A DNA stretch of 64,000 bases. Origin: Bacteroidales bacterium (GTDB lineage Bacteria; Bacteroidota; Bacteroidia; Bacteroidales; UBA932). The translations under genes and the position numbers were made by a program. The stretch lies in assembly GCA_016290835.1 (NCBI GenBank), contig JAEEVG010000004.1, positions 28,292 through 92,291 of the forward strand. Direction: 5' to 3'. The notes under the pieces are model-generated. The model searched no databases. It saw only the letters and a program-made list of their open reading frames with translations, and was not told where the DNA came from. Positions 1 to 64,000 of the stretch are shown here, in pieces; positions within the stretch are counted from its first letter, which is position 1, and each line of letters opens with the position of its first letter.

Positions 1-745
1 CCGAGATATGCTCGAAGTAGCGCATGATATTATAGCTCAGATAGTTCTGCAGGTGCTGCGCGCCGGAGGGGTCACGCGTCTCCGTGCCCGTCCAAACGCC
101 GTCGAAAATCTTGGGGCCGTCCTCGAGGCTGAAGCCCAGACCCTGAAAATGGTCGTACCAGTTGGGATATTTGATAATGACCTTGACCCGCGGGTTCACG
201 GCCTTGGCCGGGCCCACGACGAGGTTCTGCCCCGCCTCTTTGAGCAGGTCCAGGCGATACTGCGTCCAACTGCGCGCTCCCTTGGCCTCGATCTCCACGT
301 CCTTCTTGCTGCTGGTGAAGAAGAAGTCGTCCAGCAGGAACTCGTCGAAGTGCCGGGCCGTGTGCTCCGCGATGCGGCGCACCATCGCCCGGTCCTGGGG
401 ATCGGAGTAGCTGAAAGTCTCGAATTCGTTGGCCTCGTTGATGGTGTAGGTGATGCCGCCGGCCACCTCCAGGCCCTGTTTCTTGAAGAAAGCCTTGGCC
501 GCCTCGAGGGTCTCGTCATCTACGATCAGCAGGTCCCGGTGGGTCTCGAGGTATATCTTGTCCACGTCCAGCTGCTCGGAGATGGTCTTCCAGGTAGACG
601 CCAGCCATGCGGGATCCTTCATCTTCTGCACCTCCTGGGCGCGCACATACACGGAAACCTTGAAACTCTTGTGATCGGCGCGGCCCGGGAACGCCGGCGC
701 CAGCAGCAGGAGCATCGCGAAAATGCACAGAACGGACTTTTTCAT
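1..745 (-). CDS. Secreted protein of unknown function, 5' part only (cut by the window edge)
   Basis: An open frame starts with ATG at 745 and runs to base 1 without a stop, so at least 248 residues are present and the C terminus is missing. It begins with a signal peptide (MKKSVLCIFAMLLLLAP) followed by soluble sequence with motifs such as FDEFLLDDFFFTS and VKVIIKYPNWYDHFQGLG, which resemble strand ends of a TIM-barrel glycosidase. Codon use fits the neighbours and the opposite-strand frames look like shadows. The glycosidase-like reading is a guess from local motifs; I do not recognise the family. The protein is expected in the periplasm or on the surface. Confidence 0.75.
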   Translation of the reverse strand, partial: MKKSVLCIFAMLLLLAPAFPGRADHKSFKVSVYVRAQEVQKMKDPAWLASTWKTISEQLDVDKIYLETHRDLLIVDDETLEAAKAFFKKQGLEVAGGITYTINEANEFETFSYSDPQDRAMVRRIAEHTARHFDEFLLDDFFFTSSKKDVEIEAKGARSWTQYRLDLLKEAGQNLVVGPAKAVNPRVKVIIKYPNWYDHFQGLGFSLEDGPKIFDGVWTGTETRDPSGAQHLQNYLSYNIMRYFEHIS

Positions 746-1308
746 CTATCGGCACAAATTGAGATAGCGAAAGATACGAAAAAGTTGGGAGGATACAAAA
801 AAAGGCTATTTCAGTTACAGAGAAAAGGTCATCCGAGAAAAACAGTCAGCTTTGGGTCAAGCCCGGGATGAGGGGGATAGATCCTTCGCTTCGCTCAGGA
901 TGACACGGGGCGGGCAGACAGGCCTCCCGCGGCCTGCAGCGCGATTAGGAGGGCGGCGATCAGCGGGGCCCGACGAGGGCAGCGTTGAGGCTGAGGAGGA
1001 ATGGCGGAGGATGCATCCTCCAGCCATGACGACGAAGACGCAGGACGGCGTCTGTCTGACGACGGTTAGACGGATCCGGAGGAGACGGCTAAAACGGAGG
1101 AGTCAGCCGTCCAGCAACTGAGGCGGTCAGCCCCCGCCGCCGGCCCGACGTCAGCGCGCAGGCCCGGGAGGCGCGGTCTGCCAGAAGGGAAAAGAGCCGG
1201 AGGCGCGGTCTGCCCGAGGAAAGAAAAAATAGCCAGGGGTATATACAAAAAAACCGCCGCATGTATGCGCCGGGAAGGGTATATGCTGAATATTGTCTTG
1301 TTGCGAAG
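746..1308. other. Gene-free stretch with short repeats
   Basis: No convincing gene is seen. Bases 879-904 match a dispersed repeat also present at 56279-56304. Bases 1006-1021 form a perfect 16-bp palindrome (GGAGGATGCATCCTCC). A 16-bp direct repeat (GGAGGCGCGGTCTGCC) occurs at 1167-1182 and 1199-1214. Open frames here are low-complexity, Arg/Gly/Pro-rich translations of GC-rich DNA without a recognisable start context or domain. Confidence 0.6.
879..904. repeat. Single arm of a dispersed palindromic repeat
   Basis: This 26-nt stretch (beginning AGATCCTTCGCTTCGCTCAG) agrees with 23 of 26 bases of the right arm of the hairpin repeat at 56242-56307. The flank (GGTCAAGCCCGGGATGA at 855-871) is also of the kind that accompanies this repeat in other genomes. 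Only one arm is obvious here, so it may be a decayed copy. Confidence 0.55.
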
Positions 1309-1382
1309 TAGCGGGAGTGGGGCATGATCCCACGACCTCCGGATTATGAATCCGACGCTCTAACCAGCTGAGCTACCCCGCC
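1309..1382 (-). tRNA. tRNA with CAT anticodon, probably elongator tRNA-Met
   Basis: The 74-nt cloverleaf reads on the minus strand from GGCGGGG at 1382. The acceptor stem GGCGGGG/TCCCGCT closes with two G-U pairs, the anticodon arm is TCGGA-TTCATAA-TCCGG, the T arm is GTGGG/CCCAC, and the discriminator is A at 1309. The CAT anticodon can be elongator Met, initiator Met or lysidine-modified Ile2; the wobble-paired first acceptor base and the lack of initiator features favour elongator Met, but Ile2 is not excluded. No CCA is encoded. It is followed at ten bases by tRNA-Gln on the same strand. Confidence 0.9.
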
Positions 1383-1392
1383 GTACCGTTTG

Positions 1393-1463
1393 TTGAGATA
1401 GAAGGACTCGAACCCTCACTGACAGAGCCAGAATCTGTAGTGCTACCATTACACCATATCTCA
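1393..1463 (-). tRNA. tRNA-Gln (anticodon CTG)
   Basis: The 71-nt cloverleaf reads on the minus strand from TGAGATA at 1463. Acceptor TGAGATA pairs perfectly with TATCTCA, the D arm is GTGT/GCAC, the anticodon arm is ACAGA-TTCTGGC-TCTGT with CTG at positions 34-36, and the T arm is GAGGG-TTCGAGT-CCTTC. The discriminator is A at 1393. It lies just upstream of the Met tRNA and is probably co-transcribed with it. Confidence 0.93.
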
Positions 1464-1533
1464 ATTTGGGTAAATCCCTCCGCCTCGCGGTTTTGGGACT
1501 GCAAATGTACAACACTTTTGGAAATTTGCAAAA

Positions 1534-2013
1534 TTATTTTCTCTCAATCAGCACAATTGCCCAAACTTCACAACCCTCGCCCCGCCCCACGAAGCCCAGG
1601 TGCTCCGTGGTGGTGGCCTTGACGCTCACCCGCTCCGGCCCGATGCCCATCACCTCCGCGAGGGTTTGGCGCATCGCGGCGATGTGCGGGGCCAGCTTGG
1701 GAGTCTGCAGGGCGATGGTGATGTCGGCGTTGACCACGCGCCATCCCGCATATTCCGGAAGCGAGAGCACGGCGGCGAGAAGTTCCTTGCTGTCCACCCC
1801 CTTCCAGCGTTCGTCCGTGTCGGGAAACAGGTGGCCGATGTCTCCGAGGGCGAGTGCGCCGAGCAGCGCGTCGCACAGCGCGTGGATGGCCACGTCGCCG
1901 TCGGAATGGGCCACGAAGCCGGTCTGCGAAGGGACCCTGACCCCGCCGAGCCACATCGGCAGGCCGGGGGCGACGGCGTGCACGTCGTATCCTTGTCCTA
2001 TTCTGAATTCCAT
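1534..2013 (-). CDS. ispF: 2-C-methyl-D-erythritol 2,4-cyclodiphosphate synthase
   Basis: IspF cyclises 4-diphosphocytidyl-methylerythritol 2-phosphate with release of CMP in the non-mevalonate isoprenoid pathway. The 159-residue length is normal for this cytosolic trimer. The zinc ligands are visible as D10 and H12 in GYDVHAV and H44 in SDGDVAIHALCDALLG; the family segments LFPDTDERWKG and KATTTEHLGF follow. The start is ATG at 2013, seven bases after a -7 box. It diverges from the gene at 2055. A second gene of the same pathway, ispE, lies at 37005-37760 in the suf operon. Confidence 0.96.
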   Translation of the reverse strand: MEFRIGQGYDVHAVAPGLPMWLGGVRVPSQTGFVAHSDGDVAIHALCDALLGALALGDIGHLFPDTDERWKGVDSKELLAAVLSLPEYAGWRVVNADITIALQTPKLAPHIAAMRQTLAEVMGIGPERVSVKATTTEHLGFVGRGEGCEVWAIVLIERK

Positions 2014-2019
2014 ATCACT

Positions 2020-2049
2020 ACAAATGTAAAGAAAAATGGTTACATTTGT
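2020..2049. promoter_or_regulatory. Mirror-image divergent promoters for ispF and the 2055 gene
   Basis: A perfect inverted repeat, ACAAATGTAA (2020-2029) and TTACATTTGT (2040-2049), contains a TACATTTG -7 element on each strand (2041-2048 plus, 2028-2021 minus). The plus box ends six bases before ATG 2055 and the minus box seven bases before ATG 2013, so both transcripts would have almost no leader. The perfect dyad could also be a regulator site. Confidence 0.6.
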
Positions 2050-2054
2050 GAGTT

Positions 2055-2351
2055 ATGGGACTATTTAATTTTTTCGGTGAGAACGAACACCGGGTATTCA
2101 ACTACAAGCCGATTTACTACAATCCGGAGGAAGAAGAGCGCAAGCGCCGCTTCGGCGCCGTGGACGGCACCTTCGAGCGGGAGAAGAAAGAAGGCACCTA
2201 CGTGCCCGGCTCCTACATCAAGGGCGCTTTCCGCGAAGGATCGCGCACCCGTACCCCGATGAAGCGCGTGCAGACCATCATCGGCATCATCTCGCTGCTG
2301 ATGATCGTCGTGGTGCTCTGGTACATCGCCAAGTTCTACTCCCTGTTGTAG
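2055..2351 (+). CDS. Small single-pass membrane protein, conserved unknown
   Basis: The 98-residue product has a charged, hydrophilic N-terminal part (about residues 1-70, with YNPEEEERKRRFGAVDG) and one C-terminal membrane segment (about 72-95, IIGIISLLMIVVVLWYIAKF), so it is probably an inner-membrane protein with a cytoplasmic N terminus. I know no function for it; similar small proteins occur in Bacteroidetes. The mutL ATG lies four bases after its stop, so the two are likely co-transcribed. Start ATG 2055 is supported by the -7 box at 2041-2048. Confidence 0.8.
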   Translation: MGLFNFFGENEHRVFNYKPIYYNPEEEERKRRFGAVDGTFEREKKEGTYVPGSYIKGAFREGSRTRTPMKRVQTIIGIISLLMIVVVLWYIAKFYSLL

Positions 2352-2355
2352 CGGA

Positions 2356-4158
2356 ATGGGCAAACTCAAGGTTCTCCCGGCGCAGATTGCCAATATGATC
2401 GCTGCGGGCGAGGTCGTACAGCGGCCCTCGTCCGTGGTGAAGGAGTTGATGGAGAATGCCGTCGACGCCGGCGCGACGCAGGTCAACGTGGTCATCACGG
2501 ATGCCGGCCGCACCCTCATCCAGGTCATCGACAACGGCTGCGGGATGAGTCCGGTGGACGCCGTGCTCTGCTTCGAGCGCCACGCCACCTCCAAAATCGC
2601 CACGGCCGAGGACCTGGAGCAGATCCTCACCTACGGCTTCCGCGGCGAAGCCCTCGCCAGCATCGCCGCCGTGGCGGAAGTGACCTTGCGCACCCGCCGT
2701 CCCCAGGACGAGACGGGCACGGAAGTGCGCGTGGGCGCCTTCGGGGAGACGAAGACCTCCACCGTGGCCGCGCCCGCGGGCTCCAATTTCATGGTGCGCA
2801 ACCTCTTCTTCAACACCCCCGCCCGGCGCAAGTTCCTCAAGAGCGACAACGTCGAGTTCAAGCACATCCTCGAGGAGTTCACCCGCGTGGCCCTGACCCG
2901 GCCCGGGATCGGTTTCACCCTCTCCCACAACGGCCGCGACATCTACATTCTCAAGAAGGCCAAGTCCCTGAAATTCCGCGTGCTGGACCTGATGGGGAGC
3001 CACGTCGCCGGGGAGATCGTGGACCTCTCCGCCGAGACTTCGGTGGTGCGGATCAGCGGTTTCGTGGGCCGGCCCGATTCAGCCCGCAAGACCCCGGGAC
3101 ACCAGTACCTCTTCGTCAACGGCCGCTTCTTCCGCAGCGCCTACCTCCACAAGGCGGTGATGAAGGCTTACGAGGAGATGATCCCCGACGGGGTCACCCC
3201 CGCCTACTTCATCTTCCTGGAGGTCGATCCGCACAGCATCGACGTCAACATCCACCCCACCAAGACCGAGATCAAGTTCGAGGACGACGGGGTGGTGTTC
3301 CAGATCCTGTACGCCTGCGTCAAGGAGACCCTCGGGCGCAACAGTTTCGGCGCCAGCATCGATTTCGACACCGAGGGCGCCGTCCCCCTGCCCCAGCTCG
3401 GCCAGAGTTTCGAGCAGTACAAAGGCGTCTCGCGGCCCGTCATCGAGACCGACCCGGGTTACGATCCCTTCCGTGCCCCCGGCCAGGTGTCCGCAACCCC
3501 GCCGGGCCCTGCCCCCGCCGCTCCCTACGACTATAGCCGCCACATCGACAAGCACGAGGACTACGGCCGCCTCTTCGAGGAGAAGACCCTTCCGACCGGC
3601 CGCATCCTCATTCTCCAGGGAAAATACATCCTCACCCCGGTCGCGTCCGGCGTGATGATCGTGCACATCGGACGCGCCCGCGAGCGTATCCTCTATGAGC
3701 AGACCCTCCGGGCCCTGAGCCGCCAGGCGCACGTCACGCAGACGGCTCTCTTCCCCGTACAGGTGCCCGTGGGGGCGCAACAGCGCCTGCTCTTCGACGA
3801 GCACGCCGGCCTGCTTGCCGGCCTGGGCTTCGACATCACCCCCGCCGGGGAGGATGCCGTGGTGGTGAACGGCGTGCCCGAGGGCTACAGCTGCGAGCCC
3901 GGCAAGGTCGCAGAACTGGTGGGCGACCTCGTGTACGTGCTGTCCGAGGACAGCCAGGCCCTGCCGGAAATGATGCAGCAGCGGCTGGCGGAGAAATTCG
4001 CCACCCTGGGCTCCTCCCACGCAGACCCGCTCACTTCCCCGCAGGAAGCGCAGCGGCTGATCGACCGGCTTTTCGCAAGCGAGAATGCCGAATTCACCCC
4101 CGGCGGACGGCGCATCGTGAGCATCGTCGCCACCGGCGACATAGATAAACGATTCTGA
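2356..4158 (+). CDS. mutL: DNA mismatch repair protein MutL
   Basis: MutL is the ATPase that links mismatch recognition by MutS to downstream strand removal. The 600-residue protein has the GHKL ATPase motifs in order near the N terminus: KELMENAVDAGAT, DNGCGM, RHATSKI and GFRGEAL. The middle transducer domain contains FFNTPARRKFLK and the RFF-R-YLHKAV region, and a Pro/Ala-rich linker near residues 375-400 leads to the C-terminal dimerisation domain. No DQHAxxExxxxE endonuclease signature is apparent at the usual place (VHIGRARERILYEQTL occupies it), so an endonuclease role is uncertain. It sits in a tight plus-strand cluster with rhomboid and tsaC. Confidence 0.97.
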   Translation: MGKLKVLPAQIANMIAAGEVVQRPSSVVKELMENAVDAGATQVNVVITDAGRTLIQVIDNGCGMSPVDAVLCFERHATSKIATAEDLEQILTYGFRGEALASIAAVAEVTLRTRRPQDETGTEVRVGAFGETKTSTVAAPAGSNFMVRNLFFNTPARRKFLKSDNVEFKHILEEFTRVALTRPGIGFTLSHNGRDIYILKKAKSLKFRVLDLMGSHVAGEIVDLSAETSVVRISGFVGRPDSARKTPGHQYLFVNGRFFRSAYLHKAVMKAYEEMIPDGVTPAYFIFLEVDPHSIDVNIHPTKTEIKFEDDGVVFQILYACVKETLGRNSFGASIDFDTEGAVPLPQLGQSFEQYKGVSRPVIETDPGYDPFRAPGQVSATPPGPAPAAPYDYSRHIDKHEDYGRLFEEKTLPTGRILILQGKYILTPVASGVMIVHIGRARERILYEQTLRALSRQAHVTQTALFPVQVPVGAQQRLLFDEHAGLLAGLGFDITPAGEDAVVVNGVPEGYSCEPGKVAELVGDLVYVLSEDSQALPEMMQQRLAEKFATLGSSHADPLTSPQEAQRLIDRLFASENAEFTPGGRRIVSIVATGDIDKRF

Positions 4159-4159
4159 A

Positions 4160-4867
4160 ATGGCATACTACGAATACGACAACGGCCGCCGCGGCGGATT
4201 CCTCGCCTCGCTGCCGACCGTGACCAAGAACCTGATCATCATCAACGTGATCATCTTCATCGCGACCCTGATCAACGAAGACTTCATGATCCGGACCTTC
4301 GCCCTGTTCTACCCCTCTTCGGAGCTCTTCCGCTGGTGGCAGGTCGTCACGCATATGTTCATGCACGGCGGATTCTGGCACATCTTCTTCAATATGTACA
4401 CGCTGCTGATCTTCGGCTGCGTGGTGGAGCGCTACCTCGGTCCCAAGAAGTTCCTGCTCTTCTACTTTGTCTGCGGCCTGGGCGCCGTGGCCCTGCATTT
4501 CGGGGTGGAGCATCTCCAGATCCAATCCTATATGGAAGGAGCGGCCCTCGGCAACACCACCGCCGTCCAGAACATCGCCATGATCCGGAACACCCCGACC
4601 GTGGGTGCCTCGGGTGCCATTTACGGTGTGCTGATGGGCTACGCGATGCTCTTCCCGGAGTCCAAGATGACCCTGATCTTCCCGCCCGTGACGCTCAGCG
4701 CCAAATGGATGGTGGTCGTCTTCGCGGCCATCGAACTCTTCACCGGCGTGTCGGGCCTGAACAGCGGCATCGCCCATTTCGCCCACCTGGGCGGCATGCT
4801 CATCGGCTGGCTGATAATCCTGTGGTGGCGCAAGCGCGGCATTTTGTTTGACCAGGACAAATTGTAG
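4160..4867 (+). CDS. Rhomboid family intramembrane serine protease
   Basis: This 235-residue polytopic membrane protein has the rhomboid signature: the HIFFN loop (N78, oxyanion region), catalytic Ser151 in GASGAIYG, and catalytic His206 in IAHFAHLGG. About six membrane segments are visible. Rhomboids cleave single-pass membrane proteins within or near the bilayer; the substrate cannot be predicted. The start ATG follows the mutL stop by one base and tsaC starts two bases after its stop, pointing to one operon. Confidence 0.93.
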   Translation: MAYYEYDNGRRGGFLASLPTVTKNLIIINVIIFIATLINEDFMIRTFALFYPSSELFRWWQVVTHMFMHGGFWHIFFNMYTLLIFGCVVERYLGPKKFLLFYFVCGLGAVALHFGVEHLQIQSYMEGAALGNTTAVQNIAMIRNTPTVGASGAIYGVLMGYAMLFPESKMTLIFPPVTLSAKWMVVVFAAIELFTGVSGLNSGIAHFAHLGGMLIGWLIILWWRKRGILFDQDKL

Positions 4868-4869
4868 TC

Positions 4870-5457
4870 ATGGACAGTGCACCCATCATCCAGCAGGCCG
4901 TGAAGGTCCTGCGCGAAGGCGGGGTGATCCTCTACCCCACCGACACCGTCTGGGGCATCGGCTGCGATGCCACCAACGAGCAGGCCGTCGCCCGCGTGTT
5001 CGAGATCAAGCGCCGCTCCGAGGCCAAATCGCTCGTGCTGCTGGCCTGCGACCTGGATATGGTCGCGAAGCACATCCGGCAGATTCCCTCGATCGCCATC
5101 GATCTCGTGGAGGTCAACGACGCCCCGATGACCATCATCTACCCGGGGGCGCAGTACCTGGCGCCCAACGTCGTGGCCGAAGACGGCTCCGTGGGCATCC
5201 GCATTCCGCTGGCCGAGGACAATCCCGCCGGGGCCTTCTGCCGCGAGCTGGTGTGGCGGCTGCGCCGTCCGCTCGTCAGCACCTCCGCCAACATTTCCGG
5301 CGAGCCCACGCCGGCCTCTTTCGCCGAGATTCCGGAGGAGATCAAGGCGGCCGTGGACTATGTCGTACCCAAGCCGTTCGGGGCCGGGGCGACGGGGCGT
5401 TCCTCCCAGATCATCAAGCTCGGTCTGGGCGGCGAGGTGGAGATTCTCCGGCCGTAG
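4870..5457 (+). CDS. tsaC: L-threonylcarbamoyladenylate synthase (Sua5/YciO/YrdC family)
   Basis: The 195-residue protein has the YrdC fold motifs ILYPTDTVWGIGCDA, KRRSEAKSLVLL and LVSTSANISGEPTP. The enzyme makes threonylcarbamoyl-AMP from threonine, bicarbonate and ATP, the first step toward the t6A37 modification of ANN-decoding tRNAs. It lacks the extra C-terminal Sua5 domain, so it is the short TsaC type. It is the last gene of the mutL-rhomboid-tsaC cluster. Confidence 0.93.
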   Translation: MDSAPIIQQAVKVLREGGVILYPTDTVWGIGCDATNEQAVARVFEIKRRSEAKSLVLLACDLDMVAKHIRQIPSIAIDLVEVNDAPMTIIYPGAQYLAPNVVAEDGSVGIRIPLAEDNPAGAFCRELVWRLRRPLVSTSANISGEPTPASFAEIPEEIKAAVDYVVPKPFGAGATGRSSQIIKLGLGGEVEILRP

Positions 5458-5490
5458 CGAAGGAATCTAATCAGAAAATTATCTAAAATA

Positions 5491-5521
5491 GTTGCGCAGT
5501 TAAATTTTTTAGCTATATTTG
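5491..5521 (+). promoter_or_regulatory. Promoter of the BlaI-M56 operon
   Basis: GTTG at 5491-5494 and TATATTTG at 5514-5521 are 19 nt apart, matching the Bacteroidetes -33/-7 arrangement. The BlaI-type ATG is 20 bases downstream. The AT-rich surroundings (5460-5530) are where a BlaI-type repressor would be expected to bind its own promoter. Confidence 0.65.
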
Positions 5522-5540
5522 CTGAAAAATCACTGCGCCT

Positions 5541-5900
5541 ATGAAACGCCTGACCAAAAAGGAAGAAGTCATCATGAGCCACTTCTGGGAGAAGGGGCCC
5601 CTGTTCGTGCGCGAATTACGCGAACTGTATCCGGATCCGAAACCGCATTTCAGCACGCTGAGCACCCAGGTCCGCACACTCCAGGAGGAGGGATTCATCG
5701 ACCATAAAGCCTACGGCCCCACCTACCAGTACTTCGCCAAGGTGACGCGGGAGGACTACAAGCAGCGCTCGCTGGTGGGCCTCATCGACAAATATTTCGA
5801 CAATTCCTACATCAATGCGGTATCCGCGCTGGTCAAGGAAGAGAAGATCTCGGTGGAGGAACTGAAGGAACTCATCAAGCTCATCGAAAAGGAGAAATAG
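5541..5900 (+). CDS. BlaI/MecI/CopY-type winged-helix repressor
   Basis: The 119-residue protein fits the penicillinase-repressor family: an N-terminal winged helix (KRLTKKEEVIMSHFWEKG, then FSTLSTQVRTLQEEGFIDHKAYG) and a C-terminal helical dimerisation part ending in ELIKLIEKEK. Such repressors are released by cleavage that depends on the membrane M56 sensor peptidase encoded by the next gene, whose start follows after two bases. In Bacteroidetes these pairs often occur away from beta-lactamases, and no beta-lactamase is nearby, so the target regulon is unknown. Confidence 0.9.
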   Translation: MKRLTKKEEVIMSHFWEKGPLFVRELRELYPDPKPHFSTLSTQVRTLQEEGFIDHKAYGPTYQYFAKVTREDYKQRSLVGLIDKYFDNSYINAVSALVKEEKISVEELKELIKLIEKEK

Positions 5901-5902
5901 CC

Positions 5903-7492
5903 ATGCTGACCTTCCTGGTATATGAAGGCAAGGTGGCCGTGGTGCTGCTGGCCTTCTACCTGTTCTACCGTTTCCTCTTGAAAAAAGAGACCTTCCACCG
6001 CTTCAACCGGGTGGTGCTGGTGGGCACGGCGGTGCTTTCGTTCCTGCTGCCGCTTTGCATCATCACCATCCACAAGACGGTGGAGCAAGCCCCGGCAGAC
6101 ATCCTGGAATTGGTTGAAACGGTCGGCGGGGCGGCCGCCGGACCGGCTCCCGCAAGCAATGCCGTCGAGGCAGCCTCCGCCCCCTGGTGGCCTACGGCGC
6201 TGGTCCTGCTGTATTTCGCGGGCGTGGCCTGCGTGCTCGCACGGATCGTCATCTCCCACCTTTCCGTCGCGCGCATCATCCGGCGCGGAGAATACATCCG
6301 GGAAGAGGACGGATGCAAGATCATCCTGACGGATCGGGACATCGACCCGTTCAGCTGGATGCACTATATCGTATTGTCGCGGAAAGATTGGGAAGGGCCG
6401 CACGCCCCCATCCTCACCCACGAAAAGGCGCACATCGCCTATGGCCATTCGTGGGAACTGCTGCTGGTGGACGTCCTGTCGGTCTTCCAGTGGTTCAATC
6501 CTGCCATCTGGATGCTCCGCGCGGACCTGCAGGAGCTGCACGAATACGAAGCCGACGACGCGGTGCTGCGCAGCGGGGCCGACCTCCGGGATTATCAGTA
6601 TCTGCTTATAAGAAAAGCTGTCAGCAAGAGCGGCTACTCGGTTGCCAACAGCTTTAATCACAGTATCCTTAAAAATCGTATTACTATGATGTCAAAAAAC
6701 AAATCTTCGGCGCTCCGGGGACTGAGAGTCCTCTACGCCCTGCCGCTTGCTGCGGTCTGCCTCGCGGCCAACGCCCAGACGGTCATCGACTACAAAGGTA
6801 GTGATAATCCGCAAATAAACTACTATTCCGGCCCGACGGCCATCAACCTGCTGGTGATCCAAAACGGGAAGGATGCCGAGTATGTGGTCAACGGCGAAAG
6901 CGTCAGCCTGGAGGCCATCGGTGCGAAAGTGGATGAGGTCCGCGCCAAGGATCCTTCCGCTTATGTGAGCATCATCGCCGAATCCGATGTCCGGTCGGAA
7001 AAGATCCAGCAGGTGAAGGACGAACTCCGGAAGGTGAATGCCCTGAAAATCCAGTATACCTGCTTCCCGAAGAATGTGCAGGTCCAGCGGCGGCTTGAGC
7101 CGTCCGGAGCCGTCAGCAGCAGTCTCTCCGCCTATTCGAAAGCGGATGGCGACATCCAGATCCAGCTCACCGCGAACGACAAGCTGCTGTATGGGGGCAG
7201 TGACGGGAAGGCCATCGATCCGGACGACCTGTTCGCCCTGGCCAAGCAGGATGTCGAGAAGAACAACGGTGTCTCGTTCTATCTGATCGTTGACGACAGC
7301 TCTTCTTTTGGCGCCTATTCCTCCGCCGTCCAGACACTCTATTATGCCTTCAAATCCGTCCGGGAGGATCTGGCCATGAAGACCTACGGCAAGCCGTATG
7401 ACCTGCTGAAGATGGACCAGCAGGACGAACTGATGGCAAAATGCCGGGCGAATATCTTCGAGGTTCGCTATTTGCTGTCGATGGTGAAGTAG
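5903..7492 (+). CDS. M56 (BlaR1/MecR1) family sensor metallopeptidase
   Basis: This 529-residue protein has several membrane segments in the first 280 residues and the zinc motif HEKAH (within LTHEKAHIAYGHSWELLLVD) of M56 peptidases; LHEYEADDAVL follows, as in the family. A further hydrophobic segment (LRVLYALPLAAVCLAANAQ) leads to a roughly 250-residue C-terminal region of unclear fold that is presumably periplasmic; it is not a recognisable penicillin-binding domain. With the upstream BlaI-like repressor it should form a sensor-repressor pair. Its last 25 bases overlap the end of the convergent rsmE. Confidence 0.88.
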   Translation: MLTFLVYEGKVAVVLLAFYLFYRFLLKKETFHRFNRVVLVGTAVLSFLLPLCIITIHKTVEQAPADILELVETVGGAAAGPAPASNAVEAASAPWWPTALVLLYFAGVACVLARIVISHLSVARIIRRGEYIREEDGCKIILTDRDIDPFSWMHYIVLSRKDWEGPHAPILTHEKAHIAYGHSWELLLVDVLSVFQWFNPAIWMLRADLQELHEYEADDAVLRSGADLRDYQYLLIRKAVSKSGYSVANSFNHSILKNRITMMSKNKSSALRGLRVLYALPLAAVCLAANAQTVIDYKGSDNPQINYYSGPTAINLLVIQNGKDAEYVVNGESVSLEAIGAKVDEVRAKDPSAYVSIIAESDVRSEKIQQVKDELRKVNALKIQYTCFPKNVQVQRRLEPSGAVSSSLSAYSKADGDIQIQLTANDKLLYGGSDGKAIDPDDLFALAKQDVEKNNGVSFYLIVDDSSSFGAYSSAVQTLYYAFKSVREDLAMKTYGKPYDLLKMDQQDELMAKCRANIFEVRYLLSMVK

Positions 7493-8178
7493 ACTGCCGT
7501 GGCGGCGACGACCGCGGCGGTTTCCGTGCGCAGGCGGCTATCGCCGAGCGAGACCGGAATCCAGCCGTGCTCCCGCGCCAGCGCCGCCTCCTCCGGACTG
7601 AAATCCCCCTCCGGCCCGATCAAGATAATGATATCATTTGACGGCAGCAGATGTTGAATCTGCTGCCGTTCAACGTCGTCAAAGCAGTAGCAGATGAGCT
7701 TCAGGGCCTCGGCAGGAGCCGAGAGGATAAAGTCCCGCACGCTCCGGGGCTCCTCGACCAGCGGAAAAGCCGCCTTGAGCGACTGCTTGGCCGCCGAAAC
7801 CACAAGCCGCCGCAACCGCTCCGTCTTGAGCACCTTGCGCTCCGAACGCTCCCCGATCACCGGCGCGATCACATCCACCCCGATCTCCGTCGCCTTCTCC
7901 ACGAACCACTCATAACGCTCCAGATTCTTGGTCGGACAGACGGCCATCGTCAGGTGGTAGGGATGCGCGCCGAAACCGTGGGTCCGCGTCAGGATGCGCG
8001 CCCAGGCGCTGCGGGGATCCGACAGCTCCAACACGCAAGTATAGAGCGTGCCGCGCCCGTCGATGATCGAAATCTCATCGCCCTCGCGGTGCCGCAGCAC
8101 CCGCACGCAATGCGCCGACTCCTCCGGATCCAGCCGGATCTGCGCATCCTGGATATCGTCAGAGAAAAAAAGTTCCAT
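7468..8178 (-). CDS. rsmE: 16S rRNA (uracil(1498)-N(3))-methyltransferase
   Basis: RsmE methylates U1498 of 16S rRNA with S-adenosylmethionine. The 236-residue length is typical. An N-terminal PUA-like part (SAHCVRVLRHREGDEISIIDG) precedes the SPOUT knot with IILIGPEGDFSPEEAALA and VSLGDSRLRTETAAV, which form the cofactor pocket. It follows radA by ten bases on the same strand and probably shares its transcript. The 3' end overlaps the convergent M56 gene. Confidence 0.95.
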   Translation of the reverse strand: MELFFSDDIQDAQIRLDPEESAHCVRVLRHREGDEISIIDGRGTLYTCVLELSDPRSAWARILTRTHGFGAHPYHLTMAVCPTKNLERYEWFVEKATEIGVDVIAPVIGERSERKVLKTERLRRLVVSAAKQSLKAAFPLVEEPRSVRDFILSAPAEALKLICYCFDDVERQQIQHLLPSNDIIILIGPEGDFSPEEAALAREHGWIPVSLGDSRLRTETAAVVAATAVYFTIDSK

Positions 8179-8188
8179 AGACAGTTTT

Positions 8189-9559
8189 CTATTTAAAGAG
8201 GGCCTTGACCAGCGCGGGCACGTCCGCGACCTTCACGACGCGGATGCCCTCGGGCCGGGCCTCCACCTTGGCGAAAGACGAGACGAAAATCCGCGTGAAA
8301 CCCAGCCGGGCGGCCTCCTGCACGCGGCGGTCGAGCTGCCCTACCGGACGGATCTCGCCGCTCAGGCCCACCTCGCCGGCAAAGCACACGTCCGCGGGAA
8401 TCGCAAAATCAAAATTGGAAGACAGCACGGCGCAGATGACCGCCAGGTCCACCGCCGGATCGCTCACCCGCAGGCCGCCGGCCATGTTCAGGAAGACGTC
8501 CTTGGCGCTGAGGTGGAAGCCGGCGCGTTTCTCCAGCACCGCCAGGAGCATATTCAGCCGCCGGGCGTCGAAGCCCGTGGCGCTGCGCTGCGCCGTGCCG
8601 TACACGGCCGAACTGACCAGCGCCTGCACCTCGAAGAGCAGCGGTCGCGTGCCGTCCAGCATGGCCGCGATGGCCGTGCCGCTGAGCCCCTGCCCGTGCA
8701 TCGGAATCAGCATCTCGGAAGGGTTGGCAACCTCCCGCAGGCCCGTCCCGGTCATCTCGAAGACCGCCAGTTCGGCGGTAGAGCCGAAACGGTTCTTGAT
8801 GCTCCGCAGGATGCGATAGGAACTGCGGTTCTCGCCCTCGAACTGCAGCACCACGTCCACGATGTGCTCCAGGATCTTCGGACCGGCGATGTAGCCGTCC
8901 TTGGTGATGTGGCCGATCAGGATCACCGGCACGCCGCTGTCCTTGGCGAAGCGCAGCAGGGCGGCGGCCACCTCGCGGATCTGGCTCACGGAGCCCGGGG
9001 CGGAGTCCACGGACTCGGTGTACATCGTCTGGACCGAGTCCACGATCATCAGAGCGGGCTGGAGGGCCTGGGCCTCCGCAATCACGGCCTCGATCTGCGT
9101 CTCGCAGAAAATCAGGCAGTTGGAGTCGTCTCCGCCCAGGCGGCGCGCACGCAGGCCGACCTGCCGGGCGCTCTCTTCGCCCGTGACATAGAGGGTGCGC
9201 AGGCCGCTGCACATCAGGGGAATCTGCAGGCTGAGGGTGGACTTGCCGATGCCCGGTTCACCGCCGATCAGCACCAGCGAGCCCGGCACCATCCCGCCGC
9301 CGAGGATGCGGTCCACCTCCCCCATTCCGAGGGAAATGCGCGCCTCCTGCGAATAATCGATTTCGCGCAGTTGCTGGGGCCGGCGCGCGGCAGGGGCCGC
9401 CGGACGGGTCGCAGCGCCGCCCGAGGGGCCCTTCTTCGGCTCCACCGGAGCCTCCACCATCGTATTCCACTCCCCGCACGCGGGGCAGCGCCCCATCCAC
9501 TTGGGGCTCTCATTGCCGCACGAGGTGCAATAAAAAACCGTCTTCGCTTTCGTAGCCAT
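8189..9559 (-). CDS. radA: DNA repair protein RadA
   Basis: RadA (Sms) is a RecA-like helicase that promotes branch migration in recombination. The 456-residue protein shows an N-terminal four-cysteine zinc finger (CTSCG...CPACG), Walker A GGEPGIGKST, the RadA-specific KNRFGS motif, and a C-terminal Lon-like domain with LSAKDVFLNMAGGLRVSDPA. Start ATG 9559 lies seven bases after a TATCTTTG -7 box, implying a very short leader. rsmE follows in the same operon. Confidence 0.97.
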   Translation of the reverse strand: MATKAKTVFYCTSCGNESPKWMGRCPACGEWNTMVEAPVEPKKGPSGGAATRPAAPAARRPQQLREIDYSQEARISLGMGEVDRILGGGMVPGSLVLIGGEPGIGKSTLSLQIPLMCSGLRTLYVTGEESARQVGLRARRLGGDDSNCLIFCETQIEAVIAEAQALQPALMIVDSVQTMYTESVDSAPGSVSQIREVAAALLRFAKDSGVPVILIGHITKDGYIAGPKILEHIVDVVLQFEGENRSSYRILRSIKNRFGSTAELAVFEMTGTGLREVANPSEMLIPMHGQGLSGTAIAAMLDGTRPLLFEVQALVSSAVYGTAQRSATGFDARRLNMLLAVLEKRAGFHLSAKDVFLNMAGGLRVSDPAVDLAVICAVLSSNFDFAIPADVCFAGEVGLSGEIRPVGQLDRRVQEAARLGFTRIFVSSFAKVEARPEGIRVVKVADVPALVKALFK

Positions 9560-9566
9560 ACGGATA

Positions 9567-9574
9567 CAAAGATA
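9567..9574 (-). promoter_or_regulatory. -7 box of the radA promoter
   Basis: TATCTTTG reads on the minus strand from 9574 to 9567, seven bases before ATG 9559. A transcription start 4-6 bases after the box would give an almost leaderless mRNA. No strong -33 box is obvious. Confidence 0.5.
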
Positions 9575-9599
9575 CGAAAAAAGAGAGGAAAAGACAGGC

Positions 9600-10091
9600 T
9601 CAGCGCGGGAGTTCGAAGACTTCCATCTCGCGGACCTGGCCGGATTCGAGTTTGAAACGGAGGGCGGTGCGCACGACTTGCCAGCCCTGCACGCCGGCGG
9701 CGCCGGGATTGATGTAGAGGAAGTCGTAGCGGCGGTCCTGCATCACCTTGAGGATGTGGGAGTGGCCGCAGATGAACACGTCGGGCCGATAGCGCTCGAT
9801 CAGGGCCTGGGCGCGCAGGTCATAGTGCCCCGGAGAGCCCCCGATGTGGGTCATCAGGACCTTCAGGCCCTGGACTTCGAGATACTGGTGGGCGGGGTAC
9901 TCGCGGCGGATGTCCTGCCCGTCGCAGTTGCCGCACACCCCGACGAGGGGCTTGAACGCGGCGATCGAATCGGCAAAGGAGAGTCCGCCGCCGAAATCCC
10001 CGGCGTGCCAGATCACCTCCACCGGCTCCAGGAACTTGCGGAAAGGCTCGCTGAAGACCCCGTGGGTATCGCTGATCAGCCCGACGTACAT
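9600..10091 (-). CDS. YfcE/MJ0936-family metallophosphoesterase
   Basis: The 163-residue protein has the compact calcineurin-like phosphoesterase motifs: SDTH at the N terminus, HAGDFG, GNCD, and FICGHSH near the C terminus, all metal ligands. Family members hydrolyse small phosphodiesters; the physiological substrate is unknown. It lies eight bases or fewer from galE on the same strand and is probably the last gene of the barrel-CYTH-galE-phosphoesterase run. Confidence 0.9.
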   Translation of the reverse strand: MYVGLISDTHGVFSEPFRKFLEPVEVIWHAGDFGGGLSFADSIAAFKPLVGVCGNCDGQDIRREYPAHQYLEVQGLKVLMTHIGGSPGHYDLRAQALIERYRPDVFICGHSHILKVMQDRRYDFLYINPGAAGVQGWQVVRTALRFKLESGQVREMEVFELPR

Positions 10092-10097
10092 CCGAGG

Positions 10098-11120
10098 TTA
10101 CTTGCCGGCGATATACTTCTCCCAGTCCCAGGCGGCCTTGAGCGTGTCGTCAAGGCTGCGCTCCGCCTTCCAGCCGAGTTCTTTGCCCGCCAGGGACGGA
10201 TCGGCCCAGATGGAGACCACGTCGCCGGGACGGCGCGGGGCGAACTTCCAGTTGAGCTTGAGGCCGTTGACGCGCTCGAAGGTGTTGATGAGTTCGAGCA
10301 CGGACACCGGGCGTCCGGTGCCGATGTTGAAGATCTCGTAGCCGGCCTTCATCTGGCCGTCCAGCATACGCGTGACGGCGCTGACGTGGGCCTTGGCCAG
10401 GTCCACGATGTCGATGAAGTCGCGCAGGCAGGTCCCGTCGGGGGTCGGATAGTCGTTGCCGAAGACGGACAGGCAGGCGCGCTTGCCGATGGCGGTCTGG
10501 GTGATGAAGGGCACGAGGTTGTTGGGTACACCGCGCGGGAGCTCGCCGATCAGGGCGCTGGGATGCGCGCCGATGGGGTTGAAATAGCGCAGGGCGATGC
10601 CCTTGATCCCGGGATAGGCCTTCACGCAGTCGCGCAGGATGTCCTCGCACATCGTCTTGGTGTTGCCGTAAGGCGAGGTGGCCGGCTGCCGGGGTGTCTG
10701 CTCCGTGACCGGGAGGTCCTCCGCCTCGCCATAGACCGTCGCGGACGAGGAGAAGAGGACGTTGCAGCCGCCCCGCTCCTTCGCCGTCTCGAGGATGTTC
10801 ACGAAGGAGAGCAGGTTGTTGCGGTAGTACTTGAGCGGCTCCGAGACGGACTCGCCCACCGCCTTGAAGGCGGCGAAGTGGATCACGGCGTCGATGGGAT
10901 ACTGCGCGAAGAGCGCATCCACGGCCTCCTTGTCGCAGAAGTCCATCCTGACCAGCGGGAGGGTGCGCCCGAGAATCTGGCAGACGCCCCGGTAGTTGGT
11001 CTCGTCGCAGTTGGAGAAGTTGTCGGCGATGACCACGTCATAGCCGGCCTGGGACAGCTCCACGGTCACGTGGCTGCCGATGAATCCGGCGCCGCCGGAG
11101 ACAAGTACGGTTTTTTTCAT
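10098..11120 (-). CDS. galE: UDP-glucose 4-epimerase
   Basis: GalE interconverts UDP-glucose and UDP-galactose with a bound NAD. The 340-residue protein has the Rossmann motif VLVSGGAGFIGSHV, the substrate-side SSSATVYG, and the catalytic YxxxK in SPYGNTKTMCEDI, followed by the sugar-binding ALRYFNPIGAHPS segment. It lies in a minus-strand run with CYTH and phosphoesterase genes and would feed the glycan genes elsewhere in the window. Confidence 0.95.
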   Translation of the reverse strand: MKKTVLVSGGAGFIGSHVTVELSQAGYDVVIADNFSNCDETNYRGVCQILGRTLPLVRMDFCDKEAVDALFAQYPIDAVIHFAAFKAVGESVSEPLKYYRNNLLSFVNILETAKERGGCNVLFSSSATVYGEAEDLPVTEQTPRQPATSPYGNTKTMCEDILRDCVKAYPGIKGIALRYFNPIGAHPSALIGELPRGVPNNLVPFITQTAIGKRACLSVFGNDYPTPDGTCLRDFIDIVDLAKAHVSAVTRMLDGQMKAGYEIFNIGTGRPVSVLELINTFERVNGLKLNWKFAPRRPGDVVSIWADPSLAGKELGWKAERSLDDTLKAAWDWEKYIAGK

Positions 11121-11134
11121 ATGCTCGGTTTGTA

Positions 11135-11608
11135 TTAATCTTTCCAGTCTTTGTAGGGGTGGCGGATCAGGCAGGAATTATAGTAGCGCCTGTCTCCGGT
11201 GACCTCCGCGCCCAGCCAGGCGGGACGCTCGAAAGGCTCGTCCTCCGCTCCCAGTTCGATCTCCGCCACCACCAGCCCTTCGTTGTCTCCGTGGAACACG
11301 TCCACCTCCCAGGTATGCCCGTCGGGGGCGGGCACCAGGCAGCGGGTCTTGTCGATCCGGCCCGGCTCGCAGAGGCGCAGCAGCAACTCCGCTTCCACCG
11401 CAGAGATCTCCTTCTCCCACTCGAAGCGGGTCAGGCCCTTCGCCGGGCCTTTAACCGTGATATAGCCCTTGTCTCCGCGCACCCGGACCCGGACCGTGCG
11501 GCCCGGAACGGAGCACAGGAAGCCCTGCCGGATACGGCTTTCGCCGGAAACCTCCCTCTGGAAGTCCCCGGCGACCAGGAATTTACGTTCTATTTCCTGC
11601 AGCGGCAT
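11135..11608 (-). CDS. CYTH domain (triphosphate tunnel) protein
   Basis: The 157-residue protein begins with the diagnostic EIERKFLV motif and has the alternating charged strands of the family (RVRVRGDKGYITVKG, FEWEKEIS, EVDVFHGDNEGLVVAEIE). Bacterial members bind triphosphates with a divalent metal and act as adenylate cyclases, thiamine triphosphatases or tripolyphosphatases; the activity cannot be assigned here. It begins three bases after the barrel protein stop and precedes galE. Confidence 0.92.
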   Translation of the reverse strand: MPLQEIERKFLVAGDFQREVSGESRIRQGFLCSVPGRTVRVRVRGDKGYITVKGPAKGLTRFEWEKEISAVEAELLLRLCEPGRIDKTRCLVPAPDGHTWEVDVFHGDNEGLVVAEIELGAEDEPFERPAWLGAEVTGDRRYYNSCLIRHPYKDWKD

Positions 11609-11611
11609 CTC

Positions 11612-12382
11612 CTAGAGATCCAGCAGGAGACCGATTGTCAAAGTACGGGCGTCGCTCCGTTCCGCAGGGAAAAGCGGCGTCAGGCCATAGAGGACGAAGA
11701 GTCCGAGAGAACTGTAGGAGACACCGGCCTCGACCGTGGCGCGGAAACGATTGAACATCGGGGTGACATCCTGACGGTTCTTCGGGGAGCGGTATTTGGA
11801 ATAGCCGCTGAGCAGGTACTCGGCGCTGGCACCCGCAAACACGCGGGCATCGCCCACCTTGTAGGTAATGCGCAGGGGGACTCCGATATAATTGCCGTGG
11901 ATCTTGGACTTGCGGCCGTTATAGTCCGGGGTTTCCGTCTTGATGGAATAAGGCAAGTAAGCCTTACCGGAGCCAGTCGGAGTGGCGTCTAAAAAAGTGT
12001 AGATATACGGAATTTCCCGGAACGTCCATTGGGAATCCCGCAGGGTGAAGTCCATGAAGGTCCAGCGCAGGCCCAGGCTGACATCCCAGCTCCCGCCGGG
12101 CTTGGAGAAATGCACCGCGGCCATCTCCAGGCCGTACACGAAGTTCTTGCCGGTCCGCGTGTCCAGGAAATCGGGACGTCCGGGATAGTCCCAGGCACCC
12201 TTGTAGTTGACACCGGTCAGCGCCGTCCAGCCGAAATACATCGGCAGGGCGAACTCCAACTCCGCCTCGACCGCGGCATCTTCCCGCGAGAGACTGATCT
12301 GATTGATATCCAGGTCCAGATCCTGGGCCAGCGCTCCCGTGCAAATGGCGGAAAGAGCCAGTAAAATAAACAACTTCTTCAT
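11612..12382 (-). CDS. Predicted outer-membrane beta-barrel protein, unknown function
   Basis: The 256-residue product starts with a clear signal peptide (MKKLFILLALSAICTGALAQ) and then alternates polar and aromatic residues in strand-like blocks (FALPMYFGWTALTGVNYKG, WDVSLGLRWTFMDFTL, YIGVPLRITYKVG), ending in LTIGLLLDL. This pattern suggests a small outer-membrane barrel of the type common in Bacteroidetes. A TATCTTTG box (12395-12388) ends five bases before the ATG, so it seems to have its own nearly leaderless promoter even though the TolC gene ends only 21 bases upstream. Confidence 0.8.
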   Translation of the reverse strand: MKKLFILLALSAICTGALAQDLDLDINQISLSREDAAVEAELEFALPMYFGWTALTGVNYKGAWDYPGRPDFLDTRTGKNFVYGLEMAAVHFSKPGGSWDVSLGLRWTFMDFTLRDSQWTFREIPYIYTFLDATPTGSGKAYLPYSIKTETPDYNGRKSKIHGNYIGVPLRITYKVGDARVFAGASAEYLLSGYSKYRSPKNRQDVTPMFNRFRATVEAGVSYSSLGLFVLYGLTPLFPAERSDARTLTIGLLLDL

Positions 12383-12387
12383 ACGAA

Positions 12388-12395
12388 CAAAGATA
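12388..12395 (-). promoter_or_regulatory. -7 box of the 12382 gene
   Basis: TATCTTTG reads on the minus strand and ends five bases before ATG 12382, inside the short gap after the TolC gene. It suggests a separate transcript with no real leader. Confidence 0.5.
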
Positions 12396-12403
12396 GGAAA
12401 AAA

Positions 12404-13729
12404 TCAGAACTCCAGCTCGCGTCCGCGGTAGAAATCCAGCAATTTCGTCTGGTAGAGGCACTGGAAGCGGGCCTGGATGTGCTCGGACTCCGCCCGGAGC
12501 CAGCTGTTGCGCGCATCGTTGTAGGACGCCACATCGGCCTTGCCGACTTTGTATTTCTCCTCGGTCAACTCGTAATGCTGGCGGGCGCTCGCGGCACTCT
12601 CCCGGCTACCGGCATAGCGCGCCTGGGCCGTGACCGCGTTGTAATAGGCCTGCTGGATCTCCTTGTAGAGGGCTTTCTTGGTGCTCTCCAACTGAATCTC
12701 CTGGCCCTTGAAATTGAGTTCGGCGTTGCGGATGTTGTTGCGGATGGAGAATCCCTGGAAGATGGGGATGCTCAGCGACAGACCCACGTACTGGCTGAAA
12801 TTGTTGCGAAGCTGCTCGCCGAACGGAGCGGCCTGCACCTTGGAATTGGTGTAGTAGTTGGAGCCCAGGCCGCCGCTGAGCGAGATCGACGGCAGGCGGG
12901 CGCCCTTGGCCCGGGTAATGGCCAGCTTGGCGTAGTCCAGATTGATTTCGGCCGCCTCGACGGCGGGCTTGATCTCCACGGCCTCATCGTAGATGGCCTC
13001 CGGGCGCATCAGCAGGGTCTGCGAGGGATCGCCGACCTCCGGGGTCACGATGGAGAAGCCCTCCGGGGAAGGCAGTTCCAGCAACTGGGTAAGTTCGAGC
13101 AGGGACATGCGCAGGTTCCCCTCGGCCTGGATCTCGGACTGGCGGCTCTGCGCCAGGGTGGCCTGCTGGGCGGACACCTCCGCCTCGCTGACCTTGCCGG
13201 CCAGCAGCCGCTCGCGGATCTGCTCGAGCAGTTCGGCATCGTGCTCCGCCTGCTGGTGTGCCACGCCGAGCAGCTCCTGGTTGTAGAGAATCTGCACATA
13301 GGCCTGGGCCACGGCCACGCGGATATCGTCGCGGGCCTTCTCGAGGTTCACCGTCGCGGCGGCGAGATTGAGCCGCCCGAGCTTGATGCCGTTGACGATG
13401 TCGAAACCCTGGAAGATGGGCATGTTGGCACCCAGCGAGAAGGAGGTCGAGGTGGTGTTGGAGTTGGAATAGGTATTGTCCGCCGTGAGGCCGCGGCCGA
13501 AGGAAAGGTTCTCCGAGGAGGAGGCGTTGACATTCGGCAGCTGCCGCCCCTTCGCCGTGCTGAGGTCCACTTCCCGCTGCTCCACGGTCAGCGCGCTCTG
13601 CTGGACGGTGAGATTGTGCTCCAACGCGTAATTGATGCAGTCCGCGAGGCTCCAGGGCCCCTGCTGGGCCCGGGCCGGACCGCCTGCGAGCAGCAGGACG
13701 GCCGCGATCAAGATGCTAGTTCTTCTCAT
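12404..13729 (-). CDS. TolC family outer-membrane efflux protein
   Basis: The 441-residue protein has a signal peptide (MRRTSILIAAVLLLAGGPARA) and two outer-membrane-efflux repeats with the typical opening WSLADCINYALEHN, long Ala/Gln/Glu-rich helices and short barrel strands (VGLSLSIPIFQGFSI). It should form the trimeric exit duct for the tripartite exporter encoded upstream. Its start overlaps the adaptor gene by 14 bases, implying translational coupling in the ATPase-permease-permease-adaptor-TolC operon. Confidence 0.93.
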   Translation of the reverse strand: MRRTSILIAAVLLLAGGPARAQQGPWSLADCINYALEHNLTVQQSALTVEQREVDLSTAKGRQLPNVNASSSENLSFGRGLTADNTYSNSNTTSTSFSLGANMPIFQGFDIVNGIKLGRLNLAAATVNLEKARDDIRVAVAQAYVQILYNQELLGVAHQQAEHDAELLEQIRERLLAGKVSEAEVSAQQATLAQSRQSEIQAEGNLRMSLLELTQLLELPSPEGFSIVTPEVGDPSQTLLMRPEAIYDEAVEIKPAVEAAEINLDYAKLAITRAKGARLPSISLSGGLGSNYYTNSKVQAAPFGEQLRNNFSQYVGLSLSIPIFQGFSIRNNIRNAELNFKGQEIQLESTKKALYKEIQQAYYNAVTAQARYAGSRESAASARQHYELTEEKYKVGKADVASYNDARNSWLRAESEHIQARFQCLYQTKLLDFYRGRELEF

Positions 13730-14825
13730 CTTCTTCGGTTTTGATGATCATCGGGCCGCGGAGCTTATCGCCCGCCTGCAGGCCGCTCTTGATCTGGATG
13801 GTGACACCGTCGCTCAGGCCCGTCTCGACCTCGATGCGGTCGAAGGTGCCGGCGGCGTTCTTGCGATACACGAAGGTCTGCTCTCCGTCGAACTCCAGGG
13901 CGCTCTCCGGGATGGAAAGCACATCCGTGAGGGTCTCCAGGACGATCTCCGCGTTGGCACTGTAGCCGGAGCGGATCACATAGTCGTTATTGACCTTCAG
14001 GGCGGCCTTGATCTCGAACTGGTTGGCGCCGTTGTTCTCGACCGCCTTCGGCGAAATATACTCCAGGGCGGCCTCGGAGCTATAATCGGGCAATGCACCG
14101 ATGCTGATCTGCATCGGCATGCCCTCCACGAGCGCGCCGACCTCGGTCTCGTCGATGTTGCCGTCGAAGATCAGGTCCGACATGTTGGCCACGGTGGCCA
14201 CGGTCGTACCGTCGTTCATCGTGTTGGCCTGGATCACGGAGTTGCCCACCTTGACGGGAATGTCCAGGATGAGGCCCGTGATGGTGGAGCGGACCAGGGT
14301 GGAGCTGCCTGTGGTGTTGCGCGAGGACACGCCGTCACGGATGACCTCCAGGGACTCCTGGGCGGCCGCCTTCTCCTCGACGGCCTGGTTGTAGGCCTGC
14401 AGGACCTGGTCGTATTCCTCGTCGCTGACGAGCTTTTTGTCATAGAGGGCCTTCTCGCGGTCGTAATTGGTCTTGGCCTGCTTGAGATTGATCTCCGCGA
14501 GGCGCACGCGGGACTGGGCGGAGCTCAGGGAGTTCATGTCCGGGATGACGCGGAGCTTGGCGATGACCTCGCCCTCCTTGACCTGCTGGCCGGCCTCCTT
14601 GTAGAGTTCGGCGATGATGCCGTTGATCTGCGGCTTGACGTTCACCTCGTTGCGCGGCTCGATCTTGCCCGTGACGACGGTGGTGCGGTTGATGTCGGCA
14701 TAGCCCGCCTCCAGCTCCTGATACTCGATCTTGTCCGGGCGGGAATTCTTGAACAGGAACACGAAGGTCCCGATGAAGATCACCGCGATCAGCGCGAAAA
14801 TGATGTACTTGACTACTCGTTTCAT
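13716..14825 (-). CDS. Periplasmic adaptor (HlyD/MacA type membrane fusion protein)
   Basis: The 369-residue protein has one N-terminal membrane anchor (YIIFALIAVIFIGTFVFLFK), a split biotinyl-lipoyl domain (RNEVNVKPQINGIIAELYKE and GLILDIPVKVGNSV), a helical hairpin between them (about residues 90-160), and beta-barrel and membrane-proximal domains after. It links the inner-membrane permeases to the TolC channel. MacA-like adaptors of this kind serve ABC exporters of peptides, macrolides or lipids; the cargo is unknown. Confidence 0.93.
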   Translation of the reverse strand: MKRVVKYIIFALIAVIFIGTFVFLFKNSRPDKIEYQELEAGYADINRTTVVTGKIEPRNEVNVKPQINGIIAELYKEAGQQVKEGEVIAKLRVIPDMNSLSSAQSRVRLAEINLKQAKTNYDREKALYDKKLVSDEEYDQVLQAYNQAVEEKAAAQESLEVIRDGVSSRNTTGSSTLVRSTITGLILDIPVKVGNSVIQANTMNDGTTVATVANMSDLIFDGNIDETEVGALVEGMPMQISIGALPDYSSEAALEYISPKAVENNGANQFEIKAALKVNNDYVIRSGYSANAEIVLETLTDVLSIPESALEFDGEQTFVYRKNAAGTFDRIEVETGLSDGVTIQIKSGLQAGDKLRGPMIIKTEEDEKN

Positions 14826-14843
14826 ATGGTTTGTTTTTATTTA

Positions 14844-16091
14844 TTATTCATCTCTCATGGCGTCCACCGGTTTGATGGACATGGCGCGGGTGGCCGGCGC
14901 CAGGCCGGCGACCACGCCCAGTGCGGTCAGCAGCAGGGCAGCCAGCACGGCTATCCAGAAACCGATCTGGAAGCTGGCGGGCGGATTCTCGCCCGAAGCA
15001 TTCACGATGGTCTCCGTGAGCCGGAGCAGCTGCACGGCGAAGACGATGCCGAACGAGCCCGCCACCAGGGTTAGGGAAATGCTCTCGAAGATGATCTGGG
15101 AGAGGATGTCACGCGGCGTGGCGCCGATGGCGCGGCGGATGCCGATCTCGGTCGTGCGCTCCTTGACGGTGACCATCATGATGTTGCTCACCCCGATCAC
15201 GCCCGCAAGGATGGTTCCCAGGCCGATCAACAGGATCAGGAAGTTCACACCCCGGAAGAGATTGTCCACCAGGGAGAAGATCTGCTCGGTGTTGAGGATC
15301 ATCAGGGCCTGCTTGTCCTTCGGGTTGAAGAGGTTCCGGCGTGCGAGAATTTCGCGTATGCGCGGCTCCTGGTCCGACATCCGCACACCCGACCGGCCGG
15401 TCACGCAGATCAAGTCCACGGTTTTGCCGCGGTTGTATATCTTCTGGGCTACCGGGAGCGGGACGCTGACGGTCTGGTCGGCGCGGCCGTTGATGCTGAT
15501 GTTGCCGCTGCTGTAGTCCACACCCACGATCTGATAGAAGACCGGCCCCACCTGGATGAATTCTCCGCAAGGATCTCCCCCGTCGGGGAACAGGTCCTTA
15601 TAGATACGCTTGCCGATCACGCAGACCTTGCGCTCCTGCAGGATGTCGGTCTCGTTGAGGTAGCGGCCGTATTTAATCCGGGGCTCCTCGATCTTGGCAT
15701 AATCCGCCTGGATGCCCTTGACGCTGCCGCTGGCCGTGTAGGAACCGTACACGATCTGTCCGCCCCAGGAGGCGATGACCGGCGTGACGGTCTCAAGGTC
15801 CGGCATCATCTGGCGCAGGCGCTCGACGTCGGTATAGCTGAGGTTCCAATAACGTCCTTCTTTGAAACCTTTATACGGCTCACTGGTCTGGGAGGAGGCC
15901 ATGATGCAAGTATTCGTGGCGAAGCCCTCGAAGTTGGCCATGATCATCTGCTTCATCCCATCGCCGCCCCCCAGCATGAAGAGCAACATGAACACGCCCC
16001 AGAACACGCCGAAGCCGGTGAGCAGGCTCCTGCTCTTGTTGCGGACCAGCGAGTCCGCAATCTCCCGGAAACTATCTACATCGAATCTCAT
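14844..16091 (-). CDS. MacB-type ABC transporter permease (second of two)
   Basis: The 415-residue protein has the MacB/FtsX layout: an N-terminal membrane segment (SLLTGFGVFWGVFMLLFMLGG), a large periplasmic domain (about residues 45-280), and three C-terminal segments, including the conserved ERTTEIGIRRAIGATPRDI coupling region. It overlaps the other permease gene by four bases. The two permeases are similar but not identical, so a heterodimer over the shared ATPase is likely. Confidence 0.93.
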   Translation of the reverse strand: MRFDVDSFREIADSLVRNKSRSLLTGFGVFWGVFMLLFMLGGGDGMKQMIMANFEGFATNTCIMASSQTSEPYKGFKEGRYWNLSYTDVERLRQMMPDLETVTPVIASWGGQIVYGSYTASGSVKGIQADYAKIEEPRIKYGRYLNETDILQERKVCVIGKRIYKDLFPDGGDPCGEFIQVGPVFYQIVGVDYSSGNISINGRADQTVSVPLPVAQKIYNRGKTVDLICVTGRSGVRMSDQEPRIREILARRNLFNPKDKQALMILNTEQIFSLVDNLFRGVNFLILLIGLGTILAGVIGVSNIMMVTVKERTTEIGIRRAIGATPRDILSQIIFESISLTLVAGSFGIVFAVQLLRLTETIVNASGENPPASFQIGFWIAVLAALLLTALGVVAGLAPATRAMSIKPVDAMRDE

Positions 16092-17413
16092 TCTGCGCGG
16101 AGGGCTTCTATGGGTCTGACCTGGGCGGCCTTGCGGGCCGGGAAGAATCCGGCGATGGTGCCGGCGATGATGAGTACGAGGGTGGCCTCCAGGGCCACGT
16201 CCAATCCGACGGTAGGGTTGACGAACATCGCGATCTGTTCATCCATGATGGATACGGAGGACTGCCCCACGGTCTTGTCGAGGATCTGGCAGGCAATCAT
16301 GCCGAAGAACATGCCGATATAGCCGAAGACGGCCGTGATCGTGACGCTCTCGGCAAGAATCAATTTCACGATGTCCCAGGGGCTGGCGCCGATGGCCTTG
16401 CGGATCCCGAACTCGTGCGTGCGCTCCTTGACGGTGATGAGCATGATGTTGCTCACGCCCACGATGCCACCGAGCAGGGTGAACAGGCCGATGATCCAGA
16501 GCGCCGTGTTCAGGATGTTGCGTCCCCTGTTCATCTGGAGGTTCTGGGTAAAACGGTTCCAGATCCACAGGGCGCGCCGGTCATCCGGAGCTGCGCGGTG
16601 CCGCAGGTTCACCGCAGAGCGATACTGCTCCTCGAAAGCCTCGTTTTCTTTCTCGGAATCGAGACCGTGGAAGGTGAAGGTGATGTCGTCCACAGTCCGG
16701 CCTTTTCCGTAGATGACCCGGAGTGTCGTATAGGGCACATAGACGGTGTTGCTGTTGGAGGCATCGTTGGTCTTGGTGATGCCCACCACGCGATAAGAGA
16801 AGTCGCCGATCCGGATGTATTTCCCCAGGATGTCCTGCGGCCGGACCTTCTTGCCGGAATTGCTGTTCAACTTCATGCCCGGGAGGCGGGCGCCCGTGTC
16901 CCGGATATCATTGCCGAGCAGTATCTCGGCCTGGTCCTCCGGCAGCACGACCACCTTGCGGTTCTCCTTGATATCCTTCTCGTTGAGGAAGCGACCGTAC
17001 AGGATCTCGATCTTGTCCATCTGCCGGCGGGCGGGGAAGCTGCCTTCTATGCTGCCGGAGAAATGCTTTTTGCCATAAATGACCGTGGCGCTCGTACTCA
17101 CGGTAGAGATCACCTGGTCCACGTGGTTCGCGAAAACCTCGCTCTTCGTCAGCGCCACATCCCTTTCGTCCAGCTCGATGATACGGCCTTCCTTGAGGCC
17201 GTCATAGGGCTTGGACGTCCAGCCGCCGCCGACTTGCATCACATTGGTGGAGATGCCTTCTCCGCCCACCAGGAAAGCGTTCATCAGGCCGTTGCCCGCG
17301 CCCAGCAGGACGATGAGCATGAAGATGCCCCAGGACACGGCGAAGCCGGTCAGGCAGGTCCTCAGCTTGTTGCGGCGGATGCTTTCCCAAATTTCGATGA
17401 AGACGTCTCTCAT
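16088..17413 (-). CDS. MacB-type ABC transporter permease (first of two)
   Basis: This 441-residue protein has the same architecture as its neighbour: N-terminal segment CLTGFAVSWGIFMLIVLLGA, a periplasmic MacB-like domain, then three membrane segments with ERTHEFGIRKAIGASPWDI as the ATPase-contacting stretch. It overlaps both the ATPase gene and the second permease gene by four bases. MacB-like transporters do not move cargo through the membrane but drive periplasmic export through TolC. Confidence 0.93.
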   Translation of the reverse strand: MRDVFIEIWESIRRNKLRTCLTGFAVSWGIFMLIVLLGAGNGLMNAFLVGGEGISTNVMQVGGGWTSKPYDGLKEGRIIELDERDVALTKSEVFANHVDQVISTVSTSATVIYGKKHFSGSIEGSFPARRQMDKIEILYGRFLNEKDIKENRKVVVLPEDQAEILLGNDIRDTGARLPGMKLNSNSGKKVRPQDILGKYIRIGDFSYRVVGITKTNDASNSNTVYVPYTTLRVIYGKGRTVDDITFTFHGLDSEKENEAFEEQYRSAVNLRHRAAPDDRRALWIWNRFTQNLQMNRGRNILNTALWIIGLFTLLGGIVGVSNIMLITVKERTHEFGIRKAIGASPWDIVKLILAESVTITAVFGYIGMFFGMIACQILDKTVGQSSVSIMDEQIAMFVNPTVGLDVALEATLVLIIAGTIAGFFPARKAAQVRPIEALRAE

Positions 17414-18132
17414 TTCATGACCGTGCTGGTGCCGAACACCGATGCGTGGTGCTGGCGGTTGTCTTCGATCTGCCCGATGATGCCGTCCTTGATGTGGATG
17501 ATCTTGTTGGTGGCGTTGGCGACACCGCTCTCATGGGTCACGACGATGATGGTCATCCGGTCTTCCCGGTTGAGCTGCTGCAGCAACTCCATGATCTCGA
17601 CCGATGTCTTCGAGTCCAGGGCGCCCGTGGGCTCGTCCGCCAGGACGATTCGGGGGCTGGTGATCAGCGCCCGCGCGATAGCCACGCGTTGCTTCTGGCC
17701 TCCGGACATCTCGTTCGGATAATGCTTCGCCCAGTCGGCAAGGCCCAGGCGGTCGAGGTATTCCATCGCCATCTGGTGACGTTTCTTGCGCGCAATACCT
17801 TGATAGAAGAGCGGCAGTTCCACGTTCTCGACGGCGGTTTTGAAGCCGATGAGATTGTAGGACTGGAAGATGAATCCGATCATCCGGTTGCGGTAGTCAG
17901 CAGCCTGACGCTCGGACAGGCCCTTGATCAACTTGCCGTCTATATAATATTCGCCGGAATCATAATTGTCCAGGATGCCCAGGATGTTGAGCAGGGTGGA
18001 TTTGCCGGAGCCGGAGGCGCCCATGATGGAGACGAACTCCCCGCTGTCGATGGAGAGGTCGATTCCCTTCAGCACGTGCAAGGGCTGGCCGTTGTTGTAT
18101 GTCTTGTTGACGTCTTTGAGTTCGATGAGCAT
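17410..18132 (-). CDS. ABC transporter ATP-binding protein (MacB/LolD type)
   Basis: The 240-residue ATPase has Walker A GASGSGKST, signature MSGGQKQRVAIARAL, Walker B IVLADEPTGALD and an H-loop in IIVVTHESGVA. An in-frame ATG at 18162 would add ten residues (MQCNSSIVHY), but it overlaps the -7 box of the promoter, so ATG 18132 with MLIELKDVNKTY is preferred. It leads the exporter operon and should energise both permeases. Confidence 0.94.
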   Translation of the reverse strand: MLIELKDVNKTYNNGQPLHVLKGIDLSIDSGEFVSIMGASGSGKSTLLNILGILDNYDSGEYYIDGKLIKGLSERQAADYRNRMIGFIFQSYNLIGFKTAVENVELPLFYQGIARKKRHQMAMEYLDRLGLADWAKHYPNEMSGGQKQRVAIARALITSPRIVLADEPTGALDSKTSVEIMELLQQLNREDRMTIIVVTHESGVANATNKIIHIKDGIIGQIEDNRQHHASVFGTSTVMK

Positions 18133-18159
18133 ATAGTGTACTATTGAACTATTACACTG

Positions 18160-18189
18160 CAAAGGTATACATTATTTTTTTATCTGCAA
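18160..18189 (-). promoter_or_regulatory. Promoter of the MacAB-TolC-like operon
   Basis: On the minus strand a TTG (18189-18187) and TACCTTTG (18167-18160) are 19 nt apart, the expected Bacteroidetes spacing, in an AT-rich stretch upstream of ATG 18132. The leader would be about 23 bases. Confidence 0.6.
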
Positions 18190-18632
18190 GAATAATTCCA
18201 GCTTTTTTTGTCTGTCGCACTTATCATTCTTTTCGCAAAGATACAATTGTTTTATTGAAATGCAATAGAATCTTATTGATTTTTAGCGAATATTTATTGT
18301 TTTTCGAGAATTCACGCGGAAAAGACGGTGTAATCTTCCTCGAAACCCGCTACCCCGCCCGCCCATAATACCACCGCCTTCATTCCATTCCAGAAATAGG
18401 TGTCCAGTAAACCGCCTTCGTACGCGATATTTGTGGCTACCTGTCGGACTTTTTGTTGATTATCAGCCATTTGATGGTATAGGTGTACGGCTTTTTTGCA
18501 CCAGAAGGCGTTTTTCTGGACACCTGTCTGAAAGATGAGTCAACCCCCGCCAGAGATAATCCGGGTGGCCCGGAAAAAGGCCTTCCGCCGGGCCATCCTC
18601 CACGTCAAATAACATCCTTACGGGATTTTCAG

Positions 18633-18785
18633 ACAGAATACAGCCTTCTTTCTGTCTGTAGGGAGATTTTTGTCGACCTATGGACAGGTATAGGGCCTCT
18701 GGCTGTCTGTAGGTCATCCATATTGATGGGCCGGACAGGATCAAGGCTGTTTTCTGTCCGTAGGCCCCGATGGCTGCCACTGGCT
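18633..18785. repeat. Three degenerate 51-bp tandem units
   Basis: Units begin at 18633, 18684 and 18735. Each starts with ACAG, and each has CTGTC(T/C)GTAGG-like sequence starting 19 bases in (CTGTCTGTAGG at 18652 and 18703, CTGTCCGTAGG at 18754). The remainder of each unit is poorly conserved, so the array is old or maintained only at these positions. Confidence 0.6.
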
Positions 18786-18809
18786 GTGAAGTCTGGCTTG
18801 CCAACCACC

Positions 18810-18896
18810 GCAGCGGGGTGTAAAATGGGCTCTGGGACACCCCGGGGGATGGGAAACCAGGCAGCGGGGTGAGAATCGGGGTCTGGGACACCCCGG
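18810..18896. repeat. Two GC-rich 51-bp-spaced repeat copies
   Basis: GCAGCGGGGTG at 18810 and again at 18861 is followed in both copies by TCTGGGACACCCCGG after a variable core. The start-to-start distance is 51 bp, the same as in the array at 18633-18785 but in a different register. Confidence 0.6.
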
Positions 18897-19005
18897 ACGG
18901 GGGAGGATTGCCGGTCTGGCCGGCAATGACATGAATGGCCGGGGATGAAGGCCGGTCCCCGGCCGGGACGGACGCCGAGGCGGGACGGCGGGAGCTGCGG
19001 ACAAA

Positions 19006-19047
19006 AAAAGAAGGCGACCGATAATCGCTTATCAGTCACCTTCTTTT
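19006..19047 (-). terminator. Intrinsic terminator after the 19063 gene
   Basis: Outer arms 19006-19018 (AAAAGAAGGCGAC) and 19035-19047 (GTCACCTTCTTTT) pair with one G-U wobble in minus-strand RNA, and an inner stem GATAA/TTATC (19020-19033) extends the hairpin. A T-run follows in the minus direction. It lies 16 bases after the stop of the minus-strand gene. Confidence 0.75.
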
Positions 19048-19062
19048 CGTGGGAATCCCCCC

Positions 19063-19239
19063 CTAGATCTTGTCGCGGATCAGGAAGTAGTACACTGCGA
19101 AGCCGATCCAGCTGAAAATCACGACCGCAATGGAGAGGAGGACCTTCTTCAGCAGGGTGAGCTTGTTGTGCTTGAAAATGTCAAGCACGCACCAGATGGC
19201 GAGAACGACGCCAAGGATGTAAATAATTCTTGCTAACAT
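19063..19239 (-). CDS. Small two-helix membrane protein of the PLDc_N type
   Basis: The 58-residue protein (ATG 19239) has two membrane segments, IIYILGVVLAIWCVLDIF and VLLSIAVVIFSWIGFAVYYF, joined by a short basic loop HNKLTLLKK. This layout and the WxGFxVYYFLIR ending match the PLDc_N family, which occurs as the N-terminal part of cardiolipin synthases or as a stand-alone protein of unknown role. An upstream in-frame extension exists but would overlap queH and lacks membrane or domain character, so the short form is preferred. Confidence 0.8.
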   Translation of the reverse strand: MLARIIYILGVVLAIWCVLDIFKHNKLTLLKKVLLSIAVVIFSWIGFAVYYFLIRDKI

Positions 19240-19240
19240 A

Positions 19241-19825
19241 TTAAATTGGTTTAGAGGGTTGTTGTCTTGAGAATTCGCAGCCGCACCAGGTCTGGTTGTA
19301 GAAGCCCTGCTCCCGGAGCACGGCATTCCGCCGCTCCTGCAGGCCGCCCTTCCGCCAGTTCTGCGGCCAGAAGGACACGGCCTCCCCGGCGGCGGTGCAG
19401 GCCGCGGTGCCGGCGCGGTTCACCTGCTCCAGGTCTTTCCAGCGCGAGGACGCGAGGGTCGTGGCGAGCACCGGCAGGCCCTGTTCCGCGGCATACTCCG
19501 CAGCCCGCCCGAGCCGGAAACGGAAACAGGCCTCGCAGCGGCGGCCTCGTTCGGGTTCGTCTTCAAGCCCGCGGACGGCCTCCAGCCACGCTTCGTGGTC
19601 GTAGGCATCTTCCACCAGTTCCACCCCCATCCGCACGGCGTAGCGCCGCAACTCTCCCAGGCGCAAGTCGTACTCCTCCCGGGGCGTGATGTTCGAATTG
19701 CTGAAGAAGAGCAGCGGACGGATACCGCTGTCCCGGAGGCATTCGAGAATGGCTCCGGAGCAGGGCGCACAGCACGTGTGCAGCAGGATGTCCTTCGCGC
19801 CCGCGGGCGCTTCCACTTTCAACAT
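19241..19825 (-). CDS. queH: Epoxyqueuosine reductase QueH
   Basis: QueH reduces epoxyqueuosine in tRNA to queuosine, replacing the unrelated QueG. The 194-residue protein has the family cysteine pair near the N terminus (LLHTCCAPCSGAILECL), the downstream CEACFRFRL pair, and a C-terminal TWCGCEF segment; these cysteines supply the metal sites of the family. SNSNITPREEYDLRL also fits. It starts three bases after the stop of the hemerythrin-LuxR regulator and runs directly into the small membrane protein gene. Confidence 0.92.
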   Translation of the reverse strand: MLKVEAPAGAKDILLHTCCAPCSGAILECLRDSGIRPLLFFSNSNITPREEYDLRLGELRRYAVRMGVELVEDAYDHEAWLEAVRGLEDEPERGRRCEACFRFRLGRAAEYAAEQGLPVLATTLASSRWKDLEQVNRAGTAACTAAGEAVSFWPQNWRKGGLQERRNAVLREQGFYNQTWCGCEFSRQQPSKPI

Positions 19826-19828
19826 GGG

Positions 19829-20767
19829 CTATTCGATGGCGTTGATGTCGATCAGGTTGTTCAGGATGGCATACACCGTCAGGCCCGCCACGGTCTTGAT
19901 CCCGATCTTGCGGGTGATGTTCTTGCGATGGGTGATCACGGTGTTGATGGAGATGTTGTGCTTGTCCGCGATCTCTTTGTTGAGCAGGCCCCGGGCCACG
20001 CTGACCAGGATCTCCTTCTCCCGGTCGGAGAGTTCCTGCCGTTCGGAGTCGGCCTCCCCGGAAGCGGCGACGCTCTCGCGGGGATGGCGGGGATTCTCCA
20101 GCAGGCGCACCATCGGCACGAGGACGCTGTCCTCGATGTAGGTGTGGCATTTGAGGTCTTCCTGCAGGGCGAATATCTTGAGCAGCAGGGAGATGCGCGA
20201 GCTCCGGTCGCACTCCGGGGGCAGGGACTTCATCACCAGGTTCTTGAAGTCGGATAGCTTCTCGTCGATATTGGAATGGTTCTCCTCGAAGCGGTCGATG
20301 CAGAAGGTGCCGCGGTGCGCGCCGATGATCAGATCCTGGACATAGGGGATCACTTCCTGCTCCTCGAAGGCAAAATGGTTCTCCAGCTCGGTCTTGTAGC
20401 CCCGGAAGAAGTCCCAGACCACCTGGCGCCGCCGCTCCGGGCAGGGTGCGAGCAGCCGGCCGGTCGCCTCCTCCATCTCCACCAGGGCCCGGCTCAGGTA
20501 GTAGTCGTGCGACTGATGCAGATAGCGCAGCACGTCGCCGACGTGGCAGCGGCGCAGCACTTCCATCGAGGGTTTGAAGTCCGGAGAGGAATAGACCTCG
20601 CACAGCAGGATGATCGTATCCGGGTCCAGGCCGGACTGGATGCAGACTTCGGAGATCGTCTTCTCGCCGAAACTGCCGTCGATTCCCACGCGCGCGAGCA
20701 CCCCGAGCAGCCGGTAATTGGCCTCGATCAGGTCTGCAACTTTCATCTTGCCGGAGTACTTGTCCAT
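19829..20767 (-). CDS. Hemerythrin-like domain fused to a LuxR-type HTH regulator
   Basis: With ATG 20767 the protein has 312 residues; an upstream TTG would add six. Residues about 9-60 resemble the ScdA/RIC N-terminal domain (DLIEANYRLLGVLARVGIDG). Residues about 70-225 have the His/Glu pattern of a di-iron hemerythrin: YLHQSHDYYL, NHFAFEEQEVIPYV, NHSNIDEKL and CHTYIEDSVLVPMV. The C terminus (about 245-312) is a LuxR-type HTH: LSDREKEILVSVARGLLNKE and ISINTVITHRKNI. RIC/YtfE proteins handle iron-sulfur damage by nitric oxide and oxygen; joined to an HTH, a di-iron sensor of NO, O2 or redox state is the natural inference. No receiver domain is present. Confidence 0.87.
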   Translation of the reverse strand: MDKYSGKMKVADLIEANYRLLGVLARVGIDGSFGEKTISEVCIQSGLDPDTIILLCEVYSSPDFKPSMEVLRRCHVGDVLRYLHQSHDYYLSRALVEMEEATGRLLAPCPERRRQVVWDFFRGYKTELENHFAFEEQEVIPYVQDLIIGAHRGTFCIDRFEENHSNIDEKLSDFKNLVMKSLPPECDRSSRISLLLKIFALQEDLKCHTYIEDSVLVPMVRLLENPRHPRESVAASGEADSERQELSDREKEILVSVARGLLNKEIADKHNISINTVITHRKNITRKIGIKTVAGLTVYAILNNLIDINAIE

Positions 20768-20790
20768 ACCATACAAATTTAACAAAAATT

Positions 20791-20821
20791 TTTGCGATTA
20801 TCAGAATTATCCCTATTTTTG
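20791..20821 (+). promoter_or_regulatory. Promoter of tRNA-Leu
   Basis: TTTG at 20791-20794 and TATTTTTG at 20814-20821 are exactly 19 nt apart, a near-consensus Bacteroidetes promoter. The tRNA starts 18 bases downstream at 20840. Confidence 0.75.
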
Positions 20822-20839
20822 CAGTCCCAAAGTAGAACT

Positions 20840-20922
20840 GCGGCAGTGGTGAAATGGTAGACACGCTACTTTGAGGGGGTAGTGGGCATTGGCCTGTGTG
20901 AGTTCGAGTCTCACCTGCCGCA
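20840..20922 (+). tRNA. tRNA-Leu (anticodon GAG)
   Basis: The 83-nt class II tRNA has a perfect acceptor stem GCGGCAG/CTGCCGC, a D arm with AATGGTAGAC, the anticodon arm CTACT-TTGAGGG-GGTAG with GAG, a long variable arm (about 20879-20896) and the T arm GTGAG-TTCGAGT-CTCAC. The discriminator is A at 20922 and CCA is not encoded. A terminator follows directly. Confidence 0.95.
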
Positions 20923-20924
20923 CG

Positions 20925-20956
20925 AAAAAGGACATCCGGTTCGGATGTCCTTTTTC
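20925..20956 (+). terminator. Intrinsic terminator of tRNA-Leu
   Basis: A near-perfect hairpin AAAAAGGACATCCG / CGGATGTCCTTTTT with a short loop begins two bases after the tRNA and ends in a T-run. Because the arms end in A-run and T-run it could also act for the minus-strand direction. Confidence 0.85.
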
Positions 20957-20989
20957 GTTTATAACGTTTTTCTTTCCGGCTGGCGGGGG

Positions 20990-21403
20990 TCAGTTGCTTC
21001 TCTTCAGCACGAATGTGTCGGCGATGCCGTCACAGTTATATGCATCCAGCGACATCGTATTTCCGCCTATCTCCCCGGAATAGGAAATGATGGTCTGGCC
21101 CCCGGCGCTCCGGGACAGGCTGAACGAATCCCCTGCAGACCAGTTGACATCATATTTCACCTGGGTCATCCCCAGCAGCCCCGCATAGCCGTGGTAGACG
21201 GAACAGGTCTGTCCGCCGCCATTGAAATGGAGCATGATGACGGCCCTCCGGTCCTCCAGTTCGCCCGTCGTTCCATTCAGGGTCTGAGCCGGGTACTCTC
21301 CGCACCACAAGCTATCTTCGTAGGTCACATCCTGTTTCGTACAGGAAAGCGCCAGGCTGAGGACGATTGCCATAAAACCAACGATTCTTCGAAGTGTCTT
21401 CAT
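20990..21403 (-). CDS. Small lipoprotein, unknown function
   Basis: The 137-residue protein starts at ATG 21403 with a lipoprotein signal peptide ending in the lipobox LALSC (Cys21), so it should be a lipid-anchored periplasmic or surface protein. The mature part alternates short beta-like stretches (RRAVIMLHFNGGGQTCSVY, GQTIISYSGEIGGNTMSL), which suggests a small beta-sandwich or lipocalin-like fold as seen in many Bacteroidetes lipoproteins. No enzyme motif is visible. It stands alone, between tRNA-Leu and the divergent 21575 gene. Confidence 0.8.
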   Translation of the reverse strand: MKTLRRIVGFMAIVLSLALSCTKQDVTYEDSLWCGEYPAQTLNGTTGELEDRRAVIMLHFNGGGQTCSVYHGYAGLLGMTQVKYDVNWSAGDSFSLSRSAGGQTIISYSGEIGGNTMSLDAYNCDGIADTFVLKRSN

Positions 21404-21574
21404 ATTTCAACTCTTTTTGTAGAATAAACACACCCAACCCCGAAACACTGCCCCACAAACCCGAAAAAGAATAATACGATCCCCCGGCGTGATTTCTCAC
21501 TGATTCTTATTATCTTTGAAATTGGAAGGGTGCGGCCCTTCCGGGCCACTTTTCCACTAAAGCCAGATAACGAT

Positions 21575-22336
21575 ATGCGAAAACTCCTCCTACCCGTCCT
21601 TCTCGGAGCGCTGTTGCTCCCGGGCCGGCTCCTGGCGCAGCCGGAGCCCGTGGACCTGGGCCTGTCCGTCAAATGGGCCTCCTGCAACCTGGGCGCCGAC
21701 TCCCCCGAAGACCCCGGCGACCTGTACGCCTGGGGAGAGCTCAAACCCAAGAACAGCTATGTCCTGGACAACTATAAATTCTTCGAACCCGGGCCCGGCC
21801 AGACGAGTGTCAATCCCTGGAACCTCGACTGGCTCCTGACCAAATACTGCTCGGACAAAGAATATGGTCCCCAGAAAACACATTACGGCACGGTGGACCG
21901 CCGGGTTATCCTCGAACTCGAAGACGACGTGGCCAACGTGAAACTGGGCGGGAAATGGCGCATCCCCATGCAGGAAGAGCGGGATGAACTATTCAACGAA
22001 TGCACCTGGACCTGGAAAAAGGTAAAAGGCGTACCAGGCTACGAAGTGACCAGCAAGGTCAACGGCAACAGCATCTTCCTCCCCGTCACGGGCTATTTTA
22101 TGGATGAAGACCTCATCCGCCCGGACGACCTGGGCTACTACTGGACCTCCTCCTTGTATCTCGACGACCCCCGGAAGGCCATCTTCTGGGGATTCAGCGA
22201 GAAGGAAATCTATCCGAGACTCAACCAGGTACCCAACCCCTATGGACACCAGGTCGCGATGTGGTCGCGCGCCGTCGGTTTTGCCATCCGTCCCGTAATC
22301 CTATCAGATTCCTACCAATATGCGAACCAGGATTAA
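21575..22336 (+). CDS. Secreted protein with a Fibrobacter-succinogenes-major-type domain
   Basis: ATG 21575 gives 253 residues beginning with a signal peptide (MRKLLLPVLLGALLLPGRLLAQ). The mature protein carries the hallmarks of this repeatless Bacteroidetes domain: VDLGLSVKWASCNLGADSPE, DLYAWGELKPK, KWRIPMQEERDELFN, and YYWTSSLYLDD followed by RAVGFAIRPV. The biochemical role of the domain is unknown; it is common in surface proteins of Bacteroidetes. Its last 17 bases overlap the next gene, so the two are probably translated together. Confidence 0.85.
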   Translation: MRKLLLPVLLGALLLPGRLLAQPEPVDLGLSVKWASCNLGADSPEDPGDLYAWGELKPKNSYVLDNYKFFEPGPGQTSVNPWNLDWLLTKYCSDKEYGPQKTHYGTVDRRVILELEDDVANVKLGGKWRIPMQEERDELFNECTWTWKKVKGVPGYEVTSKVNGNSIFLPVTGYFMDEDLIRPDDLGYYWTSSLYLDDPRKAIFWGFSEKEIYPRLNQVPNPYGHQVAMWSRAVGFAIRPVILSDSYQYANQD

Positions 22337-25300
22337 TCTGTTTTGGGGCGTCCTGCTGGCCTTCGCGCTCCTGTCCACCTCCCTGCCCGCCCAGGACAAA
22401 GGATACTGGGTGCTTTCGCATTTCCACTTCCGGGACGACTATTTCAATTACCACCACGACTTCATCGAAGGGACGGTCACCTACACCTCCTCCAGGAGCG
22501 TCGCAACCGGCGGGACCATGTACATGGGAGCCGGTACCCAAGAAATAACCGACGAGGAGGAAATCGCCCGCCTGGGCCACGGTTTCACGGAGAACAGCAT
22601 GAAGGTAGGTCTGATGCGCAAATCGGTCGTCACCTGGTCCACCCCACCCCAGACCGTGAAGGCCGGCGAAGAGCATCTCATCAAGATCAACGCCAGCCTG
22701 GATATCGGAGAAAAAGACCAGGAATACGATGTGTCCGTCGAACTGGAGAGACGCGACCAGGGGGATTACCCGCCGCCGGACGAGCGGGATTCCCACAACG
22801 ACAAACGCGGATCGCTGGGTCTGGACGATTCTAATACAAAAATCGTCAACCAGAACCCCTGGGGGAAAAAAGTCCCGATGGTCCCGCCCTTCAACCATCC
22901 GAAGTACTATGAGTTGGAACTCAGCTATACTTCCTATATAATGGGCAAAGTTGTCTCTGCGGCCTATGTCTACAAATACGTCCCCGACCTGAAAGAGGTG
23001 ACCACCTTCGCCTCGGACGAGGAAGGAGAAGATATCGGAGGAGGCGGATCCGACCCGGACAGCCACAAGATTCCCTGGGGGATCATCGGCGTAGGCATCG
23101 TGGGCGGCGGCATCGTCGGGGCCCGGACCCTGCGGAAGTCCCAAAAGAACAAGAAATCCGATCAAAAGAAATCGAAGAAAAAGAAGAAAGAAGAAGAGAA
23201 CGAGGAGGAGCACAGCACCTTCCGGATGGTCCTCTACAAGGAATTCGGCGACACGCTGGTCCTGGGCGAGGCAGCCCGGATGGTAGGCGCCCGGATCGAG
23301 GAGATCAAACCCGGCGGGACCGTCGTCGAACGGCCCGACCTGACCGCGCGCATCTCCATCGCTGCCGAAGAAGGCTGCAACACGGGCAATGTCCGCACGC
23401 AGGGCCGCTACAAGGCGGCGGACGTCTCCGTTGAACCGAAACCGGACGGCTCCGCCCCGGAGCTCGCCAAAGTGCGCTTCAGCTTCAGCGGCACCGGCGG
23501 CATGTACATCAACCACGTAGTCTTCCGGGTCGAGAGCGCCCCCGAGCTGGTGATGGACGAATCCCTGACCTTCGCGGCCTTCTCCAACCAGACCTTGACG
23601 ATGGAGATGGGCATCAACGGCTATGCCGGCCGGGGCGATGTGGAGAAACTGGAAATCTCCCTGCCCCGCGGCGCCGACGAATTCTTCACCGCCCGGCTCA
23701 CCCAGGATGCGGAGAACCCCAGGAAGTTCGTCGCCACGCTGACCGAGACCGGGAAACTCCCGCCGGAAGAGAAGTACGATCCCGACGCCGGCGAAATCGA
23801 GCAGTACATCTGCGAGGTGTCCATCTATCTGCGCGGCCTGCAGGACCCCGTGTCCGGCAGCTTCGACCTGTTCCGCCTGCACCTGGGCCTGGCCATGGAC
23901 CTGCGCGCCCTGAAGGGCTACCTGGTGACCTGGGACAGCACCTACGACCACGAAATCCTCCCGGAAAGCCCGGAAGGAAGGAAGAAGTTCGGCGAAGCCG
24001 CCATCCGCTTCCGGCTGATCGTGGAAGAGCCCGAAACCGGACAGATCAAGAGCGTCATCCCGGACAAGGACCCGGCCTTCGTGTTCCTGGACCTGCCGGA
24101 TGAGAGCCTCCTCTTCCTGGACAAATACGGCAACCAGATCCAGAACCTCTGCGAGAGCATGAAGTTCCAATATGCTTTCGAGACCGTCGCTGAGGATAAT
24201 TTGGTCCTCGGAACCATCCATGCGACCGAGGGCGGTCTGCTGCCGCCCAACCGGGCCAAGGCGAAAGTCCTGATGGTGGTCTCCTGGCACGGGCAGACCT
24301 ACAGCCAGGAGATGGTGGTGCCCATTATCTCGCAGCCCTTCGTGGACATCAACGACAACCGGCGCTACAACGAATGGCTGAAAGACAACCAGCGCAAGTT
24401 CGAGCAGCTGGTGGACATCCGCTACAAGATTGCCTTCGATCCCCGTTTCAACGAGCTGATGCCTTTTTACTATAAGGTTTACGCGCTGGTGGAAGGCTAC
24501 GACCCGCGCTTCGGCATCTACGAACCGGACTACAACAACATCATGCGGATCTTCAAGAGGTATTGCTCCGGCGAACTGGGCCACTACTTCGTGAACGATG
24601 CCGTCTGGAAGCCTACCTGGACCGAAGCCGACGAGAATTTCAACGCGTTCATGGCCACCTGGGGCTCGATGGAGAAATCCATTCCCGTCATCGGCATGCG
24701 CATCGCGCTGGGCTTCTTCACGGCCGGCGCCTCGGAGCTGGTCTTCACCCCGATGAGCGCTTTGACGAGGATGCAGGACTATGTGAACAAGGGCGGAGAC
24801 AGCGCCTGGGAAGGCTTCAAGGTCGCCAGCAAGGAGGTCCTCTTCTGGGAAGGGGTCTTCTATGTGGGCGGCAAGGTATTCCAATACGCCAAGTACAGAG
24901 GCTGGACGGATAAAGCCAAGGACCTCATCAAAGACAAAGCCAAAGCGGGTTACCAGAAACTCAAGGACATCTACAACAGCTTCAAGGCGGGCAAGGACAG
25001 CACCAAGCAGCTGAGCGGGGCGAAGAACGTGAACCTGGCCAAGCTTGGAAAGCAGGTCCAGGAAGGCGGCAAGAAGGTCTCGCAGATCTCGTCGAGCTCC
25101 CGGACCCGGGCGAACGATGCCATCCGCAAGACGCGCAGCCAGGGGGACAAGGCCTTCACCAAGGAATCCATCCTGGCGGAGGAGGCGGCCAAACGCGCCC
25201 GCCAGGACGCCAAGAAGATCCTGGACCACTTCGAAGAGGTGATGAACAACCCCACCGCCAGTCCGGAGGAAATGCGCCGCGCGACCCTCGCCCTGCAGGG

Positions 25301-26195
25301 CAACAAGACCGCGCAGAACCTCCTGCGGAACCATCCTTCCGACATCCTGCGGGCCAATTTCAACGCCCAGATGCAGGAGATGTACAAGATGACCGACCCC
25401 ATCGCCATCAAGAAGATGGCCGAACGTATGGGGGTCCCGGAAGGAAGTATCCGGACCTGGAACGGCGCCAGCGGCAACGATGCCAAGGAGCTGCTCTACG
25501 GCCGCAAGATCGGCGCGGACCGGGATGTGACCTTCCAGATCCTGGACAAAGACGGGAAATGGGTGGACCTCCCGGAGGACGTGATGGAAGAGGCCTACTC
25601 CCAGGCCTTCAACGAGGTGCACTACAACTTCTTCCCCTACAACCGGAAGGAATGCATCAAGACGCTGCAGAAGTTCGACCAGGCCGTGGTCAACGGCAAA
25701 TTCGGCCTGGAATCCTACGGGGACGACCTGGGCCGCATCATCACCAAGGGCCGCCAGGCGGAGAAACTGGTGGATCCGGAGCGGGTCGCCAAGACCTTCA
25801 AGCACAAATGCGATCTCTGGCTGGAGCAGGGCAAAGCCTGCCGGGAGCAGGCGGAACAGCTGCGGAACGCCGGCTTCATCGACGAAGCCCTGCACGTCCA
25901 GGGATACGGCGACGCGCTGATCGAAGAGGGCCTCCGGCAGCAGACCAAGCAGTTCAAGCGCATCCTGGAGCCCCGCATCCAGGCGCTGGCCAGCAGTGGC
26001 AAAGCGCAGGACTACAGCCTGCTCTACGAGAAGATCCGCGTCCTGGAGAGCATCGGGAATCCGCCGCCCGAGGGGGCGCTGTCCTGCACCCTGGAGGAGG
26101 CCCGCCTGACCCTGCAGACCCAGTACGGCTGCACCCTGGAGGATGTGATCGACGAGTGCGCGAACCTGATTCCCGAGGTCAACAAATTGCTGTAG
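22320..26195 (+). CDS. Very large secreted multidomain protein, unknown function
   Basis: The 1291-residue product has an N-terminal signal peptide (about residues 1-24, ending STSLPAQ). Residues 25-240 look beta-rich. A hydrophobic glycine-rich helix (IIGVGIVGGGIVGARTL, about 255-271) is followed by an extreme Lys/Glu linker (about 272-297). Residues 300-680 look like repeated beta domains, about 680-860 is mixed with a second hydrophobic stretch (VIGMRIALGFFTAGASELVF near 790-810), about 865-1000 is charged and helical, and about 1035-1291 is a helical tail containing KIGADRDVTFQILDKDGKWV. I do not recognise a family. The layout (export, linker, long delivery region, distinct tail) recalls modular secreted toxins, but this is inference. 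It overlaps the 21575 gene. Confidence 0.85.
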   Translation: MRTRINLFWGVLLAFALLSTSLPAQDKGYWVLSHFHFRDDYFNYHHDFIEGTVTYTSSRSVATGGTMYMGAGTQEITDEEEIARLGHGFTENSMKVGLMRKSVVTWSTPPQTVKAGEEHLIKINASLDIGEKDQEYDVSVELERRDQGDYPPPDERDSHNDKRGSLGLDDSNTKIVNQNPWGKKVPMVPPFNHPKYYELELSYTSYIMGKVVSAAYVYKYVPDLKEVTTFASDEEGEDIGGGGSDPDSHKIPWGIIGVGIVGGGIVGARTLRKSQKNKKSDQKKSKKKKKEEENEEEHSTFRMVLYKEFGDTLVLGEAARMVGARIEEIKPGGTVVERPDLTARISIAAEEGCNTGNVRTQGRYKAADVSVEPKPDGSAPELAKVRFSFSGTGGMYINHVVFRVESAPELVMDESLTFAAFSNQTLTMEMGINGYAGRGDVEKLEISLPRGADEFFTARLTQDAENPRKFVATLTETGKLPPEEKYDPDAGEIEQYICEVSIYLRGLQDPVSGSFDLFRLHLGLAMDLRALKGYLVTWDSTYDHEILPESPEGRKKFGEAAIRFRLIVEEPETGQIKSVIPDKDPAFVFLDLPDESLLFLDKYGNQIQNLCESMKFQYAFETVAEDNLVLGTIHATEGGLLPPNRAKAKVLMVVSWHGQTYSQEMVVPIISQPFVDINDNRRYNEWLKDNQRKFEQLVDIRYKIAFDPRFNELMPFYYKVYALVEGYDPRFGIYEPDYNNIMRIFKRYCSGELGHYFVNDAVWKPTWTEADENFNAFMATWGSMEKSIPVIGMRIALGFFTAGASELVFTPMSALTRMQDYVNKGGDSAWEGFKVASKEVLFWEGVFYVGGKVFQYAKYRGWTDKAKDLIKDKAKAGYQKLKDIYNSFKAGKDSTKQLSGAKNVNLAKLGKQVQEGGKKVSQISSSSRTRANDAIRKTRSQGDKAFTKESILAEEAAKRARQDAKKILDHFEEVMNNPTASPEEMRRATLALQGNKTAQNLLRNHPSDILRANFNAQMQEMYKMTDPIAIKKMAERMGVPEGSIRTWNGASGNDAKELLYGRKIGADRDVTFQILDKDGKWVDLPEDVMEEAYSQAFNEVHYNFFPYNRKECIKTLQKFDQAVVNGKFGLESYGDDLGRIITKGRQAEKLVDPERVAKTFKHKCDLWLEQGKACREQAEQLRNAGFIDEALHVQGYGDALIEEGLRQQTKQFKRILEPRIQALASSGKAQDYSLLYEKIRVLESIGNPPPEGALSCTLEEARLTLQTQYGCTLEDVIDECANLIPEVNKLL

Positions 26196-26204
26196 GCAAG
26201 GGAA

Positions 26205-26366
26205 TTATTCTTCGTGGCAGTGCGGGCAGCGGGAGCTGCCCGCACATCCGTTGCAGCCCCCCGCGCAGTTGCAGCCGCCCTTCCCCGGGGAGCGCAAGAA
26301 GGCGCGCAGCGCGAAGAACAGCGCCGCCAGGACGATCAGCAGGACGATCAGGCTCGGGAGATTCAT
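26205..26366 (-). CDS. FeoB-associated Cys-rich membrane protein
   Basis: A 53-residue frame starts at ATG 26366, twelve bases after the feoB stop on the same strand. It has one membrane segment (LIVLLIVLAALFFALRAFL) and a Gly/Cys-rich tail, GGCNCAGGCNGCAGSSRCPHC, which is characteristic of the small proteins accompanying FeoB in Bacteroidetes and Firmicutes. Its role is unproven; a metal-handling or complex-stabilising function with FeoB is usually proposed. The seven cysteines and one histidine in the last 22 residues support metal binding. Confidence 0.85.
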   Translation of the reverse strand: MNLPSLIVLLIVLAALFFALRAFLRSPGKGGCNCAGGCNGCAGSSRCPHCHEE

Positions 26367-26378
26367 CGCAGCAGGGAA

Positions 26379-28724
26379 TTAAAAGAACAAGCCGGCCACC
26401 AGATACGCCAGCCAGGCGACGACCCAGGCTACCAGGCACTGGAAGACCACCACGACGAGCGCCCACTTGCCGCCGAGCTCGCGCTTGACCGCAGCGATGG
26501 CGGCCACGCAGGGCGTGTAGAGCAGGCAGAAAGCCAGCATCGGGATGGCCGTCAGCGCCGTCAGGCTGGCGGTGACATTGAGTACCTCCAGCGTCGCGAC
26601 GACGCTCTCTTTGGCCAGGAAACCCGTCACCAGGGCCGTGACGATGCGCCAGTCACCCAGCCCGAGCGGGGCGAACAACGGCGCGATCACCCCCGCCACC
26701 GCGGCGAGCATGCTGTCTTCCGGGTCCACCAGGCGGAAGCGCCAGTCGAAACTCTGCAGCACCCAGATGACGATCGAGGCGATGAAGATCACGGTGAAGG
26801 CCCGCTGCAGGAAGTCCTTGGTCTTGTCCCAGAGCAGGTGCCCCACGTTCTTCGCCCCCGGCAGGCGGTAATTCGGCAATTCCATCACGAAGGGCGAAGG
26901 TGCGCTCTGCCCCGGCACGAGCCGGGAGACCAGCGCGACGGCGATGCCCACCAGGATGGCGGACAGATAGAGGATCACCAGCACCAGCCCCCCGTGGCCC
27001 GGGAAGAAGGCGCTCGTGAAGAAGGCGTAGATCGGAATCTTCGCCGAACAACTCATATACGGAGTCAGCAGGATGGTCATCTTGCGGTCGCGCGAAGAAG
27101 GCAGGGTGCGCGTGGCCATCACGGCGGGCACGCTGCAGCCGAAGCCGATCAGCAGGGGCACGATGCTCCGGCCGCTCAGGCCGAGCCGGCGCAGCAGTTT
27201 GTCCGTCACGAACGCTACCCGCGCCATATAGCCGCTGTCCTCCAGCATCGACAGGAAGAAGAACAGGATGATGATGATCGGCACGAAACTGACCACCGTC
27301 CCCACGCCGCCGAAGATGCCGTCCACCACCAGGGAACGGAGTCCGTCGCTGACGCCCCAGCGCAGCATTCCGGCATCGACCGCCCCGGCGAGCGACTGGA
27401 TCCCCCGGTCCAGCAGGTCCTGCAGGGGCGCGCCCAGCACGTCGATCGACAGCCAGATCACCAGCGACATCACCACCACGAAGATCGGGATGGCCGTCCA
27501 GCGGCCCGTCAGGACCCGGTCGATGCGCCGGCTGCGGAGGTATTCCTTGCTCTCGCGGGGCTTGACGACGGTCTGCGCGCAGAGCCGGCGGATGAAGGAG
27601 AAACGCATATCGGCCATCGCCGCATTGCGGTCCAGACCGCGTTCCTGCTCCATCTGCACGATGATGTGCTCGACCATCTCTTTCTCGTTCTGCTGTAGGC
27701 CGAGCGCCCGCTCCACGGCCGTGTCGCCTTCCACCAGGCGGCTCGCCGCGAAACGCACCGGGATACCCGCCCTTTCGGCGTGGTCCTCGATCAGGTGCAT
27801 GATGCCGTGCAGGCAGCGGTGCACCGCGCCGCCGTGGTCGTCCTTGTCGCAGAAGTCCTGGCGCACCGGACGCTCCTGATACCGGGCCACGTGGACCGCG
27901 TGGGAGATGAGTTCGTCGATACCCTCGTTCCTGGCCGCGGAGATGGGCACCACCGGCAGCCCGAGGATTTCCTCCATCTCGTTGATGCGGATGGAGCCGC
28001 CGTTCCCCCGAACCTCGTCCATCATATTGAGCGCCAGCACCATCGGGACGTTCAATTCCATCAGCTGCATCGTCAGGTAGAGGTTGCGCTCGATGTTGCC
28101 CGCGTCCACGATGTTGATGATGCCGCGAGGCTTTTCCTTCAGGATGAAATCCCGGGAGACGATCTCCTCGGAGGTATAGGGAGAGAGGGAATAGATGCCC
28201 GGCAGGTCGGTCACGCGCGTGTCGGCGTGGCCGCGGATGACACCGTCCTTGCGGTCCACCGTCACGCCCGGGAAGTTGCCCACGTGCTGGTTGGCCCCGG
28301 TCAGCTGGTTGAACAGGGTGGTCTTGCCGCAGTTCTGGTTGCCCGCGAGGGCGAAGGTCAGCAGGGTGCCGTCCGGCAGCGGGTTCTCGTGGGTCTTGTC
28401 GTGGTAGCGGCCGGCCTCGCCGAAGCCCGGGTGGGCGGCGGGATCCACCGAGCGGACCGAAGGATCGTCCGCAATGAAATTGCCCTCCTGCAGGAGTTCC
28501 TCCGCGGGCTCGATCCGGATTCTGGCGGCGTCCGCGAGGCGGAGCGTCAGGGCATAACCGCCCACGAGCAGTTCCATCGGGTCGCCGAGCGGCGCGTATT
28601 TGACCAATTTGACCCGGGCGCCCGGGATCAGGCCCATATCCAGGAAATGCTGGCGGAGGGAGCCCTTGCCCCCTACTTCAAGAATGACGGCGCTGCCGCC
28701 GACAGGAAGTTCTCTAAGTGTCAT
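26379..28724 (-). CDS. feoB: Ferrous iron transporter, FeoA-FeoB fusion
   Basis: The 781-residue protein carries a FeoA (SH3-like) domain at residues about 1-75 (MTLRELPVGGSAVILEVGG...GLIPGARVKLVKYAPLGDP) fused to FeoB. The G domain shows G1 GNQNCGKTTLFNQLTG, G2 NFPGVTVDRKDG, G3 DLPGIYSL and G4 NMMD. The membrane part contains the two Gate regions (GCSVPAVMATRTL and LLYTPCVAAIAAVKRE). It imports Fe2+ across the inner membrane under low-oxygen conditions. The fusion is common in Bacteroidetes. A weak -7 box (CATCTTTG, 28753-28746) lies 21 bases upstream of the start. Confidence 0.96.
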   Translation of the reverse strand: MTLRELPVGGSAVILEVGGKGSLRQHFLDMGLIPGARVKLVKYAPLGDPMELLVGGYALTLRLADAARIRIEPAEELLQEGNFIADDPSVRSVDPAAHPGFGEAGRYHDKTHENPLPDGTLLTFALAGNQNCGKTTLFNQLTGANQHVGNFPGVTVDRKDGVIRGHADTRVTDLPGIYSLSPYTSEEIVSRDFILKEKPRGIINIVDAGNIERNLYLTMQLMELNVPMVLALNMMDEVRGNGGSIRINEMEEILGLPVVPISAARNEGIDELISHAVHVARYQERPVRQDFCDKDDHGGAVHRCLHGIMHLIEDHAERAGIPVRFAASRLVEGDTAVERALGLQQNEKEMVEHIIVQMEQERGLDRNAAMADMRFSFIRRLCAQTVVKPRESKEYLRSRRIDRVLTGRWTAIPIFVVVMSLVIWLSIDVLGAPLQDLLDRGIQSLAGAVDAGMLRWGVSDGLRSLVVDGIFGGVGTVVSFVPIIIILFFFLSMLEDSGYMARVAFVTDKLLRRLGLSGRSIVPLLIGFGCSVPAVMATRTLPSSRDRKMTILLTPYMSCSAKIPIYAFFTSAFFPGHGGLVLVILYLSAILVGIAVALVSRLVPGQSAPSPFVMELPNYRLPGAKNVGHLLWDKTKDFLQRAFTVIFIASIVIWVLQSFDWRFRLVDPEDSMLAAVAGVIAPLFAPLGLGDWRIVTALVTGFLAKESVVATLEVLNVTASLTALTAIPMLAFCLLYTPCVAAIAAVKRELGGKWALVVVVFQCLVAWVVAWLAYLVAGLFF

Positions 28725-28795
28725 CTTTGCCTTTTATCCAAGATGCAAAGATGGCACGTGCGCGCGAAATGCGCAATCCCCATTTATTGGGATTT

Positions 28796-29665
28796 CTACA
28801 GGAAAGCCCCCTTCTTCGTGGACTCCGCACGCAGGCGCGCCAGTTCCGGGAAACGGCCGCGCAGCACCGGAATATACTTCCAGGGGACGTCGGAGAAATT
28901 CTTGATGCCCATTCCCACGAGCTCGAGCACCTCCCGGACCTTCATCCAGGTCCAATTGCGACTGGGGTCGCTGATTTTCACCACCGTGGCGATGCACTTG
29001 AGCTCCAGGCGCTTCTGCCGGGAGGGGCGGCGGCCGGCGCGGTCGTGGACGGCGCTGGCGGCCGGGACGACGCCGCAGCGCAGGCCGTGCCAGTGCAGGC
29101 GGTCGATCCAATTGTCATCCTCGCCATATTGCCGGAAAGCGGGAGAGAAGCCGCCCACGGTCTCGATGGCCCGGCGGCTCAGCAGCCAGTGCGCCGCCAT
29201 CACGAAGGGCACCTCGACCACCAGGGCGTCATTGTGGTAGCCGCTCAGCGCGGGATCGATGTACTTGCCGCATTTCTTGTCGAAGCGTTTGTCCCGGCGG
29301 CCGCGGGCGTCCAGCTGCATCGGGCTGAGGATCCCCCACTCCGGCTTGTGGGCCGCGACCAGCCGCTCCAGCGTATCCGCCTCCAGCCAGGCATCCTGGT
29401 TGAGCAGGTAGGCGAAGGGATAGCCCTCGTCCAGGGCGATGCGCAGCCCCCGGTTGTTGGCCGCGCCGAAGCCGAGGTTGTCCTCCATCTCGAGGATGCG
29501 CACGGCGGGGAACTCCTTGCGGACCAGCGTCAGTGTGCCGTCCGTGGAGCCGTTGTCGATCAGCAGCACGTCGGCCGGCAGCGAGGAGCCCTCCACGCTG
29601 TTCAGACATTTCCGGATCCACTTCTTGGCGTTCCAGCTCACGATGATCACCAGTACCTTAGCCAT
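28796..29665 (-). CDS. Family 2 glycosyltransferase (rhamnosyltransferase-like)
   Basis: The 289-residue cytosolic protein has a GT-A fold N terminus (VLVIIVSWNAKKWIRKCLNS, LIDNGSTDGTL, NLGFGAANNRGL) and LLNQDAWLE in the DxD position, a variant seen in rhamnosyltransferase-like GT2 enzymes. C-terminal motifs (GEDDNWIDRLHWHG) match the acceptor side. It overlaps the next upstream GT2 gene by eight bases, so the two are co-translated and probably act on the same surface glycan. Donor and acceptor are unknown. Confidence 0.9.
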   Translation of the reverse strand: MAKVLVIIVSWNAKKWIRKCLNSVEGSSLPADVLLIDNGSTDGTLTLVRKEFPAVRILEMEDNLGFGAANNRGLRIALDEGYPFAYLLNQDAWLEADTLERLVAAHKPEWGILSPMQLDARGRRDKRFDKKCGKYIDPALSGYHNDALVVEVPFVMAAHWLLSRRAIETVGGFSPAFRQYGEDDNWIDRLHWHGLRCGVVPAASAVHDRAGRRPSRQKRLELKCIATVVKISDPSRNWTWMKVREVLELVGMGIKNFSDVPWKYIPVLRGRFPELARLRAESTKKGAFL

Positions 29666-30575
29666 TCGAATACTTGATAAAGAGTTCTTTGGGACTGTTT
29701 TTGGAGAAGACCGAATGCAGCACGTTCCGGGCGGTGCGGCGCATCAGTTCATTCCGTCCGGTACGGGGAAGGAAGGCGTACTTGCAGACCCGCAGGGCCT
29801 CGAAGCACCAGATAAAGCATTTCAGCGGCAGCGGCTCTCCGTAAAAGAGCATCGAACCCCGCACCCGCGCCGGCTTGATGGCCGGCTCCAAAGAAGAAAC
29901 GGAGCCCCCTGCGACGTGGGTGATCGAGACGTCTGCATCCACCCAGACCGTGTGGCCCCTGTCATTGAGCAGGTGCCCTAGGGCGATGTCTTCGGGCGTG
30001 AAGAAGAAACGCTCGTCGAACCACTCGAGTTCCCGGAAGACCTCCGTCTTGATCAAGAAACAGGCTCCGTTGAGAGTATTGGTCCGGAAGAGCCCTTCTT
30101 TCATCGACCAGGGCGAGGGGCGGGTCTCATCGACCAGGTGCAGATAGTGCCGGGCATAGCGCCACGGGGACCACGGGCCGCGCCCGCAGGTCTGGATGCG
30201 GCCGTCCGGGAAACGGATGCAGGGAGAGAGCGCCGCGGCATCCTCCGGCAGCCGCTCGAAGTCCGCGGCCAGGGCGTCGATCACCGGCGTGTCCATCACC
30301 GTGTCGTCGTTGACGATGAAGCAGTATTTCCCGCTGGCTTCCCGCAGAGCCAGGTTGTTGTTCTCGCTGAAGCCGCGGATCTCGTTGCTCTCGATCCACG
30401 TTACCCAGGGGAAGTCGGCCTGCGCCCGGGCGAGGTTCTCCGGGCTGAAACGGTAGGCCACCACGAAGCACTCGCAGGGCACGTCCGTGTGCGCCCGAAT
30501 CCCCTCCAGACAGGGATACAGGTTGTCCAATCGGTTCATGCAAACGATGACGATGCTGACGAGCGGAGCTTCCAT
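29658..30575 (-). CDS. Family 2 glycosyltransferase
   Basis: A GTG at 30578 precedes ATG 30575 directly; the ATG is preferred, giving 305 residues. GT-A features are VSIVIVCMNRLDNLYPCL, IRGFSENNNLALREA, the metal-binding NDDTVMD and FFTPEDIALGHLL. The C-terminal part has an amphipathic stretch (LKCFIWCFEALRVCKYAFL) that may contact the membrane. A TATATTTG box at 30588-30581 ends five bases before the start, giving an expected leaderless transcript for this gene and the downstream GT2 gene. Confidence 0.9.
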   Translation of the reverse strand: MEAPLVSIVIVCMNRLDNLYPCLEGIRAHTDVPCECFVVAYRFSPENLARAQADFPWVTWIESNEIRGFSENNNLALREASGKYCFIVNDDTVMDTPVIDALAADFERLPEDAAALSPCIRFPDGRIQTCGRGPWSPWRYARHYLHLVDETRPSPWSMKEGLFRTNTLNGACFLIKTEVFRELEWFDERFFFTPEDIALGHLLNDRGHTVWVDADVSITHVAGGSVSSLEPAIKPARVRGSMLFYGEPLPLKCFIWCFEALRVCKYAFLPRTGRNELMRRTARNVLHSVFSKNSPKELFIKYSNG

Positions 30576-30596
30576 CACCGCAAATATACGGAAAAA

Positions 30597-31061
30597 CTAG
30601 AGTAATCCGTCAGGAAGATCGAGGTCGAGGATGCGCGCTTTCGGGTCGGCGGAGAGGATGAGGTCGGGGTGGAGGGGAACGAGGTCCTCGCCCACATACA
30701 AGCAGAGATTTCCGGGGATGGGTTCCATCCCGGTGATCTCGCCGACCCGCTCCCCGCGGTTCAGCAGGGTCCAGCCGGTGAAATCCATCTCTTCTTCCTC
30801 CTCCCACTCGCCCTCGATGTAGACAGGGCGGCCCACGACCTCCTCGGCGTCCTCCAGGGATGTGATGTCATTGAGGTGGATGATGGCCTTGGAGTTGCCG
30901 CGCTGCTGGAGGTCCTGGATGAAAAAGGGAACCGGCAGTCCATCGAATTCGATGAACACCGGTTCCTGGAGGTCGATCTCGGCGATCTCGATGTCACGCA
31001 CTCCGATGAGGAGTCCGCCATCGGTGCCGTTGGATTTGAGGATCTTGGCGATCTGGAGCAT
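30597..31061 (-). CDS. rimM: Ribosome maturation factor RimM
   Basis: RimM assists late assembly of the 30S head and binds S19. The 154-residue protein has the N-terminal beta-barrel (VFIEFDGLPVPFFIQDLQQR, NDITSLEDAEEVVGRPVYI) and the C-terminal PRC-barrel with the PLHPDLILSAD segment. A run of glutamates (EGEWEEEEEMDF) joins them. Its start overlaps the rpsP stop as TAATG, so it is translationally coupled to S16, the usual gene order. Confidence 0.93.
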   Translation of the reverse strand: MLQIAKILKSNGTDGGLLIGVRDIEIAEIDLQEPVFIEFDGLPVPFFIQDLQQRGNSKAIIHLNDITSLEDAEEVVGRPVYIEGEWEEEEEMDFTGWTLLNRGERVGEITGMEPIPGNLCLYVGEDLVPLHPDLILSADPKARILDLDLPDGLL

Positions 31062-31591
31062 TACGCTTCGGCGGGAGCCTCAGCTTCCTCGGCCTGGGCG
31101 GCAGCGGCCTCGGCGGCCTGCTGGGCGGCGAGTTCGGCAGCCTTCTTGGCAAGCGCCTCGGCGCGGGCCTCGTTGACCTTGGCCTCTTCGGCCTTGGCAG
31201 CCTTGCGAGCCTCGATGTCGGCCATCTTCAGGCCGGACTTCTTGGCGTCGATCTTGGCGTCGCGCTGGGCCTTCCACTCATTCCACTTCTGATCGGCAGC
31301 GGCCTGGGTGAGGGCACCCTTGGCCACACCACCGTCCAGGTGGTGACGCAGCAGCACACCCTCATAGGAGAGGATGCGGCGGGCGGTGAGGGTCGGCGTA
31401 GCACCCACCTTCAACCAAGCGAGGGCGCGCTCGGCGTTGAGGACGATCGTAGCCGGGTTGGTGTTGGGGTTGTAGGAGCCGAGTTGCTCGATGAAACGAC
31501 CATCGCGCGGTGCGCGGGAATCCGCCACTACAATGTGGAAGAATGCGAAATTCTTCTTACCGTGGCGCTGTAAACGAATTTTAACAGCCAT
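31061..31591 (-). CDS. rpsP: 30S ribosomal protein S16 with long C-terminal extension
   Basis: The first 85 residues are a standard S16 ([58 protein letters not shown]). The rest of the 176 residues is a charged tail ending in an Ala/Glu-rich stretch (about 130-176). Long S16 tails are usual in Bacteroidetes and probably lie on the solvent side of the 30S body. A -7 box TATCTTTG at 31657-31650 is about 58 bases upstream, leaving a true leader, unlike several other genes here. rimM follows. Confidence 0.96.
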
Positions 31592-31731
31592 TGTGAATCT
31601 GTTTGTTTAAAAATAATACCTAAATCGCTTCTACCCGAGAAGCGGACGGCAAAGATAGGTCAAAACATCGGAATACACAAGCCTTTACGCAGAAAATGCT
31701 TATCTTTGGAAAAGCCAATGAAGTATCCACG

Positions 31732-33263
31732 ATGAAAAAAATCCTCCTCCTGACCCTCTGGCTGGCCGTCTGGAGCCTCGCCGCCGCCCAGACCCCGGTC
31801 TCCCTGCACGTCGACGCCGCCCGCCCGGTCGGCGAAATGAACCCCCTCTGGGCCTGGTTCGGCTACGACGAACCCAACTACACCTATATGAAAGACGGCC
31901 GCAAGCTTCTCTCGGAAATCTCCGCCCTCAGCCCCGTCCCCGTCTATGTCCGGGCGCACAACCTGATGACCACGGGCGACGGCAAGGCCGCTTTCAAATG
32001 GGGCTCCACCAATATGTACACCGAGGACGAGGCGGGCCGGCCCGTCTATTCCTGGGACATCATCGACCGCATCTTCGACACCTACATCGACCGGGGGATG
32101 CACCCGCTGGTCGAGATCGGCTTCATGCCGGAGGCCCTGACCAGCAAGGCGGGCCCTTACGCGCACCACTGGCAGCCGGGCGACAACTACAACGACATCT
32201 ACACCGCCTGGACGGCGCCCCCGAAGGATTATGAGAAATGGGCGGAACTTGTCTATCAGTGGGTCCTGCACTGCATCGACCGCTACGGCCGCGAGGAGGT
32301 GCTGACCTGGTACTGGGAGCTCTGGAACGAGCCGGACATCGCCTACTGGAGCGGCTCTGCCGAGGAATACTGCAAACTCTACGACTACACCTCCGAGGCC
32401 GTCCTGCGCGCCCTGCCGGAGGCCAAGGTGGGCGGCCCGGAGACCACGAACCCTTCCAGCCGCAACGCGGCGGCTTTCCTGCGGACCTTCCTCGACCACG
32501 TCATAGACGGCACCAACTACGCCACCGGGCGGAAAGGCGTACACCTCGATTTCATCTCCTTCCACGCCAAGGGCGCCCCGCGCGTGGTGGACGGGCACGT
32601 CCGGATGAACGCCGGCGTGCAGCTGCGCAACATCGACGCCGGCCTGGGCATCGTGGCCTCCTACCCCACCCTCAAGCACCTGCCGGTCATCATCGGCGAG
32701 TCCGATCCGGAGGGCTGCGCCGCCTGCGGAATGTACACCAACCCGGAGAACGGCTACCGCAACGGCACGGTTTATTCCAGCTACACCGCCGCCACCTTCG
32801 CCCGCAAATACGAGCTGCAGGACCGGCACGGGGTGCGCATCGAGGGCGCCGTGACCTGGGCCTGGACGACCTGCTGAAAGACAGCGTCCGCGAGGGGGAT
32901 GACGTCTCCGCCATCGCTTCCCGCTCGGAGCGAGCCATCGCGGTGATGGTCTGGGACTACCACGACGACGACCTCCCCGCGGAAGGCGGGGCGTCGGTCA
33001 GCCTCACCGTCGACGGGGTCCCGGCGCGCAGCGTGAGAGTCTCGCACTTCCGCATCGACGCCGATCATTCCAATTCCTACGAAGTCTGGAAGGCGATGGG
33101 CTCGCCCCAGCAGCCCACGCCGGAGCAGTACCGCACCCTGGAGCAGGCCGGGCAACTCGCGCCTTTCGCCCCGCCGCGCACGGAAAAGATCCGCCGGGGC
33201 AGCTACACGACCGCCTTCCGGCTCCCCAGGCAGGGAACCTCGCTGATTCTGCTGGAATGGTGA
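31732..33263 (+). pseudogene. Glycoside hydrolase family 39-like gene, broken by a frame change
   Basis: ATG 31732 opens a secreted GH39-like enzyme: signal peptide MKKILLLTLWLAVWSLAAAQ, acid/base motif YWELWNEPDIAYW and nucleophile region PVIIGESDPEGC. The frame ends at TGA 32875-32877 just after GAVTWAWTT. Bases from about 32862 continue in another frame as LLKDSVREGDDVSAIASRS and run to a stop at 33263 with a beta-rich C-terminal domain (IAVMVWDYHDDDLPAEGG). Intact relatives have additional residues after the TWAF/W motif, so I infer an internal deletion that is not a multiple of three. GH39 enzymes are beta-xylosidases or iduronidases. An assembly error is possible. A TATCTTTG box lies at 31701-31708. 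Confidence 0.8.
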
Positions 33264-33266
33264 TGC

Positions 33267-33947
33267 CTACCGCTTCGGGTGGAGCAGGTAGCGGAAACCC
33301 GGGTGGTTCCGGGTGTTCTGCCCGGGCGGAAGCAGATAGTCCCGCGGGAGACCCGAGCGCCGCAGGCACCACATCAGCGAGAGCTGATCGCGGCGGCTCA
33401 GGTGCAGCAGCCGGTCCCACCACAGTTCGTCCAGGGCGACGACCTGCGGGTCGTTGTGCCGGCGGAAAATGAGGTTGTTCTCGTTGAGTCCGGCGTGGCG
33501 CGGCAGCCCGTGCGTCCACAGGAAGAGCCACACCCGCAGCAGGCCGAAGACGGACAAATACTTCATATCGAAGCATTTGCGTGCCTCCTCGTAGCTACAG
33601 TCCCGGTCCGGATGCGTGACTCCGCTGTATTTCACTCCCGCGACGGCCTTGGTGCGTGCGGCCCGGTAGAGGGTGCCGTCCAGGATGGCTACGTTACCGT
33701 CGATCCAGACGCTGCAGTCATACTCCGGCAGCACCAGGTGGGGATGCATCTTGGGCCAGCGGGAGTCCAGGGCCGGATTGCCCAGGCTCTGTGGCAGTTC
33801 GCGGATCTCCCAGACGCCGATGCGCTCCGCCGTCTTCTCTCCCGGCCCCACGAAGCAGAAGAAATCGAAGCCCTCCTGCACCGTGGCAGGCTGCTGCAGC
33901 TCGTCGTATCCCCCGATGATACAAGTATAGATCGCTATCCTTTCCAT
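33267..33947 (-). CDS. DUF616 (TOD1/MUCI70-type) glycosyltransferase
   Basis: The 226-residue protein begins MERIAIYTCIIGGYDELQQP, the typical opening of this family, and has the conserved SRWPKMHPHLVLPEYDCSVW and IDGNVAIL segments, with D-x-N in the donor-binding position, then ENNLIFRRHND. Bacterial members are in polysaccharide or lipopolysaccharide gene sets. Its start overlaps the end of the flippase-ATP-grasp gene by 13 bases, which suggests that both act in one surface-glycan pathway. Confidence 0.82.
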   Translation of the reverse strand: MERIAIYTCIIGGYDELQQPATVQEGFDFFCFVGPGEKTAERIGVWEIRELPQSLGNPALDSRWPKMHPHLVLPEYDCSVWIDGNVAILDGTLYRAARTKAVAGVKYSGVTHPDRDCSYEEARKCFDMKYLSVFGLLRVWLFLWTHGLPRHAGLNENNLIFRRHNDPQVVALDELWWDRLLHLSRRDQLSLMWCLRRSGLPRDYLLPPGQNTRNHPGFRYLLHPKR

Positions 33948-36289
33948 TCCCTCATAGTGAAATACTTACCCAGCTCCACGTCCGCCTCCTCCGGCTCGAA
34001 AGGCACGAAGCCGCTCCAGTGGTAGAAGGTGTATTCCCCGAAAAACACGCGCCCGTCCGGGGTCTCGTAGAAGTCGATGCGCACCTGCGGGAAATCCTCC
34101 GCCAAGGCCTCCGCCAGCTGCAGCATCTGTTCGAAATGCGCGGGTTTCGCGGGCGGGACGGCGGCGTTGGGATGCCCGTTGCGGATGTCCAGGTGCCGCC
34201 ACTGCACATCGAAGAAATCGAATTTCGTCTCTTCGGAAGGATTGTCCCGGTCCGTGGCGACGAAGAGGAATTCCGGCTTGCCGCCGAAACAGAAAATCTT
34301 GTAGTCCGCGAGGGCGGCGCCGAGATACTTCTCCGCGATGATGCGCGGCTGCAGGCCCTTATAGGCCCATTCGCGGTCGCGCCGCCAGTAATCGTCCGCC
34401 AGCGCGGCGGACAGTTTCGCGCAGGCGGCCTCCCGGTCGAAGGCGGCCTTGTCGGTGCAGATCAGCGTGCTCCCGCTGTCGTGCGTGCACTTCAGCACGA
34501 ACTGCTCCGGAAGGTTCTCCCAGGGAATCTGTCCCGGCTCGTCCCAAACCCCGAGGGTCGGCACGATGTGCTCCGCTCCGATGCGCGCGGCCACGTAGTC
34601 CTTCACCGCCGCCTTGTCCGCGAGGGTGTGGTAGAGCGGATTGCGGTCGCGCAGTTTCTGCCACTGGATCTTCTCCGTGAAATGCACCGCACCGCCCACG
34701 GAGAGCGGCCGGCCGAAGACCACGCGGTACTTCGCCTTCAGGAAGAGCCTGTCCGGCAGCCACCTGCCCACTTTGCGCAGGACGAAGCCCCGCTCCCCGG
34801 CGGACAGCAGGAAGTACCAGGTATAATGGGCCATCAGGGCCCAGCCCGCCAGGGTGCCGATGAGCAGGCGCCAGCCGGCGCCGAGGGACGTGCCCCGCAG
34901 CAGGATGGGGACGACCAGCGCGAAACAGCTCGTCATCAGCAGCAGGGCGAGCAGCCGCAGGAAGGGCTTCACGGGGAAGCCCGCCAGCCGCTTCGCGAAC
35001 ACGATGCGCTGCACCAGCACCGCGAGATAAACCGCGATGAAGATGACATAGGCCCAGGCCGGGCCGGCGCCGAGCCGAAAACAGAGCCAGACCAGCGGCA
35101 GGCCCAGGTAGGAGGTCAGGCCGGTGACCAGGTAATAGCGCTTGACGCGCCCGGTGGCCTGCAACAGGGTGACCAGCGGATTGCCCACCAGGTCCACCAG
35201 CAGCCCCACGAGGGTCAGACGCAGGAAGGTGGCGGCGTGGGGCGGCACTTTGTCGGGCCCCAGCCACAGGTCCAGCAGCAGTTCGGCCTCCCCCAGCACG
35301 GGGATGAAGAAGGCCAGGATCACGAGCCAGGTGTATTTGGCCCCCTTGTGCACGAGGCCGAAGCAGTAGTCCCGGTTCCCCGCGGCCCAGCTCTTGGTGA
35401 CCTGGGGATTGACCGCCGTCAGGAAATTGGAGACGAACTGCTTGACGATCCCCTCCACCTGCAGGGCCACCCCCCGCGCGGCATTCACCGCCACGCCGAA
35501 GAAGAGGTTGGACACCTGGTTGACGCCCTGGGTATTGAACACATAGGCGCTCGAGCCGAAGAAACTCCAGCCCGCGAAGGCGGTCATCTCCCGCACCAGC
35601 ACCCCGTCCCAGAGCAGGCGCCCGCGGGCTTCCGCGAAACGCCGCCGGCAATACAGGCCGTAGGCCAAACGCACCAGCACGGCGACCCCCAGCATCAGGA
35701 CGGCATAGCTGACCAGCTTGTCGAAAGGAGAAATGTACAGCAGCAGCGCCACGCCCAGCTTGAGCAAGGCCTCACCCAGACTGATCACGGCGAAGGCCGA
35801 CATCCGCTCGTGGGCGATGATCGTGGCGTTGTAGGGCACGGAGAGCAGACTGACCACCAGCACGCCCAGCGAACACTGGAGCACCCGGCGGGCCGCCTCC
35901 AGGCGTCCGTCCGGGATGTCCAGGCGGTGGTTCAGCCACCACACGCCGGCCGTCTCCACCAGCAGGACCAGCAGCAGGGCGAGCCCCAACTGGATGATGA
36001 TGCCGGTCGAAAAGATGCGGCGCAGGCGGGCGGGATCGCCCTCGGCCATGTGCGCGGCCAGGTAGCGGCTGATGGCCGCGGAGAGCGAGGTGGTCAGGAA
36101 GGTGAACACGGTCACCACCCCGCCCACGACGTTGTAGGTGCCGTAATCTTCGATGCCCAGGGCCCGCATCACCACGCGCGAGGTGAACAGGCCGATGAAC
36201 ATCAGCAGGAACATACGGAAATACAGCAGGAGGGTATTGCGGGCAATCCTCCTGCTGTTTTCCGAAAGCTGTCCTGCAGCCTGCGGCAT
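33935..36289 (-). CDS. Fusion of a polysaccharide flippase with a TupA-like ATP-grasp domain
   Basis: The 784-residue protein has two parts without any break in frame. Residues about 1-500 are a polytopic Wzx/MOP-type flippase (NTLLLYFRMFLLMFIGLFTS, ALGIEDYGTYNVVGGVV, AVNPQVTKSWAAGNRDYC) with about 12-14 membrane segments. Residues about 505-784 are a TupA-like ATP-grasp enzyme: FTEKIQWQKLRDRNPLYHTL, ADKAAVKDYVAARIG, FVLKCTHDSGSTLI, IIAEKYLG and VRIDFYETPDGRVFFGEYTF. TupA-like proteins are found as separate proteins in capsule and teichuronopeptide loci. The fusion would place an ATP-grasp ligase on the cytosolic face of the flippase. Confidence 0.88.
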   Translation of the reverse strand: MPQAAGQLSENSRRIARNTLLLYFRMFLLMFIGLFTSRVVMRALGIEDYGTYNVVGGVVTVFTFLTTSLSAAISRYLAAHMAEGDPARLRRIFSTGIIIQLGLALLLVLLVETAGVWWLNHRLDIPDGRLEAARRVLQCSLGVLVVSLLSVPYNATIIAHERMSAFAVISLGEALLKLGVALLLYISPFDKLVSYAVLMLGVAVLVRLAYGLYCRRRFAEARGRLLWDGVLVREMTAFAGWSFFGSSAYVFNTQGVNQVSNLFFGVAVNAARGVALQVEGIVKQFVSNFLTAVNPQVTKSWAAGNRDYCFGLVHKGAKYTWLVILAFFIPVLGEAELLLDLWLGPDKVPPHAATFLRLTLVGLLVDLVGNPLVTLLQATGRVKRYYLVTGLTSYLGLPLVWLCFRLGAGPAWAYVIFIAVYLAVLVQRIVFAKRLAGFPVKPFLRLLALLLMTSCFALVVPILLRGTSLGAGWRLLIGTLAGWALMAHYTWYFLLSAGERGFVLRKVGRWLPDRLFLKAKYRVVFGRPLSVGGAVHFTEKIQWQKLRDRNPLYHTLADKAAVKDYVAARIGAEHIVPTLGVWDEPGQIPWENLPEQFVLKCTHDSGSTLICTDKAAFDREAACAKLSAALADDYWRRDREWAYKGLQPRIIAEKYLGAALADYKIFCFGGKPEFLFVATDRDNPSEETKFDFFDVQWRHLDIRNGHPNAAVPPAKPAHFEQMLQLAEALAEDFPQVRIDFYETPDGRVFFGEYTFYHWSGFVPFEPEEADVELGKYFTMREWKG

Positions 36290-36292
36290 GAA

Positions 36293-36964
36293 TTATTCGG
36301 TAACGGCTTCTTCGCCGCGCTCGGCCTTGAGGTCGTTGTAGAACGCGGCCTTGGCGCCCTCGACGTACGGAGCCAGCCAGAGGGTACCGATTCCCGCGGT
36401 CAGCATGGCCAGGAAGAACCAGCCGATGAAGCTCAGGTAGAGGTAGAAGAGGTCGAACTTGTGGCCCTTCATCATCTCGCGGCTGCGGGTGCTGGCATCC
36501 CAGGCGCTGATCTCCGGATGCTCCTCGAGGATATACGGGGTCATCGCATAGGCAAAGGTCATGATGATACCCGGAATGACAAACAGCATCGTCCAAAGCA
36601 CAATCTTGAGATAATACAGGAACATACCCGCGACTTTGTGCAGATAGTTGGACTTCGCAATGGCGAACATGTTGTGCGTGGCTTCGTAGTCCCGGCGCTC
36701 ATAAACGAGCCTCATGGAATTCGAGTAACCGAGCATGAGCGGGTAGAGCACGAAGATGTACAGCACCATCGAGCCGCCAAAGAGCCCGAAGAGCAAGCCG
36801 AAATTCGGCGGGACGGTGTTGCCGACGATGAAGGACGGCCCCTGAATGGCGCCGACGACGACGAACGAAATGAGCATGACGACCAGGCTCGCCAGGACGA
36901 CGGGCTTCCAGTTCCCGCGCAGGCGGTCCAGCGAGGCGTTTTTGTATTCGGTATTGGTTCTCAT
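36293..36964 (-). CDS. DUF975 family membrane protein
   Basis: The 223-residue protein has five or six membrane segments (VVLASLVVMLISFVVVGAI, LYYLKIVLWTMLFVIPGIIM, SFIGWFFLAMLTAGIGTLWL) and the family features RLRGNWKPVVLASL at the N terminus and SREMMKGHKFDLFYL between helices. The function of DUF975 is unknown. It precedes the flippase fusion gene by three bases. A TATCTTTG box lies at 36994-36987. Confidence 0.85.
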   Translation of the reverse strand: MRTNTEYKNASLDRLRGNWKPVVLASLVVMLISFVVVGAIQGPSFIVGNTVPPNFGLLFGLFGGSMVLYIFVLYPLMLGYSNSMRLVYERRDYEATHNMFAIAKSNYLHKVAGMFLYYLKIVLWTMLFVIPGIIMTFAYAMTPYILEEHPEISAWDASTRSREMMKGHKFDLFYLYLSFIGWFFLAMLTAGIGTLWLAPYVEGAKAAFYNDLKAERGEEAVTE

Positions 36965-37004
36965 AAGGGAAAGGTTTTAATACTGACAAAGATAGCAAAA
37001 TATT

Positions 37005-37760
37005 TCATTTGTGGAACAGCCCGAACACGGCCGAGCCTGAACCGGACATCGAGGCATAGGCGGCACCCTCGGCATAGAAACGCTCCTTGAGCCGTTCCAC
37101 CTCGGGGTGGATGGGGAAGACGGAAGCCTCGAAATCGTTGAAGAGCACGTCCGGCCACATCTCCACGGGATAGCGGAGCGCCTCGCGCAGCGGAGGCAGG
37201 GAGAGCCGCTCGCGCGGGACCACGCGGGAATAGGCCTCGCTCGTGCTGATGCGCACCCCTTCGGGCACCTCTACCCGGATCTCGTAGTCCGACAGGTCGA
37301 GGTCGTAGTCGGTCAGGACATCGCCCCGGCCCTCGCCGAGCATCGGGCGGTTATAGATGAAGAATGAGCAGTCGGAACCCAGGCAGGCGGCGTAATCCGC
37401 CAATTGCCAGTCCTCCAGGCCCAGGTGGAACATCTCCGTGAGGGTCATCAGGGTAAAGGCGGCGTCCGCGGAGCCCCCGCCCAGCCCCGCACCCACGGCG
37501 GAGCGCTTCTCCAGGCGGATCTGCACCGGCGGGAGGTCGAACTCGGCCTTGAGGAGGGAGTAGGCGCGCAGGGTGAGATCGTCGTCCCAGGTCACATTGT
37601 CCGACGCGACGAAGCGGAGCTCGTCCGAAGGCGTGATCTCCAGGACATCGGTCATGCCGAAATACGGGACGAAGAGGGTCTCGATGTCGTGGTAGCCGTC
37701 CGGGCGGCGGCGGAGCACGCTCAGCCCGAGATTGATCTTGACATTAGGGTAGACTAGCAT
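37005..37760 (-). CDS. ispE: 4-diphosphocytidyl-2-C-methyl-D-erythritol kinase
   Basis: IspE phosphorylates the 2-hydroxyl of the CDP-methylerythritol intermediate in the non-mevalonate pathway. ATG 37760 (MLVYPNVKINLGLSVLRRRP) gives 251 residues; ATG 37781 would add seven and overlap the previous gene further. The GHMP kinase loop is VGAGLGGGSADAAFTL, and the C-terminal ASMSGSGSAVFGLF motif closes the active site. Its start lies inside the end of the sufD gene (17-base overlap), so it is the last member of the suf operon. Confidence 0.94.
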   Translation of the reverse strand: MLVYPNVKINLGLSVLRRRPDGYHDIETLFVPYFGMTDVLEITPSDELRFVASDNVTWDDDLTLRAYSLLKAEFDLPPVQIRLEKRSAVGAGLGGGSADAAFTLMTLTEMFHLGLEDWQLADYAACLGSDCSFFIYNRPMLGEGRGDVLTDYDLDLSDYEIRVEVPEGVRISTSEAYSRVVPRERLSLPPLREALRYPVEMWPDVLFNDFEASVFPIHPEVERLKERFYAEGAAYASMSGSGSAVFGLFHK

Positions 37761-38340
37761 AGATTTCTTCGGCTGCTGCATCGCTCAGGCGGCGGATCAC
37801 CGGGGCGAGGAAGGCCTGCATCTGGAGCCGGCGCGCCTCGGCCTCGGGAATGCCGCGGGAACGCATATAGAATAGTTCTTCGGGGTTGAGATAGCCGGTC
37901 GTGGCGCCGTGGGAGCACTGCACATCGTCGGCATAGATTTCCAATTGGGGACGGGACTCCGTCCGGGCGGTCTCGGAGAGCAGCAGGGTATGGTTCTCCT
38001 GGTAAGCCTGGGTCTTCTGGGCGTCGGGGGCGACATAGATCAGCCCGTCGAACAGGGCGCGCGCCGTCCCGCCCACGATACCCTTGAAGAGCTGGCGGGA
38101 GTTGCAGCCGCCCGCGCTGTGGCGGACCAGCACGCGCAGCTCCACCCGCTCGGACCCGGGGCAGAGATACAGCCCCGCAAGGTCCAGGCCGGCGCCGGGG
38201 CCGCAGAGATCCACTTCCAGGGAATACTGCACATCCGTGCCGGGCGGCACGACCAGGGTCATCGCGAGTTCCTCCCCGGCTTCCAGCCGGAGATACTGCG
38301 GTGCGCTGTCGCGGCCGAGGATGTAGACCCTGCTATCCAT
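37744..38340 (-). CDS. sufD: Short SufD-like scaffold protein
   Basis: The 198-residue protein corresponds to the beta-helix core and C-terminal region of SufD: VPPGTDVQYSLEVDLCGPG, LFDGLIYVAPDAQKTQAYQE, then the conserved QLEIYADDVQCSHGATTG and LFYMRSRGIPEAEARRLQMQ. SufD normally has about 420-450 residues; the N-terminal helical domain and part of the helix are absent here, with no upstream frame to supply them because sufC ends inside its start. It should still pair with SufB and bind SufC. It overlaps sufC by eight bases and ispE by 17. Confidence 0.87.
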   Translation of the reverse strand: MDSRVYILGRDSAPQYLRLEAGEELAMTLVVPPGTDVQYSLEVDLCGPGAGLDLAGLYLCPGSERVELRVLVRHSAGGCNSRQLFKGIVGGTARALFDGLIYVAPDAQKTQAYQENHTLLLSETARTESRPQLEIYADDVQCSHGATTGYLNPEELFYMRSRGIPEAEARRLQMQAFLAPVIRRLSDAAAEEIYASLP

Positions 38341-39085
38341 GGATGCTCTCGTAGCCTTCGCGTTCGATCTGGTCCACCAGTTCGCGGCCCGCCGTGCGGA
38401 CGATGCGGCCGTCCTTGAGCACGTGGACCACGTCCGGGACGATGTAGTCCAACAGGCGCTGGTAATGCGTGATCACGATGGAGGAAGTCTCCGGGGTGCG
38501 GAGGCGCTCCACGCCCTCCGCGACGATGCGCAGCGCATCCACGTCGAGTCCGGAATCCGTCTCGTCGAGGATGCTGAGCACGGGTTCGAGCATCGCCATC
38601 TGGAAGACCTCGTTGCGTTTCTTCTCGCCGCCGGAGAAGCCCACGTTGACATCCCGCCGGGCGAACTCGCCCTTCATCTGCACGAGGGCCATCTTCTCCT
38701 TGAGGAGCCGCAGGTACTCGCCAGGGGTCAGTTCCGGCAGGCCCTGCGCCTTGCGGCGGGCCGCCACGGCCGACTTCATGAAATTGGTGATGCTTACGCC
38801 CGGGATCTCCACCGGGTACTGGAAGCTCAGGAAGATCCCCGCCCAGGAGCGCTCCTCCGGGCTGAGGGCGAGCAGGTCGCGTCCGTCATAGAGGATGCTC
38901 CCTTCGGTGACCTCGAAGGTCGGGCGGCCCGCCAGGACGGCGCCCAGCGTGCTCTTGCCGGCTCCGTTGGGACCCATCACCGCGTGCACCTCGCCGCGGC
39001 GGATTGTCAGATCCACCCCCTTGAGGATTTCCTTGCCGTCCACGGAGGCGTGGAGATTCTTGATTTCCAGTAAGACCTTATTCAT
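38333..39085 (-). CDS. sufC: Fe-S cluster assembly ATPase SufC
   Basis: SufC is the soluble ABC ATPase of the SufBCD cluster-assembly scaffold. The 250-residue protein has Walker A GPNGAGKST, the Suf-type VGFSGGEKKRNEVFQMAMLE signature, Walker B LSILDETDSGLD and the H-loop IVITHYQRLL. All are intact. It overlaps pnuC upstream and sufD downstream by eight bases each. Confidence 0.97.
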   Translation of the reverse strand: MNKVLLEIKNLHASVDGKEILKGVDLTIRRGEVHAVMGPNGAGKSTLGAVLAGRPTFEVTEGSILYDGRDLLALSPEERSWAGIFLSFQYPVEIPGVSITNFMKSAVAARRKAQGLPELTPGEYLRLLKEKMALVQMKGEFARRDVNVGFSGGEKKRNEVFQMAMLEPVLSILDETDSGLDVDALRIVAEGVERLRTPETSSIVITHYQRLLDYIVPDVVHVLKDGRIVRTAGRELVDQIEREGYESIHG

Positions 39086-39679
39086 TCTTGTTGTAGAGTT
39101 TTTTCCAGGAGATGAGGGACCAGATGCCGTTGGCCAGGTACAGGGCGCTGACCACGGGCATCAGATAGAGGCCGGAGCTGATGTAGAGGACGATGTTGGC
39201 GGCGTTGACGATGAGCCAGACCACCCAGCACTCCCAGCACTTCTGGGCGCTGAGGTATTGGGCCAGCAGGGTGAACATCAGCAGGTACGAATCCAGCCAG
39301 GGCGAGGGGTCCGGCTGGAACACGCCCGGCCATTTGACGGGCAGCCAGTCCAAGCACATCGCCCAGACGGCCCCGAACACGCAGACGATCAGCACCAGGC
39401 CCGGCCAGCGCTCGCGGGAGATATGCCCCACCTTGAGCCGGGAAGCGTCGGCCGCGCTGCGCTCCTCCGCGCGGGGGTGCGTCCAGCGCCAGTGGCCGAA
39501 GAGGTTGATGGCGAATGACACCGGCTGGAGCAGCATTGCGCTGTAGAGGTGCGAGCGCCAGAAGAGCACGAAGAGGAAGATGTTATAAATGTAGCCAACC
39601 CAGAAGTTGTACTTCGAGTTGCGGCCTGCGAGGAATACGCAGGAGAGGCCCAGAACGGCCGATATGATCTCGATCCAAC

Positions 39680-39683
<4 letters not shown>
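39078..39683 (-). CDS. pnuC: PnuC-type nicotinamide riboside transporter
   Basis: The 201-residue membrane protein has about seven segments and PnuC motifs: [20 protein letters not shown] near the N terminus, [16 protein letters not shown], and [20 protein letters not shown] with [21 protein letters not shown] at the C terminus. Proteins of this family take up vitamin precursors by facilitated diffusion (nicotinamide riboside, or thiamine or riboflavin for subtypes). It lies between sufB and sufC with overlaps of four and eight bases, an unusual place. Subtype is not certain. Confidence 0.88.
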
Positions 39684-41128
<1,445 letters not shown>

Positions 41129-41137
41129 GATGAAATG

Positions 41138-41198
41138 CAAAGATAAGGATTCTCTGTTAATCCGGACAGCCTCAGGCAGGGATTTTGTTGTATCTTTG
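41138..41198. promoter_or_regulatory. Divergent promoters of the suf operon and the 41217 gene
   Basis: TATCTTTG on the minus strand (41145-41138) ends nine bases before the sufB start, and TATCTTTG on the plus strand (41191-41198) lies 18 bases before ATG 41217. The 88-bp intergenic space therefore carries both promoters. No iron- or cluster-sensor site is obvious. Confidence 0.6.
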
Positions 41199-41216
41199 TC
41201 CAAATTACGTTGCCAG

Positions 41217-42167
41217 ATGAAGAATTTCCGTCTTTGGTTCCTGTCGGCCGCGGCTCTGCTGCTGCCGCTTGCCGCGTCCGCCCAGTCCATCTGCTTCTGG
41301 ACAGACGCCGCGGACATCGTTCCCATCCGCATCTACGTCGATGAAGAATACCTCGGCGATGTCACCGCCGCCTTCGAGACCCAGCCCGCGCTGGACGCCG
41401 AAGGGGCCCTGAGCATCGACACCACCCCCACCCGCCACAGCCTCACGGCCGTGGATAAATACGGCCGCGTCTTCAAGGACTGGTCCGGGACCATCATCCC
41501 CAAGGAAGGCTTGATCTACTTCGAGCGCCTGCACGAACGCGGCTTCCGCAAAGTAAACCGCAAGGACTACGCCTTCGTCTTCCTGGACTGGGAGCCCCTC
41601 TTCCTGCTGCCCCGCTACTACCGCCGTTCCCGGGCCATCGAAGACCTCTACCCGCGTGAAGATCTCGGCCCGATGGTCGGGATGGCCGCGGTGGCCGTGG
41701 GCGCCACGGCCGCCCTGGGCGTGGCGGCCGCCCGCAACTGGAAACTCGAGGACAGCCGCTTCCCTTACTTCGCCCTCGGCCTGGGCACGGAGTATTTCTC
41801 CACCCTGCAGGAATGGCGCAACGTCGTCCAAATGAAGGCCCGCTTCGGCGGCAAGGGCGGCCTCTCGCTGCTCGCCGACGCCGGCACTGCCATCTTCCCG
41901 GGCTATGGCCCGGACAACAATATCTTCACCTTCAGCGCCGGGGCCGGCCTGGACTACGGCGGATTCAGTTTCGCGGTTCGCTACAAGCCCCCCGTGGGCT
42001 CCTCCTACGATACCTTCCTCGTCGGAAGGGTCGCCTACGACTGGTGGCTCACGCCAGGGTTTGCCTTGGATTTCCACGCTGGATTCGGCGTGGGCGGCTT
42101 CGGGGAGCGGGGCCTGATGGATTATTATGACTTCCCCTTCGGCTTCGGCCTGCTCTTCAAGCTGTAG
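41217..42167 (+). CDS. Secreted beta-barrel-like protein, unknown function
   Basis: ATG 41217 gives 316 residues with a signal peptide ([23 protein letters not shown]). Residues about 25-110 form a small beta domain ([20 protein letters not shown]). A hydrophobic alanine/glycine stretch ([17 protein letters not shown]) follows near residue 160, and the C-terminal half has strand-like blocks ending in [11 protein letters not shown], typical of an outer-membrane barrel end. No family is recognised. The next gene starts at the base after its stop. Confidence 0.78.
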
Positions 42168-43667
42168 ATGCATCCCCTGATCCTGCTGCTCTGCCTGGCC
42201 GCCTACCTGGGCGCGGTCATCGCCCTGGGCTGGCGCATCGCGCGCCGTACCCGCGCCGGCAGCGCAGACTTCTTCCGGGGCGGACGCAAATCGCCCTGGT
42301 GGGCCGTCGCCGTGGCGATGGTCAGTACCTCGATCTCCGGCATCACCTTCGTGTCCGTGCCCGGGATGGTGGAGGCCTCGCAGTGGTCCTACCTGCAGAT
42401 GGCCCTGGGCTTCGTGGCGGGCTATGCCGTCATCGCCTACGTCCTGCTGCCGCTCTACTACCGCCTCAACCTCACCAGCCTCTACACCTGGCTGGAACAG
42501 CGTTTCGGGGCCTGGAGCCACCGCGCCGGGGCCGGCTTCTTCCTGCTCTCCAAACTGCTGATCTGCGGGGTGCGGATGTACCTGACGGCCATCGTGCTGC
42601 AGCTCGTGGTCTTCGACCCGCTGGGCATCCCCTTCTGGCTCAACGTGGCCGCCACGATGCTCTGCGTGTGGCTCTATACCTTCCGCGGCGGCGTGCGCAC
42701 CCTGGTCTGGACCGATATGCTGCAGACCCTCGCCCTGATCCTGACCGTGGTCATCTGCACCGTGGTCATCGGGCGGGCGATGGGGCTGGACTTCGGGGCG
42801 ATGTGCGGCAGCATCCGCGACAGCGGGATGAGCCGCATCTGGTTCTGGGATGACTGGCGGGACACCCGCTTCTTCTGGAAGCAGTTCCTCGCCGGCATGT
42901 TCACCACCGTCGCCATGACCGGAATGGACCAGGATATGATGCAGAAGAACCTCTCCTGCAAGACCCTGCGCGAGAGCCAGCGGAATATGATGAGCTACGG
43001 GGCGGCGTTCATCCCGGTGAACCTGCTCTTCCTCGCCCTGGGCGTGCTGCTCTACCGCTTCGCCGCGCAGACGGGCCTGAGCGTGGCCCGGCCGGACGAT
43101 CTCTTCCCCACCATCGCCTGCGGGACGGACGCGGCCGGGACGTCCTGGATGCCGCCCGTGGTGAGCCTGCTCTTCGTGCTGGGGCTCTGCGCCTCGGCTT
43201 TCAGCAGCTCGGGCTCGGCCCTCACTTCCCTGACGACCACCTTCACCCTGGACTTCCTGCACGCCGACGGGCGGGCGGACGAGGCCGCCCTGCTGCGCAC
43301 CCGCCGCCGGGTCCACGCCGGGGCCGCCGTGGTGATGGGCCTGGTAATCCTGGGCTTCGGGGCCATCCGGGACGGGAGCGTGATCAACGCCATCTACACC
43401 GTCGCGGGCTACACCTACGGCCCCCTGCTGGGCCTGTTCTTCTTCGGCATCCTGACGAAGCGGCGGGTGCGGGACCGCTGGGTGCCCTGGATCTGCGTGC
43501 TTTCCCCTGCACTCTGCTACCTCCTCTCCACGCACAGCGAAGCCTGGCTCGGCGGCTACAAGATTGGCTTCGAGCTACTGCTTCTGAATGCGGCGCTGAC
43601 CGCTCTCGGGCTGTGGCTCAGCGGCATCGGCCTGCGAGATTTCGGGCCGGAAAGCGGCGAACGGTAG
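42168..43667 (+). CDS. Sodium:solute symporter (SSS family)
   Basis: The 499-residue protein has about 13 membrane segments and SSS features: ADFFRGGRKSPWWAVAVAMV, MVSTSISGITFVSVPG in the first transport helix, FTTVAMTGMDQDMMQKNLSC and SSSGSALTSLTTTFTLDFL. Members couple sodium entry to uptake of sugars, amino acids, nucleosides or vitamins; the substrate cannot be read from motifs. It begins with no gap after the 41217 gene, implying co-transcription. Confidence 0.92.
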   Translation: MHPLILLLCLAAYLGAVIALGWRIARRTRAGSADFFRGGRKSPWWAVAVAMVSTSISGITFVSVPGMVEASQWSYLQMALGFVAGYAVIAYVLLPLYYRLNLTSLYTWLEQRFGAWSHRAGAGFFLLSKLLICGVRMYLTAIVLQLVVFDPLGIPFWLNVAATMLCVWLYTFRGGVRTLVWTDMLQTLALILTVVICTVVIGRAMGLDFGAMCGSIRDSGMSRIWFWDDWRDTRFFWKQFLAGMFTTVAMTGMDQDMMQKNLSCKTLRESQRNMMSYGAAFIPVNLLFLALGVLLYRFAAQTGLSVARPDDLFPTIACGTDAAGTSWMPPVVSLLFVLGLCASAFSSSGSALTSLTTTFTLDFLHADGRADEAALLRTRRRVHAGAAVVMGLVILGFGAIRDGSVINAIYTVAGYTYGPLLGLFFFGILTKRRVRDRWVPWICVLSPALCYLLSTHSEAWLGGYKIGFELLLLNAALTALGLWLSGIGLRDFGPESGER

Positions 43668-43709
43668 CGCAAAAATCTTATATTTGCAAAAACCAACCTC
43701 TTTTCGAGA

Positions 43710-45398
43710 ATGAAAACCATTAAGATCCTGGCCGCGATTACCGCTGCGGCCCTGCTCGCATCCTCGCCGGCGGACGCCTGTACCAACCTCATCGTCGGCA
43801 AGAAAGCATCCGTGGATGGAAGCGTGATGTGTACGTACAACTGCGACGGCTTCGGCTTCGCCTCCCCGCTCGGTTTCTATGCTCCCGGACGTCACGCCCC
43901 GGGCGAGATGATCTCGGTCCGCGGCGGCTTCGGCCCCGGCGGCGCCCAGCCCCGCTATGTGGCCCAGGCCGACTACACCTACGGCGTCGTGGGTCTGATG
44001 AACGAGAACCAGGTCACCATCGTCGAGACCACCTGGGACGGACGCCGCGAGCTCCGCAACCCGGAGGGCTACCTGGACTATTTTACCCTGATGGACCTCG
44101 CCCTGCAGCGCAGCACCAACGCCCGTGAGGCCATCGCCGTCATCGACCAGCTGGTCCAGGAATATGGCTACAGCTCCACCGGCGAGAACTTCGTGATCGC
44201 CGACAAGGACGAGGCCTGGATCTTCGAGATCATCGGCAAGGGCCAGGGCCGCAAGGGTGCCGTGTGGGTGGCGCTCCGCGTCCCCGACGATGCCATCTGC
44301 GCCTACGCCAACTCCAGCCGCATCCGCCAGTTCCCGCAGGCCAAGAAGATTGATAAGAAACTCGGCTTCTACGTGGTCGAGGGCGAATGCATGTACTCCG
44401 CCGACGTGATCTCCTTCGCCCGTGAGATGGGCTACTTCGACGGCAAGGACGCGGACTTCAGTTTCCGCGAGGCCTACGGTCCGCTGGACTTCAGCGCCAT
44501 CCGCTACTGCGAGGCCCGCGTGTGGAGCTTCTTCCGCCACCACACCGACCCGGCCGTGATGGACACCTACCTGCCCTTCCTCAACGGCCAGACCGATGTC
44601 ATCGACCACCTCCCCCTGTGGATCACGCCCGACAAGCCCCTCTCCGTGCGCGACCTGATGAACGATATGCGCGACCACTATGAGGGCACCGCCCTGGATA
44701 TGACCGCCGACGTGAGCGCCGGTCCCTGGGCTTCCCCTTACCGCAACCAGCCGGTCAACTTCGAGAGCAGCGACGGCACCGCGATGTTCCGCGAGCGCCC
44801 GATCGGCTGCCAGCAGAGCGGCATGACGATGGTCTGCCAGATGCGCGACTGGCTGCCCGACGAGGTGGGCGGAGTGACCTACTTCAACATGGACGATGCC
44901 ACGATGGTGGCCTACGTGCCCGTGTACTGCAGCATCAACCGCGTCCCTGAGCCGTTCCGCCGCGAGAACAACAGCATGAACGAATTCTCCTTCGACAGCG
45001 CCTTCTGGATGAACAACTGGGTGGCGAATATGGTTTACCCCCGCTGGAGCGCCATGATCGGCGACCTCCGCGAGGCCCAGGCCGAACTCGAGGACTACTA
45101 TGCCGAGGACCAGAAAGAGGTCGAGAAGCGCGTTGAGAGCCTTACCCACCTCGAGCGCGTGAACTACCTCACCCAGAAGACCGAGGCCTACACGGCCAAG
45201 ATGATGGACCGCTGGGACAAGCTCGCCAAGCTCTTGATCGTCAAGCACAACGACCAGACCATGCGCGCCATGCCGACCGCAGGCGCCCAGGGCCCCGGCA
45301 TGGGCCGCCGCCCCACCCCGCCGGCCTACGCCCCGGCCTTCATCGACGCCGTCAAGGCCCAGACCGGCAACCGCTACGTGCATCCGGATGCGAGGTAG
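43710..45398 (+). CDS. C69 family dipeptidase
   Basis: The 562-residue precursor has a signal peptide ending ASSPADA and then Cys at the start of CTNLIVGKKASVDGSVM, the N-terminal nucleophile exposed by self-processing in this Ntn-hydrolase family. Conserved stretches include YGVVGLMNENQVTIVETTWDG, NFVIADKDEAWIFEIIG and GVTYFNMDDATMVAYVPVY. Secreted C69 enzymes of Bacteroidetes cleave dipeptides in the periplasm. A TATATTTG box is at 43679-43686. Its last 11 bases overlap the next gene. Confidence 0.93.
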   Translation: MKTIKILAAITAAALLASSPADACTNLIVGKKASVDGSVMCTYNCDGFGFASPLGFYAPGRHAPGEMISVRGGFGPGGAQPRYVAQADYTYGVVGLMNENQVTIVETTWDGRRELRNPEGYLDYFTLMDLALQRSTNAREAIAVIDQLVQEYGYSSTGENFVIADKDEAWIFEIIGKGQGRKGAVWVALRVPDDAICAYANSSRIRQFPQAKKIDKKLGFYVVEGECMYSADVISFAREMGYFDGKDADFSFREAYGPLDFSAIRYCEARVWSFFRHHTDPAVMDTYLPFLNGQTDVIDHLPLWITPDKPLSVRDLMNDMRDHYEGTALDMTADVSAGPWASPYRNQPVNFESSDGTAMFRERPIGCQQSGMTMVCQMRDWLPDEVGGVTYFNMDDATMVAYVPVYCSINRVPEPFRRENNSMNEFSFDSAFWMNNWVANMVYPRWSAMIGDLREAQAELEDYYAEDQKEVEKRVESLTHLERVNYLTQKTEAYTAKMMDRWDKLAKLLIVKHNDQTMRAMPTAGAQGPGMGRRPTPPAYAPAFIDAVKAQTGNRYVHPDAR

Positions 45399-46563
45399 TC
45401 GGGTCGGACGGTTCTTCGTGCTGGCAGCACTCCTGATTCCTGCGCCCGTTCTCCGGGCGCAGGACGTTCAGGACGGCTGGTTCCTGCGACAGATCCGGAG
45501 TTTCAGCCGGAAACTCACCACGCCCCGCCGGGAGTTCAACCCGGAATATGTCTATCAGCTGGACGTGCCGTGGGTCGTCTCGCTGGACGGCGACCTGATC
45601 CACACCGGTTTCGGGATGCAGAGCGACATCACCCCGGAAGGGCCCGACGGACCCGGTTCCACCATCCACGCCTCGTCCCATCTGCGGGAGAAGATGTCCA
45701 CCAAACTGGGCGGCGGGATTACCTACGGAACCCTCTGCCTGTCCAACACGGTGGAAATCGGCCAGAACCGCGCCCTGCGCAACAAATACACCCGCTTCTC
45801 CCTCTCGCGCCCCCGCTTCGGGCTCAGTTTCCAGTATTATCGCATCAACGATTTCCTGGACGGCACGATCCACTATGACGCCGCACCCGGAACGGACCGC
45901 AGCTTCTCCAGCCAGCTTCCCGGCAGGCTGCGCACCATCACGGCCGACGTCTTCTATTTCTTCAACCCCGACCGCTTTGCCTATTCGGCCGTGACGAGCC
46001 TCAACGTGATCCAGCGCCGCTCCGGTGGCAGCTGGATGGCTACGGTTCGCTACAACCAGGGCGAGTTCCGCTTCGATCCCAAGGACGACTATGTACGGAA
46101 CTCCTACGACCACATCGGCTGCTACCGCACCGGCGAGATCTCGCTGGGCGGCGGTTATTCCTACAACTGGGTCCCGCTGCACCGCTCCCCCGAAGGCCGC
46201 GGGGTCAAGGGCCTGCGCAACCTCACCTTCAACGGCACCCTCGTCCCGGGACTGACTTTCTACAACCACCTCCACACAATCCCCTACAAGTATCCGAATC
46301 CGGAGCAGGCCGAGGCCGTTGAAGGCAAGATCGTCCGCTCGCACACCTACGGTCTGCCGGGCATCAACATTTCCGCCCGCGCAGGCGTGATCTTCTCCTG
46401 GGACCGCTACTTCCTCTGCTCGATCGTCACCTTCAACCGCTATCATTTTAAAGGGGTCGAGACCGTCACCCTCGACGAGCAGACCCGCGAACGCTACCGC
46501 ACCCTGACCGGCGGAATCTTCTATGACATCACCGCCCGGATCCAACTGAATGTACGATTCTGA
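45388..46563 (+). CDS. DUF4421-type outer-membrane protein
   Basis: The 391-residue protein has a signal peptide (VGRFFVLAALLIPAPVLRAQ) and many amphipathic strands (YVYQLDVPWVVSLDGDLIH, ISLGGGYSYNWVPLHR, NLTFNGTLVPGLTFYNHLH), ending ARIQLNVRF with a terminal Phe as in outer-membrane barrels. The pattern YRINDFLDGTIHYD and RTITADVFYFFN fits the Bacteroidetes DUF4421 family of unknown role. It overlaps the dipeptidase gene and is followed after two bases by a DUF3108-like gene. Confidence 0.8.
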   Translation: MRGSRVGRFFVLAALLIPAPVLRAQDVQDGWFLRQIRSFSRKLTTPRREFNPEYVYQLDVPWVVSLDGDLIHTGFGMQSDITPEGPDGPGSTIHASSHLREKMSTKLGGGITYGTLCLSNTVEIGQNRALRNKYTRFSLSRPRFGLSFQYYRINDFLDGTIHYDAAPGTDRSFSSQLPGRLRTITADVFYFFNPDRFAYSAVTSLNVIQRRSGGSWMATVRYNQGEFRFDPKDDYVRNSYDHIGCYRTGEISLGGGYSYNWVPLHRSPEGRGVKGLRNLTFNGTLVPGLTFYNHLHTIPYKYPNPEQAEAVEGKIVRSHTYGLPGINISARAGVIFSWDRYFLCSIVTFNRYHFKGVETVTLDEQTRERYRTLTGGIFYDITARIQLNVRF

Positions 46564-46565
46564 CC

Positions 46566-47321
46566 ATGAAACGAATCCTCCTGCTCTCCCTCGCCCTCCT
46601 GTCCGCGTTCGCCTCTCCCGCGGCCACACCTGCCCGCAAAGTCACCGGCGAAGCGCTGGGAACCGTCCGATACGAGGCCCGCTACAACTGGGGCGCCATC
46701 AACAGCAAGGTGGCGGACGCCACCATCACCCTCGAGCGTGACAAATGGAATGGAAGCGACGTCCTCCATTCCCGCGCCACCATCAGCGCTTCGTCCATCT
46801 TCCGTCTGTTCATGAATGCGGATTACCTCGCCGACGCCTACCTGTCTCCTACTACCCTGGAGCCGGTCTACTATATCAATCCTGTCAAGAAAGGGGGCAA
46901 GGAAGGCAAGATCGAATACACCTTCGACCACGCCGCCAAACTCGTCAAGTCCGAATCCGTCCGGCCTCCGGCAGCCCCGGAGACGGTCACCTTCCCGCTC
47001 GACGGCAAGACGATGGACCTGCTCTCCCTGCTGCAGCACGTCCGTTTCCTCGACCTGGGCGAAGGAAAAACGGAGTCGCTGCACCTGCTGATGAGCGGCC
47101 GATCCGTCAGTGCCACGCTCACTTGCGAGGGGGCCGATCCGGAAAAGTTCCCGGACAAATCCGTACTTCGTTTCCGGCTCAAGATGGTCGAGCGCGGCCT
47201 GATGGAGAACGGCAGCGGCAAGGAGATCGTGGTCTGGCGCTCCACCGCGGCCGACCGGCGCATCCTGGCCCTGGAGGCGGCGCTCAGCGCCGGCTCCATG
47301 ACGGTATCGATCCAGGAATAA
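46566..47321 (+). CDS. DUF3108-like secreted protein
   Basis: The 251-residue protein has a signal peptide (MKRILLLSLALLSAFASPAAT) and a beta-rich mature part with the DUF3108 pattern: GEALGTVRYEARYNWGAI, IFRLFMNADYLADAYLSPTT, EGKIEYTFDHAAKLVKSES and DLLSLLQHVRFLDLG. DUF3108 proteins are periplasmic, resemble lipoprotein-carrier folds and have no proven function. It closes the plus-strand set and converges on the GH92 gene, whose stop is two bases away. Confidence 0.85.
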   Translation: MKRILLLSLALLSAFASPAATPARKVTGEALGTVRYEARYNWGAINSKVADATITLERDKWNGSDVLHSRATISASSIFRLFMNADYLADAYLSPTTLEPVYYINPVKKGGKEGKIEYTFDHAAKLVKSESVRPPAAPETVTFPLDGKTMDLLSLLQHVRFLDLGEGKTESLHLLMSGRSVSATLTCEGADPEKFPDKSVLRFRLKMVERGLMENGSGKEIVVWRSTAADRRILALEAALSAGSMTVSIQE

Positions 47322-47323
47322 AC

Positions 47324-49657
47324 TTACTCCCGGGAAAGGGAATAGGGCAGGTCTGCGGAGTCGGGCCTGCTCTTTTTCTTGGGCGTACGGCCCATCCGGA
47401 ACTCGAGCACGCCGCCGCGCAGGATGTCCTCCCGCGTGAGGTATCGCCTGGTGTAGGGCTTGCCGTTGAGTTTGACGGCGCGCACGTAGCGGTTCTGCGA
47501 ACTCACCCCCGGGGCCTTCACCGTGAACGTAGCGCCGCCGTCCAGATGCAGAGTCATCTCCGGCAGGAAAGGCGCGCCCAGCACGAATTCCCCGCTGCCG
47601 GGGCACACCGGATAGAAGCCCAGGGCGCTGAACACGTACCAGGCGCTCATCTGGCCGCAGTCGTCATTGCCGCCCAGTCCTTCCCGCTCGGGCCGGTACA
47701 TCCGCTCCATGATCTCCCGGAGCCAGTATTCCCCCCGCCAGGGCTCCGATGTCCACTGGAAGAGGTAGGGAATATGGTGGGAAGGCTCGTTGCCGTGGAC
47801 ATAGCCCCCGATCAGGCAGGAGGCCTCGATGTCCTCGTTGTCCGCATAATAGCGCGGATCCAGCGGCGCGGAGAAAAGGGTGTCCAGGATGCTCAGGAAG
47901 CGTTTCTCGCCGCCCATCAGTTCGATGAGGCCCGCCACGTCGTGCGGGACGTGGAATGAGAAATTGTAGGAATTCCCCTCGATGAAGCCTTCGCCGTAGG
48001 TCTGGCGGGGATCGGTGGGATTCTTCCAGGAGCCGTCCCGGCGGCGGGCCCGCGCGAAGGGGCTGCTCCCGTCGAAAAGGTTCCGGTAGTTCAACGCGCG
48101 CTTCCGATAGACCTGCGCAAGGGCCTCGTTTCCCAGGGCGGCCGCAGCGCGGTAGATGGTCCAGTCGTCGTAGGCGTACTCCAGGGTGGTGGAGGCCCCG
48201 GTGGAGGAGTCCTCCAGCGGGACGAAACCCTTCTCCATATAACTGCCCAACCCGTCCAGGTACGGGACGGTGGCGGTGGCGGTCATCGCATCCAGGACCC
48301 CCTCCCCTTCCGGCAGCACGCCCGCGAGCAGGGCGTCCGACAGCACGGAGACGGCGTGGTAGCCGCTCATGCACCAGCCCTCGTTGGCCATCAGCGACCA
48401 CAGGGGCAGAAGCCCGTGGGCGCTCTGCGACTGGTGGGCGAGCATCGAGCGGGCCATGTCCCGGGCCCGCCCGGGATGCATCAGCAGCAGGAGCGGGTGC
48501 TCGGCCCGGTAGGTATCCCAGAGGGAGAAGACCGTGTGATTGTCCCAGCCTTCTGCGCGGTGGATACCCCCGTCCAGGCCCCGGTAGGCCCCGTCCACGT
48601 CGTCATACACCGACGGATTGATCATCGTATGGTAGAGGGAGGTATAGAGCATCCGGAGCTGGTCGGGGGTCCCCTGCGCGTCCAGTTTTCCGAGTTCCCG
48701 GTCCCAGGCCGCGGCGGCCTCCGCGCGGACTTCGTCGAAGCTCCGGCCCCCGCACTCGGCGTACAGATTCTTCAGGGCGCCCTCCACGGAAGTGGCGCTG
48801 AGGGCCACCTGCACGGTCAGTTCATCCCCGCCCGCCCGGTCGAAGTCGAACCAGCAGGCGATGCCCCGCCCGGCCATTTCCGGGAAGTTCCGGCCCAGGG
48901 GCAGCTTGCGCCAGAAGCCGTTGTACGGCGAGGGCAGCGTTTCCCGGTAGCCATAGTCTTTCACCGGACGGGAGAAGCGGACGGCGAAATAGGTGTAGTG
49001 CTCCCGGGCCCAGCCCTGGGTGAGGCGGTAGCCGGTCAGCAGGCTGTCCCCGACCATCCGGACGCTCGCCCAGAGGGTTTTCCCCTCGTAGTTGTAGATG
49101 CCGTGGGCGAGGTCCATCACCAGGTGGCGCTCCCCCTCCGCGGGGTAGGTGTAGCGGTGGACGGCGGTCCGCGGGGTAGCCGTCAGTTCCGCACGGATAC
49201 CGTAATCGCTGAGGGTCACGGCGTAGTAGCCGGGGCTCGCGCTCTCCGCCGCGTGGCTGTAGCGGCTGCGGTAACCCGTTTCCGGCCGCTCCGCCGTGCC
49301 GGGATTCAGCCGCAGGGGGCCGATGGTCGGCATCAGCAGCACATCTCCCAGGTCGGAGTGCCCGGTGCCGCTCAGGTGCGTATGGGAGAAACCCACGATG
49401 GTCGGGTCGTCCCAGCGGTAGCCCGCGCAGAGGGAATAGACCTCCGCCTGGTATTTCCCCGCCACGTTGTGCGGGATGGTGTCCGTGTCGGGACTGACCT
49501 GCACGCCTCCGAAGGGCACACAGGCCCCGGGGAAGGTGTGGCCCATCCCGGCGGTGCCAATGAAGGGATCGACGTGCCGCGAGGGCTGCCCCGCCATCGG
49601 CAGAATCACCAGGAAAGAGAGGCCGGCGGCCAGGAAAATGAGTTGCAACTTCTTCAT
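47324..49657 (-). CDS. Family 92 glycoside hydrolase (alpha-mannosidase)
   Basis: ATG 49657 (MKKLQLIFLAAGLSFLVILP) gives 777 residues with a signal peptide. GH92 motifs are VDPFIGTAGMGHTFPGACVP, GFSHTHLSGTGHSDLGDVLL, SLWDTYRAEHPLLLLMHPGR and the C-terminal GNDDCGQMSAWYVFSALGFY with catalytic-region acidic residues. GH92 enzymes are calcium-dependent exo-alpha-mannosidases that trim N-glycans or yeast mannan. It leads into a minus-strand group of secreted hydrolases with the M28, GH5 and mutarotase genes upstream. Bond specificity is not predictable. Confidence 0.95.
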   Translation of the reverse strand: MKKLQLIFLAAGLSFLVILPMAGQPSRHVDPFIGTAGMGHTFPGACVPFGGVQVSPDTDTIPHNVAGKYQAEVYSLCAGYRWDDPTIVGFSHTHLSGTGHSDLGDVLLMPTIGPLRLNPGTAERPETGYRSRYSHAAESASPGYYAVTLSDYGIRAELTATPRTAVHRYTYPAEGERHLVMDLAHGIYNYEGKTLWASVRMVGDSLLTGYRLTQGWAREHYTYFAVRFSRPVKDYGYRETLPSPYNGFWRKLPLGRNFPEMAGRGIACWFDFDRAGGDELTVQVALSATSVEGALKNLYAECGGRSFDEVRAEAAAAWDRELGKLDAQGTPDQLRMLYTSLYHTMINPSVYDDVDGAYRGLDGGIHRAEGWDNHTVFSLWDTYRAEHPLLLLMHPGRARDMARSMLAHQSQSAHGLLPLWSLMANEGWCMSGYHAVSVLSDALLAGVLPEGEGVLDAMTATATVPYLDGLGSYMEKGFVPLEDSSTGASTTLEYAYDDWTIYRAAAALGNEALAQVYRKRALNYRNLFDGSSPFARARRRDGSWKNPTDPRQTYGEGFIEGNSYNFSFHVPHDVAGLIELMGGEKRFLSILDTLFSAPLDPRYYADNEDIEASCLIGGYVHGNEPSHHIPYLFQWTSEPWRGEYWLREIMERMYRPEREGLGGNDDCGQMSAWYVFSALGFYPVCPGSGEFVLGAPFLPEMTLHLDGGATFTVKAPGVSSQNRYVRAVKLNGKPYTRRYLTREDILRGGVLEFRMGRTPKKKSRPDSADLPYSLSRE

Positions 49658-49685
49658 AATCAACGGCGATGTGCGGATCCTGCCG

Positions 49686-51026
49686 CTAGCGCGCGACGAC
49701 CGGGAGGCCGGGGTGGCCGCCCGGAGAGACCGCGCGGACGGCGAAATAATAATTGTCCTTGCTCAGGGGGCAGGAGAACTCCGGTGCCTCCCCGCCCGGG
49801 ACGATATCCGGCTGGCCCGTCGGCAGGGCGGGCAGCCATTGGGACCGGTCCGTCTCCCGGCACAGCACCTGATAGGAAACGCCGCGGCCGTCTTCGCCGG
49901 GGGCGGGTTCCCACTTGAGAATGGTGTTGTTGTCCAGGGCGTTCGCATTGGCGATCCGCACATTCCGCGGGGCGGCCGGAGCCTGGGCCAGGTTCATCAC
50001 CGCAGCCAGGTTGACCCGGATATTGCGCACCAGGTACGGGAAATCGACATAGGCCGGCAGGTCGCCGTAATCGACCCCGTCTTCCGTGCGGACATCCTGG
50101 TGGGTGCGCTCATAGTCCTCGCAATACTCGCAGACACGCACGGCGGTGAAACCTTCCCGCTGGAAAGACGACTGATCGCCGCCCCGGCGATAGCGGTCCG
50201 TGCGGTAGTTCAGGACAACTTCCTGCTCCGGGACATAGATGGCGGCCATCTCCTTGATATAGCGCGCCAGCTGGCGGGAATCGCTATCCTCGCCGCTGCG
50301 GCTCTCCGAGAAGACACGGACCTTGTGGTCCTCCCGCAGTTCGGTCCCGCTGGCCCGGACATTGCCGATCATGTCGTTGCTGAGCACGGCCTGCACCGGC
50401 CATTGCTCCGCACGGGCGCGGGCGGCGAAGTGGCGGGAACCGTCCAGGCCCTGCTCCTCGCCGGAGACAAAGAGGCATTTGACGGTCTGCTCCAGGGGGA
50501 TTCCGGACAGGATGCGGACCGTCTCCAGCAGACAGGCCAAGCCGCTGCCGTCATCGTCCGCGCCGGGCGCGAAAGCCGTCGAATCCATCACGTCCAGCAC
50601 GCGTGTGTCGATATGGGCCAGCAGCAGGATTTCCCGCTCCGCGCGGGTCCCGGGCAGGGTTACCATCAGTTCCGGGACCTCCAGGACCCGGTCATAGCGC
50701 CCGCCGTTTCCGCCCACAGGATAGCTGACCCGTTCCACGAGGGGACGCGGGCGGCCGGGCGCGGCGGCCTGCGCCCAGCGTTCGCAGCGATCGGCCAGGT
50801 AAGTCACGGCCGCCCCCAGCCCGCGTGCCGGGTCGGTCCGGGAACTCAGGGTGTGGCGGGTATGCAGGGCCACCAGTTCGTCAATATACAGCCTGACGCT
50901 ATCGATGCTGACTTCGGCCACGGCGGCGGCGATCTGCGGATCGCCCGGTGCGGGCGGGGCCGGTTTGCAGGAGGCGGCCAGCAGCGCGAGGGCCGCCGGC
51001 ACGGCCAGGATGGAAAACTTCTTCAT
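49686..51026 (-). CDS. Secreted M28 family aminopeptidase with C-terminal Fn3-like domain
   Basis: The 446-residue protein has a lipoprotein-like signal peptide (MKKFSILAVPAALALLAASC, Cys20). The M28 zinc core reads LLAHIDTRVLD, GADDDGSGLACLLETVRIL, and FVSGEEQGLDGSRHFAAR, with a further acidic ligand in VQAVLSNDMIGN. The last 95 residues (from APAAPRNVRIANANALDNN) look like a fibronectin type III domain, often a spacer in surface enzymes. It probably releases amino acids from peptides or glycopeptides. Confidence 0.92.
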   Translation of the reverse strand: MKKFSILAVPAALALLAASCKPAPPAPGDPQIAAAVAEVSIDSVRLYIDELVALHTRHTLSSRTDPARGLGAAVTYLADRCERWAQAAAPGRPRPLVERVSYPVGGNGGRYDRVLEVPELMVTLPGTRAEREILLLAHIDTRVLDVMDSTAFAPGADDDGSGLACLLETVRILSGIPLEQTVKCLFVSGEEQGLDGSRHFAARARAEQWPVQAVLSNDMIGNVRASGTELREDHKVRVFSESRSGEDSDSRQLARYIKEMAAIYVPEQEVVLNYRTDRYRRGGDQSSFQREGFTAVRVCEYCEDYERTHQDVRTEDGVDYGDLPAYVDFPYLVRNIRVNLAAVMNLAQAPAAPRNVRIANANALDNNTILKWEPAPGEDGRGVSYQVLCRETDRSQWLPALPTGQPDIVPGGEAPEFSCPLSKDNYYFAVRAVSPGGHPGLPVVAR

Positions 51027-51048
51027 TCTGTCCGATTCTGAATCCGGG

Positions 51049-52053
51049 TTATTGGGCTTTGCTTTGCAGATAGGCCTTGAAGAAACGGCCCTGGGTGGTA
51101 GGGGTGAAATCCCAGTCGCTGATGAGCATCGGGGCCCAGCTGGTGTCGAAACACCAGACGGTGAACGAGATGCCCTTCTGCTCGAAATACCGGGTTATAT
51201 GCTCGCCATAGACGTCCGTCGACATCACCGGGACGTGTGCGCCCGGCTCATCCTCGAGACAGTATCCGATCTCCGTGCAGATGACGGGGTAGGTGTCCGC
51301 CACGAAACCGAAATCCCGCTCCCACTGCTCTTCCCAGGGTTCGGGGCGTTTCATCGGGTAGGGATGGGACACATAGGCGACATTCGGGCGGGCGATGGGT
51401 TCCTCCGCCACCGGCGTGAGGTCATAGGCCCAGTTGAATCCGGCGCAGAGGCACAGGGCGTTGGGATTGTAGGTGCGGACGGTGTCGATGATCTGCTCCT
51501 GCAACTCCTTCCATTCCGTCCAGGTGCAGGGGCCGGTGCCGTTCACCGTCGGTTCGTTGAAGAGTTCATACAGCGCCACCTGCGGTTCGTCCTTGTATCG
51601 CTGCGCGACCGTGCGCCAGAACTTGAAGGTTTCCTCTTTGGTGGTGTTGTACATCGGGGAGGTGTAGCGCTCCTCCTTGAGATTGCCGATGGAGTGCCAG
51701 TCCATGATGACGTACGAGCCATACTGTTTGGCCCATTCGATGCCCCGGTCCATCGCCTGGAAGGTCTCTTCCCAGCCCAGCGAATTGATATTCGAGGGAT
51801 GGACGGCGAAACGGACAACGTTCGCGCCCCAGTCGGCGGCCGCGGCGAAATACCGTTCGTTCCATTGGCCTTCGCGGACCAGCTTGACCGGGTCCGAAAA
51901 ACATAATCCACGGAAAATCAGTTCATTCCCTTTCGGATCGACGAACTTGTTCCCATCTACTTTCACCCAGCCCTCCCCGGTCGAACATGCGTTCGCCAGG
52001 ATCAGGGAAAGGACTGCGGCAACGATGACTGAAAATTTGATCTTGCTATTCAC
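51049..52053 (-). CDS. Family 5 glycoside hydrolase, lipoprotein
   Basis: The 334-residue protein has a lipoprotein signal peptide with lipobox LANAC (Cys23). The (beta/alpha)8 domain shows VDPKGNELIFRGLCFSDPVK, VVRFAVHPSN, acid/base YELFNEPTVNG and nucleophile PVICTEIGYC. GH5 covers endoglucanases, mannanases and others; the subfamily cannot be set here. The gene lies between the M28 peptidase and the mutarotase, with no promoter visible in the 32-base gap to the mutarotase, so it is likely in one operon. Confidence 0.92.
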   Translation of the reverse strand: MNSKIKFSVIVAAVLSLILANACSTGEGWVKVDGNKFVDPKGNELIFRGLCFSDPVKLVREGQWNERYFAAAADWGANVVRFAVHPSNINSLGWEETFQAMDRGIEWAKQYGSYVIMDWHSIGNLKEERYTSPMYNTTKEETFKFWRTVAQRYKDEPQVALYELFNEPTVNGTGPCTWTEWKELQEQIIDTVRTYNPNALCLCAGFNWAYDLTPVAEEPIARPNVAYVSHPYPMKRPEPWEEQWERDFGFVADTYPVICTEIGYCLEDEPGAHVPVMSTDVYGEHITRYFEQKGISFTVWCFDTSWAPMLISDWDFTPTTQGRFFKAYLQSKAQ

Positions 52054-52085
52054 GGTTATAATTGGTTGATTTTCTTGCGCTTGGC

Positions 52086-53228
52086 TTATTCCCGCACGGA
52101 GAAGCGGTAGATGACGGTGTGCCGGTAGGTCTCGCCCGGGCGCAGGACGGAGCTGCCGGGGAAGGCGGGATGGTTGAGGGCGTCCGGATAGAGCTGGGAC
52201 TCCAGGGCCAGGGCGGTGCGGCCGCCCGTGTAGAACTGCAGGCCGGGCTTGTCGTTGAGCACCTCCATCACCCGCCCGGAGGCCGGGGAATAGACCGTCG
52301 CGGCGAGTTCCGGCTGCGCCGTGACACCGTGGTTCAGGCAGAAATTCTGGTCGAAGCTGCGGACCATTCCCTCCGGGACGGGCGGGAGCTGGGCGCCGGG
52401 GACGAATGCGCCGCGCGCAGCCGGGGCGACTTGCCGCTCGCTCAGGAGCACCGGCCGCCGGAAATCGAAGGGCGTCCCCTCCACCGGCAGGATCTTGCCC
52501 GTCGGAATCAGGGTGGCGTCCATCTCTGTCATCGTATCGGCATCGATCCGGATGACGTGGCCGAGGACGTTTTCCGCCGGGAAGCCGTCGAGGTTGAAGT
52601 AAACGTGGTGGGAGAGGTTGCAGACCGTGGGTTTGTCCGTGGTCGCCTGGTAGTCGATCGAGACGCCGTCATCCTCGGTGACGGAGAAGGTGAGGAAGGT
52701 TTTCAGGGTCCCCGGGAAGCCGTCCAGGCTGTCCGCGAGGGTGCAGCTCAGCACCAGGGTATTCTCGCTTGCTTCTTCCACGTCCCACACGGTGCGATCG
52801 AAGCCGGCGGTCCCGCCGTGGAGGGTGTGGGCGCCGTTGTTGCGGGTCGTGTTGTAGGTCACGCCGTCCAGGGTGAAGGTGGCGTTCCCGATGCGGTTGG
52901 CGTAGCGGCCGAGGGCGGCGCCGACGGGATTGCGGCTGAAGCCGCGGTATTGCTGGATGTTGTCGTTGTGGCCGACGACATTGGTGTAGTTGCCGTCTTT
53001 GTCGGGGGTCCAGATACCCACGATGTAGCCGGCCAGGTTGGTAATCTGGGCGGTGATCCGGCCGTTGGTGATGGTGTAGAGGGAGACGGGCTTGCCGTCA
53101 ATCTCGGTTTCGAAGTCGGCTTTGTCCAGCAGTTCGCCCGGGTCCTTGGTCTGGGCACGAGACGTGAAGGCGCCGGAGAGCGCCAGGGCGCAAATGGCGG
53201 CAAAGCAGAGAAGTTTGTTCTTTTTCAT
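52086..53228 (-). CDS. galM: Secreted aldose 1-epimerase (mutarotase)
   Basis: ATG 53228 gives 380 residues with a signal peptide (MKKNKLLCFAAICALALSGAF...RAQ). GalM motifs are FSRNPVGAALGRYANRIGNA, NNGAHTLHGGTAGFDRTVWD, TVCNLSHHVYFNLDG and GRVMEVLNDKPGLQFYTGG. It interconverts alpha and beta anomers of free hexoses; export to the periplasm suggests that it serves sugars released by the nearby hydrolases. An in-frame extension upstream lacks family sequence. Confidence 0.94.
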   Translation of the reverse strand: MKKNKLLCFAAICALALSGAFTSRAQTKDPGELLDKADFETEIDGKPVSLYTITNGRITAQITNLAGYIVGIWTPDKDGNYTNVVGHNDNIQQYRGFSRNPVGAALGRYANRIGNATFTLDGVTYNTTRNNGAHTLHGGTAGFDRTVWDVEEASENTLVLSCTLADSLDGFPGTLKTFLTFSVTEDDGVSIDYQATTDKPTVCNLSHHVYFNLDGFPAENVLGHVIRIDADTMTEMDATLIPTGKILPVEGTPFDFRRPVLLSERQVAPAARGAFVPGAQLPPVPEGMVRSFDQNFCLNHGVTAQPELAATVYSPASGRVMEVLNDKPGLQFYTGGRTALALESQLYPDALNHPAFPGSSVLRPGETYRHTVIYRFSVRE

Positions 53229-53397
53229 ATGAGTATAGATTCGTTTGCTGTCCTTATCGGATACGAATCTACACTTTTTCCCCCGCTTATGCAACAAAGT
53301 CGGGAAATACAGCCCTCCGGAATCTCGCCGGATGTGGCGGATTTCCCTACAAGACAGTCAATTCGATAGACTACCTTTGCAGAAAACTCATACGCTT

Positions 53398-54018
53398 ATG
53401 AAAAAGATTCTGATTCTCCTTTTTGCGGCTCTGTGCCTCTCCGTCCCGAAGCTTTCCGCCCAGCTCGGCTTCGATTTCGGCATGGACTTTATTTTAATGA
53501 ACCGCGAGGCGCCGTCCGGCTACAAGGCCGGTGCCTTCGGAATGGGCCCTTACGCCGGCATCATCTACGGGATTCCGGTAAGTATGTCCGATATGATCAA
53601 CGTCGGGGTCAACTACAAATTCGATATCATCTACGGCGCGCCGGGCGCCTGGGACGATGAGAAGAAGCTGTGCCCGATGACTTTGATGAACCGCGATTCG
53701 GATATCCGGGAGCAGCACATTCAGGTGCCGGTCACCTTCAACCACGGCGGAGGCATCTTCAATCTCGCCGTCGGACCGGTGTTCGATTACTGCCTGAAGT
53801 CCTCCACCTCGTACGATAACGGCAAGACCTGGGCGTTTGATAACATCAAGGACCTGAAAATGAAGCCGTTCAATGTCTATCTCAAAGCCGGGGCCGGGGT
53901 CGGGCTGAAAGGCTTCTCCTTCAACCTGACGGCAAATTATGGCCTGCTGGATTTGTCCCCGGACAACAGTTCGCTGCGCCGCTGGGGCGTCGGTCTGGAT
54001 TTCCACCTCAATTTCTAG
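53398..54018 (+). CDS. Secreted outer-membrane-barrel-like protein, unknown function
   Basis: ATG 53398 gives 206 residues with a signal peptide (MKKILILLFAALCLSVPKLSAQ). The mature part alternates in barrel fashion (GPYAGIIYGIPVSMSDMINV, VGVNYKFDIIYG, GIFNLAVGPVFDYCL, GVGLKGFSFNLTANYGLLDL) and ends in LDFHLNF with a terminal Phe, a common outer-membrane insertion signal. TACCTTTG at 53372-53379 is a likely -7 box. Seven bases separate it from the WG-repeat gene. Confidence 0.8.
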   Translation: MKKILILLFAALCLSVPKLSAQLGFDFGMDFILMNREAPSGYKAGAFGMGPYAGIIYGIPVSMSDMINVGVNYKFDIIYGAPGAWDDEKKLCPMTLMNRDSDIREQHIQVPVTFNHGGGIFNLAVGPVFDYCLKSSTSYDNGKTWAFDNIKDLKMKPFNVYLKAGAGVGLKGFSFNLTANYGLLDLSPDNSSLRRWGVGLDFHLNF

Positions 54019-54024
54019 GACGCC

Positions 54025-55530
54025 TTGCGACAGTTAATTCTGACCCTGGGCCTGCTGATTCTCGGCAGCCTCTCCCTGGCCGGGCAGGACGTAGTGATCA
54101 GCGGCAACGCCGACTTCAAGCGGCTTTGCGAAGGCAGTACGCTCCCCAAGGTGGAAGGATGGGTGGTCGTCTCGAAGAATGTCTCCGCGGCAGGGCTTTC
54201 TCCGGAATACTGGTACGGATTAGCCCAGATCAAGAAGTCGGGGGACAACTATGTCGCCACCCTCGGCTATGGCCCCGTCCGCTGCGACAACATGGTCATC
54301 CTCGCCGACAGGCTGCTGGTCCACAACAGCGGCTCGAAGTATTCCGCCGTGTGCCTGGTGGACGGGAAATGGAAACCGGTGCTGAAAGCTTATACCTGCG
54401 ACGCCGTCTTGATCGGGCACGCGGACGGAGCCCGGGCCAAGCTGCTGATCCGGGACAGAAAAGGCCTCTACAGTTGGATTGACGAGGGCGGAAAGCACCT
54501 CTCCGGCACGCCGGAACACTATGATAAAGCGCTCCTGTACAACGGCAACAAGGAAGTGGTCGCCGTCAAGAGCGGAAGCAAGTGGGGCGTGATGTCGCCG
54601 GATGCCCGCGTCGTCGTTCCCATCCAGTACGATACCCTCTTCCTCACCGCACCGCTCCGCCGGTGGGGCGGGAAATGGGCCGATGCCAACTGGTTCTTCG
54701 TGAACGACGGCGGCCGCTGGGGGGTGCGCGGCGACGATGGCTCCGAACCCTTCCCTACCGTTTACGGCGGACTCTCCTACTGGCCCACGGCGCCGGACAG
54801 CTGGTGCTACCACATGCCCGGCGGGAAGTGGGGGATGAAGGAAAGCGGCGGCCGGCAGATTCTTCCCGAAGAATACGACGGCCTGTCGACCTACAGTTTC
54901 AGCCCGTCCGTAAGCGGCTCCCTGCGCCTGCCTTTCGCCATTATCGCCGGGCGCGGGAAGGGGCGGGCGCTCCTCAACCACAAAGGCAACGAACTGCTCC
55001 CATTTATGGAAGATGCGGACAGGTTCGACATGCTGGTGATGTTCTATCCCCAGAAATCCTTCTCCGTCTTTACCTGGAACCGCTACAAACTCTGGACGAA
55101 GGGAGAATTCGAATCCACGGCCGAATTCGAGGCGAGGAAGCAGGACCCATCCAAGGCCGCAGGCTACGTGGCGTCCCTGCTTCCCGCTGCCGAGAAGGCT
55201 TTCGCGGCGGCCATCCTCGGGAATGACGCCCGGCTGATCCTGAGCCGCTACGACGCCGACAGCGAGTGCTTCCTCTTCTCGGTCGACAAGATCCTGCAGG
55301 ACACCTACAGAATCCGCGTCCCCCGCGCCGACGCTCCGCTGTTCAAGGAGGAGTTCAAGGACTTCTCGGCCGCCGCCCTCGGGACGGCCAAGTACTTCAT
55401 CCAGAATGATATGCTCGCGCTCCGCAGCATTGTTTTCACAACTCCGGAAGGAAAATCATTCAGCTTCGAGAATCCGGCGGCTGAAGGGTATTCCCTGCCC
55501 GTACTCAAAGATCTTGATTTGATACAATGA
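54025..55530 (+). CDS. Secreted WG-repeat protein
   Basis: The frame opens directly after an in-frame stop at 54016-54018, and the only plausible start is TTG 54025, which gives a signal peptide (RQLILTLGLLILGSLSLAGQ) and 501 residues. Three WG-type repeats are visible at about 180-300: SKWGVMSPDARVVVPIQYDT, GRWGVRGDDGSEPFPTVYGG and GKWGMKESGGRQILPEEYDG. The C-terminal 150 residues are unrelated and helical. WG repeats form beta-propeller-like or solenoid structures of unknown function. It shares an ATGA overlap with the next gene. Confidence 0.82.
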   Translation: MRQLILTLGLLILGSLSLAGQDVVISGNADFKRLCEGSTLPKVEGWVVVSKNVSAAGLSPEYWYGLAQIKKSGDNYVATLGYGPVRCDNMVILADRLLVHNSGSKYSAVCLVDGKWKPVLKAYTCDAVLIGHADGARAKLLIRDRKGLYSWIDEGGKHLSGTPEHYDKALLYNGNKEVVAVKSGSKWGVMSPDARVVVPIQYDTLFLTAPLRRWGGKWADANWFFVNDGGRWGVRGDDGSEPFPTVYGGLSYWPTAPDSWCYHMPGGKWGMKESGGRQILPEEYDGLSTYSFSPSVSGSLRLPFAIIAGRGKGRALLNHKGNELLPFMEDADRFDMLVMFYPQKSFSVFTWNRYKLWTKGEFESTAEFEARKQDPSKAAGYVASLLPAAEKAFAAAILGNDARLILSRYDADSECFLFSVDKILQDTYRIRVPRADAPLFKEEFKDFSAAALGTAKYFIQNDMLALRSIVFTTPEGKSFSFENPAAEGYSLPVLKDLDLIQ

Positions 55531-56213
55531 TGAAAAGAATCCTTGCACTTCTGTGCCTTGCCGGCCTGAGCCTGGCGGCGGGCGCACAGTCCAAATTCGA
55601 CACCGGCACGCACGCGACCACGGCCCTGGGCCAGCTCCAGGAAATGAGCGGGCAGACGATATCCATACCCTCCGGGAACCATCACATCGTGATTCCGGCC
55701 GCAAAAGCCGTCAGCGCCGTGAGTTCCGCCAGCTCGGCTTCGGGCAGCAGCAGCGCCCTCGGCCTTGCCTTCAACATCCTCACGCCCATCCTCTTCAGTG
55801 CCCTGGACGCATTGGAAAGCAGCAACTCTTCCGCAAGCGCGCCCTCCCAGGCCGTCAGCTATGTCGAAGCACCGAATCCCGTGGCTCCCGACCGGTATGA
55901 CGAGTGCGATGCCGACATCGTAAGCAAATTCCCGCCCGGCTGCAAATTCGAGCGCCACTACCCCGTCCCGGGCGAAAAGGACTGGTACCTGGAACTGGAT
56001 ATGACCAACGAAAGTTCCGTGGACCACGATTTTACGATCATCTTCTGGGAGAAAGACGGAAGGGACGGCACACCGCGGCTGAACGTAATCCGCAGCGGCC
56101 TTCCCCAAAACCGCATCCACGATCCCCTGCTCGGGATCAGCGTGAACGGGCATTACGATACGGTCACGCCCACCACCCGCTACAAAATCGAGAAAATCAT
56201 CTACAACGACTAA
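55527..56213 (+). CDS. Secreted protein of unknown function
   Basis: The 228-residue frame starts with two adjacent ATGs (55527 and 55530); the second overlaps the upstream TGA. A signal peptide (MKRILALLCLAGLSLAAGAQ) is followed by a Ser/Ala-rich low-complexity stretch (about residues 62-108) with hydrophobic LGLAFNILTPILFSALDAL, then a beta-like C-terminal domain (DWYLELDMTNESSVDHDFTI, TRYKIEKIIYND). No family is recognised. Coupling to the WG-repeat gene suggests joint function. Confidence 0.78.
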   Translation: MMKRILALLCLAGLSLAAGAQSKFDTGTHATTALGQLQEMSGQTISIPSGNHHIVIPAAKAVSAVSSASSASGSSSALGLAFNILTPILFSALDALESSNSSASAPSQAVSYVEAPNPVAPDRYDECDADIVSKFPPGCKFERHYPVPGEKDWYLELDMTNESSVDHDFTIIFWEKDGRDGTPRLNVIRSGLPQNRIHDPLLGISVNGHYDTVTPTTRYKIEKIIYND

Positions 56214-56220
56214 TCCGCTC

Positions 56221-56307
56221 CCCTGTCATCCTGAACACACCCCTGTCATCCTGAACGAAGTGAAGGATCTACAAGCACCAGATTCTTCGCTGCGCTCAGA
56301 ATGACAG
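56221..56307. repeat. Dispersed palindromic repeat forming a long hairpin
   Basis: CCCTGTCATCCTGAAC occurs at 56221-56236 and again at 56241-56256. The second copy starts the left arm (56242-56270), which pairs with 56279-56307 (AGATTCTTCGCTGCGCTCAG onward) over 29 positions with five mismatches, several of them G-U compatible in RNA. It lies between two plus-strand genes and may act as a terminator. The right arm resembles the repeat at 879-904. Confidence 0.75.
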
Positions 56308-56396
56308 GAGCCGGAAAAGGTGACCAAAAACCTATCTGGTTCTAGTAAGACCTGAGAATAATGATTACTTTTGTATTTGTCAATTACTAAGTAGTT

Positions 56397-57578
56397 ATGA
56401 AATTAAAGGTCAGCATCCTAGCGGTGTCGCTGCTATGCGCTTCCTGCGCCACACAACCCGCCCTCAATAGTTTTAAAGACCTCCCCGAAGATATCAGCGT
56501 GGAAACCATCGGCAATCGTGTCGTGGAGCAATTCCTCGCCTCTGATCCGCTGAACTATGGAAATAATCTTCCGGGTTATCAGGCACCCTATACTTATGGA
56601 GGCGGCAAGGAAATGAATTATGCCGTGGTAAGCCTTTGGGTTAACGCCATCGAGTTTGCCCGCCGTTCCCACAACAAGGAGCTGGAGAATCGATTGATCG
56701 ATTCTTTTGAGCCGTTCTTTGGAGAGAAAAAGTCAAAGTGCAATCGTGATAATCACGTGGATTTCTCGATCTTCGGAGCCATTCCGCTGGAGATTTATCT
56801 GATGAATGGTGACAAGCGGGCATTGGAAATGGGACTCCGATATGCTGATCACCAGTGGGAAGATCCGACAGGAGAGCCCGGCGAGGAGGTGGGTGGCAAT
56901 GGTAATTTCCCGATCGAGGGTCAGCGGGAATTCCTTGCAAACGGTTATTCTCCCCAGACCCGCCTGTGGATTGATGATATGTACATGATCACAGTCCTCC
57001 AGGCCCAGGCTTATCGAGCCACCGGCGACCGCAAGTATATCGACCGTGCGGCCCGTGAGATGAAAATGTATATGGACAAACTCCAGCGGGACAATGGTCT
57101 ATTCTACCATGCCGCCGAAGCGCCCTATTTCTGGGGACGGGGAAATGGCTGGATGGCGGCAGGTCTGCCTATGCTTCTGGCCTATCTCCCCAAAGATAGT
57201 GAGTATCGTCCTTCCCTGATGGAAGCCTATCAGAAAATGATGAAAACGCTCCTTGCATATCAGCACGAAAACGGCATGTGGGGGCAGGTTATTGATGATC
57301 CGGAGTTTTGGGATGAATCTTCCTGTTCGGCCATGTTCGCCTATGCGTTTATCGAAGGTGTGCGCCATGGCTGGCTGGACGAGGCTACATACGGCTCTGC
57401 CGCACGCAGGGCCTGGGTTTCCCTGTGCGGGAAACTGGATCAATATGCTAATATTGCAGATGTCTGCATCGGGACCAATCGTAAAGACAGCCGCGAATGG
57501 TATATGAACCGTCCCCGCGCTATCGGTGACCCGCACGGGCAGATGGCCATGATGTGGATCTGCAGCGCGCTGCTGTAA
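56397..57578 (+). CDS. GH105/GH88-like unsaturated glycuronyl hydrolase, lipoprotein
   Basis: The 393-residue protein has a lipoprotein signal with lipobox LCASC (Cys16) and an (alpha/alpha)6 toroid pattern: YGGGKEMNYAVVSLWVNAIE, TRLWIDDMYMITVLQAQAYR (the conserved WxDDxYM motif with the catalytic Asp), YFWGRGNGWMAAGLPMLLAY and MWGQVIDDPEFWDESSCSAM. Such enzymes remove unsaturated uronic acids left by pectin or rhamnogalacturonan lyases. TACTTTTG at 56366-56373 is a possible -7 box. Its codon use looks less GC-rich than the neighbours. It is the last chromosomal gene before the integrated element. Confidence 0.88.
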   Translation: MKLKVSILAVSLLCASCATQPALNSFKDLPEDISVETIGNRVVEQFLASDPLNYGNNLPGYQAPYTYGGGKEMNYAVVSLWVNAIEFARRSHNKELENRLIDSFEPFFGEKKSKCNRDNHVDFSIFGAIPLEIYLMNGDKRALEMGLRYADHQWEDPTGEPGEEVGGNGNFPIEGQREFLANGYSPQTRLWIDDMYMITVLQAQAYRATGDRKYIDRAAREMKMYMDKLQRDNGLFYHAAEAPYFWGRGNGWMAAGLPMLLAYLPKDSEYRPSLMEAYQKMMKTLLAYQHENGMWGQVIDDPEFWDESSCSAMFAYAFIEGVRHGWLDEATYGSAARRAWVSLCGKLDQYANIADVCIGTNRKDSREWYMNRPRAIGDPHGQMAMMWICSALL

Positions 57579-57610
57579 TAAAAACAACATATGGGGAATA
57601 ACACTGTTTT

Positions 57611-57632
57611 TGTGCCCCGGGCGGGAATCGAA
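57611..57632 (-). other. Probable att site: 3' end of a tRNA gene
   Basis: Read on the minus strand, the segment gives TTCGATT (T loop), CCCGC (T-stem 3' strand), CCGGGGC (acceptor 3' strand) and A (discriminator), the exact 7-5-7-1 layout of a tRNA 3' end. The 5' half of the tRNA is absent: the bases beyond 57632 do not supply the T-stem partner GCGGG. It lies 200 bases before the recombinase gene, as expected for an att duplicate. Confidence 0.7.
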
Positions 57633-57832
57633 GAACTGAACGGGTCTGAAATGGGTTGAATGGATTTGACATTGGTGACAGCTTATTATTAATTGATATT
57701 CAATAAATTATATGCGTTTTTGAGCCTGTTTCGATTCTAGTACGGGGTCTAGAAAAATCAAAATATTTCAGCTAAGTCGGCAAAAATCGGCAAAAATTAT
57801 TACCTTTGTGCCGAAGGCTAAATAGTTGATAT
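57633..57832 (+). promoter_or_regulatory. Recombinase upstream region with promoter and inverted repeats
   Basis: TACCTTTG at 57801-57808 is a likely -7 box, 24 bases before ATG 57833. TCGGCAAAAA occurs twice in tandem just upstream (about 57777-57796), and TCGGCA pairs with TGCCGA at about 57810-57815 around the -7 box. Further upstream TTCTAG (57735-57740) and CTAGAA (57749-57754) form an inverted repeat with an 8-bp spacer. The stretch 57685-57712 is very AT-rich. Confidence 0.5.
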
Positions 57833-59239
57833 ATGGCGAATATCGTGTATAAACTCTCCACGAAGGAGGACAAAATCACTGGAAAACGTGAGATTCACGT
57901 CCGTTTTTACCATGGAAAGTTCGATGTAAGGGCAAAAACGAACCTATACGTACAACCTGAATACTGGGATGCGGCTAAGCAAACGGTGAAGATTCCGAAC
58001 ACTCGTTCGAACACTCCGGAGAAGCAGCAGCTCATTATGAAACTGTCTGCCCTTAAGGCGGATCTCGAGTCTCTTTCAAATGATATCCGGGAAGCGTACA
58101 TTGCCGACGGAGGAGGAAAAAGAGATCTTCCTACCGAGTGGCTGTCTGATTTCATCGCAAGCCGTATCCTTGCCCAGGAGAGGATTGTCGCTCAAATGGA
58201 AGAGGAAGAAACAGCTGAAGAAAAGGACGACTCACAGAAAGAATTCTTTGACACGTTCGAACATTTTGTGTCCATCCAGAAAATATCCATTTCCCGGATC
58301 CGGCACTACAATGTCATCATCCGCGCCCTTAAACGCTTCGCCATCTATAGCGCCCAGGAAGTAAGCTTTGCCACGCTATCCTCGGATATGCTCCGGAAGT
58401 TCTCCAAGTTCCTAGAGAATGAGCACAAGTTCGTCGTGGAAGGAAAGGACGGAAAACCGCGCATCAAAGACCCCCTCTATAAAGCGGCTTATAAGTCAGT
58501 TCCTGAATGCCGGTTCCCGAAGCAGCGAGGCCAGAATTCCATTATCGGCACGATGTCCCGTCTCCACACCTTCGTCCGCTGGTCGATCAAGAGAGGCTAC
58601 ATGAACCGCGACCCCTATGATGATTATGTCATCGGCACGGCCATATATGGCACTCCCTTTTATCTCACTAAGGAGGAACGAAACCAACTGTACCAGGCGA
58701 AGTTCCCGGATAACCCCGGTCTGGATGTCCAGCGTGATATCTTCGTCTTCCAATGCTTCATCGGATGCCGTGTCGGCGACCTGATGAAAATGACCAAGGC
58801 CAACGTCATCAACGGCGCCATCGAGTACGTCCCCCGCAAGACCAAGGAAGGCCGCCCCTATACGGTCCGAGTCCCGCTCTCGCCCACCGCATTGGAAATC
58901 CTGGAGCGCTACAAGGACCAGCCCGACGGGCGTCTTCTTCCTTTTATTTGTGAGCAGGACTACAACCGAGACATCAAGAAGATGATCAAACTCGCGGGCA
59001 TCGACCGCGTGGTTACGACGCTGAACACCATCACCCGCGAAGAAGAGAAGCATCCCATCTGGGAAGTCGCCTCCTCCCACATGGCCCGTCGCGTCCTGGT
59101 CGGCAACCTTTACAAAGAAGTCAAGGACCCCAACCTTATCGCCAAGATCTCCGGCCACGTCGAGAACTCCCGCGCCTTCAGCCGCTACCGCGACATCGAC
59201 GAGGAAATGGCGAAGGAGGTTATTCTGAAACTTGAATAA
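57833..59239 (+). CDS. Tyrosine-type site-specific recombinase (integrase)
   Basis: The 468-residue protein has the Bacteroidetes integrase layout: an N-terminal arm-binding domain (MANIVYKLSTKEDKITGKRE), a SAM-like core-binding domain (about 135-260, HYNVIIRALKRFAIYSAQEV) and the catalytic domain. Catalytic residues are R313 (FIGCRVGDLMK), K338 (RKTKEGRP), H416 and R419 (SSHMARRVLVG), H442 (SGHVEN) and nucleophile Y452 (FSRYRDID). It lies 200 bases from the tRNA-like att fragment. Its last 69 bases recur at 60406-60474. A family relationship to the invertases of Bacteroidetes type I restriction loci is possible. Confidence 0.95.
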   Translation: MANIVYKLSTKEDKITGKREIHVRFYHGKFDVRAKTNLYVQPEYWDAAKQTVKIPNTRSNTPEKQQLIMKLSALKADLESLSNDIREAYIADGGGKRDLPTEWLSDFIASRILAQERIVAQMEEEETAEEKDDSQKEFFDTFEHFVSIQKISISRIRHYNVIIRALKRFAIYSAQEVSFATLSSDMLRKFSKFLENEHKFVVEGKDGKPRIKDPLYKAAYKSVPECRFPKQRGQNSIIGTMSRLHTFVRWSIKRGYMNRDPYDDYVIGTAIYGTPFYLTKEERNQLYQAKFPDNPGLDVQRDIFVFQCFIGCRVGDLMKMTKANVINGAIEYVPRKTKEGRPYTVRVPLSPTALEILERYKDQPDGRLLPFICEQDYNRDIKKMIKLAGIDRVVTTLNTITREEEKHPIWEVASSHMARRVLVGNLYKEVKDPNLIAKISGHVENSRAFSRYRDIDEEMAKEVILKLE

Positions 59240-59296
59240 GAAAAGGAAACAGTATTTCAAGGAAGATAGGAGTTATTTCCTAACTTTGCAGATACT

Positions 59297-60391
59297 ATGA
59301 AAGAAAAACAATTCATATCGGTTATTCCCTACTCCGGTGGCGGAGACCTTCTCGCCGATGCCCGCACCATCATTGACGGTGCCAGACAATATGCCTATTC
59401 CGCAGTCAACGTGGCGCTCGTCCAGCGCAACTGGCTGCTGGGCAAGCGTATCAGCGAGGAGATTCTCAAAGGAGACAATCGGGCTGAATACGGTGCGGAA
59501 GTCATCGTCCGTCTGGCAAAGGAACTGAGGGCCGAGTATGGCAACGGCTTTACCAAGACCAATCTTTACAACTTCACGGAGTTCTATAAGGCCTTTCCTG
59601 AGATTTTCCACGCAGCGAGTGGAAAATTCGACATCCGACTCAGCTGGACACACTACCGTGTGCTCCTGCAGGTAAACGATCCGAGGGTCCGCGCTTGGTA
59701 TATGGCCGAAGCTGCCGCCCAGACCTGGAGCACAAGAACCCTTCAACGCAATATCGATTCCCAGTATTACTACCGGCTCCTACAGTCCCAGCACAAAGAC
59801 CTTGTGGAAAAAGAGATGCTGGAAATCACCGCTCCTTCGCAGGTCCCCGACCGGCTGGAATTTGTCAAGAACCCCGTCGTTGCCGAATTCCTCGGCTTGG
59901 AATCCCGCGCCGAATTCACGGAGAACACCCTTGAGGGTGCCATCATCACCAACCTCCAGAAGTTCCTGATGGAACTCGGCAAAGGCTTCGCCTTCGTCGC
60001 CCGCCAGCAGCACATCCATACCGAAAAGCAGGACTACTACATCGACCTGGTTTTCTATAACTATATCCTCAAATGCTTCTGTCTCATCGACTTAAAGACC
60101 TCCAAGGTCACGCATCAGGACGTCGGGCAGATGGACATGTACGTGCGGATGTACGATGAACTCAAGCGCGGAGAAGGCGACAATCCCACCATCGGCATTA
60201 TCCTGTGTTCGGAAACCGACGAAGACATCGCCCGCTACTCTGTCCTGCATGGCAACGAGCAACTCTTCGCCAGCAAATACAAACTCTATCTCCCCTCCGA
60301 GGAAGAACTCCGCGCTGAAATCGAAGCTCAGAAGACCCTTTTCTACCTCCAGCAGGCTGAAGACAAAACAAAACCTGACGGGCAAGACTAA
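59297..60391 (+). CDS. DUF1016/YhcG-type PD-(D/E)XK nuclease
   Basis: The 364-residue protein has the DUF1016 N-terminal winged-helix-like domain (AYSAVNVALVQRNWLLGKRI, TNLYNFTEFYKAFPEIF, LSWTHYRVLLQVNDP) and the C-terminal nuclease domain with QDYYIDLVFYN and CFCLIDLKTSKVTHQDVGQM, the D...E/D-x-K metal centre being D (IDLVF) and D-x-K (DLKTS). Proteins of this type often accompany type I restriction systems and other defence modules in Bacteroidetes; the role is not settled. A TAACTTTG box (59281-59288) ends eight bases before the start. The gene is flanked by the two recombinase tails. Confidence 0.92.
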   Translation: MKEKQFISVIPYSGGGDLLADARTIIDGARQYAYSAVNVALVQRNWLLGKRISEEILKGDNRAEYGAEVIVRLAKELRAEYGNGFTKTNLYNFTEFYKAFPEIFHAASGKFDIRLSWTHYRVLLQVNDPRVRAWYMAEAAAQTWSTRTLQRNIDSQYYYRLLQSQHKDLVEKEMLEITAPSQVPDRLEFVKNPVVAEFLGLESRAEFTENTLEGAIITNLQKFLMELGKGFAFVARQQHIHTEKQDYYIDLVFYNYILKCFCLIDLKTSKVTHQDVGQMDMYVRMYDELKRGEGDNPTIGIILCSETDEDIARYSVLHGNEQLFASKYKLYLPSEEELRAEIEAQKTLFYLQQAEDKTKPDGQD

Positions 60392-60405
60392 ATTTCCGGA
60401 TAACC

Positions 60406-60474
60406 CGCGCCTTCAGCCGCTACCGCGACATTGACGAGGAGATGGCCAAGGAGGTCATCCTGAAACTGGAATAA
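60406..60474 (+). pseudogene. Second copy of the last 69 bases of a recombinase gene
   Basis: The stretch encodes RAFSRYRDIDEEMAKEVILK plus LE and a stop, identical at the protein level to the end of the intact recombinase (59171-59239). The two 69-bp copies differ at six bases, all at synonymous third positions. Sequence to the left of this copy (GGATAACC) no longer matches the recombinase, and the frame has no start, so it is a gene fragment. Confidence 0.88.
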
Positions 60475-60932
60475 TATCAATCAGTTGTGTTCTCAACGTC
60501 AACTTGTGAAAAGTTTGTGGTACTACCTCAAAAACTACCACATAAACTACCTCAAAAAGAACTTACAACGCCTTTTTCAACTTGGTTCAGTGACAATCGT
60601 ATTTCTTAGTTTTGTCACAAGGATAATCAATTATTGATTATTATGCGCACAAAAGTAAGCTACATAATTTGCCATAAGTGTCCTATTTCGGGTAGATATG
60701 GCAAATTATAGAAGATATAGTAACATGCAATCGAATGTAATAGCTGTCCTGATGCGTTCTTTACATTCGTTCTGATTTATTAACCACAGAAAGGCCCCAA
60801 AATATTATAAATCTTGTCACTTTTCCATAATACTGACAGACATTATATACTTTATCGGAAGCAAAATCTTGTGCATGCTTTGGACTAAAGAAATATATTT
60901 TGTACCTTTGTAGTTAGTGATATACAAACCGA
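60475..60932. promoter_or_regulatory. AT-rich gene-free stretch with inverted repeats and the abiE promoter
   Basis: No gene is seen. A 13-bp direct repeat (ACTACCTCAAAAA) is at 60522-60534 and 60546-60558, with GTGGTA/TACCAC (60517-60522, 60536-60541) around the first copy. A perfect 13-bp inverted repeat ATAATTTGCCATA / TATGGCAAATTAT is at 60664-60676 and 60697-60709, and a 9-bp one CGAATGTAA / TTACATTCG at 60732-60740 and 60761-60769. TTTG at 60879-60882 and TACCTTTG at 60903-60910 (20-nt spacing) form a good promoter for the gene at 60933. Confidence 0.65.
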
Positions 60933-61757
60933 ATGGAGACAAAATATAATAAAACGGTTTCCTCTTCTGAAAGCGCTCTGTTAGGACTCCTGGCAGAAGA
61001 GGGAAAGCAATGGTTTACCATTGAAGAGGCATACGCCGCCTTTCCGGACAAATCGGCAGAGGCGGTGCGTTTCATGTTGAAGCGAATGCTGGACAAGGGG
61101 CTGTTGATTAAGCTTTCCAGAAAAGTTTATTGGACGGTTCCTTTTGACCAAGAGGCGGAAGACTATCTTCCAGACTGGCATTTGATGGCCGAACCACTAG
61201 CTGGAGGCAAACACTATATAGCCTACTATTCAGCCCTTCAGATTCACGGCCTTATTACCCAGCCGTCACTGAAAGAACAGATCGTCCGTGAGCGTCATAA
61301 AACGGAGACCATTATACTGAAAGGAGTTGAATTCCAGTTCATTTACCACAACCCCAAGCATTTTTTCGGGATGAGGAAAGTATGGATAGACTCATACAAC
61401 AAAGTATCCTGCTCCGATTTGGAAAAAACGATGATTGACTGCTTGTATATGCCGGCTTATGCCGGAGGCATCGTTGAGGTGGCGAAAGCGCTTTGGACGG
61501 CAAGGGAAAAACTGGACTATGGAAAACTGCTTGCTTACACAAATCAATTTGACAGCCAGGTTGTCATCAAAAGACTTGGATTCTTGCTGGATAAACTGGA
61601 GATCAGCACGAATATCATAGAAGAACTTCGCAGCCTACGCAGCGCGACGGTGTCACCATTGGACACGGAAGTCCCAAATGAGGGAAAGATTTCCACCAAG
61701 TGGAGTATCCGGCAGAATGTTGAGCTCGAAACAATTATCAACGCAATAAACAACTGA
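60933..61757 (+). CDS. abiEi: AbiEi-type antitoxin
   Basis: The 274-residue protein has an N-terminal winged-helix DNA-binding domain (ALLGLLAEEGKQWFTIEEAY, RFMLKRMLDKGLLIKLSRKV) and the AbiEi C-terminal domain (YYSALQIHGLITQPSLKEQI, VSCSDLEKTMIDCLYMPAYA). AbiEi represses the operon and counteracts the AbiEii nucleotidyltransferase toxin, a type IV pair associated with abortive infection. The toxin gene follows after four bases. The inverted repeats upstream are candidate operators. Confidence 0.88.
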   Translation: METKYNKTVSSSESALLGLLAEEGKQWFTIEEAYAAFPDKSAEAVRFMLKRMLDKGLLIKLSRKVYWTVPFDQEAEDYLPDWHLMAEPLAGGKHYIAYYSALQIHGLITQPSLKEQIVRERHKTETIILKGVEFQFIYHNPKHFFGMRKVWIDSYNKVSCSDLEKTMIDCLYMPAYAGGIVEVAKALWTAREKLDYGKLLAYTNQFDSQVVIKRLGFLLDKLEISTNIIEELRSLRSATVSPLDTEVPNEGKISTKWSIRQNVELETIINAINN

Positions 61758-61761
61758 TATC

Positions 61762-62565
61762 ATGATACGTCCGGCAGAAATTCAGAAGAAAGCGAACAAG
61801 GAAAAAGTGAGGGACACCCAGATAGAAAAGGATTACATCCTGACATGGATTCTCACAGGCGTAGCCAATAATGAAGCCTTGTCCCAAGCTTTGGCCTTCA
61901 AAGGCGGCACGGTCCTTAAAAAATTCTACTTCAAGGACTACCGCTATTCCGAGGACCTTGATTTCACCTTGGTTGATGATCGTCTTTCCAATGAGGAAAT
62001 CCAGAATGCTTTCAAGGAAGTGTTCCTATATGTTCGAGAAGAAGCCAACATTCCGCTCTCCATGGAGGATTTCGGCATCCACGAAACGGGAAACATCAAC
62101 TTCTATATCTCCTATGTCGGTCCCCTCGGAGGGACTGGGGCCAACAAACGCGTCAAGGTTGACATCTCCCGGACGGAATTGCTTTGCTTCAAGCTGGAGA
62201 AACGGCCAATGTTTGACGCCTATTCCGACCAAGAAGACTGTTCGGTCCATTGTTATTCTTTGGATGAGGTGATGACGGAGAAGATGCGGTCGCTGCTTTC
62301 CAGAACCCAGCCGCGTGATTACTATGACCTATGGTATTTGTCGGAAATGGAAGGCATGGAAATGACCGATCTCCGATTTGAGTTCGAGGCGAAAGCCCGA
62401 CACAAAGGCCTTGATCCAGATTCCTTGCAGGAGAAGCTTGACGGGAAGGTTAACGTTTTCAAGTCCAGATGGGAGAGTTCCATGAAGGACCAGATCGCAG
62501 AATTGCCTCCCTTTGAGCAGGTCCATCGAGAATTGGGCAAGCACTTCCGTCTTCTGTTCAAATAG
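61762..62565 (+). CDS. abiEii: AbiEii/AbiGii-type nucleotidyltransferase toxin
   Basis: The 267-residue protein carries the nucleotidyltransferase motif: FKGGT (residues 47-50 region) and RYSEDLDF with D65 and D67 as metal ligands. Downstream motifs VKVDISRTELLCFKLE, YSLDEVMTEKMRSLLSRTQP and PRDYYDLWYLSE are those of AbiEii toxins, which modify RNA targets with nucleotides to stop growth during phage infection. All key residues seem intact, so the pair is probably functional. Confidence 0.92.
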   Translation: MIRPAEIQKKANKEKVRDTQIEKDYILTWILTGVANNEALSQALAFKGGTVLKKFYFKDYRYSEDLDFTLVDDRLSNEEIQNAFKEVFLYVREEANIPLSMEDFGIHETGNINFYISYVGPLGGTGANKRVKVDISRTELLCFKLEKRPMFDAYSDQEDCSVHCYSLDEVMTEKMRSLLSRTQPRDYYDLWYLSEMEGMEMTDLRFEFEAKARHKGLDPDSLQEKLDGKVNVFKSRWESSMKDQIAELPPFEQVHRELGKHFRLLFK

Positions 62566-62597
62566 TAGCGACAATTAATGGGTGAATCAATGCCGTT

Positions 62598-63359
62598 ATG
62601 AATAATGATTTGAATGAACGCAGAAAAGCCAAGAAACGCTTGGCGCTGAACTCCCGTGATATTCATGTTGGGTGGATTGTGGGAGCGGGCGTTTCTATGC
62701 TCATCTTTTTGCTGGCCACTTTCGCCACGGCTTACCGCCATGACGCGTATTCTTCAAGGTTAGGGTTAAGGGACCTGATGACTACAGATGTTTGGTTCCG
62801 GGTATTCCTAGCCTTAACCTGCTTTTCATTATTGTTGTTCCTAGGGCTGCTTGTTTACGCATTCGTCGCTGGAAGAATCGACAGGTCCGGTGATAACGAA
62901 GGACAGGAAGCGCTACCGATGGCTAAAACACCAGAAATTAAGGATGTGACGGAAGTTGCAATTAAAGATGAGTCTCCGGTAGTAACACGGCCAGCATCAT
63001 TCGCCATCAACGAGGATAAACTTCGAAAACTTCTGGACACGCCTTTTATGCGCAAGCAATCAAATGGTTCGAGCAAAACCAATCTCGACAGATTTATCGA
63101 TGACGTAAAAACCGTTCGAATCCAACATCAAAAGGGAGCAAAGGATGGCATCAACGACAAGAGCATCACTTCGATTGCCAAGATTCTCTACTCGAATAAG
63201 CACCAGAAGCAACGACCGCTTCCTTCCTTTGTCAAATGGAACACCACCTTATTTGAGTGTCTGAACTTAGAAGCGCCTCAAAAAGGGAATATCAATAAGA
63301 GTAAAGATTTGGACGAACAAATAACGAAGCTATTCAGTTACCTTATTCCCTCGGAATAA
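62598..63359 (+). CDS. Membrane protein with cytosolic tail, unknown function
   Basis: The 253-residue protein has two membrane segments (IVGAGVSMLIFLLATFATAY at about 28-47 and VFLALTCFSLLLFLGLLVYA at about 68-87), a linker, and a basic, helical C-terminal region of about 150 residues (KLRKLLDTPFMRKQSNGSS, SITSIAKILYSNKHQKQR). No family is recognised. It lies 32 bases after the AbiEii gene on the same strand, so it may be part of the same unit or separate cargo. Confidence 0.75.
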   Translation: MNNDLNERRKAKKRLALNSRDIHVGWIVGAGVSMLIFLLATFATAYRHDAYSSRLGLRDLMTTDVWFRVFLALTCFSLLLFLGLLVYAFVAGRIDRSGDNEGQEALPMAKTPEIKDVTEVAIKDESPVVTRPASFAINEDKLRKLLDTPFMRKQSNGSSKTNLDRFIDDVKTVRIQHQKGAKDGINDKSITSIAKILYSNKHQKQRPLPSFVKWNTTLFECLNLEAPQKGNINKSKDLDEQITKLFSYLIPSE

Positions 63360-63620
63360 TCCCCCTGAAGAATCCCCAGCCATAAGGGATAATCCCAACT
63401 TCAATCACCGCCGCTTGTGGGTAATTGACTGATAATCTGTCAATTGCCCGCATTTCTTATCAATCCCCACCTTTGTTCTACCAAATAATCTATTTTATGT
63501 TTGTCACGGCCAATCAGGAGCCGTGAGATTTCCGACCACGTGTTCCGGAGGCCCGAAGCCAAATGAGATCCCCATCGGAAAGGGGGTCAAGAGAGGCAGA
63601 ATTCCAAAACATATTTGACT
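63360..63620. promoter_or_regulatory. Gene-free stretch rich in short hairpins
   Basis: Three inverted repeats follow one another: GGGTAATTGAC / GTCAATTGCCC (63419-63429 and 63439-63449, one mismatch, 9-nt spacer), TCACGGC / GCCGTGA (63504-63510 and 63520-63526, 9-nt spacer) and TTCCGA / TCGGAA (63530-63535 and 63575-63580). It precedes an excisionase-like gene and may hold a control RNA, operators or a replication or transfer site. A weak -7-like CATATTTG is at 63610-63617. Confidence 0.45.
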
Positions 63621-63938
63621 ATGGATATGAAATTGGACTTGTTCGAGCTCCTCCGGGAATTTCCCGAAGCAAACCTGACTGTCCACGCCGGAGACCTGGG
63701 CCATTTCGCCCGGGAACTCCTGGCCGAAGCGCGTCAGGACTTCGAGCGCGAGCGCGCTGCGATCGCGGAGGAAAAAAAGGAGGAGTACCTCACCCCTGAG
63801 ATGGTCAAGACGCTGCTCAGGATTTCGGAGAGCACGCTCTACCGAATGGCGAAAGCAAAGATCCTCATCCCTGTGTTTGTCGGCGGACAGAAACGCTACC
63901 GGCGTTCCGACCTCGACAAGATCCTAAGCCCCTCGTAG
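63621..63938 (+). CDS. Excisionase-like helix-turn-helix protein
   Basis: ATG 63621 gives 105 residues (a TTG at 63615 would add two). The N-terminal half is helical and charged (FARELLAEARQDFERERAAI). The C-terminal half is a MerR-like or excisionase-type domain: LTPEMVKTLLRISESTLYRM and PVFVGGQKRYRRSDLDKIL. In Bacteroidetes elements, such proteins are found next to integrases and replication genes and direct excision or regulate transcription. Confidence 0.85.
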   Translation: MDMKLDLFELLREFPEANLTVHAGDLGHFARELLAEARQDFERERAAIAEEKKEEYLTPEMVKTLLRISESTLYRMAKAKILIPVFVGGQKRYRRSDLDKILSPS

Positions 63939-63940
63939 CG

Positions 63941-64000
63941 ATGCTTTACACGATCATCTATGATTTCATGTGGAAAGACCTGCGTCTCCGGGGCGCAGAG
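63941..64000 (+). CDS. Start of a further element gene, cut by the window edge
   Basis: ATG 63941 lies two bases after the stop of the HTH gene and opens a frame with MLYTIIYDFMWKDLRLRGAE up to the edge. The opening resembles HTH-type replication or plasmid-maintenance proteins in Bacteroidetes elements, but 20 residues are too few to be sure. Confidence 0.45.
   Translation, partial: MLYTIIYDFMWKDLRLRGAE

Follow-up and report, generated by a model that had tools for sequence, protein, structure and literature searches.

The repeated integrase 3' end in this Bacteroidales genome is probably a fusion scar within what looks like an integrative and mobilizable element (IME): fusion of two related IMEs, followed by deletion, would have left one integrase, two cargoes and an integrase stub. 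The repeat lies in the window, by which we mean the whole 64,000-nucleotide stretch of DNA that was analysed. In front of the second repeat copy stand an intact integrase gene and a YhcG gene, and the DNA from that copy onward matches the interior of an AbiE-carrying element. The features are as follows, all on the + strand.

57612–57632 (+): left end of the element, with the att-like core GTGCCCCGGGCGGGAATCGAA; the sequence shared with relatives starts there, and the preceding DNA differs
57833–59239 (+): intact tyrosine integrase gene, 468 aa (Pfam Phage_integrase, Phage_int_SAM_5 and Arm-DNA-bind_5)
59169–59239 (+): tail 1, the 3' end of the intact integrase gene (repeat pair with synonymous differences)
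59281–59288 (+): TAACTTTG, candidate Bacteroidota -7 promoter box before YhcG (excess of TAnnTTTG after integrase and stub stops)
59297–60391 (+): cargo 1, YhcG/DUF1016 PDDEXK nuclease-like protein, 364 aa (Pfam; PADLOC)
60391–60406 (+): 16 nt resembling integrase codons ..KFPDNP.., fused to tail 2 at CCC (1 mismatch to locus L007)
60404–60474 (+): tail 2, evidently what is left of a second integrase gene as a stub of 22 residues plus stop (1 mismatch in 71 to the integrase tail of locus L009)
60933–61757 (+): cargo 2, AbiEi-like antitoxin, 274 aa (PADLOC AbiEi, 2.3e-82; no Pfam match)
61762–62565 (+): cargo 2, AbiEii nucleotidyltransferase toxin, 267 aa (Pfam AbiEii, 4e-37; PADLOC AbiEii, 2.3e-90)
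62598–63359 (+): c0, element core gene, 253 aa, the right-hand border of the cargo (10-ORF cluster, 10 of 17 loci; no Pfam match)
63615–63938 (+): c1, HTH_17 protein, element core gene (Pfam; 9-ORF cluster)

The repeated tail and the element that carries it

A repeat search of the window returned a direct repeat of 71 nt, 92% identical, at 59169–59239 and 60404–60474. The original prediction of a 69-base repeat with six third-position differences was therefore real, and the repeat reaches 2 bases further upstream. Each of the six differences is a synonymous third-position change (ATC/ATT, GAA/GAG, GCG/GCC, GTT/GTC, ATT/ATC and CTT/CTG), and both 69-nt copies translate to RAFSRYRDIDEEMAKEVILKLE*, that is, 22 residues and a stop. 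The chance that six of six random substitutions would be synonymous is 7e-5, or 4e-4 if transitions are weighted. When the genome itself was searched with the 71-mer, two places were matched at E ≤ 0.001, namely, tails 1 and 2 (the second at E = 3.7e-23). The claim that tail 2 had been selected as coding DNA applies to its history but not to its present state: it is a short remnant inside a 31-codon open stretch, and the stub itself is probably without function.

The 468-aa recombinase carries arm-binding, SAM-like and catalytic integrase domains (Pfam), so the element has an integrase of its own, as an IME should, and this recombinase looks like its left-end integrase. Relatives of the integrase are encoded at 12 loci in a search of genome contigs, the relatives being metagenome contigs or genomes. 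At 8 of these loci (L003 to L009 and L013), the shared sequence starts at window 57607–57614 with the core GTGCCCCGGGCGGGAATCGAA or one close to it, and the DNA just upstream differs; L003 additionally has window 50002–50985 in common. The core resembles a tRNA 3' end in reverse complement, so a tRNA origin is putative. ARAGORN detected no tRNA gene in window 50000–64000 and, at the element ends of the 12 loci, a single tRNA-Val (L004, outside the core), with none in the eight longer loci. In L051 and L052, similar cores are seen again at the far end, ~15 and 17 kb away, respectively. Beyond the far core of L052, the genes appeared by eye to be ordinary chromosomal ones.

The element runs from the integrase, reading inward, through changing cargo, which lies close behind the integrase gene and is often defence-like, to the core protein c0, an HTH protein and, in relatives, mobilization genes. 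As predicted from gene content, this combination of an integrase, a variable region and recurrent core genes is the layout of an IME. In L050, the core genes are followed by genes for an IstB-like ATPase, for a NikA-like protein and for a relaxase; ORFs from other loci join those of L050 in cluster c3, with 5 members, and in cluster c5, with 4. Since the window contig stops at 64000, short of the mobilization genes and the far end, its own mobilization genes were not seen; a search of the same genome did not find the rest of the element, the relaxase match being only a 33-residue fragment. No integrase relative was found in viral contigs. By eye, c0 (about 250 aa) has apparent membrane segments near its N-terminus. 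Separately, L051 84–14780 holds an integrase, both end cores and many defence-like genes (AbiEii, metallophosphoesterase, GmrSD, AbiH and ResIII helicase); clustering did not recognise the c0-relaxase core set in this locus.

Both cargoes of the window resemble defence genes. The protein encoded between the tails has the DUF1016_N and YhcG_C (PDDEXK) domains that define the YhcG family (Pfam) and belongs to the PADLOC candidate defence family PDC-S02. Of 27 plasmid records with matches, the 20 listed match the query within its YhcG segment, and a phage search with the YhcG protein gave 14 records. In the second cargo, AbiEi adjoins AbiEii, the arrangement of an AbiE type IV toxin-antitoxin system. 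We also observed an imperfect palindrome of ~58 nt at window 60602–60659 (CTTAGTTTTGT..AAGGATAATCAAT/ATTGATTATT..GCGCACAAAA.TAAG). It recurs at 81–91% identity in L003 (9010), L004 (10611), L005 (7425), L007 (9023) and L014 (2211), five loci in which the surrounding genes differ, and it is also present in L009.

The consensus of the Bacteroidota -7 promoter box is TAnnTTTG. This motif occurs within 60 nt past the integrase or stub stop at 18 of 52 ends (16 of 49 once three offset duplicates are removed), relative to a mean of 1.7 and a maximum of 7 in 1000 shuffles. On the reverse strand, it was counted 2 times, and in the interval 200–260 nt downstream, at 1 of 51 ends. None was read within 60 nt after window tail 2. 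Some cargo genes seem to carry their own promoter in the gap past the integrase stop, so that cargo could outlive the integrase.

Origin of the second tail

In L009, an integrase gene stands directly before the counterpart of window 60404–62912 (AbiEi/AbiEii), without YhcG. Its tail differs from tail 2 at 1 of 71 bases and from tail 1 at seven, and its downstream DNA is collinear with window 60404–62912 at 96% identity; the reading frame of the L009 integrase itself is broken near codon 34. From the integrase 3' end on, tail 2 and the AbiE genes thus match the interior of another element. Because the L009 tail is only one base off and runs collinearly into the window sequence, tail 2 is evidently the stub of a second integrase, and the proposal that it derives from another recombinase gene is borne out. 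Accretion calls for two related source elements. The right part of the window matches L009, and no donor was found for the YhcG part: close YhcG genes (E ≤ 1e-120) occur in 10 of 398 family genomes, the window's own included, and the 9 other loci have no integrase in their ~1.5-kb flanks.

The 16-mer at 60391–60406, just before tail 2, has the right order and strand relative to the integrase. An equally good match to the integrase set was obtained for 2 of 4000 random window 16-mers and for 0 of 1337 ending in CCC, control values that apply to a short match picked after inspection. The joint at CCC is probably a second deletion, in an integrase that would have been deleted twice.

We propose that two related elements came to stand in tandem, either because one integrated beside the other at their common end site or through a crossover between integrase genes. 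One deletion would have extended from the YhcG stop codon into the second integrase as far as its middle, and another would have removed integrase codons ~296–445 at the CCC microhomology. The product would be a composite with stacked cargo, comprising one intact integrase, YhcG, the 22-residue stub, AbiEi/AbiEii and a single set of core genes, in which the stub would be the fossil of a cargo gain. This agrees in outline with the earlier suggestion of two recombinase genes and a deletion between them, for example of a restriction locus; no sign of such a locus was found, and more simply the missing part would be the rest of an element together with the 5' part of its integrase. The tandem intermediate, with two full integrases around YhcG, was also expected from the original prediction, and no genome carrying it was found among the relatives.

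Cargo exchange and integrase stubs in relatives

Behind the integrases of relatives, we found AbiEi/AbiEii, AAA_15/AAA_21 ATPases, AlbA/Schlafen, KAP NTPase, HNH, DUF6577 with AbiEii, and YhcG; several cargo ORFs of L003, L010, L012 and L054 gave no informative match. Other cargo genes are therefore present behind the same kind of tail, as had been anticipated. A YhcG-type gene follows the integrase in L047 and L058, and a similar gene does so in L031 (67% DNA identity over 1.1 kb to L047).

Pairs of loci were compared across the integrase stop. In L047/L058, an integrase identity of 77–80% gives way to 92% over the last 40 nt of the gene, and the cargo is 91–97% identical; in L115/L122, it goes from 86–93% to 98–100% near the integrase stop; and in L056/L121, it goes from ~62% to 86% and then to 72–78%. 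L115/L128 has no step (78–93% in the integrase and 63–92% in the cargo). L003 and L007 are identical over a segment that opens ~40 nt ahead of the stop and closes 113 nt past it. In the part of the integrase that precedes this segment, within the final 1000 nt of the gene, identity is 86–97%, and in the cargo it is 90.6% overall (78–100% by stretch). This last pair was considered as a sharp cargo swap and rejected, as it has a local identity peak at the stop and no step. Only a few of these pairs suggest cargo exchange at the integrase 3' end, a hotspot being unproved. It is possible, if doubtful, that these Bacteroidales elements trade and stack defence genes by a favoured left-hand crossover zone in the final ~70 bases of the integrase gene, which are conserved and adjoin the cargo. 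If this were true, lone integrase 3' stubs would signpost a following defence gene and could be used for finding unknown ones.

An alternative reading dispenses with the tandem. Homologous recombination could have used conserved integrase 3' DNA and the core genes (c0 and HTH) as anchors, with a crossover at the tail inserting YhcG. Tails 1 and 2 open with 28 identical bases, and steps in cargo identity near the stop are seen in the pairs above. In addition, the window and L003 have a common integrase (97% over 57607–59241) and unlike cargo, diverging from ~40 nt before the stop, although the two also break elsewhere in the gene, where divergence climbs to about 5% near -435. A plain double crossover, however, swaps cargo and leaves one tail rather than two. 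Since a duplicated tail requires a single crossover with a circle plus a deletion, this unlikely route becomes the fusion of two elements in another form.

When tail 2 was searched against 400 genomes of the genus, 44 places in 38 genomes were matched. Based on blastx against 31 integrases, 28 of these places lie in a full integrase (at least 85% covered) and 16 do not. Since coverage is possibly underestimated at places with 52–65% identity, only the ten places that keep ≤25% of the integrase and have at least 1 kb of upstream DNA were used; window tail 2 is one of them, counted manually as a stub, with an intact integrase in the same stretch. The rest of the 16 were left out of the stub count: one lies too near a contig end (G508, at 0.14 coverage with 253 nt upstream), and five keep 36–63% (0.36–0.63). 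The ten stubs are scattered in length, at 22, 27, 34, 38, 48, 63, 74, 77, 83 and 104 residues. In a family sample, which overlaps the genus sample, 24 of 364 genomes had a tail match; among the 7 loci examined there, short stubs stand in L169 (37 residues) and L176 (24 residues) and a 73-residue piece in L175, a contig end truncates L181, and the other three have full integrases.

One locus, L127 (G588), repeats the architecture of the window with an integrase only 37% identical to that of the window: a full integrase (10137–11504) is followed by a three-gene cargo (two genes without a family match and a metallophosphoesterase), and behind this cargo come a 27-residue stub, which ends at 14368, and a DUF6577 gene. 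Nothing among the compared loci convincingly matched the DNA between its cargo and stub (14060–14285). In G200, the window's AbiEi (98%) and a 198-aa AbiEii frame (95%) follow a 37-residue stub, c0 is shortened (180 aa, 68%) and the IstB-like, NikA-like and relaxase references are all without a match in 16 kb. Past this eroded AbiE element, at L184 10293–15999, lie further large genes, one of them cytosine methyltransferase-like by its first residues.

The same next gene or DNA can stand behind either a full integrase or a stub. This is the case for the AlbA gene (full in L128 and L115, stub in L122), for L009 relative to the window, and for L111 (full) relative to L123 and L124 (stub), where only 66–100 nt are comparable. 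The families behind the examined stubs and partial integrases are AbiE (window and G200), AlbA/Schlafen (L121 and L122), RhuM (L135 and L136), an ATPase (L126) and DUF6577 (L127), of which several are only candidate defence genes; the stubs of L110, L109b and L125a are outside this set.

Several loci showed further peculiarities. Near a contig end in L123 (9019–9135), an unrelated reading frame from upstream runs on in frame into the 38-residue integrase tail. Behind this tail, the first 66 nt are the same as behind the L124 stub, and 100 nt have 90% identity to the DNA that follows the full integrase of G542. L135 (G457; L125/L135) contains two 97% identical copies ~3 kb apart, at 3080–3364 and 6396–6680. 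The repeated unit looks like an internally deleted integrase gene, and its two parts stand ~500 nt further apart in G371; by eye, one L135 copy adjoins tRNA-like sequence. Contigs that end in or shortly past the integrase 3' end (L005, L008, L013, L111, L114, L120, L123 and L124) suggest that the cargo junction is variable or multi-copy in the samples.

In integrons, cargo genes are added as cassettes behind a tyrosine recombinase gene. By analogy, the integrase might recognise a site within the 3' end of its own coding sequence, such that tails 1 and 2 flank a tail-plus-cargo cassette that was inserted or removed. The climb in identity near the integrase stop in L047/L058 and L115/L122 would fit such a mechanism, as would the order integrase, cargo, tail and next gene, which was seen twice (window and L127), and the stub starts of L123 and L124, which lie within a few codons of each other. 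Common stub starts were sought as a sign of a fixed site, but the starts are scattered, leaving 22 to 104 residues, and neither a constant recombination site at the cassette borders nor a cassette with a constant end was found. Moreover, the window stub bears an extra internal integrase-like piece, and the stubs of L110 and L121 contain stop codons and resemble decay. The original idea of a cassette insertion, if read as a precise event at a single fixed site, is not supported, given the scattered starts, and we consider an integron-like mechanism very improbable.

Even less probable is that two contigs were joined during assembly. The contigs of several relatives end in or soon past the 3' end of the integrase, which shows that assemblies do break at this point; against an artefact, the same order exists in L127 with a distant integrase, and the two tails of the window are 8% different. 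Finally, a local duplication of the integrase tail behind YhcG or a conserved noncoding motif, for which a direct repeat within one contig could speak, is ruled out for practical purposes by the collinearity with L009, as tail 2 is nearer to the L009 integrase (1 of 71) than to tail 1 (6 of 71) and the L009 homology runs on for 2.5 kb.

Relation to known elements and significance

Tandem accretion and integrase-side defence hotspots are both known; the window combines the two in an element of the Bacteroidales, where the stub is their visible trace. According to the available excerpt of PMC5704250, accretion of IMEs and CIMEs involves related integrative elements that integrate in tandem and then decay. 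The fusion that we propose is like this in its own integrase, its decaying resident, its incoming tandem element and a composite that may move as one. It differs in that the decayed CIME partner in that excerpt retains attL and attR, whereas the window has a 22-residue integrase stub and no end site kept between the two cargoes: the end-core pattern (≤2 mismatches) matches the window at 57612 only, and none was seen by eye in 60380–60500. In addition, the core genes seen in the window occur once.

The excerpted account of P4-like satellites (PMC9122126) places an anti-phage hotspot between psu and int. The window resembles this hotspot, with changing defence genes beside an integrase and a conserved element gene at the other border. 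P4, though, is an enterobacterial phage satellite, whereas the window belongs to a Bacteroidales element with relatives that carry NikA-like and MobA/VirD2-like genes; stacking with integrase stubs was not found in that excerpted account of the hotspot (PMC9122126). Mobilizable Bacteroides elements of the NBU1/NBU2/Tn4555 type have a tyrosine integrase and a MobP relaxase in the excerpted description (PMC5704250). By that description (PMC5704250), the window is like them in its tyrosine integrase and Bacteroidota host, and it differs in its defence-like cargo. Integrase stubs that mark stacked cargo were not described in the titles and abstract openings of the mostly non-subscription literature on accretion, defence cargo, truncated integrases and YhcG.

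Taken together, this one stretch of DNA illustrates how, with only one integrase, an integrative element may come to hold two defence-like systems. Such stubs record past element fusions or losses, and the DNA on their 3' side may lead to cargo.
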